Positions 1-61,381 of a DNA stretch of 61,381 nt are shown piece after piece. The translations under genes were made by a program, and so were the position numbers. Within the stretch, counting starts at the first letter, position 1. Every line of letters starts with the position of its first letter. The notes beneath the pieces are model-generated. The model saw only the letters and a list, made by a program, of their open reading frames with translations. It did no database searches and was not told the DNA's origin. This stretch comes from Chromera velia. Its lineage: Eukaryota; Sar; Chromeraceae. The DNA is taken from NCBI GenBank assembly GCA_018398765.1, contig JAHBMJ010003661.1:22501-83881 (forward strand), read 5' to 3'.

Positions 1-15
1 TCAATTAATGCAGAA

Positions 16-303
16 TTAATTGACGCCCTGTTGAGGGAAGACTGGCTTTGCTGAAGAATTAGACGGAGATGGAGGCAATTGGAAGGACACGATACCAAAA
101 AGCTTCGTAGCCTTAAGCAAATTTCCCCTTTTCTCCCTGTCCTCTCCTATACTATCTCTGGTTGCTGCAGTGCAATCGATCTTCCCGAGTTCGGACTCAG
201 CCTCTCTGAAGGCTTCCAGTCTCTGCTGCCAAGTTGACAGGATACCTGGAGGGCTCGGGAGAGCATTGAATTGGGACTCCAAAACAGAAATGATCTCAGA
301 CAT
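16..303 (-). CDS. Possible small hypothetical protein or exon, 95 aa
   Basis: An open frame of 95 codons runs leftward from ATG at 301-303 to a stop at 16-18. The product is soluble and charged, with a tryptophan-glutamine helix-like stretch near residue 25 and a Ser/Pro-rich end. I do not recognise a family. The left window edge is only 15 bp past the stop, so any following exon is out of sight. A long CT/TG microsatellite starts 60 bp upstream of the ATG. It may be a real small gene, one exon of a larger gene, or chance. Confidence 0.22.
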   Translation of the reverse strand: MSEIISVLESQFNALPSPPGILSTWQQRLEAFREAESELGKIDCTAATRDSIGEDREKRGNLLKATKLFGIVSFQLPPSPSNSSAKPVFPQQGVN

Positions 304-361
304 GGACAGTCAGTTCAGAGCAGGACGGAGTTAATTGAAGGGTCGCTCTCTCTGTCTCTGA

Positions 362-849
<488 letters not shown>

Positions 850-2436
850 CCTCTAGGAATTGCTGTCGAGATTGTGATGCGCAATTAAGAGAGCACACAC
901 AAACTTTTGTTTGTACATTCGAACCTTCACCTTCCTTCCACTTGCTCGTGCTTCCTTCCGGACCTGCATCAATCTGTCCCTCTCTGTGCACAAGCCCGTA
1001 ATCTTTCTGGAGACACACGGAAAATAAGAATGAATGCATGATTGAATGTACCAGGAAAGCAAACAATGCAGAGCCGGAGAAGGTCAGAAAGGAACAGAAG
1101 GAAAGGAAAGCGGAAAGGGGAAAAGCGGTGGAGAAGACGCAATAACGGAAGAGAAAAACTGGAGAATGCTCTACCAAACCTGTTCGTCCACCTGCCTGTC
1201 GGTGTGTCTTCATGTGTGTCTGTTCGTAAAGAAACAGAGAGGAAAAGGGTGGCATCGTCTGTCTCTCTGTCTCTCTTCTGTCTGTCCGGTGTTGCTATGC
1301 AGTCGTGCCCGACGTTGTCCTGTCTCCGCTCCCCCCCCGGACCCCCGCGCCCTCGCCCCCCCCCTCCGTCTCTCTTGATATGGAGACCCGGACAGACTCA
1401 GAGGACCTGGATCTGAGTCTCTGGAGTGTCCGACAGCCGCCAAGTGCAGAGGCAAGGACACAAGCGGCACTTCTCAGTACGACACCCTCAGACCAACTCC
1501 GATTCTTTGTGGCACTTCAACCTCCCAACAGCAGCACGTCAGTCGATCATTCGTTTCAGTCACTCGATAGTCGCATGTCAATGATTGACTTGATGAGTCG
1601 GAAAAACCTGCAGGTCTCTCTCACCCTGCGCTGAAAGGAGGTCCATTTTGCAGTCAGGGAGTGCACGCTGCAGCGGCAAAGACCGATTGATTCAGCTCTT
1701 TTTCTCTCCTTCCCGCCGCGATTCCCCCCCTCTATTTGCATGCTGGAACTTTTTTTGATTTCTGTCGGAATCGACCGATCAGATCATCTCGGCGTGTGCC
1801 TTTTCGTCCTCTTGACCATCACACAGCTTCCCAGACTGGTCGCCGTAAGGAACGAATAGACAGCCGTACTGGGGATTACCAATCAAATAGCTCGTCGTAT
1901 CGCTCCTAAGTCTCGAATGCGGCCTTTCATAAGTTCAAGCCTGCCACGACCCCTCTATATTTGAACGTCTGTCCCCTTGCAGTGCGACGCCGGTTGCAAA
2001 AGACCTGTCTCTCCGAGAGGCAGCGGCTCTGAAAGTCCTCTTGGAACGCCGTCTTCAACAACTACAAAGGAGAAGGAGACTCGTCTTTCAAGAAACTGAT
2101 GTACTGAATGTGCCGCGGTAGGCAGTCACTGGCAGTCCGCAGTTTGCCAGTGAAAACTTTTGCAGTTAAAACAAAACAAAAACTTTACTGTTACTTCAAA
2201 TCTATCAATGGCTTCATTAATTTGCTGCAGCCTGAGAACTAAAAGCTACAAAATTATAAAGTTACAGTTTCATCATGTTTTATCTAGGGTTTCATACTTA
2301 TTATTCTTGTGTATATCATAATATAGTATGTTTATGTTTTCTATGCTTAAATACCAGTTTTTGGCATTAGGGCGTCGGATATTCACCATTGGGGCGGGAG
2401 GCCAATCCTCCGGACATTAATCTTAATCCTAATCCT
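850..2436. other. Unassigned 1.6 kb
   Basis: Nothing convincing. A possible acceptor (TCCTCTAG) lies near 850-856, and several 60-120 codon frames occur between 1040 and 1630, but they overlap each other and show no family motif. The part after 2150 becomes AT-rich. Degenerate TCCTAA-type units sit at 2421-2441 against the next element. Confidence 0.5.
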
Positions 2437-2440
2437 AATC

Positions 2441-2696
2441 CTAGTAGTATCACAGTAAAAAAAAAAAGAATTGATAATTAATTGGCTTAATTAATTAATT
2501 AAATTATTTTTCTTCTTTTTTTTGTGCAACATCTAAGCAACAGTTGTGTGACACCAGAATAAGAGTTACGCAACACTTGAACAACAGTTGTTTGTTCTAG
2601 TGTTTGTCACTCAATATCGTCGACAAAAAAAAAGAGTGAGAATTACTACTGAGTAACTGGCTTAAATTATTTTTTTTTTTACTATGATAGGCCTAG
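2441..2696. mobile_element. MITE-like element, copy 1
   Basis: About 256 bp, non-coding and AT-rich, bounded by imperfect terminal inverted repeats: CTAGTAGTATCACAGT plus an A run on the left, and the inverse of CTAGGCCTATCATAGT plus an A run on the right. The interior has several CAACA/ACAAC-type units, such as GCAACAGTTGTGTGACACC, that reappear in the same order at 16891-17125. No clean target-site duplication is visible around this copy, so it may be older or altered at its left end. No transposase is present. Confidence 0.65.
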
Positions 2697-3306
2697 GATT
2701 TATACATGATCCACTTGGTACAAAGTTTTTTAATCTATCCAACATCTGATTAGGAAGAAGTCCGAGTAACAAGAGGCTCCGTATCTTGCAAAGACCTCAA
2801 TTGTCAACAGATCTATCATGGGTACCACTGAGTAACGACTCTAGCTGATGTATCGCATGATTCGCATCTTGATCCACTGGCAAACAAAAGTGCGGGTTCA
2901 AAACTGTCAACTTGACAGTAATGGCCGCAACCTGCTTGCTTTGCGTGTGTTGCAATATAGGCCTGTGGACCGTCGACCGACCGTCTCGGACGAATCCGAG
3001 GAAGGGAGGGAGATCGGACTCTTTCTCTCCATCCACCCCTCTGGTCGTACCCAGAAGGCCTTTTGACGACAATACACGCATGAATAGGAGTGCCACTGGG
3101 ACCATCACCGATGACCGATAAACACGTCGATACAAGTTTGCACTCGTCCATCGATTGATCGATCGATCGCGGCTGAGTGATCTGATAGAGTAGTACCATT
3201 CTTTCAATATGAACCGAAAAGAGGTTGTCTATCTGTTCGGGCTGAGAGCCCATACAGAAGAGCCCGAACCACAGTCAGTCGATCTCAGTCATAGCTGTCA
3301 GATCGT
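2697..3306. other. Intergenic stretch downstream of the secreted-protein gene
   Basis: Two overlapping minus frames (about 2797-3253) and shorter plus frames exist, but none has a recognisable domain and they shadow each other. It is probably the 3' flank of the gene at 3307-3891. A GATC-rich run (GATTGATCGATCGATCG) lies near 3154-3170. Confidence 0.45.
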
Positions 3307-4700
<1,394 letters not shown>

Positions 4701-6971
4701 ATGATGACTTCCCAGATGTCTGTCCCCTACTACGGGGACACCATGAATCCAGACCTCCGGAATGAACGCGTCGGGTCAGTCAGTCAGTCCGGCAGGGAGC
4801 ACGCCTGCAGGACCACATGCGCCTAGCTGTCTGCTGTAAAGATTTCTTGTTCTGTCTCTCAGTCGAAACATGCGGACGCTGGTGTCTTTAAATCGAAGAG
4901 CAACATTCGTGTGCCTGCCTGTCCCGGTGAGTGCAGAGCAACCTTCAAGGATACCGACATGACTCAAATCCTGTACGGGGAGCAGTATCTGACCAGACTT
5001 GCTCGGCTCAGGTCCGCATGTGGTGATTTGCTGTGAATGTAATATTACTGCATGTGTCTGGCGCATTCGCTGGCAGCAACCCTCACTCCTCCCATTCCCT
5101 TTTCTGCGCATGCACGGTTACCCTGAAAGATTCTGGTGCAAAAGACGGAGTCCTGTGCTGAAAGGCGTCTCCTCTCCTCTTCGCTTCACTTCTCGTCACC
5201 TCCTCTGCCACCCTGGCCCACCTTTTTGGTACCCGGGAGTGTGGAAACACAGATGTTGAAATGCTGCGTGTGGTCCTATGGCAGCAGACTTCAGCCCCCT
5301 CCTGCGTGTACGTCCTGTGTATACAGAAAAATGATGGCCCACTCGCCCAGTGCGGACCTAAAGGACCTCTGGCAGGGCGGGAAATACGACCGGTACCTGA
5401 AGGCGTGCGAGCGCGCGTATGACTACGTTCGGTGAGTGCCGGTAAGAATCATTTTGTTCTTGGGATAGAACTTTGCGAGTGAAAGGATCTTTTATACTTG
5501 GGCGGAAGTGCTTCGGTTCTGTTGGTTCGATCGTGTCGATCTGGAGATGAAATCTTCGTTCTCGACAGAAGTACAGGAGTGTTTCTGTTCTCCTCGGTGT
5601 TGAGTTTTGTGCGCGGTGAGGCGACGAGAGCGATACCATTTGGTATTTTTTTTGAAAGCAAAAAGAAGAGGCGGGTGGAGAAATGAAGAGTTTGTGCTTG
5701 TACTCATGTTTCCCACCCACCCTGACCAACTTGTACTCACTGCTGATGCACGGTCGGTCTTTCAAAACAAAATGTTGATAGACGACCAAAACGTTGTGAT
5801 GATGGTGGCAGAAGTCAAGCTCGGCCAACTCTAAGCTTCTCGGCTCGTGGTTTCTTTCTTTCTTTCTGTGTTGTACGTTTGTTTGATTTGATTTCGTTTG
5901 CTCCCCTTTCTTGCTTGCAGCATTTCCCGCCAACACCAGCTTTCGAAGGAAGACGGCGACTTGCTGATGATTCTTTTCGGTGAAGACTTTTTCCTGGCAC
6001 TCCATATGATCATGTTCCTGCCCTCTCTGGAGGTCAGAGAGAGAGAAAGGAAATGCTAGAAAGAGAAGTTTCTTCCTGCGGAGGACGTCTTCCTTCTTAT
6101 CTTTTTGATATTCGTCACATGCAGAGACAGACAAATGACAATACCAATGTACATTTTCTACCGCAAGATCACCTGAAAACCCGTATTTTGTTTCAAATTT
6201 TTTTTCCCGAATTGGACAAGTGCCACAGTGCAACTCTCCTGCCTCTCCTCACCTGCAGAGCATGGCAGACGACGAGCAGCAGAGAGAGTGGCTCCCCCTC
6301 GCTCGTGACTTTCGGATCTTCGGGACCTACGCCCAGACGGAGTTGGGCCATGGATCGAATGTTCCGGGAATTGAGACCACTGCGGAGTTTGACAAGTGAG
6401 TGCGTGAGTGATTTGAAAAGAAAAAAAAGTCGAAAAAACTGCACTCATTCCTGGATTGAGACTAGGCACTCATTCCTGGATTGAGACTAGAAGAAGATCA
6501 GAAGTTCGTGTAAGGTCCGCCAAGTTAGCGATCGCTCGCAGCTGAAACAACGGAAACGAATCAGAATTTGAATGAAAAGAGAGACCGACTGTAAGTGAGT
6601 GTAGCGAAAATCCATAGGAGAGACAGACAGGGGAAATTGTCTTTTGTTTTGACACCCGGCGTAGAGGAGAGTCGAATGCCATCGGAAGGGGGGGGGGGGC
6701 GAGTGTCTGTGAAAGCTCCTTTGATGCCTTTGTTTCCTTTCCCGTTCCTTGTATGTGTGCACATGCGCAGGAAAAGCGACCAATGGGTTCTGAACACACC
6801 GATGCTGACTGTTAGTTGGTTGGAGTTGCGTGAGGGCGAAAGCGAAGGGCCAAAAAGTTGAAGGAAAGCACAGAGGGATGAGGGGGATAGAAACAATAGT
6901 ATGAAACGCGCCTGTATGCATGTGCACGCATGGGCTTTTTTGCTACCTTTCGGTTTGCTTCTGTCTCCCTG

Positions 6972-7002
<31 letters not shown>

Positions 7003-8893
7003 TTCTTTTTTTCTGTACATGTGTTCGTGTGTACCATCTCTTTGTCCGTTTTTGGCCCGTTTCCATTTTTTTTTTCTGTTCTTTCTGGTCGAAGAGATTC
7101 AGGCGTACCTTGGTTGGTGCATGTGAATGTGCGTGAGTACAGCATCTGTGCATTTCTCTATATATGTGTATATACGCACTCGTGCATACATACGTGTATG
7201 TGTGTGTGTGGCTTCGTGCAGTCCACCAAATGGTGGCCTGGGGGACTTGCCAAGTGAGTTGCCTGCACGTTTATTGCCTGTCTTTTGTCTGTATTCCTCG
7301 ATTGTTGATTTTTCTGATGCGTGGGTCGCCCCCTTTTGTTTTCCTTTTTCTTCTTTGCGCTGGAGACCCCGACCAGCCTTTCCTTTTGTTTTTGAAGACC
7401 CCCATCTGTTTGAAAGGTCCTTTCTTTTTTGTCACGGAGAAAGAAGACACATCTGTGAGTGAGTTAGTGAGTCAGTGAGTCAGTCTGCTTCTTCGCATCC
7501 GCATTCTGACCAAGGAGAGAAGAAAGAAAATGGCCTTCCAAATTTCTTTTCTGCAGGTCCTGCACTCACTGCATCTTGATGGCACGCGTGGTGATTGACG
7601 GGAAAGATTTCGGGCCGCACCCGTTTTTCTTTCAGGTCCGCAACCTGGCTGTCGAAAGAACCGTCGGCTGTTCGTTTTGAGCAACAGCAGCAGGGGCCTA
7701 TTGGTGCCTGCTGTGCGTTTTTTTTCTTACGTGAATCTTCATTTGGTGCATCAGAAGCAGTTTCTCTTGTGGATGCCAAGCTTTCTGTACGCCACATATC
7801 GCATAGTCAAACGACGACGAAGGAATGCTGTTTTTGTCTGCCGTCCCGGAACTCACAGTGTTCCTTCCTTCCTTCCACACACTCGAATGAATGCATGTCC
7901 GTAGTGCTTCTCTTCTCCCCGGCCCCTAGGAAGGATCCTCATGTTCATGCTTGGATAGAAAATGTGCAAACTGGTCTACGGTGTTGCTTTTCTCTGCGTG
8001 CGTCAATACAGGTGCGTGATCTGAACACTCACGAAAGCCTTCCCGGCGTCTCTCTTTGGGACATCGGGTCGAAACTTGGGTACAATGGAATGGACAACGG
8101 AGCGATGCAGCTGGCGAACGTGAGGATCCCCAGGAGGAATCTCTTGATGAGGTCGGTCAGTCGAGGGAATGGGAATGGGAGCGGAACGGAGGAGGATAGC
8201 AAGGGAAGGATAAAGGGGGAATGAGGTAGATCGGCTGTCCCCTCCCCTTTCTTTCTTTCTTTCTTTCGTTCTGCCCTTCCAGTCTGACTGCCTCGTTTTG
8301 AGAATGTGCTTCGATTCGAGTCCTGCCTGTGTGTTGCTTTACCTGTGTATTTCTCTAATTTCTTCGTTTTTGGCTGTGCGGCTGCATGAGATCTTCTTCA
8401 GGTGTTGACGGACGATGCTGTCCTTGTTCCTCTGGCAATGACCTATTTTTTTGCTTTCCTTGTGAGTGACTGTATTCAGGTACACACGAGTGGACAGGGA
8501 TGGGACCTACTCGAAGGTCGGATTGTTTGCGTACTCTCTCCCTCCCGACTCCTCCTCCTTTCTGATCTTCAAGAGAAAAAGAAGAGAAAAAGGGTCCATC
8601 TGTCGGAGCCGTCTCTCTCCCTTGCGACTTTCATTCCATACCCTGTCTTGGTATCATTCTCGCTTGCTCGCTTCTCTTGTTCCTTCCTCCTTCCTTCCTT
8701 CCTTGTTTCCTGCCTTGTTCTGTCTGTCGATTAATTTATACTTTTCCGGCATCTTCGTTTACAATTTTGTTTCCGAGGTGGAGAGAGGGTGAGCCAGTAG
8801 GGAGTGTCACAGCGGAGAAAAGAATGAAATGCATCGTCCAGGCAAGACGTCTGTTCTCTTTCTGATCGAAGCTTTTATTTGCATTCATTCTCT

Positions 8894-8927
<34 letters not shown>

Positions 8928-11900
8928 GTCACGGCACGGCATTCAGGTCGGGGACCAGAAGATGTTGTACGGCGCCATGACCTACACGCGCATGTCCATC
9001 ATCGCGGCAGCAGGGGCACATCTGGCCAAGGCACTCACCATTGCAGTCAGTCTGTCAGTCTGTTCCTTCCTTCGACTTTCTCTTTTCCTTCCCCTCACTC
9101 TGACTGCATTCACACACAGAGGGATGACACGCGTGAGGCCCTCACGGCTGCATGCAGGGAGCCAACCAGCAATCCAATCAGAGGGTCTCTTTATGACCCC
9201 CCTTTCCTCCCCCTGTAACTGCAGATTCGGTACAGCGCAGTGCGTCGCCAATTCGCCCTTCCTGGAGGCGGCCCCCAGGGCAAAGGCAAGGCGGAGGAGG
9301 AGGAGGCAGAGTTCGAAGCAAGCACCGAGGTGGACCCCTCTATTTCTGGACCTCACGCAGAAAGAGAGGCAAGGAAGGCCGAGGTGGACGGGGAGCGCGC
9401 AGGGGAAAATGTGGTGAAGCGGGTCAGCACGAGTCCCTAGCAGTTGTTGACACGTCGGAAATATTGTTTTTGTTCCAATCGTTCGGACACAATTGATTGA
9501 CTGCACGTGACAAACACACAGATAGATTCACGCATGCCTTGGACTGAACTAAGTGGGTGGAAAAGGAACGAAGAAACGACAAGCGGTCCATAGTTGGAAC
9601 GTGCAAGAAGAAAGCTCATTTAAAATGCTGAAAGCCCTTGCAGTCTGATAAATGTCTGGCTGTTTCGTGCCCTCTCCGCCCTTTTTGCTTCTCCGTTCAT
9701 TGAATGTGTGTTCCTTTTTTCATCCTCTTTGTTTTTCATTTACTCTCTGCGTGTGTGTGTGTGTGCAGGAGATGCGAAGAGAAGCCGCAAGGGCGTTGGA
9801 GAAGGAGGTCCAGGTCCGTCAGTAGGTAGCTGCACGATAGATCCTTTTTTTTTCTTTTGGGGGGGTTGCTGCGCGCTTTTTTTTTGTGTGAAATCTCGTT
9901 GCGGGAGGGATTTGTGCAAGAGGGCCCTCCCTCGTTGGTAGGCGACAATCAAAGGGTTGATTTGATTTGTCTGAGAAAACAGAAAACGAGATCGACGGGC
10001 ATGCGGCACAGAGTCGCGATGCCAGCATGCATGCACCACACACAGAAAAAGACAGTAGATTGTAGAGGAGAGATGAAGTGCCGAGGAATAGGGAGATGCT
10101 CTGCGGGTTCTGGTCCATGAGATGATGCCTTTTCAGGAACTTGAAATCGTTGATCGATTCACTTCTGATGGAGATCGTCCGAAGGAAGGCTGTCTCTCGA
10201 TCTCGCTTGCCAGGCTCGGGTGATGAAGTCTTCTAAGAAGCTGCCCCCCCTTGGTTCATTTCTCTCCCCTCCTCGCATTTCTTGTCAGCTGCATTCCTGC
10301 CCTTTCTTTCTCTTCAAAATTCTCTTTTCCTTCGTATTTGTCACTTTCTTCTCCCTCCTTGCAGGTTCTGGACTACAGTTCCCAGCAGTTCATTCTGTTC
10401 CCCCTTCTAGCAGCAGGTGAGAGACAGAGAGAGATTCTGTGATCGCATCCGTTTCCTATCTTGTTTTGTCCGTCCGTGCTTTTGCTACGTAGAGAAACGC
10501 TGAGAGAAAAAGTCCGTGCAAATTGTCTTGACGAAATGAGACTTCTTTTTCACAATTTCCTTCTTTCTGTCTGCCTTGCTTTGCTTCGGCTTCAGGCTAC
10601 GGTATGCATTTTGCTGGGAAGTGGGTGAGGTCTGCGTACGAGTCTTTCATGGAGAGGGCGAGAGGGGGAGACTTCTCGCGGCTTCAGGACATTCACGTGA
10701 CTACTTGCGGTGAGTTGCGGAGTGTTTTTGGTGCAGTCGGAGAGAGGAGGCTCTTGTCTTTTGTTTGCATATGCGCTTTCATGGAAACCGGAAGTGGCGT
10801 CTCGAACACTCAATTCCTGCGAATGGTCTTCTGAAGGATCTGAAGGGTTTCTTCTTCATATAAGTCAGCTCATTGTTGCAACTTGTGTGTTTGTATGGGT
10901 GCGCATTACTTGGGTTCCCTGGAGAGATGTGTGATGTTGTCGCGTGCTTTCTTCTCTCTCCCTCCCTCTGTATGCGTGTGTGTGTGTGTGTGTGTGCGTG
11001 TGTGTGCGTGTGTGTGTGTGCGTGTGTGTGTGTGTGTGTGTGTGCAGCACTGAAGGCTCATTGCACCCAAGTTGTGGCAGACGGAATGGAACAGGCCCGA
11101 CGTTCTTGTGGAGGACACGGGTATCTTCTGGTAAGTGCCCGCCCATATGCTGTTTTTTTTTTGCGTGACATGGTACTTGACTGCCTGTAGGCATCTCCTC
11201 CTGTGAGGCACCTTTTCGTTTCCGTCTCTGTCTGTCAGTGCTCCTTTGAAGCGAGTTGGGGCCGACGGGTGTGTTGCTAGGTGCTTTGTGTCCTGCGTGT
11301 GATCTGCACACTTGAGGAATTCTTGCCCTATTCTTCAACTCTCTCTCTCTCTCTTGTGTCCCCTTGCTCTTTTCAGTCTGCCGGTATCGGGGGTCAACTC
11401 CAAAACTTTCTCTCTCTCTTGTGTCCCCCTGCTCTTCTCAGTCTGCCGGTATCGGGGGTCAACTCCAAAGCTTTCTCTCTCTCTTGTGTCCCCTTGCTCT
11501 TTTCAGTCTGCCGGTATCGGGGGTCAACTCCAAAACTTTCTCTCTCTCTTGTGTCCCCTTGCTCTTTTCAGTCTGCCGGTATCGGGGGTCAACTCCAAAA
11601 CTTTCTCTCTCTCTTGTGTCCCCTTGCTCTTTTCAGTCTGCCGGTATCGGGGGTCAACTCCAAAACTTTCTCTCTCTCTTGTGTCCCCTTGCTCTTTTCA
11701 GTCTGCCGGTATCGGGGGTCAACTCCAAAGCTTTCTCTCTCTCTTGTGTCCCCTTGCTCTTTTCAGTCTGCCGGTATCGGGGGTCAACTCCAAAACTTTC
11801 TCTCTCTCTTGTGTCCCCTTGCTCTTTTCAGTCTGCCGGTATCGGGGGTCAACTCCAAAACTTTCTCTCTCTCTTGTGTCCCCTTGCTCTTTTCAGTCTG

Positions 11901-12743
11901 CCGGTATCGGGGGTCAACTCCAAAACTTCACCCCCCAAGTGACCTACGAGGGTGATTTCGTTGTCCTCTCTATCCAAACTGGTCGCGCCCTGCTGAAACT
12001 CGTCGCAAAGAAGATGAAGGGAAAGCCCACCAACCTGCCTCCAGAAAGCGAGTTGACGTATATCACAACTCACGATCCTTTTGCGGTACGTATGCTGCTT
12101 GTCGTGACTTTTTTTCTTCTTCTTCTGTCAGTTTTCCTCGAATTTTGTTTTTGCCGCCATAAATGAGTTTTCTGTTGAAACATCGTGATCACCAAATGCA
12201 TGGATGGATCCGCGTGGGCGGTTGTTCAATGCTGCTGTGTTTTCTTTCTCTGTTTTGAGTTTGAGTCATTGAGGAGTTGATTGGAATCCTTTCGGATGAT
12301 TCCTTCCGTGCGTGCAGACCCACAGCCCTTCCGCTCCTGGGTCGCTGCTCGACTTTTCGTGGCAACTGTCCGTCTTCAGGAGGAGGGCTTGCCATCTGAT
12401 CATGACAGCAGCAAAGAAGTTTGCAGACTCGGCAGGGGCAGGAAGAAGCCCGGTAGGTTTCCATCCTTTTTTTTCAAGTTCGGTCTCACCTTTTTTGGCC
12501 CTAAACCCCCTTTCTCTCGTAGCGCGCTCTTCGTGTCCCTTCAAGGAGTCAGTCTAAATGCACGAACGATTTTCGACAAGGGCACTTGGGACACCGTTTG
12601 GTGGTGGAAGCGGGTTTTCTGGGAATTCCGTCTTTTTTGATTGATGCATTTTTTGTGCTTGAATCCACAGAATCCCGATTTCATTCTTCAATTCATTCCT
12701 TTTTTTTTTCTCCTCAATTGTCGCTCCCTCCAGTTAACTCTGT

Positions 12744-12780
<37 letters not shown>

Positions 12781-12988
12781 CAGCTGCTGGCCCTCGATGA
12801 CGTGAAGATAGACATGTGCAGAGTGACCAAAGCCCACGCAGCTGTGTTGGTTCTCACGGTGGGCTTCTGATGTTTCTGTCTTCCTGTCTTGCGCTCTCTT
12901 TTTGGCAGCATCTCCTTCTTTCTTTGTGTTGGGGGGTGGCGGGGATTTCACTAAGTCTTTGGCCATATCTTTCCTCTCCCTAGCTGTG

Positions 12989-13024
<36 letters not shown>

Positions 13025-13057
13025 ATGAAGAAAAGAAGGGAGAAGAAGAAACATATA

Positions 13058-13091
<34 letters not shown>

Positions 13092-13120
13092 GTCTGTCTG
13101 TCTCTGTCTGTCTGTCTGTC

Positions 13121-13159
<39 letters not shown>

Positions 13160-13255
13160 CTGTCTGTCTGTCTGTCTCTGTCTGTCTGTCTGTCTGTCTT
13201 CCTGTCTATCCGAAAGAAAGGAAGTGAAAAAGTGAAGTAAAGGAAAGACGATATA

Positions 13256-13286
<31 letters not shown>

Positions 13287-15031
13287 CGAACTCTGGTACC
13301 CTTCCACTGAGAGAGCGCGCCAAAAGAAGAAAGAAAGAAACAGAAGAGAATGAAAAAGGTAAAAAAGGGAAAGAAAAGACGACATAGTCTGTCCGAAAGA
13401 AAGGAAGCGAAAAGAGAAGTAAAGAAAAGACGAAATAGTCTGTCTGCCTGTCTGTCTCAATTTCTGTCCTTGCTCTCGCTAGAAGGCCCCCATCATGAAT
13501 GGACGAAACGGAAGATCCAACGAGCGATCGAGACGGTCGCTCAGCAGAAGAGATTCGTTCCAAAGCATGCAGATGCACACTAGAATGAACAGTGAGCAAT
13601 TGTGTGCATGCATGTATCCATACATTTGCGCGCTCATACCGTTACCGATGCTTGCATAATATTCTCAAGTGCAGAAGTTCCAGCAAGCAGTCGAGGAAGT
13701 CGAAAGGAAGTGCTCTCAGGCGTCCACTGTGGGCCCTCCTCTGCGAACCCTGTGCAACCTGTACGCTCTCTCGGAGATGGACAGCTGCATGGGTGACTTT
13801 GTGATCTCCAAAGCGCTCCCTGTGGGGGGGGGGCTTGCGGTAAGCCGTCTGCTGCTTTTTGCTTATTCTTCCTGGACGTCGGTGAATTGTTCTTTTCTCA
13901 TCTGTGAGTGTCTAGTAGCGCCTTTCCTTTTTCGTTTTCTTATGGAGTTCAGACTTTGTTTTCTCTGGGGAGCTATATAAAGTGTTCTTCTTTCTAGGTG
14001 CGTGACCAATTTTTGTCGTCTCGCTTGCCCCGCTGATTCAGCTCCTGCGGTCTTTCGTCTTCTTTCTTTTTCTGTATTTGAGTCTTTTTGATTTTTTTTG
14101 CAGCCTTTTCGAATTTCTGAAAGAAGCATGTGCTTTTATCGTGGTGATGTTCTTTTCTGATCCTTCATATGTTTTTTTTTTTTTTTTTTTCTTGCCTCTT
14201 AACATGATGCCATGCAGGACAAGATTCTTGAGGAGATGAAGAGGCTCTGCAGAGAACTCCGGCCGAACGCCGTCTCTCTCGTAGACGCTTGGCAGTTCCC
14301 CGACTATCTCCTGAACTCCGCTCTCGGCAGATACGATGGCAGGGTTTATGAGGTGCGCTCTTGCTCTTGAGTCTCGTTGGTCGATTTCCTTTTTCTGCAT
14401 GCATGGGGGGGGCATCGGATCCCTTAGTTCTTTCTTCCCTTCTCGCTTGTCCCTCGACTGACCAAGAGGATCACAGGTTCCCTCTCTTCCTTTCACGTGA
14501 GTAGCTGCCTGGTAGGCCTTCCTCTTGCTCTTCTCTCTTCCTTACTCGATCCCTGCCTCCTTCCCTCCCCGCAGGCATTGATGGACTCCGTGAGACATGA
14601 GCCCAACAACACCAGCGATGTCCATGAGGTCAGCCCTGATAGGATAGAGGGAAAAGGTGGTCTCTCGCGATCGAATATGTAAATCTGCTTGTCTCTTGCA
14701 CTTTCTCTCTCTTGCTCTCTTCTGATCGGGAGAAGGCGCGAAAATGTCAGGCATTCTTCCTGAAGACACCAATGAAGAATTCATTCGTGTGAGGGCGCAT
14801 TCATGTTTTCCTCTTTACTTCTCTCCATCTCTGACAAGACATCCTGTTCAGTTTTCCCCTTCTCTTGCCGTATCCTCCTTTCTGGCTTCATGAATATTGT
14901 ATCAATACTAATATCGATATAATAAATGATGTATGAATGTGCAGTCCTACTACCGGAGCCTTCAGTACATTCTCCATCCTGAGAGAAAGCAGCAGCAGGG
15001 CGCGGGCATGCCTCTCCGGTCGAGGCTCTAA
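4701..15031 (+). CDS. ACOX: Peroxisomal acyl-CoA oxidase, 23 exons, about 753 aa
   Basis: Oxidises acyl-CoA to trans-2-enoyl-CoA with FAD and O2, giving H2O2: the first step of peroxisomal beta-oxidation. Exons: 4701-4774, 4937-5011, 5327-5431, 5921-6032, 6259-6395, 6771-6810, 7222-7253, 7557-7635, 8012-8151, 8480-8516, 8947-9045, 9225-9422, 9769-9813, 10365-10416, 10596-10709, 11048-11130, 11897-12085, 12318-12452, 12784-12858, 13675-13839, 14218-14352, 14575-14628, 14945-15031. Every phase joins. Family landmarks appear in order: MNPDLRNER at the start, [13 protein letters not shown] (about 144), TKWWPGG, SCGGHGY (about 466-472), the catalytic Glu in TYEGD (about 492) and C-terminal SRL, a PTS1. 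Exon 12 (residues 311-376) adds about 45 charged residues compared with animal ACOX (about 660 aa). The acceptor of exon 17 is the last of nine tandem copies. Start choice: ATG 4701, or 4704. Exon edges are by eye; the 5'-most introns are least certain. Confidence 0.93.
6441..6490. repeat. 25-bp perfect tandem duplication in ACOX intron 5
   Basis: Units 6441-6465 and 6466-6490 are identical. They begin 46 bp after the exon 5 donor and do not include it. Confidence 0.95.
10975..11046. repeat. (TG)n tract ending in the ACOX exon 16 acceptor
   Basis: TG repeats with CG interruptions run directly into TGTGCAG, the acceptor of exon 16. Similar TG tracts precede the acceptors at 9768 and 7221. Confidence 0.9.
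11338..11925 (+). repeat. 65-bp array: nine copies of the ACOX exon 17 splice acceptor
   Basis: Each unit holds the intron end (CT-rich tract, TTTTCAG) plus the first roughly 30 nt of exon 17. Exon-start copies begin at 11377, 11442, 11507, 11572, 11637, 11702, 11767, 11832 and 11897, exactly 65 bp apart, with only a few substitutions (for example TTCTCAG at the second copy, A/G near the unit end). The last copy continues into the conserved coding sequence. No stop occurs in any forward frame across the array. Confidence 0.97.
12747..12783. repeat. (CT)n polypyrimidine tract at the ACOX exon 19 acceptor
   Basis: A CT run joins directly to TTGCAG before exon 19 and serves as an unusually long polypyrimidine tract. 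Confidence 0.9.
12983..13460. repeat. (TGTC)n microsatellite and purine-rich minisatellite in ACOX intron 19
   Basis: TGTC runs alternate with purine-rich blocks of GAAAG type. A phrase of the form AAGACGAxATAGTCTGTC recurs near 13050, 13245, 13376 and 13425, so the whole block looks like a degenerate higher-order repeat. It is non-coding intron. Confidence 0.85.
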
Positions 15032-16882
15032 TTGCTTTGCTTTCTTTAATTTGGTCAAACTCTCCGAGTGTCTGTGCGTCCGTGTACACATCTAGCTGTC
15101 AACGGCAGGCAGTCGCTCGGCTGGAGTCGGGTCATGCGTGGAGTCGATCTTTCTGTTTATCTCTCCGCTCCTGAGAAGCTTTCTGCCGGTCCTCTCTTCT
15201 CTCTCTGTCTTTCTCCCGGCCCTCTTTTAGCTTGTGCCGTCCTATGATCCTATTCGGTCAGGACTTCAAACAGAAGACTGACAGAACCTCCTCTCATGCA
15301 CCAGCGTCGGTACTCCATCACACTGAAAACGTTTTCTTTGTTTCGTTCTTTCTTTCTCCCCCCCATCCTCTTTTTCTCTTTCTGGCTCTTGTAGTAGACG
15401 GACTGACTCCATGGCTTCATTCTCATGCGTGTGTTTGTGCTTTCCTTTCCAGCTTACGGACAGCTGCACAGGGTGAAAAAAGGTTGAGGTAAAGGCGCGT
15501 AGGTAAGCAGAGCAGTTTGCTGCATTGCTTCCACGTTTGCATGTAGAGCGGGTGGGACGGGGGGAAAAGAGAAACAAACGGCATTGTTTGTTTGGACAAT
15601 GAACCTCTTTGACATGAATGCTTGACAACCTCTCGAGCACCAGTGAAAGGGGAGTGAGAAAGACAGTAAAGAAAGAAAAAAAGAATCGCACGCTTAGCAG
15701 AAAGGGCCCGCGGGAATTCTCCTCCTCGTTTCTGTATTCCTTTATTTGTCCCCTCCAACTTTCTTTCCTTTCTTCTTCCTTTCACCATTCCATTTGTCCA
15801 TTCATTCAATCATCCTTCGAATATGCGTGTCTTCGTTCACGTGGCTGTTATCTTTGTGGGTGGGTGTCCGGGGAGATGACCGGAATGTGCAGTGCAAAGT
15901 TAAGGAAGCGTCCATGCATTTTCTCTCCATTGTTCCAAATTTCAATTTTATTTTTGATTTCTACTGAATTGTCAAGCTCAGCAGGGGGCTGGGTGGAGAG
16001 GGCCCAAGAAGTGGATGTGCAGTAACGGGTCTGAGAGGGGGAGGGGGGGGGCAGAGCCAGGCTGTTATCGTACGACGCTGCATTTGTTTTTGTAACAAAC
16101 AAACGAACGAATACATTTCCTTCCGCTTTCTGGTTCCTCCTTCTGCCTCGCTCGAATCGCAACTGCCGGTTCTGATCGAGGAAGATGACGGCCTTGCAGG
16201 AGAAGAGCTCTCGATCCAGCCGTCCGCATGTCAGAATCGGGAGGGGAAAATCGGGGGGGGCCGGGGGAGAATCAAGAGAGGCCATGCACAGGTTGCATGG
16301 TGCACGCGGGCAATCAGTCAATGTCATGTCATTCATACTCGGCATGCATGCATGTGGGTGTTTTTGCGTATGTACTGTCTGACAGTTCTGCGTTTTTTCT
16401 TCCTGCGCTCATTTCTCGGTGCTCGCTTGTGTGTGAATCGGCGGACTTGTCCGTGTCGCACACAAAGCAGAGCAAATACAGAAACAGCCGCTTGGCGCAG
16501 GGGCACTTCAGGCTGTCTTTCTTTACATTCCACGTTGCATGCATGCTTGCGTTGTTCATGCCGCATGTGCCCACATGCGTGAAAATTGATTCAACGAAGA
16601 TTCATTACATACGTGCCAGTCCCTTCAAGTTCACGAATTGAGAACATCTCAGTGGTTACTAGAATCCCGTTGCAAATTGAACGGCTCGCAGCTTGGCTGT
16701 TTAGTTCATTCCAAGTCGATAGAAGACAAAGGCACTTTCGGTCTGGATCATGGATTCATGGTCTACTGACTTGGACCCGAATTGACGAGCGAATTGACCT
16801 CAAATCAATCATCAATAAGAGTACAAATACAAATTATGATAAACAGTGCAGCAGTTAGCACGCTCTACTACTTAGTAGTGGG
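15032..16882. other. ACOX 3' flank and intergenic DNA
   Basis: No gene supported. Overlapping frames of 60-165 codons occur on both strands without motifs. The stretch includes a poly-G run (about 16036-16050), TGCATGCA at 16345 and 16536, and becomes AT-rich after 16580. Confidence 0.5.
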
Positions 16883-17133
16883 TACTGTTGCTAGGCGTAT
16901 CATAGAAAAAAAAAAAAAAGTAAACTAGAATTGGCTTTAATTATTTTTTTCTTATTGTTTTTTCTTGTAACACATAAGCAACAGTTGTGCAACACCCAAA
17001 CAACCCTTGCGCAACACTTGAACAACATGCAGTTGTTTGTTACCCAACATCGCAAAAAAAAAAATCAATTAAGCGAGAATTAGTTTTAATTATTTATTTA
17101 TTTTTGCTGTGATCGATACGCCTAGTACTGTTG
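16883..17133. mobile_element. MITE-like element, copy 2, with 8-bp target-site duplication
   Basis: The element spans 16891-17125 (235 bp). Its ends are CTAGGCGTATC on the left and GATACGCCTAG, the exact inverse, on the right. It is flanked by TACTGTTG on both sides (16883-16890 and 17126-17133), an 8-bp direct repeat. The interior matches copy 1 (2441-2696) in the same orientation, including the CAACAGTTGTG units and A/T runs. There is no coding capacity. An 8-bp duplication is typical of hAT-type transposition; family assignment is inference. Confidence 0.8.
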
Positions 17134-17139
17134 TACACT

Positions 17140-17350
17140 ACAAAAAATTATGAAAATCGTTGGAAAATCTGTGGGAAATTGATAGGAAATCTTAGAGAAA
17201 TCCTAGTGAAATCTAAGGGAAATCCATAGGAAATTAATGGGAAATCTCACATGGGAAATCTGCTGCAGATTTCCATTTTTATGGGAAATCAGCCAAATTT
17301 CCGTAAATTTCCTATAATTATGGGAATCTGATGGGAAATGTATGGAAATG
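17140..17350. repeat. Degenerate GGGAAATC-type tandem repeat with internal palindrome
   Basis: Short units resembling ATGGGAAATCT recur every 11-16 bp. Around 17254-17280 a near-perfect palindrome centred on CTGCTGCAG has GGAAATCTGC on one side and GCAGATTTCC on the other. Later units appear on the opposite strand (ATTTCC). Confidence 0.75.
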
Positions 17351-18190
17351 CTTACAATCTGCACAGAATTGACATTTCTGCACAGAAAAGCGAGGTCGCC
17401 GAATCTTGTAGCCCCCCACTGGTAAGCACCAAATCGATTTATTGAGGATGCGACAGAGAATTATAAAAGTAGCGAATTGTCTGGTACGAACAACCGAAGT
17501 AAGTCCCTACACTGATCGGCCACATTGTGGGTTCTCTTTCTTTCCTCCTTAAATCTCTTCTTTGTTCATCTAAATTGTTCGGGTTCTCTCTCTCAGGATT
17601 CTTTCGAAGCTTTTTCCCCTCTTGTCCCTGTCTGTTTTCTTCTTTCTTTCCTCTCTCATTTCTTTCCTTCCATCAGTTGTTCATTCATTCATTTATTCAT
17701 TCTCAGAAAGAAGGAGTGACCCTAGAGAGTGACCGAAGGATACCGAAGGAGCTGTGCTAAGGGAGGTGCTCTCTGCCCTTGTCCCTTTTACTCTTTGAAA
17801 GTTTTAAGGAAAGAAGGGAAGGAAGAAAGTGAGAAAATGAGGAGGAAAAAAAAAAAAAGAAAGAAATAAAGAAAAAAAGAAAGAAAGGAGTCTCAAACTC
17901 ACTTACCTATACGTGCAGTCACATTTAAAACATGAAAACGGAGAAGAGAGGACACAAGAGAAACCTTTTTTGCGCCGCCGCAGTCTGCGCCGCCGCGTGC
18001 ACATATCGCATGCAGGATGCCACTTCCACGCTCCAGTGGCGTACCGGGGCCCAGTAAAAAATCGTCTAGACTAAACCCAGGCTCTATTGATAAAAAGAAA
18101 CGTCGTGTAAAAAGACTGTCTGGACGATGATATCTACGGCTTGCATGCATATAAGATATATGATATAGCAAAACCCTCAATCATCAATTC
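17351..18190. other. Unassigned intergenic stretch
   Basis: No supported gene. The plus strand is T/C-rich from 17530 to 17700 and A/G-rich from 17800 to 17890. A 93-codon minus frame at 17899-18180 has no recognisable motif. Confidence 0.5.
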
Positions 18191-20220
18191 GTCGATGAAA
18201 GTGGAAAGACCATCATGAAAAGATTCATCATGCAAATAAACAGAAAGACGAAAGTGAAGCGGCTAGAAACGGCTGTTATTCAAGTAAAAAAGATGAGAGT
18301 GGCTGTTACATTTAAGTAAAAAAGATGAAAGTAGAAAGAAATTTAACGTCTGCATGTCTACTTTGATATAGGACTTCTGGTGTGTTCATGTGTGTTCTAG
18401 CTTTTAATAAGCCTTTCATTGTTGTTTCAGTATTCCACGATCAACCATTTAAAACAATTTTGACTATATATCAAAAAAAAAATTGTTTATACTTTGAAAG
18501 TTCTTAAACCAAAAGTATCCAAAATTTGTAATGGTAAACTATGCAAAGTTGTACTTAAATTTTAACTTAAATAAATAAATTCATACTTTTTTTTCATTTC
18601 TATATGTAGTTTTATATGTCCAGCCGCAAATAAGCGTAAGCCCATTCAGTTTTTCATGCAGAACTTTTTCTACTAAATTCCTACCTAGGAAGAATTTTAT
18701 AGAAACGTTAACTCACAATGTATTGCTATAGTGAATATGTTGAAAATTCTACTAGAAATTCCATGTGAGGAACTTGTTCTTTATTTTTTATTGTTGTAAA
18801 CTCCATCCTCCCAATGATTCTGCTTTTCACATTTTAGGAAGGCAAAAACATTCTATTTGGTCCAGGAAAAGCCCATATCCAAGCATATGAAAACAGAAAA
18901 GAAAACCAGAAAAATGAAACTGGAGCAGACGTCATACACGCAGACAGACAAGAAAGATGAAGACTGAAAGGTCGTTATGTGAGGAGACAAGGAAGATGAA
19001 AGTGAAGCGGACTTTCTGCAAGCAGACGGGCTAATGACAGGCTAGCAGATAGAAAAGATTGATGAAACTGGAGAGGCCGTCATATACGCAGACAGGAAAG
19101 TTGGGAGCGCCGAGACCCGTCATGCAAGCAGGCAAGACGGACGAAAGCGGAGGAAAGTGGAAAGTCATCGTGCATGCACAGGAAAGATGGGACCTGAGAA
19201 GACGTCATACAAACCGACAGGAAACATGGAAGCGGAAAAGCTTTCATGCAAGTCGACAGAAAAGATTCATGAAACTGGAGAGGCCCTTAACACGCAGGCA
19301 GGAAAGATGGAAGCTAGCGGAAAGGAGTCATGCAAGCCGGCAAGATAGACAAAAGTGGGGAGTCGGCGTGCAAGCAAACAGCGAAGGTGGAAGCTGAGAA
19401 CACGTCATGCAAACCGGCAGGAAACATGGAAGCAAAGACGCTTTCATGCAAGTCGACAGGAACGACGCAAGTAGAGAGGTGGTCAAACACGCCGGCAGGA
19501 AAATTAAGATGGAAGCGCGGAAAGCCGTCATGCAAGCACACACGACAGGAGAAAGTAGAGACCCACCAGGCAAGCAAAAAGGAAAGATGGGAATATGAAA
19601 GTGGAGAGGTCGTCATGCAAACAGACAGAAAGATGGGAGTGGAGAGGCCGTCGTGCAAACAGACAGAACGATGAAAGTACAGAGGCCTTCGTGCAAACAG
19701 ACAGAACGATGAACGTGGAGAGGCCGTCATACAAACAGAGAGAACGATCAAAGTGGAGAGGCCGACATGCAAACAGACAGAACGATCAAAGTGGAGAGGC
19801 CGTCATGCAAACAGACAGAAAGATGGAAGTGGAGAGGCCGTCATGCAAACAGACAGAACGATCAAAGCGCAGAGGCCGTCATGCAAACAGACAGAACGAT
19901 CAAAGTGGAGAGGCCGCCATGCAAACAGACAGGACGATCAAAGCGCAGAGGCCGTCATGCAGACAGACAGAACGATCAAAGTGGAGAGGCCGTCATGCAA
20001 ACAGACAGAAAGATGGAAGTGGAGAGGCCGTCATGCAAACAGACAGAACGATCAAAGTGGAGAGGCTGTCCTGCAAACAGACAGAACGATGAAAGTGGAG
20101 AGGCTGTCATGCAAACAGACAGAACGATGAAAGTGGAGAGGCTGTCATGCAAACAGACAAAAAGATAAAAGTGGAGAGAAGTTCAACGTCTGCGTGTCTA
20201 TCTTCATATAGGAATTCTGG
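18191..20220. repeat. 38-bp minisatellite with degenerate left part and duplicated end segment
   Basis: A regular 38-bp array (unit with ATGCAAACAGACAGAACGAT and AAAGTGGAGAGGCCGTC) fills about 19590-20160. More diverged units (GTCATGCAA, GACAGGAAAGATGGAAG) extend left to about 18940 and reappear at 18191-18340. A closing segment of about 63 bp occurs twice: 18317-18380 and 20157-20220 (both end TATAGGAxTTCTGG). An AT-rich single-copy block (18381-18930) separates the two parts. All three forward frames are open across the regular array because 38 is not a multiple of 3 and the unit lacks stops; I do not call it coding. Confidence 0.88.
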
Positions 20221-21102
20221 CCTGAAGATTCGATTCTCCCAACAGGCGTCCAGATAAATGCTTGATTAATTGAACTGTGCAGAGTACACTCATTCTCGTA
20301 GGAAGGTCAGTCAAAAAGCTGTTGCTTAGCTGTATGCACAGACGCAGGATTGACTGCAAATTTGAACTTACTGGTGGGCCTGTTACTGTTACCTCCATCT
20401 GGTCCAGATGTACAGGAGAATTTGCAGCGACCTCTGTCCACTACCAGTTCTTTTTTGTCATCGAAGATGTGTGGCTAGCTTATGCTTGCAGGTCAGTCAT
20501 TTCCTCGATCATGCAGTGCGGCCCCGATGTTTACGCGAATACGCTTGAGGGGCACGTTTGGGCTTTTTTCGCGGTCAAGTTCAGTTTCGCGGAGCAGTCG
20601 CACCGAGCTGTTGCATTGCATGACGGATGGGTGTCGAAAGCCAGGTCGCGGGGGTGTACAGATCTAGACAAGAGCCGAGGCCCTGGGCCCCGGCATCAAC
20701 ATGCATGCATGCATCAACATCGCATCAACTTGGAAAGCCTTTTTTTTTTTCAAGCCGTACGTACGTGACTGACTGTTGTTTCAACGTTTTTCGAAGTTTA
20801 AGTTTAATCGGATCACCAGTTTGTTTCCGGATATTATTTGGAAGCCACCATCGTTGTAAAGGCTCCTCATTCAACAGTCTATCTTCTTTGGAGGTGGAAA
20901 GCCCATCGGAGTTGACCGAAGTACTCCGCTTTTGGAGCTGCTCCTTGGCGTTGGATCGAGGAATGCATGGTTGTTTTACGGTCACCCTGGAGGTGCTCAT
21001 CAGTATCGAATAAGTCTGCCTCTCGTTTGGGTCCAGCCCTCTGTAGAGTACATCAATCCCGCTCATTTTTCTGATTGACAGCTGTTCAAACGTCCTGATG
21101 TC
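20221..21102. promoter_or_regulatory. Upstream region of the PPR gene
   Basis: No gene supported. Two overlapping TGCATGCA palindromes (20702, 20706) lie about 400 bp upstream of the PPR start codon. Frames of 110-160 codons are present but have no family features. Confidence 0.35.
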
Positions 21103-24100
21103 ATGAGTTTTTTCCTCTCGATCCTCCTAGCCTTTGTTCTGTGTGGAAGTTCGCCCGACGCTTTCCGCCTTCCTCACTTTCCAGTTAAGTCATCACGTCT
21201 GGCGCTGCAGTCTTCCAGACAAGACACCATACTCACGAGACGACACCGCCTCCTTCCCATTCCAGACAAGGCCTTCCGGATTCCGATGCAGCCGTCGCTG
21301 TATTCGTCTGAAGACACGTACACGGAGACGGACAACAGGCCGCCGTCTCCTCAATTCACCCGTTCCGTGCACGTGAAAGTGAAGCACACAGGCGGGCCTG
21401 TCGCAGCCCGGAAGCGCAGAATTGTGAAAGAGGCCGAGAACCTCTATCTGCGTGCTCAGACGGCCCAGCGCAAGCATGACATCGTAGCTTGCCTGGATGT
21501 TGCGGTTGCTGCTGCGCTCGAGGGCGACCTTTGCCATTATGTTCCTGAAGGGGGGGGGGAGGTGAAGGAGATTCTCGGGTTGTTGGTAGAGAATGCGCTG
21601 AAACGTACCCGCAGACTAGGAAAGTCAGACGACGCCCTGAAAGTTCTTAAGCGCGTTGCGTCAGGCAGGTACCCTGTAGCGCTTTCCGAGTCCTTCCTGG
21701 ACGCGGGAATGGGGACCTGCTGGAATCATATGCTGAGGCTGAAGGCGCAGCGTCTGGATAAGTGGAAGCTGCGAGAAGAGGTGCAGAGAGTGGCGGATTG
21801 CGCACTTGCGATGCGGCGTGTGCAGGCAGATTCCGGTCTCTCTGTCGTGTCGTCAACGGAGGATGGGCCGGGGGCGTCTGGTGATTCGCATGTGTTCGGG
21901 TATTTGTTTTTGCGTTGTATGGGGAGGGCAGGGTATGTGAAGGAGGCACTAGAGATGCTGAAAGAGGTTTTGAGAGGACTGAGTCAGCGGGGTCGAACGT
22001 CTAATCTCACTCACCTATACAATGCTGTGCTGAGTGCCTGTCAGACCTCGGACGAGGTGAGGTCGTTAGGGACTGCGACGAAGTTGATTGACCAACTGGT
22101 CGCGTCCCCCGGTTCCTCACCCGGTGTTTCCAGTTTCAATCTGGCAATCGGGTCTTGTGCGCTTGGAAGGCGATGGAGGGCAGCGAAACGGCTCTATAAG
22201 CGCATGCAGTCGCTAGGGCTTCAGCCTGATTCGTACACATTCACAGCGCTCTTGCACGCCTGTGCAGGCAAAACAACGGTGGGGGCAAAAAAGCAATTCC
22301 ACCAGAGACGTCCGGTGGAGGGTCCGGCTAGTCGGTCGTTTGAATTGAGGGAGACACGGGAGGGGGTGGAATTCGCGATGGAAATATTGGAGGTAGAGAT
22401 GCCTCGGCAGAAAGTGCCTCCTTCTTCGTTTCACTTGACTAGCGTTTTGAAGGCTTGTGCTCAGTTGAAGTTGCTAGTCAATCCGCGCCGTGAGTGGGCA
22501 AGGGGGTGGCCGGGCGAGGGTTTGATTCCGCGTCTAAAGAAGCTCCCAGAGGAAACAAACATCAGGCTTGCAAACGGCACGTCTGTCAGTTCGACCGATT
22601 TGTCGTTTCATCTTTTTGAGAGACTGCGGGAGTTGGTAGAGCGGGGGGCGGGGGAAGGGGGGGCGCATCGGGCGGACGGATCGTCTTTGCTTGTTGCCAT
22701 AACCCCTGACCTCCCACTTCTTGATGAGAGGGAGAAGGGGGTGAGTGTGAAAGACCTCACGGACATGAAAGTTCCGTGTGGATGGTCAACAAACGAGCCT
22801 TCGAGAATGCATGACCCTTCATCATTCTTTGCTAGGTCTTCCGAGCTTAGAGACTCTCAGTGGGCCTCTACAGCTCTGTTGGTGAGTGCCTTGGAGCGGC
22901 AGAAGGTCCCGCTGACCCGGGACATGTTCAATGTCTTGCTTGCAAAGTGTGCAGAGGCGGCAAAGTGGGCCAAGGCACGTGAGTTCATAGAAGAGATGAA
23001 GAGAAGGGGGGGGGAGACATCGCCCGACGAATTGTCGTTTACATGGCTGCTCCGCTCGTTTGCGAAGGCCGGGAGGGTGCCCGAGGCGTGGGGTGTGTTG
23101 AGAGAAATGGAAGAAGCCGGCCTGAAACCGACCGTTTTGACATTCACCTCCCTTTTCCATGCAGTGGCCTCGGCTGTACAACTGGGTCGGGATGTGGATT
23201 TGTCACTGAATGCGGGGAGGGGTGTTTGCGAGAATGTGAGCGCTATGGAGGTTGGGAATCAGCCGGGGGCAGTGGGAAAGGAAGCAGTAGTTGATGAGAA
23301 AGGGAGAGAAGGGCGTGATGGGTTGCTTGCTGAGAGCGTGTCTGAGAAAAAAAATGGGGGTGAGAGGGGGGGAACGATGGGGGTGGTGGCGTCTGTGGTG
23401 GATTCGGTTGATATGATTATGTCGGAGATGCGGGAACGGAATGTGGCTCCTGATATTGTTTGCTTGAATGCCGCAATGGAGGCGCGTAGGTGTTTGGGGG
23501 GAGGGAAGAAAGGGGTGACGGCACTGTTTGCGGAAATTTTGGAGAGAGATCTTTTGCCAGAATCCGCTACATACTCCGTTCTTTTGAATACGCTTTGGAG
23601 AGAGGGGAGGTCTGGGGTGCGTGTGAATTCAGAAGAGTGGTCTCTGATTGCAGAGTCGATGCATGAAGATCGATCACGTGTCGATTCGTTTGCGTTTGCG
23701 TTGTTATTTCGTGTGTTGCTTGAGAGTCGAGAGTTCGAATTGCTGCTCTCTGTTTGGGACCGGTTGGTCCGAGAGGAGAGGTCGGAGAGGTGGTTGGGGA
23801 GACGGAGTATGCGGTACGCCCTTATCGCATGCAAAGAACTGGGTGAGAGGGAAGGGTACAGTAGAGAGCATGCGATGGGTTTGAAGGGGAAAGTGTTGGT
23901 GGGAGCATTTCGTTTGGGTTTGATTGATTCTAGGAGGGAAAACCCGGATGCTGGGGTGAGGGCAGATGCCGAGGCGGTCTGGAGGGAGGCCGTCCTTGCG
24001 GTCGGTCAGGGGCGGCTTTATGATGAAATGGAAATTCTTCTTGATCTCCGTATGCAAAGGGGGTTGGGTGAGGAGGAGATGCGCCCCGAATTGGCGGAGG

Positions 24101-24750
24101 ATGCCCATGAGAGAGCACTGGACTTCCTTTTCAATGCGCTGATTGCCAATTCAAATGGCGAAGGGGGGGATGTGGCGGATATGATTGCACTTGAGACTGT
24201 TCTTTTTATTCTCGAGAAAAGGGGGCTGATGCCTGCCCCGTTTGTGTCGGAGGACTGGGGGGCTTCTAGATCTCCGGTGTTTGAGGCGCATGTTGACGCC
24301 TCGGGGGGGTGGTCTGCGTTGGCATGTTTCTTCGCAGTGAAGGGAGCGCTGTTCCGTTTGCGTGGCCCTGTGTGGGCAGTCGTGAATGGGTGGGGGGTCG
24401 GGAGCTCTCACTCTCTTGATGTGAGGGCTTCTGTGACCCTTTCGAGTGGGTCCTCTGCAGAGGAGATGCAGAAGGAAACTGTGGCTGAGATGCCATTGCG
24501 ATACCTTCTCTCGGACTATCTGTCTCCCTCCCTGCGCAGCTGCGTTGAGGTTCGACAAGGAGCCGATGAGCAGTGGCACAGGATTCTGTTTCTCGATCCG
24601 ATGAGCGTTCTCGCCCATGCAGAGCCGCCCTGGCACCCTGTAGAAGAACCGGATTTCCGGGACACTTGGAGGGGTCCTTGGGATGTGGATGAGTTTGGGC
24701 AGGAAGAACGGGCAGAGAAAGTACCATCATTACGGTTGATGAACGGATGA
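21103..24750 (+). CDS. Intronless PPR protein with plastid-type leader, 1215 aa
   Basis: Probably an organelle RNA-binding factor acting in RNA processing, stability or translation. Residues 1-21 are a signal peptide (hydrophobic core, ending SSPDA-F), followed by a Ser/Arg/Lys-rich, acid-poor region to about 60. This is the signal-plus-transit layout with F at the junction that is used for complex plastids. Pentatricopeptide helix pairs are visible around 345-385 (LYKRMQSLGLQPDSYTF), around 610-700 (FIEEMKRR..SPDELSFTWLL and VLREMEEAGLKPTVLTF) and around 765-830 (MRERNVAPDIV, ILERDLLPESATYSVLL). The C-terminal third is not clearly PPR; no DYW or SMR domain is recognised. A single exon of 3.6 kb contrasts with the intron-dense neighbours. 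The start is the first ATG and places the signal peptide at the N-terminus. Confidence 0.85.
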   Translation: MSFFLSILLAFVLCGSSPDAFRLPHFPVKSSRLALQSSRQDTILTRRHRLLPIPDKAFRIPMQPSLYSSEDTYTETDNRPPSPQFTRSVHVKVKHTGGPVAARKRRIVKEAENLYLRAQTAQRKHDIVACLDVAVAAALEGDLCHYVPEGGGEVKEILGLLVENALKRTRRLGKSDDALKVLKRVASGRYPVALSESFLDAGMGTCWNHMLRLKAQRLDKWKLREEVQRVADCALAMRRVQADSGLSVVSSTEDGPGASGDSHVFGYLFLRCMGRAGYVKEALEMLKEVLRGLSQRGRTSNLTHLYNAVLSACQTSDEVRSLGTATKLIDQLVASPGSSPGVSSFNLAIGSCALGRRWRAAKRLYKRMQSLGLQPDSYTFTALLHACAGKTTVGAKKQFHQRRPVEGPASRSFELRETREGVEFAMEILEVEMPRQKVPPSSFHLTSVLKACAQLKLLVNPRREWARGWPGEGLIPRLKKLPEETNIRLANGTSVSSTDLSFHLFERLRELVERGAGEGGAHRADGSSLLVAITPDLPLLDEREKGVSVKDLTDMKVPCGWSTNEPSRMHDPSSFFARSSELRDSQWASTALLVSALERQKVPLTRDMFNVLLAKCAEAAKWAKAREFIEEMKRRGGETSPDELSFTWLLRSFAKAGRVPEAWGVLREMEEAGLKPTVLTFTSLFHAVASAVQLGRDVDLSLNAGRGVCENVSAMEVGNQPGAVGKEAVVDEKGREGRDGLLAESVSEKKNGGERGGTMGVVASVVDSVDMIMSEMRERNVAPDIVCLNAAMEARRCLGGGKKGVTALFAEILERDLLPESATYSVLLNTLWREGRSGVRVNSEEWSLIAESMHEDRSRVDSFAFALLFRVLLESREFELLLSVWDRLVREERSERWLGRRSMRYALIACKELGEREGYSREHAMGLKGKVLVGAFRLGLIDSRRENPDAGVRADAEAVWREAVLAVGQGRLYDEMEILLDLRMQRGLGEEEMRPELAEDAHERALDFLFNALIANSNGEGGDVADMIALETVLFILEKRGLMPAPFVSEDWGASRSPVFEAHVDASGGWSALACFFAVKGALFRLRGPVWAVVNGWGVGSSHSLDVRASVTLSSGSSAEEMQKETVAEMPLRYLLSDYLSPSLRSCVEVRQGADEQWHRILFLDPMSVLAHAEPPWHPVEEPDFRDTWRGPWDVDEFGQEERAEKVPSLRLMNG

Positions 24751-25289
24751 CCACCATGAAACGCATTCCGTACATGAACCAGTATAGAGTACTGTATACA
24801 GTGCCCTTAGTATACACTGGCAGCTACAGCTAGGATTTTACTGCTATAGTAGCTGGATTTTACGCTAGGATCGACCTGTTTCGACGTTAAATAATAGTTT
24901 GACATGCTTTTATAAGAAATTTTATTCTGATTATAAAAATAGTACGTAGTGATTAATTAATTGTGTGTACTTTTCTAAATTAACAAAGAGAAAAAAATAA
25001 TTTAAAAATTTTAATAGTTAGGTGACTTAACTTTTAATAAGATTTTACTTAATTGCACGGAGTTTTATTACAAGGTTACAGGATTATATTGTGTTCGAGG
25101 CCGAAGCCCTAGACCTGCGTACCATGTAGTTGTCTGACGTCCGCCTTGTATCATGCATCCATGCATATTACTCCGCTCCATGCACGTGTATCCATGCAAC
25201 GGTGAATTCCATTACAACATATGCATTCTTTCATTTCTCTTTAAAACCTGCAACTGCCGGTACATCATGAATGGGGTAGGCCGGATTGA
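24751..25289. other. AT-rich 3' flank of the PPR gene
   Basis: Strongly AT-rich from about 24880 to 25090, with no gene. A repeated GCTAGGAT/TAGCTGGATTTTAC phrase is present near 24826-24870. Confidence 0.6.
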
Positions 25290-26141
25290 TTAATTTATGC
25301 CTGATTCTCTCTGACGAAGTGCGAGTGGAACATAGAATGACAAAGGGCAGAGATAATATGCCGCGTCCTCTATTACTTTAGCGACTTTATGCCTACGTAT
25401 GGAGCCTATCTTTTTTACTCTTTTCATCTGATAAAGTATACTGATCACATTCTCTACCTTGGAACGTGGCTTTCTGTTTCCTTTTTCCTTCTCTTCTTTC
25501 TCGTGGACTTCTGCGAGCTGTTGAGACGTCACATTAGGGAAAGCATCCTTAAGTTCCTCTTTACATCTCCCCCATACTCTGCATCTCATTAGGATCCTTT
25601 TCATGAGTGTGTTCACATGGTAGTCTGCTTCATTAACCAAAAAAGTGAACAAGGCCATTTTGTTGATGTTTCTATCCCCTTCTAACTTTCTTATACTCTT
25701 TGTTCTTTTGTTTCTCTTATTTGTCCATCCCTGTACCAGATTGCCTATGCATTCCTCCTTTTCCTATTCGTGTACTGGGCATTCAGTTAAGACATGGACT
25801 TCATCCTCGAGGACCGAAATATGAAGCAAATCAAAACAGAATGGACAAATTCGTTTCTCTAGTGGCACTCTCTGTTCACCTTTCTGCAGGACTCTTCCTT
25901 TTGTGATAGTGAAGCTTCTTTTACTAAGTTTGAATGCTAGGTCTGAATGTTGCTCTCCTCCTATACACTGACCAGGGTACCAGCTTGGTGTAGCAAAAGG
26001 GAGCCTTTCCAATTCCTTCTTCTCTGATGCACGTACGGAGTGCACCAGTGTCGTTATATTGTGAAGGTTTGAGTGATAATATGCAACACAGTGTGTCAGG
26101 ATGGAATGAGCCGCGCATATTGCGAGTCCGGCATGATGCAT
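25290..26141 (-). pseudogene. Decayed C-terminus of a LINE-type reverse-transcriptase protein
   Basis: Read leftward, the first frame (26141 to 25764) contains LEKRICPFC, a spacer, then EDEVHVLTECP. This is the C..C...EDE.HFL..CP arrangement found after the reverse-transcriptase domain of many non-LTR elements. The second frame (25658 to 25290) starts FTFLVNEADYHVNTLMKRIL and carries a basic tail, as such proteins often end. The two parts are in different frames with stops between, so the copy is broken. No reverse-transcriptase or endonuclease core is in the window. This is inference from one motif block. Its 5' part overlaps the duplicated segment starting at 26059. Confidence 0.45.
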
Positions 26142-26620
26142 ATATGCACGGCGTGCGTCAGTCTATACATCTGTCCGCCTATCAGTCGTTGCACGCGCCA
26201 TGTAGGTCAGACAGTCTGGAGGCAACAGAGCATTATCTAGGAGAGAAGACTTAGTATGAACCTTGTATGACAGAACTTACTTCTTATGAGCCCTGTACGT
26301 AATGCTTTACTGCGCTACCTGATGTATGGCCAAGGGGGGACGTGGCACGTTTAACTTACATTGTGAAGGTTTGAGTGACAATAGACAACGCACTATGTTA
26401 TGATAGAATGAGCGGCGCGCATTGCGAGTCCGGCATGATGCATGCATGCACGGCGTACGTCAGTCCATGCATCTGTCCGTCTATCAGTCGTTATACGCGC
26501 CATGTAGGTCAGACAGTCTGGAGGCAACAGAGCATTGTCTAGGAGAGAAGTATGAACCTTGTATGACAAAACTTACTTCTTATGAGCCCCGTACGTAACG
26601 CCTTACTGCGCTACCTGATG
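26059..26620. repeat. Direct duplication of about 265 bp
   Basis: Units 26059-26324 and 26361-26620 share TTGTGAAGGTTTGAGTGA at the left, a common TGCGAGTCCGGCATGATGCA core, and CTACCTGATG at the right, with about 10 percent mismatches. They are separated by 36 bp. Neither unit codes for anything recognisable. A third copy is not seen in the window. Confidence 0.85.
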
Positions 26621-29600
26621 ATCTAGATCTGATCATTTTTCTCCCAAAGCAGACATCGTTCTTCTGCAGACATGAAGTCTCGCGGCGTAGTTCAGACATT
26701 GAGTGACTGTCATGAATGGGCAGCAATGCAGAGACACAGTCATAGTTCAGGATGCTGAAAAAGATGTGAAATCATCCGTCTGCCCAGATATTTAGTCATG
26801 GGTACAGAGATGCTGTCTCTTGAAGAGCAACTCATTTTTTTACACGCTTCTTTCTCTCTCTGCCTATCTGCGACAGACCATGCTGATACGTTTGCACTCT
26901 TCTGAAGACTTTGAATGATTGTGAAGTGGTGGCAATCAGGGTGCATACGTGATGTGAAAGGTTTGATTGATGAACAGTCGAGCTTTGGAATAAAAATAAA
27001 CAAAACGCAAGTTTCCTTCTTTCTGTTACTTTTCTTTTTCCTCCCCTCTGTCTTTTACTTCTTTTTATGCTTAACTGGGTGAGGGGTTAGTTCCTGAGGA
27101 TCTTTGACTTCTCATTTTGACCTTCTCTCTCCCCCCTTTTCTTGTCTTTTTCTCCTTTCCTCTTCCCCCCACGATGCATGCATCCCAGCAAGAACGAACA
27201 AGAAAAAGAGGCATACACGAATTCCGCACAGTCATGCCCAATACACACAGGAGCCCTTTCCGTCTAAACCTTTCGACTTCACAAGACGGAGCGGTCGCTT
27301 TGTTAACCTACATGTCGTGTATACGAGTACTGCTCTTTTCTTCAGATGTTCACCGTAAACCCCTCTCCTCGCTCCTCCAAAGACTCTTGGGGTGGATGCA
27401 CGTGTGGATGCAGATCAGCCTTCTGTCATATTCCTTGGTCAATCCGCGTGCGCGAGATATCTCTGAACGAACGGACGCCAACGTTTCCTCTCTCTTCATC
27501 GAAGTACACGTGGACTCGCGACATGCCAGGAGATCTTCAACTGGAGATCTCGTACGGAGAAAAGAAGAGATGCTACACCGATACAAATTTTGGTGCTCTG
27601 TATTTGGATTTTTGCCAGATCGGAAGCAAAGATTTGGACAGGTAGGCCGCTGAGAAGTTGATGAAGAAGGAAAGACTGTGACAAGATAGCGATGGCTTTG
27701 CGACTGGCTGTTTGGAGAAGAAGCCATTTTAGGAGAAACTTTGGAAGGGAGGGCTCAGGGCTGGCTGCCCCCCACTTCTGTCACCAACTAATGGAAGTTG
27801 GGTTGACGGTATGTGCAGATCAATCTAGAATGAATTCTTTAGAGATACAGCACTGGCCGGGATTCGTTTCTACGGTCTGATCTACTCTGATCTAGCTAGC
27901 CATGAAGACTCAGCGATGCTGCCGTCCGTCCACTATATGAAGTAGTGTCAGTCTAGTACCTTATTCCATTGTTTGATTGATTGATTGATTGATTGTTATT
28001 CTTTGGACCTCTGTCTTTCTCAATCAGTTCAATCGACTACTTTTCAGTACATCAGACTGATTGCATGCTTCTGCGTATCGCTATTAATTCTGTATGCGTA
28101 CAAAGAATTAATTCCTTCAATACAAAGTTCGCGACTGCACATGCGGCACGGCAAGATTTGCGCTACTTTGGTCCCTCAACGCTCACTGCGCACCGCCATA
28201 AACGGATCAATTAGAAAAGAATGAGTGCGTGCAATCATTGAATGAAGCCTGTATGTGCACCTCCTCAGGGTGAATGGAGAAGCTCAAAAAGGGCAGGAAA
28301 TCTCAACTTCCAACAATAACCTTTATCTTCATATTTTATATAATTTTGTGAGTCTATTCCTGTATGTATTCTTCTTCTGTATGTATATGCTAGCGCTGGC
28401 AACAGATAGACATCAGATAGACATAGTGGGAAGGCCTAGTGCGGAACCTCAACTATCAATCAACTAGTTAATCAATGTCCCGGGAAGTTCATGATTGAAA
28501 ACCGAAAATCTAGTCACTAGCATCGGATAAAAAATTTGATGACGTTGACCGCACACTTTATTAAAAGTCTATAAAAGATGGCGCAGCTCTCTTACGGCTG
28601 CCTCTGTCTGGGCCTCAACGGCTCAGACTGTATAAATCAGAATATTGGGCGATATTGGGCTGCTGTCGATCAATCCTAGGATCAATCATACTTTCCGTCT
28701 CCGTGCCCTGCGTAGTCAGTTAGGCAGCAAGCGGGCTGAGCCTGCATCTATCTGACGCACATCCAGCAGGTCGCCGCAGGAGCTGCCCACCTCGACCCTG
28801 TTCGACCGCGCAGGCAGCCCACTCCTGGTTTGTCGAGATCCCCCTTTCCCATGCAATCTTTTGATCATTGCATGCAACCCAGCGGTACATACCTCCCTCA
28901 CGCGTCTATGAATCGGTCAGGCGGCATCGATTGAAAGAGAAAAAAATTGAAGAAGTGAGCACGACTGTCTGCCCGACTGAATTCACTCCATTCCTTCATT
29001 CTGCCCGACTCCTTCCTTGCGTCTGCATGGAAAATTCCTTCGAGCAGATCTTCTTCCTTCATTCGATCGGTCGAAAGCTGTCGGACGGATCAATGCAAAT
29101 CGACCCGACAGCTCGTGAGGTGATGCACTACGTTCGGCAGGCACAGACAGATGAAAGGGAAGGAAGGAGGCCTAGACGGGAAGGAACACGGCTCACTCTT
29201 TCTCTCATCCACACACACAAACACACAAAATGTGGCTGGGGGTGAAAAAACTTAAAGCACGCCCTGCCCGCCTAGCTGCTGGAGGAGAGATAAATGTACG
29301 TATGGGTGCAAGCAAGCAATACATGGGGGGGACATGCATGATGCGTTGAGTGGGAGGGATTGAGTTGGGTGACCCGTAAAGAAGCTCGGCAGGTTTTTCA
29401 TTTCTTCCCCTTTCGCTGTTCCCTTCCCTTCCCTTCCCTTCACTCTCTTCAAGACTGATCACCCTGCATCGTGCACTCGCACTCTTGAAAGAAACAACAC
29501 AACACAACATGCGTGGGAGTAGCAAACATTGTTAGCAGTCGTTCCCCGACAAACGAACGATGAGACAAATGAACGACGAAGAAAACCAACCGAGACGAAA

Positions 29601-30126
29601 TGAAGGTTAAAACAATTAATTTCAACAAACGGGGATGGAAGAAGATTCGGGGGCTAGAGACAGCGAGATGAAGCAAAAGAGAAAAAAACTGAAACCAAGA
29701 CATCGTTTCTCTATCTGTCCTCCCCCCTGAATCACCAAAAGTTCCATCCGATTTTCCCTTCAGCCTCTCTCTCCCGTCCCTCCTTCAGTCCATTGTGCAG
29801 AGCCCCTTGCACTGCATGTGTCTTCTTCAAGCACCCATGCTCCTATCAAAACAAGCGACAAAAAAGGAGAAGAATGGAAGACCGCTGAAGGCGTCGACGC
29901 ACACGATGCCGACTGCATTCGCGATCTTCACGTCCTTCCTTCTTGTCTAGACGACAATTGCTTGCTCACTCGAATTCTTTCCCGTCCCGCCCTCACGCCC
30001 TCCTGCCCCCCCACCTTCTCTCCAATGAACACATGCAACTACATCTCCTCCCGCCCACCCATCACGACTGCAGGAGCAACAAAATCCGACAGACAGACCC
30101 TCCCGTGCACCCATGCACCCATGCAC

Positions 30127-30158
<32 letters not shown>

Positions 30159-30968
30159 TCAGACCCCCCGCCTGCCTGCCTGGCTGCCCGCTTGACCACT
30201 TTTTCTCCTCTGGTCCATCCATCCCTTCTCCCTCCCTCTTTCACCTCAACGACGCCGCTCAGAAACCTCCTTCCTCTCTGCATGCACGCAACAAAACACG
30301 AAAGCAACCATCCATCCATCCATCCATGCATCTCTTTTTCAAAACCTCTCTACCTCCCTGCATGAGGGAGAAATGCAATCACTCCACACGAACGCCTCGC
30401 CCATCCAAGTAAGTCAACACATACTGGCTTTGCAACGCGTGACTAAGAAGTAAGAAAGAAAGGTTTAAATTCAACCCGCAGTTGAATGGACGAGGAAAGT
30501 GTGTTTCAGATCCGAAGAGAGAAAAGGAAAAACATACGCGGACAGTATAGAAAGTAAGTGCTCTTTTGATCGCGTGACCTCACCCGCCAAAACACACAGC
30601 ATTGACCAAAATGATTATCGAGCACAAGAATGGCACGGCCAAATGACCAAATGATCGAGGGCTCAATCAATCATCCAATTATTTCCCTCAAATTGTCCAA
30701 AACATTCCAAACTCCTAAATCAGACAGACGACGCCCCCTTATTCACTTCCTACTATCACCCCTGTTTGAAAATGCCTCTCTTAAATCTCTGCAACAACAA
30801 TTCTGTGTTAAGCATCATGCTCAAAAACACTCTTTCTTTCCCCTTTTGTCCTTCCCTCAATGCCTTGCCCTGAAATAAACACCCTCACATTCATCGATCC
30901 CGTCTGTCTGTTTGCTTACACGTCTATGTGGCATTCAGATTCCATCCCTTCCTTTCTCCCTCCCTCCC
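26621..30968. other. 4.3 kb without a supported gene
   Basis: Contains a plus frame at 27346-27645 (99 codons, Cys-rich start) and other frames under 180 codons, none recognised. Also seen: a (TTGA)n run at about 27974-27995, a (GACA)n run at about 30127-30157, a CATC run at about 30308-30326, and TGCATGCA at 27175 and 30279. The right end probably includes the 3' UTR of the minus-strand gene that stops at 30969. Confidence 0.45.
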
Positions 30969-32055
30969 TCACTTGCCATTTTTCTCTGCTTCTGGCAGCG
31001 GCGCTGTGAGTGCCTTCTTATAGGCCGCCCTCAGAGGCTCCTGGACTTTCAGAGTAGCGGGAAGGAGGGGACCCCGAATGCCTTCTGCATGCATGCATTC
31101 ATTCATTCATTCGCTGATCGACCACCCAGACAGACACACAGACACATAGATAGATAGACAGAAAGACAAACAGGGACAGACAGGTGGGACGGTTTGGAGG
31201 GCCGCGCATGTCGTCAGGAAGGGAAGCAGAGAGGACAGAGGGGGGTGGAGACGCGCTCTGCGTGAGGTCTCCCTCCGGCCTTTGTGTGTCATCTCAGTGA
31301 GATCGAGCGAGAAAGGAAACACTGAGATCGAGCGAGAAAGGAAAGAGATCACTGGAGAGGAACTCAGCGCGTGGCCTGCAGGGCCGAACACTCATTCATC
31401 ACTTTGAGCCTCCAACCAGGCTCGATCAAGGGAGAGGGACAAGAGACAGAAAGAAAGAAGATCAAAACCTTTCAAGGACCGAATATGCGAGCACACTGAG
31501 ACAAATCAAGTGAACATACTCAGTTTTGAATCTGAAGAAGGAAATGAAGTAAAAGCGGCATACAAAAGAAAGCCAGCCAAACGCCTGAGTGACCGACTGA
31601 CCCTTGATCTTCCCCATCTCCTGAGCCAAGAGAAACTTTACGGGGGCGGGTGACGGTTCGCTGAAGACGGCCTGCACCGGCCCATCCCTCACGAAGACGT
31701 CAAAAGAATCAAGCCAGCATTATAGCGATGCAAAGAATGCGATGCAGAGGATCGGCGGGAGGATGCACACAGCCATCCAATCAGTAAAAACAAAATAGAT
31801 CCACCCAGACCTCCCCACAAAGTCTGACACAAAGAACGGAGAGGAGAGGAGTTAGGTTCATCACAGCCAAGCCTTCGGCCGGGAGGGGCAAGACTAAGTT
31901 CGCGACTTGATCCTCTTCTCTTCTTTGCCCTCCCTAACCAACCAGGCAAATGACCGACAGACCGACCTTGTGGAGATCCTGGAGGCACGCGTCGATTGAC
32001 TTTGCGACGTCAGCCTGTTGTGTTCTCACAAGGCGTGAAAACACACACAAGCACT

Positions 32056-32095
<40 letters not shown>

Positions 32096-33522
32096 TACTG
32101 AGAGATAAAGCCTACAGACACGACAGGATGAAGGAATACCAAAAAAGAGAATGACGAAGCAAAAACACTTCGATGCGATAGGCCTTTTCTGCAAGTCTTC
32201 ATCGACTCGAAGATTCTCCCCCATCACTCACTCACTCACTCACTCACTCACTCTCTCACTCACTGACTCACTCATTCACTCACTCACTCACTCGCTGGCC
32301 TGTAGCCTGGCGGCATACTTTCTTTCTTTGTTCTCTTCTTTCTCTCCTTTCCTGATCTTCCCTTCTTTGTTCTCTTCTTTCTCTCCTTTCCTGATCTTGC
32401 CTTCTTTCTTGAACGGGAGGGACCACAAGAGAAGAGCACCTGGTTCCTACCGATCAGGCAGGGCCTGCATCTCCGAAGGAAAGAAAAACTTTTTTCCTTT
32501 GTAGAGCCAGAGGAAGGGGGGTGAGAGAGAGACTGATCCTATGAATGTGCGAATTTTCTTTCTTCATCAGTGTTGGCGAGGTCTCATTTCTGTCCGCCAC
32601 ACAGACTGCCCATCAGATACGTGCGTGCGTCAATCAATCACTTCCCCTCCCCACCCACCCACCCACCCACCCACCCACCTTGCCCTCCCGAGCTGCCTGG
32701 ATCATGGAGACCATCTGCCGGGGGGCGACGTTGCCTGTCACGCTGATGACCCCGCAACACCCTGAACACTCAGTCAGGGAGGAAGAGAGAGAGAGAGAGA
32801 GAGAGAGGCAAAGCAATAAAGAAAGAAAGGCAGGGAGAGAAACAATAAAGGAAGCCAAAGAAGCAAGGAAGGAAGGAAGAAAAAGAAAGACATGAGAAAG
32901 AAGAGAATGAAGAGAAGAAGAAACGGAGGAAGGAAGGAAGGAAGGAAGAAAGAAAGGAAGGAAGGAAGGAAGGAAGGAAGAAGGAAAGAAAGCATGCCTT
33001 TACTGGAAAGAAGGGCAACAAACAGCCTTGTTGTTGAAGCCTCAGGCCACCGGGGTGTGTGTTGAGGAAGGGGGGTTCAGTCAATTGGGGAATGAAACGA
33101 AAACAAGGCGAGAGAGAATGCAGAACGAAAAGTTTGTCGGTGCCATTGTCCGGCACTCTCAATGAAAATATACAGGCGGGCGGCCTCCTTCCTTTTTTTT
33201 GTCTGCCTGCATGTTTTCCAACGTTCCTTTTGCTCCCCCTGTCGCTTCTGCGTTTCGACAAACTTTTCTCTCTCGTTCAAGTCATCCCAGGCTCCCTCTC
33301 GGCCGTTCGTGCCAAGATCGTGTCTGCCTCTGACTTGGCCCAAGTCGCTCTACTTCCTCCCTTCCCCCGCCTCCGTGAAATTACTTCCCAAGCATGCATC
33401 TATCTCTCTTTCTACCAGAAACAAACAAAGTTGCCAGCCATGAAAAAAGGCAGGCTCACCTGAGAGAACAGCATTGCAGGCCTGTCCGTCCTCCCCCCTG
33501 CAAACCAACGCGCGTCACGCAG

Positions 33523-33568
<46 letters not shown>

Positions 33569-34166
33569 CAGAGAGAGAGAGAGAGGCGGGGCAAATCATA
33601 CAGGAGCCCTGTCTGTAATTTGCTTACCATGAGGAAAGAAGACCTCCAGAAGGGAATGAGAGAAAGGACGAAGAGAGGGATGCCAACATCTGCACTTTGT
33701 CGTGGAGTGCCTCTCTCTCTTCGCCGATTTGTGTGTTTGTGTGTGTGTGTGTGTGTGTGCGTGTGCAGGTTTCGACAGGCAGCTTACTCTGGGTTGCTTG
33801 CCTTGATTCTCTCAGTGAAGTCATGCAGTTCGCTTCCTCCCAGTTTCTCTTTTATCTGTCCCATTCCTTCCTGCCATTCTACAAATACGAAGGTGCCTGT
33901 TAGCAGATTGCCTCGGCACATGCATCAAAGTTGGAAGGATTGCTTGGGCAAAATAGGATGACGGAGCTGCAGTGCAAAAGAAAAGACATAATGACCGGAA
34001 CGGGTGTTGGATCTTACAGATCTTCTTGGATGCCTCCTTCCTTCTTTCCCTTTTTCTCTTCTCTTTTTAAAAACCAGGGTGGAGGAGTCTCGTACGCGCA
34101 GCTCGTCAGCACGATCTCCCTTCTCCCTTCATTCCTGCTCGTCATTCTTTCTTACCGTCAGTTTCT

Positions 34167-34197
<31 letters not shown>

Positions 34198-34418
34198 GGA
34201 CTGACTGACGGACTGGCTGACTGACTGACTGACTGACTGACTGACTGACGGACTGACCGACCGACTGACTGACGGACGGACGGACGGACGAACGGACTGA
34301 CGTGAAGATGAGAAAGCCCTCTTCGCACATCTTTGGCAGCTCCGTGTACCTCTCTTGTTTCCCTGCGACCGATAATCAGACCGATGGGCGGAGGGAGGAC
34401 TTGATTGTTTGCTAGACA

Positions 34419-34471
<53 letters not shown>

Positions 34472-35688
34472 AGAGAGACAGAGAGAGAGGAGAGAGAAAG
34501 AGAGAGAGCGAGAGAGAAAGAGAGAGAGAGAGCCGGGGTTCGACAGCAAGAACAGGCGATCAACGCCCATTCCCAGACGGAGGCAGATTCAGGACAGAGG
34601 ATGAAGAAGCACCGGGCCATACAGACAGCATGAAAGCATCAAGCGTCCCAGTCGTTCACGAAGACTGCAAACCGAATCAGAGAGAGACAGAGAGAGAGAG
34701 AGAGAAAGGCCACACGCACCCACAGACCCGAGGCCTCCTTTGTGGCCACAATGTTGGGCACCTTGGAGAGTCTGCAGGCAGGAGGCAGGAGACAGCGGGG
34801 GAAGGAATTGAATACAATGGGCACCCACACAGCCACAGAGAACACAGGGAGAGAGAGATGAAGGGAAGAGAGAGGAGGAAGGGAGATAGAAAAGAAAGAA
34901 AAAGGGTCAAGAAACGAAGACCGAAAGAGAGAGAGAGAGAGGGAAGATGGAAGGAAGGAAAAAAAGGGATGGAAGGAATTCAGACAGACAGGCGGTATGC
35001 GCAATGGACAGAGGCGAACCAACGAGCGAACCTTTGACATAAGGCAATGCACCACAGTATTAAGAAACAGCGAATTCAGTATGTTTCTTTCTGGCTTCTC
35101 TAGAGCTCTGACCTCTCCTCTCTACATCTACCTCCATGCCCCGTCTTCTTTCTGTTTCCTTCCTTCCCTCCCTCACCTCGCTGTTGTCTCTGGCAGCATG
35201 TCTACTCCAGTTCTCCCGGGCACGTTGTACAGAATGATGGGCAACTCTGGCGCTGCAGCGGCCACTGTGGCGAAGTGACAGTAGAGGCCGTCCTGCATGC
35301 GGGCAGAGGAATCACACATGCAGAGAGTCAACACGAGAAACAAATATGCGGCTTGGCCTTTTTTTTTTTTCTGCTCTCCCTCTTAGTCCTTCAAGGAAGG
35401 AAGGAGGACACGCAAATTTTTTTTTCTGCTCTCCCTCTTAGTCCTTCAAGGAAGGAAGGACACACAATTTTTTTTTTCTGCTCTCCCTCTTAGTCATTCA
35501 AGGAAGGAAGGAAGGAGGACACACAAAAGGACCGAGAGACAGACAAGAAGGTAGCAAGGATACAGGAGCGCATCGACCGGACAGAAGGGCGACGCAGAAG
35601 TGTAGAAAAATGCTTCCACCTGCTGTGTGCCTGCTTGCACATGTTCAAGACCACATCTCCCTATCTCCCTTCCCTCTCTGTCCCTGCA

Positions 35689-35725
<37 letters not shown>

Positions 35726-37962
35726 CTTCGTGTCTATGCGTGCGCGCAAGCGTACATCTGTTTGTGACTCTCTTTCTCTCTCCCTCTGTCTCTCTCTCTG
35801 TCCCACATAGCTGCCTGCCTGTGTGAACCCGTGGTCGTGTTTCTCGTTCGTTCGTGTATCTGTGGGGGGGAGGGGGTGGTCCCTGGGTGTGTGCGTGTGT
35901 GTCAATGAGCAGGTGTTCGTTTGTATGTGTGCGTGTGTGAGTGGGTGTCTCTGTCCCAAACAGCAAGCGAGCCAGCGCGCGCACGAGTGTGTATGTATGT
36001 GTCAGACAGAGAGAGAAAGCAAGAGCGTATGTATCCATTTGAGCCACCTGAGAGGGTTTGTTGTAGTAGGGCGTCACAATCAGAGCTCCGTCAGCTCCGA
36101 GCTGCAGGAGGAAAGGACGAACATGGACGTATACGCACATGTAAACAAACAAACAGAGAGAGAGANNNNNNNNNNNNNNNNNNNNNNNNNNNNNNNNNNN
36201 NNNNNNNNNNNNNNNNNNNNNNNNNNNNNNNNNNNNNNNNNNNNNNNNNNNNNNNNNNNNNNNNNNNNNNNNNNNNNNNNNNNNNNNNNNNNNNNNNNNN
36301 NNNNNNNNNNNNNNNNNNNNNNNNNNNNNNNNNNNNNNNNNNNNNNNNNNNNNNNNNNNNNNNNNNNNGGGGGGGGGGGGGGAGGGAGAGGGAGATGTAG
36401 GGAGTCACGGAAACAGGAGAGAGGGGGGCATGCATCCAACGCTTCCGCCCCCCGAAGAAGAGAATTGCCAAACGCACCGTTGTCTCACACAGAGAATTCG
36501 AGCACACACGCGCACACTTCTGCAGAAAGCTTTCTCGTTTTCGGCCCTCTCCCTTTTCAGTGAGCACGTGAATGCACAGAGATGAAGACATTGCAAGATG
36601 GAATCACACGAGGAAGAACTGGCACAGATGAAGCCAGGGGAAAAGCAGAAAACTTTGGAAGGAACGAAACGGGTCTGACTGAGGAAAGGAACCGGCGGAT
36701 GTTCATGCAGACAGTCAGGCGGAAAGAGACGGCAAGGGGTAGAGTGACACACGGCCTGTCAGACAGACAGACAGACCTTCAGTGCTTTCTTTGTCTTTTC
36801 GATTGTCGTCTTGGTTGAGTTCGTACCCGTCCCTGAGAGTGAACCGATAAGCAAGAGGGAGGGAGTGACGGAAGAGTGCCAGGAGGACACCTCAGATCCT
36901 AGGTTGAAGCAAGAAAGAATCAAGACGAGGGGAGGCAAGAAGGATTGTTTTTTTCTGTTTCTTGACAAGGTTGAAAGAGGTATCGGGAAAGATGAGCGCT
37001 CGGCTTTGCGTCCCGATGTATCTCCAAGCACCCATGCTGAGATCCGGAGGTGCGAATCAACAGATGTTCTTCTAGAAGAACTTAGTCGTGGGTTAACCAT
37101 TTGAAGAGATGCATTGAGGTGCATCCGGCATCCCTCCAGCAAAACGCAAAGAAAGAAAGAAAGAAAGACACAAAAGCTGAACGACTGACCGACCAGCTAC
37201 GATGGGAATCCGTCCGGCCGAATGGGACACAGCGCACTTCACAACTTCCTCGAACTCGTCCACTGTAGGGGATTCTCCTGTTGTGCCCAGCTGCGTCCAC
37301 ACCCACGTACTCACTCATTCTTGAAGAAAAAAGAAAAAAAAAAAAGAAAAAAGGGGATTCTCCTGTTGTGCCCAGCTGCGTCCACACCCACGTACTCACT
37401 CATTCTCTCACTGACTGACTCGCCCATTGACTGACACATTGAACTTGCTCACGGAGACAGCCAAACCTCCACTAGTTCAACGTTACCGAAGGGAGGAGAC
37501 AAAAAGTAGGGACGCAAGAGACAGATCGAGCAGATCGAGAGAGATAGAAGGTCATGGGACCAAGTAAGCAACCAGGCTGGAGAGGGCAGCCACACTGCTC
37601 TGTCAGCACAGGATTCAGCTGAGCCGTGGAAGATCAAAACGATGCAGAGCAAAAGGCAACGATACAGAGCAAAAGGCAGCCGTGCCCTGAACGACGAGAC
37701 AGTCACAGCCAGGTGTATGTAGCCCAGACAGGCGACTTACAACGCAGAGGCCATTTGTGCCCTCAGAGATATGCCAGTCGATCAGTCTCTTGAAAGCCTG
37801 CAGCGAATCCAAGCAAAGCAAACATGGAAGATCTACTATGGAAGTACAAAGCGCATGCGAGACAGCAGGGCAACGAAGAGATACCTCATAGTCAATGTCT
37901 CCATTCTCAAACATTGGAGTCACGATTGCCGGGTAGAGCCCGTGGAAGTTCGCGGGCTTCAT
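30969..37962 (-). CDS. dapA: 4-hydroxy-tetrahydrodipicolinate synthase, 13 exons, 285 aa
   Basis: Condenses pyruvate with aspartate semialdehyde, the first committed step of diaminopimelate/lysine synthesis. Exons from 5' to 3': 37885-37962, 37741-37797, 37194-37290, 36777-36832, 36048-36101, 35177-35292, 34728-34771, 33788-33836, 33460-33497, 32689-32762, 31967-32014, 31602-31671, 30969-31045; phases all join. Landmarks: [10 protein letters not shown] (8-17), LGTTGES (46-52, the TT pair of the active site), YNVPGRTG with Tyr136 and Arg141, Schiff-base Lys164 in ATKEASG, and [14 protein letters not shown]. Arg141 favours DapA over N-acetylneuraminate lyase, which has a different residue there. 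Length matches the bacterial enzyme (about 292). A few residues before GEDG seem missing relative to bacteria, so the 33788-33836/33460-33497 junction and the last exon are the weakest parts. No targeting leader is visible; an in-frame upstream ATG at 38014-38016 adds only 18 residues. Confidence 0.88.
32051..32094. repeat. (CA)n(GA)n microsatellite in a dapA intron
   Basis: On the coding (minus) strand it reads (CT)n then (GT)n, lying upstream of the acceptor of exon 31967-32014. Similar blocks sit at about 33520-33582 and 34417-34530. Confidence 0.9.
34156..34300. repeat. (GACT)n repeat in a dapA intron
   Basis: GACTGACTGAC-type units with GACG variants run for about 140 bp. The open minus frames here (Ser-Gln-Ser-Val repeats) are products of the repeat and not coding. 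Confidence 0.93.
35360..35525. repeat. Three tandem copies of a 52-55 bp unit in a dapA intron
   Basis: CTGCTCTCCCTCTTAGTC recurs at 35371, 35426 and 35478, each preceded by a T run and followed by GGAAGGAAGG. It lies upstream of the acceptor of exon 35177-35292 without including it. Confidence 0.92.
36166..36368. other. Assembly gap (203 N) in a dapA intron
   Basis: The gap is flanked by (GA)n on the left and a run of about 14 G on the right. It lies in the intron between exons 36777-36832 and 36048-36101, so the coding model is unaffected. Confidence 0.99.
37268..37406 (-). repeat. Tandem duplication of the dapA exon 3 splice acceptor
   Basis: 54 bp at 37268-37321 recur identically at 37353-37406 (85-bp period). 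On the minus strand each copy reads intron end, GACGCAG, then the first 23 nt of exon 3 (LGTTGES region). The outer copy then runs into a T-rich spacer instead of coding sequence, so only the inner one (boundary 37290/37291) leads into the full exon. Confidence 0.96.
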
Positions 37963-38754
37963 TGTGATGAAACGAGGAAGGGGGACTATCGGTGTATCGA
38001 GTGCCGGGCCAAGCAAGGCTCAATCTGCCGAGATCAAAGAGATTCTCTGGTTTCCTGTCCTTCTCTTCCTCTCGTGGAATGGGGGACTTCTCGATCAGTC
38101 TGGCTGCAAGAAAGAGGATTCCGGCTGCGGAGCTCCTGTAAGTACTTCCCTTCAGCAGACGGTACGACAGACTTCGACTTGTAGAGAGGAGCAGAGGCCA
38201 GGCTGTAAGTTGATTGACTACCTCACGAGTGCTGAAGGACGCCTCTTGCGCAGAAGACCTGACACCAAAGCCTACGAAGAGTCGATCCCTCGACGATCTC
38301 TTGAACATGCAACTGTTCTTCGCGGCCAGACTGAGCAAGCCATCCGGTCCCCGCACTCAATTAAGTTGCAGGCCGCGCACGCGCGCAGAAAAACGGCCCG
38401 GCCCGCAAACCGACTCGCGCGGACCGCGCATGCATGTACTCGATCTTTCGATCCCCCGATTTTTCAACGTCTGACCTTCATCCAATTATATATGCATGAT
38501 TCCAATACATCCGACGATATAGCACCGAGGAGGACCACCACACACAGAATCTCGAGCGTTTGGAAACACTGTAATTTCAACATAAGCCTGGCTACGCGGT
38601 GTATTGTTCCGTCGGAGCAAAAATTCAGTGGTCTTGCGAGTGTTGTTCAGCCGGCTGTCGTCTCTAAACCATTCTGGAATCGGCTGCCGAGCCTCAACGG
38701 TCCATCCATCTATCGGCTTGAGGCCTGGCACTTGAGGGCCTGATAGACTCTCAG
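37963..38754. promoter_or_regulatory. Divergent promoter region of dapA and the membrane-protein gene
   Basis: The two start codons (minus 37962, plus 38755) are 792 bp apart. The region contains GC-rich runs near 38370-38430, a CATGCATG at about 38428 and an AT-rich patch near 38483-38525. Open frames on both strands have no motif. No TATA box could be assigned. Confidence 0.4.
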
Positions 38755-40333
38755 ATGATTCCACTCTCAAACATACAGCGGGATGAGGAGGGGGAAGATG
38801 GCCCGCTCCCGGCAGTTTCAAAATTCTTCGACGTTGAACAGAAAGATAAAGAAAAGCAGAGGGACCTGAACAACACAACCTCAGGGGGGGGGGCAAAGAA
38901 GAACCCGGTCTCTCCTCTCGCAGTAACGTACCTGAATGAGAGCATTCCTCTTCGTGAGTCTGCTGTTGACATGGAAGACGAAGAAGAGGGAGAGGGGGGA
39001 GGGAGGGGAAACGGGGATCTCGACTTAGTTCCCGTCAACGATGACATTGTCGACTCGATTGATGAGCCTGTGGAAGCGCGAATGCTCTCTGGAGAAGGTG
39101 CTTCGTGCCTTCCGCCCATTGAGGACACATTCTACAGAACAACCAGGCGACGGCCCTCCATTGCACAGTCCACCTTGAGAGGCGTCGCGCCAAAGTGGGT
39201 CGGGGGGGCGGGACCTACTGCACTTGGCAGTACTGTCGGAGCAGCCAGACAAAACACGCTGGCAACTTCGTACATGGAGAGTGAAAAGAAAGCCGTCTTC
39301 TCATACATGCGCATGATTTTTTTGACAGCTGCCGCTTCCATTGTCTGTTGCGTTCCCCCTCTTCTGCTCCCCCTGGGTCCGCACACAGCGCCAATCCAAG
39401 AGAATCTCCCGTACTTTCTCGTCTATAATGGGTGGATAGCAGGCTTTCTTGCCTTCTCTGCCTGGAAGAGAATGGGGACGCTCCTGGGCATAAAAATTGA
39501 CCCGACAACATGGAAGGTACTTGTCGCTCTTGCGCTCTCGTGCATTGTGGCAATCGCATGTTTTCTGATACCCGCCAGCATCTACCAGGCGGCTACTTCG
39601 AGACAGCCTGCGCCCTACTTGATGATTTACGGCGCATTCTCGTTCATCACCATCGTTGACATTGCCTTCATCCCCTTAGCGAGACTCGCGGACCCCCGCA
39701 GCGTGAAGGTCCCTTTGATGTTTGTTTTGAAACACGGGCCGGTGGTCGCACTTCCCATTTTCGGGTTCTTCGGTGCCGTCACACTTACCCTTCTTTCCCC
39801 TACTGCCCTCGAGAAGTCGGGTATTCTCGGTGCGTACCGTCAAGACGTCCAACGTCTCCTTGACACAGTGACGATCGTTGTCGGGATTTCGCTCGTCGAG
39901 GCAGCCTCCCAGTGGCTCAGCATGAAATACGCCGACGAGGCTCTGGAGGTGTTGAGGAAACACACCCTGGCACAACACGGCAACGGTTTGGTGAGAGCCG
40001 CAACGGCGTTTCAATTCAAATTCGAGCACGTGAAGAGAAAGTTCCCTCTGTTCCTCCTCTACAAATCGGCGCTCACCTTGGGCGTACAGATGTAGGTTAT
40101 GAGTAAGTGTGCATGGTCGGACGATTTTAACTGTTGCGTGCGTGTGGATGTCTTTGGCAGCGGGATCGGGTACTGCGCTTGCTTGGGTGCGCGTCCGTGT
40201 CTGCAACATTGTGTGCGCCTGGGATATGCGAGAGTGTGGGTGCAAAATTGCGTAACTGTATGTAGGGATGCATCATTTTCTGGTCGTGCAAGTTTGAGAG
40301 AGGGCGGAGGATGCTTTCATGTGCATGCGTATG

Positions 40334-40395
<62 letters not shown>

Positions 40396-40451
40396 GTGTG
40401 TGTGCAGTATGTGTGTGCAGTATCTGTGTGTGTGTGTGTGTGTGTGTGTGC

Positions 40452-40521
<70 letters not shown>

Positions 40522-40540
40522 GTGTGTGTGTGTGCGTGTG

Positions 40541-40581
<41 letters not shown>

Positions 40582-42369
40582 GTGTGTGTGTGTGCGTGTG
40601 TGTGTGCGTGTGTGTGTGTCTGAGTGTGTGCGAAGGGGTCTCCCGCTGCAGTTTCATAGCACAAACCTTTTGCGCAGGAAGTAGTCGGAGGTCCTTTCCT
40701 TCTTTTGACCCGAGCTTCCTTATTTCTGTCCTTAGTTCATGAATTGGTTTGTTCTGCTCTTCCAGAAAGGTGTAAGTGGGTCCGCTGTCGTGATGAACCG
40801 GCAAACACCTGTGGGTGGGTGTGTGACGTTTGCGGGAGGGCGGAGGGCAGTTTTGCTCGCGGTGCTGTAATGCGTGATCAACATCTGCGGATGAGTGTAT
40901 ACTCCAATTCTGTGAAGGCGTGCGTGCGTATGTAGAGTGTGTCCGCTGTGGGTCGCATGCAGGACATTTCCTCAAAAGGATGCCTCCTTCCTCGGAATTC
41001 TGGTGTTGATCCGACAGGCGTTCGAGAGGTGAGTCTAGCTGTCGGGCTCTTCAAACTTGTCTTTTTTTGTCTGTCAGAATGCGTCGTCAGGATGATCGTG
41101 AAGCGGTTCTTTTCCGTGCAAATACCAGGTACGGTTAGACAAACTCTCATCTGTCCGTCCGTCTCCAGCATGTCGCAACGTACATGTGTTATATGCATCA
41201 GCTCACGTCTGCCGTGCAAATCCCGGCTGCTGCGTGCATGTCCCTCACATTGCAGGTCTGTGGGGTTCGAAAAGCTTTCTGCTCTCGCAGATCGCATGAC
41301 GATTCTGAACTCCCTCTCCCCTCTTCTTGAAGGCCCAGCCCTGTCTCTTGTTGGGGGTCCCGTTCTTCAAACAGCAGGAGGCACTCATTTTGCTCCTTCT
41401 CAAATAGGATCCCAAATGGGACGAACAGAGGGACGAAACTCACTCGCACACACACTGCAGTCACAGTTGGCAGCACGCCATGCTGCACTAGCAAGACAGG
41501 CGGTCGCGTCGGCAGCAAAAGCTGGACACGCGGGTGCAAGCCAGCCTCCCAGTGCGACGCAATCTGCCACACCCCCTGTTGTCTCTGCGACAATCTGTCT
41601 AACCGGAAGCCCACCTCAGTCAAGAAGACAGAGTGCAGAGAAAACCCCCGGGAGAGAAGGTCCACACCCTAGTTCGGATTCTGCAAAAGCAACCTCAATT
41701 GCCGAAGGAGAAGTCCCCGCTTCCTCAAGCAAGCAGCACCATCACGAGAGGGAAAGGAAGGTGAGTATCAGCGACCCCCTCGAGACTGTCAGAGAGACCT
41801 CCACACCTCAACCAAACCGAAACGAATCCGTCAGACCGACTCAGAGTCTCCCATACCCGTCCCCACTACACACCGGACTCATGACTGCTTATCCAGCAGC
41901 TGCAGCATCGATGATGTCGAATGACGACTTCAATCGATGGCGAGAGAAGACGGAGTATCAATTTGAGCTGCGCCTCTGGCAGATGATTGCAGAGCACATC
42001 ACCTCGATCTCCACTCCCCTAATTTACATTTGTTCCACCAGCGTCATCATGCACTACGGAAATGCCCCAGAATACTTTCTGTATGACTGCCTTGCTGAGT
42101 ACAACAGAAGTGCTTACTGGGAGTCAGTCATTCTGGCGGTGCTCGTCTTCGTCATTTCCGTCACTCTGGCGGTGCGTGACGTTTTGATGATGAGGCGGAA
42201 GGGGTACCACAGGTATCTGTTTGCAGTGGGGACTCGGGAAGTCGTTGAGCTCTTTTCAACTGCAGTGGCGACGCTGACCGGTGTCGCCATTCTGTTCACG
42301 AGTTGTTTCTTCGTCAAACACGACGGTTTGTTCTTCCTCGGGGAGGCCGATTGTAAGGAGGAGTTCTGA
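38755..42369 (+). CDS. Multi-spanning membrane protein of unknown function, two exons, about 816 aa
   Basis: Exon 1 is 38755-40091 and exon 2 41256-42369; the donor GTAGGT and acceptor ATTGCAG join in phase (AT + G). Without splicing, exon 1 would stop one codon later. The N-terminal ~180 residues are acidic and Ser/Thr-rich, apparently disordered ([10 protein letters not shown]). About six hydrophobic helices follow in exon 1 ([103 protein letters not shown]). Exon 2 adds a Ser/Pro/Gln-rich loop of about 210 residues, then about three helices ([52 protein letters not shown]). No transporter or channel signature is recognised. Two separate genes cannot be excluded, but no start signal is needed if spliced. 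Confidence 0.65.
40341..40622. repeat. (CT)n(TG)n microsatellite in the membrane-protein intron
   Basis: CT run at about 40341-40363, then TG with periodic GCGTG and GCAGTG variants to about 40620. The order CT then TG on the coding strand is the same as in ACOX. Confidence 0.95.
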
Positions 42370-45281
42370 GGGCATGAATGAATGAATTAATGAGAACATG
42401 CATGCATTAAAAGTGCGAGTTCAAACACTTGCCGTCTAGGCCTTTTGTTCGCAGAAGGCGTAAGAGAAGGGAATGCGGGAAAGATACACAGAGAGGAGGC
42501 AAAATCATCTGTCGATCGCTCAAGGAACTGGGCTGTGCTTTAGCACCAGAGGGGGCCGGGGGAGGTAGGGGGAAACGTGCATGGATCGATTGTCGTCACA
42601 TTTTCAAAGAATGAAAACCAGTGAGTGGATTTTCTCTCTCTGTCTTTTCTTCAAAAACCATTTCATGAGGCCACTGCTTATGAGCAGAGAGATGCTGCTG
42701 CGTGCATGTATGGTGGAACAGTCAATACTTTCAGAAAAATTTGAAAGGCCCAAAGTCCTGTGGTACGTTTCGACTGTTGCCAAAAAACTGTTCTTATGCG
42801 TGACATCTTCATTCACTCGTCTCAGTTGCTTCGTCTGATCTATTTCCACACCTTTCTTGGTTGGAAAGACAATAACACTGGCCAGGTGCAGGTTTGGGTT
42901 CTTCTGACTGCACGACCGAGGTGCCGTCAGATCGATAAGTCGGGAAGGACAATCATGCAATAGCTCAGAAGGGGTGGGGGGGACTTAAAGCAGCACGTTG
43001 CACAGGGGGGTGAGTGAGACTGTCAATAGGTTTGTCTCATAATTTTACTGAATCGATCACACACTCATAGTGCTCCTAGCTGATGGTTGCCGCAAAACAA
43101 CTTGACTCTTGAATTCTTTTGCTTAATAACATTTGTCACATTTCATAATAGTATATTACTATCACAATGCATGTGGTACCATACGTGCTAAACTAGCTAG
43201 ATATGCATCAAACTAGGCATCTAACTACATCAAAGTTAAAAGACTTACCAATGTTGCATAACGAAAAACAGAGTAAAAATCAAATTCAATTTAATTCGAT
43301 CACTAACATTGAAATCCATTTATAAATTCACTACGTAAATTTACTGGAATTCATTTCTAGATTCATTTCAATTCACTTAAATTCATTTGTAAATTCTGTC
43401 AGGTTCTGTTGAGCCTGAGTACTGCTTTTTAAATTTTATCAGAATTTTTGAGTCAGAAAGAAAATGAAGTTACTGAATTTGTAGCCAAAACAATTCATAA
43501 TTTATTATTTTAGAAATTGATCTAGAAATTGATATCAATCATATGAACTTTACCTAGCAAATTATAAGAATACCAGTGGTATTGAATGCAATGCTTCAAT
43601 GCATAAAAAGAATGTTTAGTATGATGACTACTAACTTAGTATTATAATAAGGCTTCCGAGCTAACTAGCTTCCGAGTCGATTAGTAACATGCATTGCGGA
43701 GTGGCATACATGCTGTAACCTTCTATAGGTAACCTATTAGGTAACGATACTACTAGCGTTACTATAACGTACAGACAGAACGTACTTCGTACTAAGCCGT
43801 ACTCTGAGTACGTGCATAAATTCTAGAAACTTGGTATAGAAAGTTATTGCTTAGGTTATATTTACAATTTTAATATTGCTCCATTAATTAAAACAGTCAT
43901 TGCCAGTAAACGCATGATTCGACGGCATGAAAAAGAGTTCAGACTCCGTGACAGACTGCCAATGATTGAATTGAAAAGCAAAAGAAACAGTAAAACGTTC
44001 AATGACATTGTAATCTGATCGACGTGCACGCCCCTCTTTTGTCAAAGAAAGAATGCAACCGAAGTATGAGGATTGCGAATGGAGCAACATGTAGGCTTTC
44101 AGATGAAAAGAAAAGGACGACCATGAACAATCGAACCTGCTCAGTACTGCGCAACTGCAGTTGTAAATCCCCTCAATCCCTCGCATTCCGACCACACAGA
44201 ACTTCTTTTCCTGCACCCACTTATGACACTACATCTCGATCTGCAACGAGAAGAAACGCACCCCTCGCACACGAGAATGAATCACAGAAGCTAGGACGGC
44301 AAATCCATTTCATGCCCTGATATTGCCAGTACGCGTGTCAAACTGTCATGCATCTGACTGCATGAGAGGCTGTGTTTCCTTCAAGGCACAGATCAGATCA
44401 GGCCCTGGACATGCGACTGACTCATCATGGATGAATGTGTCGTTTCATGCACGAATCACGTAGCACGATCGAAGGCGAAGAGCGGATCGACGCCACCAGC
44501 ACTGGTCGACACGTGCAGCCATACACACAATACTCATCTCTCTCTTCCTTTCCACGCCCTCGCTCGATACGCAAGCAAACAGAACAGACAGGCAGGCGTT
44601 CAGGAGAACGACACAACACGAGAGGGACTACTGTACCTCGCACCATTGCATGAACACCCACCCATGCCTCGCTCATGCAAGATCCACTGGTGATCATGCA
44701 GAAGCAGAAAGGAAGAAGTGATAAATCCCCTCGCTTGTTGATGTATGACACGAACAGAAACACAGTTCATCTAAGAGTTGGCAATCTTTTTGCCAACCTT
44801 ATCTCCCTCTCGCCCTCCCTCCATGCCCCCCCTTCTTTCGTTCACAGACCAACGACACCACCACCATAATGGACCGATTTCCCTTTCCTTTCGCGCATAC
44901 ATGTATGTGAAATTGTCTCACGGTTCTTCTTTCACTTTGAGAGCCACGGCAGGGGGGAAAGACAGTCAAACAAACAGAGGAAACACGGAAGTGCAAACAG
45001 TGACGACGAAGGAAAATTTCGTACAAACAACCCGAGCGCCTCACGCCACGCCCTTTCAGCATCAGAAATCCATCCAATCCACCCATCCACCCCAACAAGC
45101 ACCTGTTGATATGTAAGGGTTCCTCTCTCCCCCTCTCCCTCCCTCTCCACTATCTGATTCATGTGGCTGCCCTGACTGTCAACAGTTGGAACGCCTTCTC
45201 CGGCTATATCACAATCCCTCCCCCCTCTCTCCTCCTTTTCCCTCCCACCTCCCTCGCAACCCCTCCCTGTTGTTCTCCTTT
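42370..45281. other. 2.9 kb without a supported gene
   Basis: 42370-42960 is mixed; 43020-43900 is AT-rich with many short ATTCA/TAAATTC units and is clearly non-coding. 44000-45100 has scattered frames under 115 codons without motifs; the right end is the 3' flank of the small heat-shock gene. TGCATGCA occurs at 42399. Confidence 0.55.
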
Positions 45282-45854
45282 TCACTCGATGTTGATCTGC
45301 CGAGCCTGGTGCTCGGGGGGAGGCAGCTTGGGCACAGTGACCTCCAGCACTCCGTCGGTGAACTTGGCCTTGATGTCCTCTTGGTTGGCCGTCTCCGGGA
45401 GTCTGAGAGCTCGGGTGAACTTTCCAGAGGTCCTCTCTCTCACGAACCACTGTTCGTTCTCCCCCTTCTCCTCCCTGGCCTCCTCACGCTGACCGGAGAG
45501 ACGGAGCATCCCGTCCTTGACCTCAATCTTCACGTCTTCCTTCTTCACACCCGGAAGGTCGGCGTGAACAGTCAGACGGTCCTCGTAGTCTCTCACATCC
45601 CAGCGAGGAGCGAAGGCGAACATCGGACTCGCACGGCGAACTCCGAGCCGGTTCTCCCGGCCAGCGCCGGCGCCGTGAGGCACAACCTGTTGCTGCTCCG
45701 GGGTGGTGGCGCGGGTCCTGTTCTGGTCCTCGAGCATCGGGTTCGGGTTCTCCCAAGTTGGAACGAAGTCAGAGAAGAGATCGCGGTGCATTCTGTCCAT
45801 GTCTGCGTGCATCCGCTGAATCTCTCTGAAGGGATCGAAGAAAAAGCTCGACAT
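45282..45854 (-). CDS. Small heat-shock protein (Hsp20/alpha-crystallin), 190 aa
   Basis: ATP-independent chaperone that holds unfolding proteins as large oligomers. The N-terminal arm (1-75) begins SSFFFDPFREI and is Met/Arg-rich. The alpha-crystallin domain covers about 78-178: WDVRDYEDRLTVHADLPGV, VKIEVKDGMLRLSGQREE, WFVRERTSGKFTRALRLPE, and the hallmark GVLEVTVPK. The C-terminal tail carries INI (187-189), an I-x-I motif used in oligomer contacts. No leader or retention signal is seen, so it is probably cytosolic. Intronless, as often for rapidly induced heat-shock genes. Length is normal for the class (about 150-200). The start is the first ATG and gives the expected N-terminus. Confidence 0.95.
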   Translation of the reverse strand: MSSFFFDPFREIQRMHADMDRMHRDLFSDFVPTWENPNPMLEDQNRTRATTPEQQQVVPHGAGAGRENRLGVRRASPMFAFAPRWDVRDYEDRLTVHADLPGVKKEDVKIEVKDGMLRLSGQREEAREEKGENEQWFVRERTSGKFTRALRLPETANQEDIKAKFTDGVLEVTVPKLPPPEHQARQINIE

Positions 45855-47244
45855 CTTGGATGACAGAATGATCGGTTCAGAAGAAGAAGGCTCTACAGCA
45901 CACAGCGTCTGTTGGAAAACCAGCTAGCAATTCTCGGCAAGCTTCTGCGTCAGCCAATAAGCGTCTCGTTTTGATCTTCAACAACAATTTAAGCAATCTC
46001 TTTGAAGTGGTGATTCTATTTGAACGATGTCTCGATGACTGGTAGATGGACCTTGTTGGGTTGGGAAGTGAGCTGTTCCCTTGAGCAACTGTTTTTTTCT
46101 CTTTGTGAAAGAAAGAAAAGGACGCAGGACACCGAATTGGGAGACAGGACGTCTCTCATGCAGTGTCGTGTGATGCACACTGACGTCTGAATGCATCTGA
46201 CGCATTCTGACGCACGGAGAATCACGGAGGTCCGTGCGAATGGCCCGGAAAGCGAAATCTGACGCACTCCGTGCGAATGCCCCGGAAAGCGATCGAAATT
46301 ACTCTTTTCATCGTCGCTCACGTTGTGTTAAGTGCCCCCTCAGCTCTATTTCCGGGACATGCATCTGCATGCGTCAGATTTCAATCCGAGATTCAGGTAC
46401 GATCATACGCACGCGCTTTCACCTCAACTCTTTGTAAGTGTCCCTTAGCTTCGCTTTCCGGGCCATGGTCCTGGAAAACGAAGCGGGGGGCACTTACTAA
46501 ACTTTTCCCAGCAGCTTTGGTCGGTATCAGACTATATCGGACTAAGCAATATGCAATCCAATATACTAAGGAGAGCTATGGTCTAGACTCTTAGTTCCTC
46601 TCACAATACCTCTCACATAAGATAAGTTAAGCTGGAGGTAGCTGGATGTAAGTTACGCTAGCCATAGTTTGGGCAATTAAACTCTTAATTACATGAGTAG
46701 TTAGTTAGTTAGTTAGAGGATGTCTAACCCCAGTTGGAGCGCTAAGCTTCCGGGCGGCAACTATTATAGTAACTATAATTCAATATAGAGTAGTATGGAG
46801 AGATTATGGAAATGGAATCATGCAAATACAAACAAACAGTAGAATAGACTATACTATTTACTACATATACATACATATGTGTTTAATCAATACTAATGAA
46901 TCAATCAATATACGTGCTAGGAGATGAATCAAAATTATGAAATCTTTAAATCTTTTTTTTCTTAACTTCCTGTTCTTTTGATCATCAAAAGCAGTGACAG
47001 CATGAACGTTACCGATTCCTTAAATTGCTACTAACCTTTTTGAGTCAAGTAACCAGAGATGTGACCAGGACTTGGAGTCTTGGACCGTTGGACGTCTCTA
47101 AATGACAATTCAGCTACCAGTTAGGAAAACTGTCGTGAGCAGTTGACATGACATAAATCAAGATTCGAGCTCTCATGATCCCTCGACGCTGTCTGATTCG
47201 TTCCAGCGGTAGACCAATCAGCTGTCCCGTTGGCGATCCATGCA
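45855..47244. other. Intergenic: hsp20 upstream region plus foldback repeats
   Basis: Between the hsp20 start (minus, 45854) and the stop of the next minus gene (47245). It holds repeated CCGTGCGAATG(G/C)CCCGGAAAGCG units (46232, 46269), a long imperfect palindrome at 46433-46497, and AT-rich DNA from 46530 to 47060 with a (TAGT)n run near 46700. No gene seen. Confidence 0.5.
46433..46497. repeat. 65-bp foldback (imperfect palindrome)
   Basis: The left arm starts GTAAGTG and the right arm ends CACTTAC. The inner arms GCTTCGCTTTCC and GGAAAACGAAGC pair around a central CCATGG. A related half-arm (TAAGTGCCCCCTCAGC, then TTTCCGGGACATGC) occurs at about 46329-46363. Confidence 0.8.
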
Positions 47245-49025
47245 TCAATTGGAAAGGGGCACGATTTCTTCTTCTTCAGCGACAGCGCTTTGCAGCGCCA
47301 CCTTGGGGGGAAGCAGGTCCCGTTTCTGCATACAAACACAACAGATCGAAGGATCAGTCTCTGACAGAAAGAAAGAAAGAAAGAAAGAAAGAACACAAAG
47401 AGGGAAGAAGAAACCACGGCTGGCAGTGTAAGGGATGAATGAAAGCCGTGCTACCCAGATGATATCGAAAGACGGTTCAGTAACCTCCTGCATCTCTTTG
47501 CTTCTTCACGTACCAACTTGTCGTCCACCTTACTGAATGTCAGCACGCAGACTTTCTAAGTCGACTGGCCGACTGACCTTCAGGACGACCTTTGCGGACA
47601 GATTCTCATGGGTGAGTTCGCACACCTCCCCCACAGGTACGGTGTCTGCGAGGAACTCCAAGAGAGTGGCCGTCCATCGCACGAGCTGGGGGGCCTTCCA
47701 CCTGCATGCCATCACGTGCATGCACAGACAGTGGCAACGGGCCATTATCGTGGTGTTCTCGTACTGTCTTGGTGCATGCATGCACATTCCACTGGGCCAA
47801 CAGGCCTGGAGACAGACGGCACGACGAGGTACAAGCACGAAGAAGGAAGAAAGAAAAGTAGCGGCCCACGAATCGAGGACGGATGGATGAAAAACAAGAT
47901 GCCGGAAAGGTTTTCTCCCCCACAGAAAGAACCGATATGAACACCGAATGAAACAAGCTCACCCCGCTGAATCCAACCGCATCCCATCTCGTTTGAGGGT
48001 CGGTACCACCGAATGTTCCTTGCTTGAGAGCCTGCCTATGGCAATGACTTACAGGTATCTTTCCTTTCTGGCCTCCCTAGTAACGTGCATTTACTTTCAC
48101 ACAGGGGGAAAAAAAGACTTACAGGTATCTTTCCTTTCTGGCCTCCCTAGTGACATGCATTTACTTTCATACAGGGGAAAAAAAAAAGACTTACAGGTAT
48201 CTTTCCTTTCTGGCCTCCCTAGTCACGTGTTGGATTTGGGGCAGTCTCTTCACCGTCATGTTCCCCATCGTCTGTCCCCTCTCTGCATCTGCCACCTGCG
48301 TGCAATCACCCAACCAACCAACCACACAGACGAACACCCTTATCCACACTCACACGCACTGAGAGGTAGGACGGGACGGAGAAAGAGAAAGGGACAGAGA
48401 GGGAGAGAGAGAACGGGGGAGAAAGGGGGGCGGGACGAAAAGATAGGAACGAAGCGAGAAAGAAAAAGAAACACATGTCTATTCCCTCACGTCCCTCTAT
48501 GCCACTCAACATCGACGCAGCATCGGCCAACAGAGAGGCTTCTGGGGAGAAGGAGGCAAACTTCAGAGGGAAGGAAGGAAGGAAGGAAGGAAGGACTCGA
48601 TCAATTCATCCATCGTATGGTTACCCAATTCAGCCAATCAAATTCACCCACCCACCGCCAATCTTGAGGGACCCCCAAGCATATGAGAGACCCAAGCGGA
48701 TCGCGCTTGGACCTCGTCCCACTGACGACCACCTGCGGAAACAAAGAGAAACCCACCCCGACACCTATGCAAGAAAGTATGCACCCGCTAAGACTTGATA
48801 GATAAAAACAGTAAACGAAACAGGGGACGGAGGACACACAGAAGAGAGTCCCGTGACTGCAGCCCGTACACTTGTGATGGAGAGAGCCCCAAGAAGAAAG
48901 AGAAAAAAAAGAAAAAAGAAAAGGAGGGGACGAACGACGAAAGAAAAAAATAAAGAACAAATAAATAAAGAAATAAAGAAATAAATAAATAAAGAAAGAA
49001 AGAAAGAAAAGAAAGAAAGAAAGAA

Positions 49026-49057
<32 letters not shown>

Positions 49058-49068
49058 AAAAAAGAAAA

Positions 49069-49100
<32 letters not shown>

Positions 49101-52100
49101 GAAGAAAGAAGGAATAAAGGAAGGGATAGTTGGATGGATGAAAGGAAGGACCTAAGAACGAAAGCGAAGGAAAGTGAAAAAGGAACGGAAAGAAAAGAGG
49201 GAGGGAAGAAAGGAACAAAGCAAGCAACCAAGCAAGGCGATCGGGTCCTCGCTCTTCTTCTGTCCTCCGCTCACCCCTCCTGTGCGCAGCTGACGTAACA
49301 AAAAGACAAAAGGCGGGCACTCTCTTTTCCCCGCCCCTCCCCGAGTCTTGGCTTTCCTTTCTTTGCTACGGCTGCACCCTTCCAAAACTTTTTTGACTGA
49401 ACAAACGGGAGTGAACGTCAGTCCCGAGACAAATCATTCCGTCCAACGATTCCCAATCGAAGAACACCCATCACATTTGCACTCAACAAGCCGATGTTTG
49501 CCTTTCAGGCACTCTACAACTGACTGTTCTCGTAGTAGACGTCGACGCTCAACGAGCCCAATTGTATCAGAGAGGCCACCTTTTCTTCCTCCTCCTCTCC
49601 GAGACGCAAAATGGAAAACCCCGACTCTTCCTTTTCTGCTTTTCTGTGTTCATTCACAGATTCCTCCGCCTTCTCTTTTTCTGTCGAAATCACATGAGGC
49701 CTAAGGAAATCGTCTACCAGAGCCAGACGCCGACTCCATCGAGCTTCTGTGTCCCCCGTCTCAGTGTCTCCCCCCGCCTTCGGAGAGATGCCACCCGGAG
49801 TCTCCTCGAGTGCCGAATTCTCTTTTGACTCCATCATGTCAGAGAAAGAAGGCCACTCACCGAAACGAGAGGACCCGACGGGGTTCCAGTCCCCCGTCTC
49901 CACCTCCACCTCCCCCCCTTCCTTCTCACGTCTCATCGCCCAGATCTCCAAGTCGACCTGCACGGAGTTTACACACACACACACGAAAAAAGTCGTGACC
50001 CCTTTTTGCAAATCACGACTGCGAGAGAGAGAGACTACCAATATACAAGGAGAGTAGAAGAGAGTCGAAGGAGAAGAACAGCCACTCCGCCCAACCCACC
50101 CCGTCGATCACTCCCCCCCCCCCCNNNNNNNNNNNNNNNNNNNNNNNNNNNNNNNNNNNNNNNNNNNNNNNNNNNNNNNNNNNNNNNNNNNNNNNNNNNN
50201 NNNNNNNNNNNNNNNNNNNNNNNNNNNNNNNNNNNNNNNNNNNNNNNNNNNNNNNNNNNNNNNNNNNNNNNNNNNNNNNNNNNNNNNNNNNNNNNNNNNN
50301 NNNNNNNNNNNNNNNNNNNNNNNNNNNNNNNNNNNNNNNNNNNNNNNNNNNNNNNNNNNNNNNNNNNCCCCCCCCCCCCCCCTTCAAACCTGAGGAAGCT
50401 CACTGGCGACCAAGAGAGAAATATTCCTCTTGCTTCCCGGCACCTTCTTTCGAAGAGCCACGAAAGAGGCTTGACGGGGGTCTCGCTCATCTGCCGCAAC
50501 CTCCCTCAACAATTGGTTTCTGTCTCCTACAATGCCTGCACACAACAGGATCAGAGGCCGACTAGCTGATCGTCTCTCTCGTTCGGAACGCCTTCGACAG
50601 GACCCTCGGCGGAAAGGAAGGAAGCAAATTCAGCGGTGCAAAGTACGGATTCGTGCGTGAACAGACAGACATATGCATTCTTCTTGGGCTCTTTTTTCCT
50701 GCCATACCTCCAGGTCGAACCATCGGGAGGGAGGGAGGGAGGGAGGGAGGGAGAAGAATCAAACAAGGCCAGTCGGAATGAAAGCCTTTGCCTGCGAGTG
50801 AATTCTCGATAAGCAAGCAAGGTCCGTCTCACAACAGAATGACAGTTTGCACATTCCGGGAATTTTTACGACGTGCACGATTCAATTCTCATACAGGAGA
50901 GACAGATAGACATGCAGGAAGGAACGCAAACTGGTCATGTGCATGAGAGGTCATCACGGGATCCAATTAAGGGCGCTCAACAAGAGTGACGCACGCAAAA
51001 AGAAGCCAGACGACATCAGGGTAGGCATATTCCAGTTTCACAAAAAAAGAAGGTGAAAGGATCTGTGCACGCTTTTGCTTGGCTTCAGACGTATCTCACG
51101 GACCGACCAGATGCAAAGAAATGATCTTCTGTTGGGTCCTCTCGGTAAATGATGACGCTGCAAGGGGGGGGGCAGAGGATCGAGCAGGATGGGTCTGGGT
51201 GTATGTCTGTCTAGCCTGCCTGATGAGTGAGAGTGGGTGTATGTCTGTCTAGCCTGCCTGATGAGTGAGAGTGGGTGGAATTGACGAAGGGAGCGGCATC
51301 CCTCCCGTGTGGGTCTGATAGAGAAGGGACGAACCGATTTCAGAGAAGAAAATTCAAACATCCATGTGTGTCCTTCAAACTCAGCTTCCGAAGCCATTTC
51401 CTTCCAAGGGAAGGAAGGAAAAGTGTTCCTTCCTTCCTTCCTCCCTCCTTCTTGATGGAAAGCCTCTTACTGACTGCTCAATTCGGTCTTTTGATGCATG
51501 CACAACAAACGGAAGCAGGGCTCTGCTCTGCTCCCTCCAGAAAGCAAAGAACAGTCACAGGAGCAAGGAGAGACATACAAAGGGACGGAAACGAAACCCA
51601 CCCACACGCCACCCCCCGCACTCCCCTAGAGCGCTCCCTCCCATCAAGTCAGAGAGAGCGAGAGAGAGCGGGGGGGAGAGGGGGCGCCAAGAATTCTCGA
51701 CACCACACACCCACCTCCCTCTTCCTCTCTATGCGCTTGTGAATGCATGTTTATGTGTATCCGTGTGCCGTCCATGCATGCAAATGTGTGTATGTGTGCA
51801 AGTGTGAGAGTGAGTGCGAGTCTTAACTGCTTCATTCGTCTGCAGGCACTCCCCTCTTCGTTTAATTCCGCAGGCCCCCCCCTGCGACCCCATGCAACTC
51901 CCCACTCACTCACTCACTTCCTCACTGACTGACTGACTGTTTGCTGTCCGGTCTGTAGATCAAGGCCTTCCATCCCTCCAGGAGCTCTGAGGGAGTCTCG
52001 GCCAGCCGCCGCATCGTATCCATCGTTCCCACAAACTCCACTTGACCCACGTCAGAGTGCATCAAATTCTCACTCCCTCCCTCACCGTCAAACACCATGG

Positions 52101-52933
52101 CAGAAGAAGAACGACAGTCAGCCCCCGACTTTAAAAGCGCCCCATTCTGTCTCAGATGAAGCAGAGCCGCGAGAACGGGACAGAATTTCAACTTGCTCTC
52201 TGGCACCACTCCGACTGATGGAGGTGCAAGAGGTGAAGCGTGACGGGATCTCAGTCTCGCAGGTGTGCCCTTCCTCACTTGCATCACAATTTTCATCACT
52301 TCATTCTCAGCCATACCCAGAAGTCCCCCTACTGTGGTCAGACACTTGTTGAAAGGCTTCATCCCCCTCGCTCTCTCGTCTGTATCATCAAAGTACAGCT
52401 TCAAATCCATCTGGAGGCACACACCGAGAACGAGAAGCGAAAAAACGACATCTACAAACTTCGTCGGAGAGAGTTTGGAGACCTTCGCTGCCTGTTCCCC
52501 GGAGAGTGCTGCCCTGAATGCACGGAATGCCAAGGGCAAATCCCCTGCAGAAATTCCGAGAAGAGAGAGGACTTTGAAGGAACAGCTCCACAGTCCATCT
52601 TTTCTCTGGGAAGTCCCGAGAAAATCCCCTGCCCGAAGATTCACAGGGTAGGGAGCTCGATAGCCTGCGTACCTGCAGGAAGGCAGGCGGGCAGACAGGC
52701 AACCAGAAAAGTGGTGAGAGAAGGACACCATACATCGCTGATTAGTCTCCCCAGTGCAGACACGCTTGAGTCCTCAGAAGCCGTGGACACAGAGAGAGGA
52801 AAACAGAAAACAAAAAAGACAGACACAGAGATGAAAAAGGGAAAGTAAGAAAGGAAGGAGGGAAGAGAGAGAGAAAGAAAGAAAGAAAGAAAGAAAGAAA
52901 GGAAGGAAGGAAGGAAGCAAAGAAAGAAAGGAC

Positions 52934-52964
<31 letters not shown>

Positions 52965-53006
52965 GAAAGGGAGAAAGTCCCGAATTACAGGGCGCGCGCG
53001 CACGCC

Positions 53007-53038
<32 letters not shown>

Positions 53039-53641
53039 CGCAGAGAGAGAGAGAGAGGCACGGACACAGAGTATGGGTAGCAGACGAGGAGGACACGCAG
53101 GTGAGCAAGCAGACGAGTGAGGAAGCCAGCCAGCCAACCTTCGAAGGAATGCAGGTACTCTGAGGGTGTTCCCATCGGAAAATGAAAAAGACACTGCGAC
53201 CTTCCCCTCCTCTCCTTCAAGAGGGTCCTGGGGAAGCACTCCGACGCCATTCGGGACGGTTGGAGATGCAGCAGGAGAAGGCTGAGCGGCAACAACTGGG
53301 GAGGTTTCTTTCGGACCATCTTTCCCCTCCGTCTCCTCTTGCTCCTCTTGTTTTGAATCTCCGTCGGCTTTCTCGTCTTCAACCTGAGTCTGCCCCGCTG
53401 CCTCTCCCCCCCTTTTGTGTGCATCATCCTGAGCCATTTTCTCCACAGACAGCCCCTCAGGGCCCAAGGGAATATTCAGACATGCGATAATACTGCCCTC
53501 TGCCCTCTTTGGGTTGTTCTCCTTGTCGTCATCCGACGTTTCCTCGACTCTTTCTTTCTCTTTCTCCTCATGACTCTCGACAACGCTCGCTGCCATGGCA
53601 AGCTGCTGCTTCGACGCAGACTGCAGAACAGACATAATCAT
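47245..53641 (-). CDS. Unknown protein, 11 exons, about 803 aa
   Basis: Exon model from phase and splice signals, 5' to 3': 53139-53641, 51938-52672, 51104-51157, 50604-50698, 50390-50535, 49525-49957, 48656-48732, 48491-48560, 48195-48288, 47578-47701, 47245-47325. The N-terminal 150 residues are acidic and Lys/Glu-rich, apparently disordered. Exon 2 gives a 245-residue stretch with SFKVLSLLGISAGDLPLAF, a Leu/Val-rich helix (FVDVVFSLLVLGVCL) and IYRPDSK. Later parts include NAYVCLFTHESVLC, DLEIWAMRREKE and WKAPQLVRWTATLLEFL. The ending is acidic (EEEEIVPLSN). I recognise no family and see no signal peptide. Exons 3, 4 and 8 are the least certain; the first and the last three are firmer. The 5' splice site of exon 9 exists three times in tandem (48047-48228). 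Confidence 0.6.
48047..48233 (-). repeat. Three tandem copies of a 5' splice site and exon end
   Basis: On the minus strand each copy reads ACTAGGGAGGCCAGAAAGG..ATACCT|GTAAGT followed by a T/C run. Exon-end boundaries lie at 48195, 48123 and 48053 (periods 72 and 70). Copies differ mainly in the T-run length and a few bases. Confidence 0.96.
50125..50367. other. Assembly gap (243 N) in an intron of the unknown gene
   Basis: Flanked on both sides by runs of C (about 12 left, 15 right). It falls between exons 50390-50535 and 49525-49957. Confidence 0.99.
51196..51271. repeat. 38-bp perfect tandem duplication in intron 2 of the unknown gene
   Basis: Units 51196-51233 and 51234-51271 are identical. 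They lie 39 bp upstream (in gene direction) of the exon 3 acceptor and do not include it. Confidence 0.93.
52869..53059. repeat. (GAAA)n, (CA)n and (GA)n microsatellites in intron 1 of the unknown gene
   Basis: GAAA/GGAA repeats, then CG-rich CA repeats, then GA. On the coding (minus) strand this reads (CT)n, (GT)n, then Y-rich. Confidence 0.93.
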
Positions 53642-53682
53642 GGGAACGATTTGAGTCTCTCTCTCTCTCTCCCTCCCCCCCC

Positions 53683-53752
<70 letters not shown>

Positions 53753-54407
53753 CGTCATTCTATGCAGCTTTCGGTTGCTTCCAGACCAACGGCACAACGG
53801 GACGACAGGTAGGCAGCCAGTTACAGCAAGACAAAAGAGGAAGCAAGCCATGGGAGTACGTGTAGTTATTCATTCATTCGCCCAGCCTTGGCCCGACAGA
53901 AAAACAATGAGCTCTATCCAGAGGGGCACACAGTCAGTCAGTCAGTCGACTTCACCTACAAAACCACAGTTTCATTCATGGCCATGGAGAAGAATACACA
54001 GGAAGCTCCGCAGACAAAACAAACTCGTTTTCATCTCTCTTGACGCAGCTAGTCAGGTTCATCGACCTACAGTGAAGTAGAGATAGTCCCGCCCATAAAA
54101 AATCCCCAGCCGCTGCAGAAAAAACAAACAGACAAGGGCGGAAGTACAGATCTTCATGTGTATCGACAACGCAAAAATCTTTGTCACAACACGCAGCAGT
54201 TTCTCGCAGGATGTAGTCACAGGTAAGAATCAAACAACAGTAAGAATCACGAAGGGCAAATTCTTCGTCCGCTTGCTTTAGGCAAGCATCGCCTGGCAGG
54301 GTGAGCGCAAGCCATCAAGAAAGGAAGCGGAGAAAAGGAAGGAAGGAAAACAGAAAGAAAGAACGCGCAAGAACATTAGAGACGCACAAATCCATTATCT
54401 ATCAAGC
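53642..54407. promoter_or_regulatory. Intergenic between the KH gene and the unknown gene
   Basis: Both neighbours are on the minus strand (KH stop at 54408, unknown start at 53641). It holds a run of about 19 C (near 53675-53693) followed by (CT)n(TG)n to about 53752. No gene seen. Confidence 0.5.
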
Positions 54408-56892
54408 TTAGACACCGACCTCAAAAAGCTCCGCGTTCGATCCCCTTTCCCCTTTGCAGCAGTCATGCATCGTCTTCTTTCTTACGGCCTCGAGCTCGGT
54501 CGCCACCTGCACAGCGGTCTCCCCACACACCCGAACAGAGAACACGGACAGCGATTAAAAACAAAGAAACACCAGTATGTGTGGACGTGTGCTTGTGGGT
54601 ATCGCGCATATATGCAGATGTATCCTTGTGCCTGCGTGAATATTTTGATAGAAGTCTGTTCGCGCGCAACGAGATCAGTTTGTGTGTCCCCTGAAGCCAA
54701 CGAAAAAATGTGAACGTGAACATTGTCTGTGAACCGCAGTAAGAAGATCCTACCGTAGCCACCGGCGCTTTGAGGCACTCACCAAAAAAGTGAAGTGTAT
54801 CTCGATGTTGTGCGCTTTTGACGCACACTTGTGGGGTAAAATCATACACATAGCTTGCAACATTCTTGCCTGATTCGACGATTTTTCTCCAACCCGACCG
54901 ATAGTTGCAGATTCATTCACTCACTCACTCACTCACTCACTCACTCACTTCTTGGGGCATTCTCCACTCAACTGCGTGCAGAGCTTCCGTGGGGTCAGGT
55001 CTCTTCAAGGCGCACCCCCTGGCGGTTGTGAGGACCGTCCTCCCCGAGGTTCCCTTCTTCACCCCTGCGCTGTCTGAAAGGTCCAGCTTGACGTTCACGA
55101 AGGGACTCTGGCTGTCGAACCGGATGTCCAGGGGGTCGGTCTGCAGAGAGGGAGGGAGGGAGGGAGGGAGGGACGGACGGCGTGAAGATTCGTATTGATT
55201 TGATCAGACAGACAGATCGTCAGGAGAAAAATATGTTGGGGAGGTCAGACTGCAGTCAGGGAGGGAAAGAAGCAGTGCGGCGTGAATTAAGCGGCCAAGT
55301 AAGGGAGCCAGAAACAGAAACTAATTGTCTGGGTGTCCGTGCCAGAGGAGGGGCAAAAGAGGAGAAAAGAAAAGAAGGAAAAGTAACACGATGACTTTGT
55401 CCTTCCTGGTACAAAGACCCCCGCAAGCCCCGTCCACCCCCCTCCCTCCCAATCCCCTCTCTTTCTATGAATACGTGTGTGTGCAGACAGACCGACCTGG
55501 TTTTCCTCAGGCATTTTCTGCCACCACAATGCCGGCACTCTGAGGAAGCTGACGTAAATGGTCCCTTCCCCGCTCCCGCTAATGGCAGAACCACGCGACC
55601 CCAGACCTCCGTGGGCATGAATGGGACCCTCAAAGAGGACTCCAAAGCTTCGGTAAGGCTCCGGTGTGTGCTTAGGAGGGGGGCCCATCAGTACTCCCTT
55701 CACCCTCAACCTGCTTGTGAAGGTTTCTTTGTGGCTCTGCAGACTCGACCCTGGTTTCAGAAGGGGAACAAGGTCGCTTTTCAGTCGAATGGGACGGTGC
55801 ATGTCTTCTCCGAACATCGTCAACGGGTTGTACACTGCTGTTGGGGGTCCGGAGGCCTTCAGTACTTCTTCCTCTGCACTGATGCTCGCAATCAACTCGA
55901 CGATTCCCTGCGCTGCGGTGAATACTTGACCCAAGCCCCCGGTGATGACGACTGCGTTCTCCCTTGCGAAATTGGTCCCCTCTCTGGACCTGGAATCTCT
56001 CTCTTTTTCTTTCTCTCTGTTGTTCCTCTGATAAATCCTTGAGGGCATCTCTATCCCAGCCATCGACCGCGCACGTATCCCGTCGATTGTGGCACCCTTC
56101 GCTCCTGCACGAAAGTACGTCGATTCGATGAGGTAAAGATCGAGTGATGAAATTCGACAAGGGGTCGAACCGTTTGCCCTCAGTCAAGGCGAGAGAAGAG
56201 ATGGGGTAAAGATCGAGTGATGAAATTCGACAAGGGGTCGAACCGTTTGCCCTCAGTCAAGGAGAGAGAAGAGATGAGGTAAAGATCGAGTGATGAAATT
56301 CGACAAGGGGTCGAACCGTTTGCCCTCAGTCAAGGAGAGAGAAGAGAAAGCGACGAGTGGTTAGACGAAGGAAAAGCGGGGCGTGCATGGAGGTCTGCTG
56401 AAATGAGAACGAAACCAGCCGTGTCTGTGGGGGATCAGAAGAGACTGGAGACGGCGTGCAGCACTCGATCCCGACGAGCGGGGAGACGGCGGGGTGAGAC
56501 GTGCAGCACTCGATCCCGACGAGCGGGGAGACGGTAAAGGGGGGCTCTTGTATGGAATCCTTGGACCGTGGGCGGGCTCCGAGAAATTTTAGGACACAGG
56601 GCGACTTCTCTTTTGGTTTGGTAGAGCTCACCTATCAGGTTTGCGTAGAAGCGGTCAAGGCCAAACACACGAAGCTCCCATCCGTCGATGTGGTCGCGGA
56701 TATCCGCACTCTCTGCATGCATCAATGCGCATGCACAAGGATAGGGGAAAGAAAGAGGGGGGAGCACAGGATAAGCCGAGAAGGTAGGGAAGTTGTTGGC
56801 AGTAAGTCCAAGCACACCATTTTTGCTGTTCGCACGGCATGACAGCTGAACTTCGCCTTTCTTGTGGATGGCTTACCGATTGAGGGAGGCAT
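54408..56892 (-). CDS. KH-domain RNA-binding protein, six exons, about 360 aa
   Basis: Exons 5' to 3': 56877-56892, 56632-56712, 55497-56104, 54949-55140, 54783-54869, 54408-54506; all phases join. Residues about 18-105 form a KH-like domain: RFYANLI, GxxG loop GAKG (33-36), ATIDGIRARSMAGIEMPSR, a charged insertion of about 20 residues (57-76), then AVVITGGLGQVFTAAQGIVELI. A KH domain contacts single-stranded RNA or DNA through the GxxG loop. The rest (about 106-360) includes a proline/glycine-rich part (GVLMGPPPKHTPEPYRSFGVLFEGPIHAHGG) and a β-rich part ending HNIEIHFTFL. The IEMPS..ITG spacing recalls ASCC1-like KH proteins, but I see no 2H phosphodiesterase motif, so I name only the domain. 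The 16-nt first coding exon is supported by phase (G + AG) but is the weakest call. Confidence 0.7.
56132..56346. repeat. Three 73-bp tandem copies in a KH-gene intron
   Basis: GGTAAAGATCGAGTGATGAA begins units at 56132, 56205 and 56278. The array begins 27 bp from the acceptor of exon 55497-56104 and does not include the junction. Confidence 0.94.
56456..56534. repeat. 34-bp duplication (45-bp period) in a KH-gene intron
   Basis: GTGCAGCACTCGATCCCGAC plus the following 14 bp occurs at 56456-56489 and 56501-56534, identical. Confidence 0.93.
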
Positions 56893-57575
56893 CTCTGCTG
56901 ATGATCGTCCAGCTTAAATCTGAAAATTTCAAAGACGAATAAGCGGCCAGAGCGCCGGTCACCAAGAAAGAACCAACAAACTTGAGAGGAGACAGGAAAC
57001 GCGGTGGTCTCCCCACGTCTCAAAAAAATGCTACGCCGACAATGACGGCAGCACCGCCTTGGATGCTACTCATGCCGTGACCGTCTCGAGAGTGAGAAGA
57101 AGCTTTCACGCATGCAATGGGATCGAAGGGACTGAAGTGATGGAATTCGGAGCAGGATGAAGCAGGCTCTGAGAATTAAGCTTTTGAAGAAATCTGCATG
57201 ACTCTGTCGGAAGAACACTTAAATTCACGTCATTTCACGTCTCCTGATAACAAGGGGCCCCGGCATGCCGGGGCCGTTAATTTGCGCCTTCATCTTAATT
57301 AAGCAACTAGATCGATCGAGCTCCGTGGTCCACAATTAACAACAGGCACACAAATGGCACACAATGGCACACATGGGCAGACACGACATGACACGACACG
57401 ATCGGCAGACATAGTGGTGGATCAGTTCCAAGAGGTCGAATCGAACTGTAACGAGCACACGAGAAAAAGCTGAAAGGGTCAGCAAGTTTGTTTCTTGTTT
57501 TCGGTGGCCAGCCCGTTGTTGATTTACGTGTCTGTGCGGGTCGCTGTCTCCTTCTTACAGATCGGCACTCAGCTG
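56893..57575. promoter_or_regulatory. Divergent promoter region of the KH and histone deacetylase genes
   Basis: 683 bp between opposing starts (minus 56892, plus 57576). It contains a 20-bp perfect palindrome at 57256-57275 (GGCCCCGGCATGCCGGGGCC) and a run of ACACGACATGACACGACACG-like repeats near 57380-57400. A putative acceptor (CTTACAG at 57554-57560) just before the deacetylase start suggests a 5' UTR intron. Confidence 0.45.
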
Positions 57576-60500
57576 ATGAGTTCGTCCACGCACCACCAAC
57601 AGGTGGTGGCGGTTGCGTATGAGGAGGATTATTGTCTGAAGCACGAGGCTACACGGTTTCATCCTGAAGGCCCCGAGAGATTGAGGGCCATTTTGAAGAA
57701 GTTGAGGGAATCGAAGTTGATACACAAACTTCGGAAAGTGAAATCGCGTCCTGCCACCGACGAAGAACTGACTCGTGTGCATGACGCCGATTATGTTCAG
57801 CGTCTTGAGACTCTTTCCAGTCAGCTGAGTGAAAAAGGCTCCTCAACAAAGTATCCGGTCAAGACTGATGGTAACGTTCCCTACATCACCCCTGTTGGAG
57901 CAGACACGTACGTCTGTGAGCACACGGCCAAGGCCGCACGACTAGCGGCAGGAAATTGCGTTTCTCTGGTGAACAAACTGTTCGCAGATGACGCCTACTC
58001 AATACGGAAGGGAATGGCGCTCGTGCGTCCCCCTGGCCACCATGCAGGTCGTCGGAGTTTCCAGGGGTTTTGTTTTTTCAATAACGTTGCAGTCGCAGCT
58101 GAACATGCTGTGAAAGCGTATGGGTGCAAACGTGTGTTGATCGTCGATTGGGACGTTCATCACGGTAACGGCACTCAGGAGATTTTCTATAGGGATCCGC
58201 ACGTCTGGTTTCTGTCTGTTCACAGGTACGGGACAAAATTCTTTCCTGGAACGGGGAAGGGCCCAGAGGTTGGGTCCGCGGCGGGGAAAGGGAGCAACAT
58301 CAATGTACCCCTCGAAAAGGGCTTTGGGGACACTGACATGTTTGCAGTATTTCAGGATGTGCTTCTCCTGTCCATCCACTCCATTAAGCCTGACTTCATT
58401 CTTGTGTCGTGCGGATTCGACGCAGTGGAGGGGGATCCCTTGGGGGAGTGTCACGTTTCCCCGGGTCTGTTTGCATGGATGACAAAGCAGGTATGCGTCC
58501 TTGCTGACCTCTACGCAAAGGGGCGACTGATGCTCGTGTTAGAGGGGGGGTACAATTGCTCCGCAGTTGCTGAGTGCACTTCAGAGTGCGTGAGCGCCCT
58601 GATCGAGTCCGTTGAGAACCCAGTCAGTCGCCTCCTTACCAGTCAGCAAGCCGCTCCAGGCCTTGCACTCCCTTCAGAGGCTCGGCTTTCTTTCTCGAAC
58701 GATATGTGCCCCTCCCGAGAAAAGGGGGGGGCTTCTCTAAAAGCAAAGAATGGAGGAGCAGAGAAGGAGAGGGAGAAGATGGGCGGAGAGACAGAAGGGG
58801 AGAGGGAGAGAGAAGTCACACCCCCGTCTCCATGTCACAGCAACACTGGTTCTTCCCTTTCGGTTTCAGGTCGGTTGACTCTTCTCTTCTTTTCTTTTCT
58901 TTTCTCTTGGCACTTCTTTCTCTTTTGTTTGTTTTATTGGTGGACCTTTTTTCACGTGCTCAGGGAGCAGGAATGATGTCTTGGTGGGGTCAAGCAAGCA
59001 TGCATATGGAACGCAAGGATGGACAGATCATGCGCTGTATTCCTTGATGAATTCTCTCTTTCTCAATTAATTGTTTCCCTTTCCGTGCAGCACTTGCGCT
59101 GCGCTTTGCGAAGTATCAATAGATCTGCAAACCCGCATCCGTCTCCATTTCCTGTCTTGTCAGAGCGTTATCTGCGGATAGCAAACTTTGGAATATGAAC
59201 AGTCTATCCACACATCCCTCACATGAATGCGCTCTTCCTTCCTTCCTTCCTGCATGTGCCTGCAGATCCCTGTCTGTTGTCGCCCTTCCATGCCACGCGC
59301 TTCGCACTTCTGAAACCCCCACCCCACCTGTCCATGATAGGAGGGGCACGGCTGCTCACTAGTTCTCTGTTCATGCACGGCGGCCTCCTCGGGTCACCAG
59401 CAGAGTCCGTGTCCCCCTCCCAACGGGCGGCGTCTGCCTCCGATGCAGACGTGCTTGTCCTGCCCCCAGTCGTTCCTTCCCTAGTTCTCACTCCAGGAGG
59501 GGGACCTGGAACTCTGTACCCCTCTCCGCTGCCCTCTGTCCCCATTTCTCAACTAACCGGGGAGTCAGTCGTCGTCAATGAGGGAGAGAAGGCCCCTCCT
59601 GAAAGTTCACCCGGTCATCTGACCCTTTCCCTGCCTCTCGTCCCCTCAGTCGACGGTATTTCTCTCTGTAGCGCTCCCTCTTGTTCGCACCACACCGATC
59701 ATGAGGAGGTCTCTTACTCCAGAGGAACCTGGAAGATCCTCGCGGAGGTCTGTACTCACCACGCAACCCCCCCCCTATGCCTCCCTGTCCCATCAGCCCC
59801 CCCGAAGAAGAAAAAAGGAAGAAAAATGACGAATTCCGCAACTCCAAGCGGGTCCCCCCACCCCTCCCCCTCCGCGATTTCATTTACCAGCCCCCACGCC
59901 TCCCCCCGTCTCCTTCCTGACCTCGATACCACAGCCTGGCTGAAATCTGCAGGGGACCCCTCAGGCTCTCACATGCAGACTCTCCCTCCTTCCAATGCCG
60001 GTCCCCTCGTTAGTAAAGGAAGTGGGGGAGAACAGCAGGAGGGAGACACGAACAGTGACGGTGTTGCATTCGAATTATCTGTCTCTGGAGACCTCAACGG
60101 ACCGGGATCTTTGTTCTCGTCCTTCCCCCTCACCCGAACCTCAAAAGAGGGAGGAGAAATTCAATCCTTGCTCCAGCAGAAGGACAAGGACAAAGAGGAA
60201 AGAACTACAGCAGCAACCCCTTCAGTCTCGTTTCAGGGCCCTTCGTGCGAAGAAGAGGGAGAAACAGAGCCTGGATCGGGAGTAGCACAAACACAGGGGG
60301 TGAGAGTTGTTAGAAGAGGGGGAGGGGACACTCGTGTCTCCGTCCCTAACCAAGCGAACCCGTCTCGTTGCCTTCCCAACATTGCCACCTCGTCGTCTGA
60401 CTCTGTTTCCTCCCCACAGGAGGAGGCGACTGGTCATGGAGATGCTTCTGAAACAGCACCAAAGAAGAAAAAGAAACCGAACAAGAAAGAGAGACAGAGG

Positions 60501-60764
60501 CAGAAAGAAAGGTTACAGAACGGACACCAAGAAAAAGAAAAACCGCCTTCTGCTGAAGATCTGGAGAAGGAGAAGGAAGGGGGGGAGGCACTTGTTGAGA
60601 CACAGGGGGAGCAGACTCCCGGAGGACCAGCTGGCTGTTCTTCATCTCGGAGGGAGAAGAAGCTTCGGGGAGGCCGCACAGCTCCAGCCTGCACATCGAG
60701 AGGGCATGCCGGGGCCCTGTTAGACCACAGTCACCGGCCTGAAGCCACTTGTGCAGTGGTCTGA
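57576..60764 (+). CDS. Class II histone deacetylase with long C-terminal tail
   Basis: Zn-dependent removal of acetyl groups from lysines of histones or other proteins. Model: 57576-58869 joined to 59266-60764 (TCA G + AT keeps phase), about 930 aa. The catalytic domain spans about 10-350: YEEDYCLKHE..HPEGPERL (substrate-pocket start), RPPGHHA with the His pair (about 154), FCFFNNVAVAA, Zn ligands in DWDVHHGNGT (about 190), SCGFDAVEGDPLG (about 277) and LEGGYN with the active-site Tyr (about 322). This pattern is that of HDAC6/10-type class II enzymes. The tail is Ser/Pro-rich with basic clusters (PKKKKGRK; PKKKKKPNKKERQRQKER) that could be nuclear signals. An acceptor at 57560 means the ATG at 57576 could be preceded by an upstream exon; an unspliced ATG at 57495 is less likely. 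Further introns in the tail are possible. Confidence 0.9.
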
Positions 60765-61381
60765 TTCAGGAAGGGGAAGGACGGCGGAGTTACTGTGGAT
60801 GGAGGGAGGAAGGTAGGGAGAACGACATGACTGCAGCAGAATGGAAAAAGGAAGCGAGAAAAGCTGCCGTCAGTCTGGCTGGGCAGCTTGTGGTATCAGG
60901 TGTTGATGTGTCGTTGGCCTCTGTCTCCGTCCGTCTGTCTGCCTCCCGCGTGTTTTTGTCTTTGGACTTCCCTCGCCGCCCTTTTTTGTGTGTTCAGAGT
61001 GGCGTGCGTCATTTCTTTTCCCTCCCTCTTCTTCCCTAGCTCTCGTGCATGCGGATGCTGCTTAATTCCCCGTTGGGAAACGAAGAGGGAGAGAGGAAAG
61101 GAGGGAAGAAAGACTGTCCTTCCCGACTGATGAAATGATCCTGCTGTCGGTTGCCTGCCTGCCCGATGGTTTGTCTGCATGCGTTCCTTTTCTTTGTTCA
61201 CAGAAGTATTGCTCTTTGTTTGTTTCGTTACGCTTTGTAAGCAAGAGCTGTGGGGAGTGGTGGAAGGCAGTGGTCCCTTCATCCATCTATCTCCCTGCAG
61301 TGTTCCCCTGAGACAAAGAATGATGGAAACTGCGATGACCGACCAGGCTTCCTGCCTTTCTGTTGTCGGGCCGGGACTTGG
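60765..61381. other. Window end, 3' flank or further exons of the deacetylase gene
   Basis: A short frame from ATG at 60828 (TAAEWKKEARKAAVSLAGQL) followed by GTATCAG could be a small exon, but nothing confirms it. The rest is CT-rich, intron-like sequence. Confidence 0.3.

Follow-up and report, generated by a model that had tools for sequence, protein, structure and literature searches.

A tandem array of nine splice acceptors in an acyl-CoA oxidase gene of Chromera velia, most likely a passive minisatellite across an intron–exon boundary

When an intron ends in a row of nearly identical splice acceptors, it has to be asked which of them is used, and whether the others serve a purpose or are tolerated. 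This question is raised by an acyl-CoA oxidase (ACOX) gene of Chromera velia, in which the last part of intron 16 is repeated in tandem together with the first part of exon 17. The array was analyzed within a 61,381-nucleotide stretch of DNA (contig JAHBMJ010003661.1, positions 22,501 to 83,881 of the forward strand), which is referred to below as the window, and positions are those of the window unless another stretch is named.

RESULTS

The ACOX gene and other frames in the window

An exon model built by hand places the ACOX gene at positions 4701..15031 of the plus strand, with 23 exons and a 753-residue product that ends in -SRL, which we take to be a PTS1-like C terminus. In this model all 22 introns have GT-AG ends, and the exons form a single open frame. 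The product scored above the cut-off with four ACOX-type Pfam families, and a search against PDB matched 17 sequences, nine of which are ACOX, the best being rat ACO-II (1is2, E 2.9e-131). A previous reading of the sequence alone had called the exon at the array exon 17, and the hand-built model gave the same number, 17 of 23. If the ninth acceptor is used, intron 16 would span positions 11131..11896 (+) and would be 766 nt long, compared to 246 nt with the first acceptor, while exon 17, at positions 11897..12085 (+), would start with S475 after 1422 coding bases. Exon 17 contains E492, which aligns with Glu421 of rat ACO-II, presumably the catalytic base of that enzyme.

At other places in the gene, GT or CT dinucleotide runs, which are slippage-prone tracts, abut the acceptors of introns 12, 15, and 18 (ends at 9768, 11047, and 12783, respectively). 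The plus strand of the window also contains an open frame with a histone deacetylase domain at 57495-58976 (Pfam E 1e-99), for which an NCBIfam search gave no match, and a 1215-residue open frame with PPR repeats at 21103-24750.

Nine 65-bp units cover the boundary of intron 16 and exon 17

The array is located at positions 11342..11926 (+) and consists of nine 65-bp units. With the array delimited in this way, each unit has 35 nt from the last part of intron 16, followed by 30 nt from the beginning of exon 17. Tandem Repeats Finder placed it at 11344-11928, with a period of 65, 9.0 copies, 98% matches, and a score of 1142; at such a score and copy number, a chance origin is not an issue. The units are arranged head-to-tail with the acceptor AGs 65 bp apart, and the exon starts of copies 1 to 9 are at 11377, 11442, 11507, 11572, 11637, 11702, 11767, 11832, and 11897. 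The unit had been described as a polypyrimidine tract, the TTTTCAG sequence, and the first codons of exon 17, and this composition was found throughout, with the opening 30 coding bases of the exon in every unit, except that copy 2 reads TTCTCAG. The same description had called the nine copies exact. The nine units of 65 bp were indeed found, but only six of them (copies 3, 4, 5, 7, 8, and 9) are identical. Copy 1 (11342..11406, +) carries one substitution, at its own left edge beside the flank, copy 2 (11407..11471, +) carries three, two of which are in the pyrimidine tract and one in the exon-like part, and copy 6 (11667..11731, +) carries one. One variant base is common to copies 2 and 6; along copies 1-9 this position reads A G A A A G A A A, an order that would be expected if a block of four units had been duplicated.

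Short reads are poorly suited to assembling 65-bp units that extend over 585 bp, so that a single copy or a shorter array could have been inflated during assembly or gap filling. The window does contain runs of N, at 36166-36368 and 50125-50367, but neither of them is close to the array, and the substitutions of copies 1, 2, and 6, some of them private and one shared, argue for true multiple copies, even if their exact number may differ from nine. Such an artefact is thus unlikely. When the unit was searched as DNA in its own assembly (177.8 Mb in 4040 contigs), at least nine matches were obtained, match counts being lower bounds in this search, and nine of nine were located within the array. 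The array is real in this assembly.

Which of the nine acceptors would be used

The acceptors were scored with a small model derived from the introns of the ACOX gene itself. The score was 6.22 bits in eight copies, while the lowest score, 1.56 bits, was obtained for copy 2. The sequence-only reading had considered the eight acceptors other than the ninth as complete and identical in their context; a CAG is present in all nine copies, in agreement with the first part of this claim, but the identity does not extend to copy 2. The acceptor of exon 17 ranks 16 of 22 in the gene, which is below average. As eight of the nine acceptors score alike, the ninth is not singled out by its local sequence.

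The sizes of the exons and introns were also considered. The exons of the ACOX gene are 32-198 nt long, while those starting at the decoy acceptors would be 254-709 nt long. Because the exons of this gene are short, exon definition would disfavor the longer decoy exons, and if exons are recognized as units, the acceptor closest to the downstream donor would win. We infer that the ninth acceptor is the one in use, at least in most transcripts. The introns of the gene are 162-816 nt long, and the 246-nt intron ending at the first acceptor would be of ordinary size, so that intron recognition from the upstream side could favor the first acceptor. The branch-point motif yTnAy is absent from the unit and from positions 11241-11350; this motif barely discriminates here, as it was found in 11 of the 22 introns with 7.6 expected. 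Recursive splicing or mini-exons inside the array were also considered and are thought unlikely. Within the unit, the best GT reaches 3.45 bits (GGGGTCAAC), and the GT right after the exon start scores -4.35 bits, while the real donors of the gene score at least 5.8 bits in 21 of 22 cases and 0.0 in the remaining one.

What each acceptor would produce

With the ninth acceptor, the predicted product aligns without gaps at the junction of exons 16 and 17 in all five alignments shown, of nine sequences matched. Only copy 9 (11862..11926, +), which protein homology points to as the working acceptor, continues into the conserved coding sequence, as the sequence-only reading had also noted. The ninth acceptor is predicted to yield an ACOX protein that resembles the known ones. 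The products of the other acceptors would depend on k, the number of copies by which they lie upstream of the ninth. The frame would be kept only at k = 3 (copy 6, exon start 11702) and k = 6 (copy 3 at 11472..11536, +, exon start 11507), which would add 65 and 130 residues, respectively, with no stop in either frame along the array, while the other six decoys, including copy 1 (k = 8) and copy 2 (k = 7), would lose the frame. These consequences of the unit length had been correctly foreseen.

The open frames at k = 3 and k = 6 could suggest a device for making protein variants, with isoforms that carry 65 or 130 extra residues ahead of the presumed catalytic Glu. The inserts would lie 17 residues N-terminal to E492, the counterpart of rat Glu421 in the alignment. 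However, they would be placed exactly where the five alignments shown are gapless, and when the k = 3 product alone was compared, its best-matched stretch stopped at the junction, at query residue 86-88, in all eight matched sequences, a break that any foreign insert at this site would cause. A unit that is free of stops in all frames was obtained in 32% of 2000 dinucleotide shuffles, and the absence of stops was therefore rejected as a sign of design; the unit is pyrimidine-rich. Protein variants are thus a very improbable purpose of the array.

The six frameshifting decoys would reach a TGA 43 or 56 nt into exon 17, the stops thus lying within nt 43-58 of the exon. The fact that six of the eight decoys would shift the frame and run into a stop within this exon argues against a device for splice-site choice, but it could agree with an RNA-level rheostat, in which the decoys would be used at a real rate, most of them leading to early stops, and the copy number would tune the enzyme yield. 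The similar scores of eight of the nine acceptors are also consistent with this explanation. On the other hand, there was no sign of selection here, the copies being too alike for constraint to be read from them, and regular splicing is described as persisting in amphioxus genes that contain comparable arrays, known as mirages, in two reports (PMC3087553, PMC3902484). We regard such a rheostat as unlikely. Slightly more doubtful still is its extended form, in which copy-number-tunable acceptors would compete with the ninth, the array length would set the amount of surviving ACOX mRNA, and the array would act as a fast-mutating rheostat of fatty-acid oxidation. No support for a regulated switch was found in the sequence, homology, and shuffle analyses of the array.

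How expected the array is, and other tandem arrays

If a 65-bp unit were placed at random in the ACOX gene, counting the array as part of it, a splice boundary would be covered in 26% of placements and an acceptor in 14%. When 30 bp or more are required on both sides of the boundary, the proportion falls to 2.6%, or 1.3% for acceptors. This lower value is a point against the explanation favored below, even though the threshold was chosen after the unit had been seen. Given these expectations, and the 32% of shuffles without stops, the remarkable features of the array are its copy number and the near-identity of its copies, and not its position or its openness.

Other tandem arrays were surveyed in 25 pieces with 246 kb of non-N sequence. 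The window was one of them, and the other 24 were 10-kb stretches selected by contig number, of which 18 lie at the start of a contig and six in the interior. Within limits of a period of 25-250, an identity of 90% or more, and no fewer than 1.9 copies, 11 young tandem arrays were found, including the ACOX array, which scores highest among them (1142 vs 657). High-scoring arrays outside these limits included one with a 428-bp unit in 2.0 copies (stretch L013, 1799-2653, score 1652) and one with a 343-bp unit in 1.9 copies (stretch L012, 3087-3744, score 941). A 38-bp unit present in 15.3 copies at 19598-20178 of the window (89% identity, score 896) was also outside the limits.

For two of the 11 arrays, namely the ACOX array and an array at 48046..48223 (-) of the window, a splice boundary could be assigned that gives an open frame. 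This second array repeats a splice donor, ACCT/GTAAGTC, in three copies spaced by 72 and 70 bp, with the GT at plus-strand coordinates 48194, 48122, and 48052. With the first donor, the exon 48295-48195 would be joined to 48031-47963 and two further exons, with the frame open to the stop codon, while the second donor would lead to stops and the intron from the third would be 21 nt long, so that only the first gives an open frame with an intron of normal size. As the exons were picked by eye and searches of Pfam and PDB with the product of this minus-strand gene gave no match, the boundary is defined by the frame and the splice signals alone.

Among the other nine arrays, those at 314-652 of stretch L010 and at 56127-56347 of the window look intronic by eye. 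The latter is made up of three 73-bp copies with 97% identity, which on the minus strand are shortly followed by an acceptor-like site. The L010 array contains a motif (TGTATGAAAGTAAACGCA) similar to one on the minus strand of window positions 48046-48223 (TGTRTGAAAGTAAATGCA), and the L010 motif adjoins a near inverted copy, which could suggest a small mobile element.

DISCUSSION

The closest precedents for the ACOX array are the mirages of amphioxus. Two reports describe them as minisatellite-like tandem repeats across intron–exon boundaries in Adh3 and globin genes (PMC3087553), and also in troponin C and, in an imperfect form, in PGBD5 (PMC3902484). The mirages and the ACOX array have in common a repeat that spans the boundary, which is on the acceptor side in BflGb6 and on the donor side in BflGb9, many units that carry splice signals, and homogenized inner copies. 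The two haplotypes of BflGb6 described there contain six and three units (PMC3087553). The units differ in size, those reported being 10-72 bp in Adh3 and 150-160 bp in BflGb6, whereas the ACOX array is built of nine near-identical 65-bp units, and the gene and, seemingly, the lineage are also different. The anatomical marks of a mirage are present in the ACOX array, known from the sequence of one assembly: its unit holds both intron and exon (35 nt and 30 nt) across what is predicted to be a real boundary, and the splice signals are retained, with a CAG in all nine copies. A human minisatellite described by Turri in 1995 is said to supply repeated donor splice sites in a gene. Its likeness to the ACOX array would be in the repeated splice sites, but these are donors, not acceptors.

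Two other reports were compared. Tandem genomic duplication has been linked to intron gain (PMC4974935), and the duplication involves splice signals, as it does here, but the ACOX repeats extend an existing intron, and no new one is seen. The minisatellite of human DDX3Y (PMC3039753) was rejected as a parallel, as it is located upstream of the coding region and is discussed as a promoter element and not as a repeated acceptor. No report of a comparable acceptor array outside lancelets was recognized in a literature search, to which subscription papers were mostly inaccessible. The ACOX array most likely belongs to a known kind and is most likely passive, with this occurrence apparently being outside the lancelets.

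The sequence-only reading had offered two explanations of the array, one being a device for splice-site choice and the other a slippage array, tolerated since it is the last site that wins. The second one is favored by the anatomy of the array and by the amphioxus precedent, while the first one is disfavored. We consider it likely that the array is a young minisatellite across the intron–exon boundary, which is tolerated as the exon-proximal acceptor is used. A 65-bp stretch running from the last part of intron 16 into exon 17 would have been duplicated in tandem and would have grown to nine copies through slippage or misaligned recombination, possibly seeded in the TC-rich end of the intron and proceeding partly by block duplication. 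The spliceosome would mostly choose the ninth acceptor, which is nearest to the downstream donor, and use of any of the six frameshifting decoys would introduce an early stop into the transcript. The consequences of the array would thus be small, and its copy number would be expected to vary.

The presence of near-identical acceptors in one intron, with the same local sequence in eight of nine, makes the ACOX array a natural competition experiment. The acceptor that is used would show what decides the choice, the distance to the upstream donor, the branch point, or the downstream donor. The data also suggest that boundary-spanning minisatellites occur in another eukaryote, and mirages may also exist outside the lancelets. 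This is relevant to the tolerance of genomes for minisatellites at intron–exon boundaries and to the question of whether such minisatellites seed new introns.
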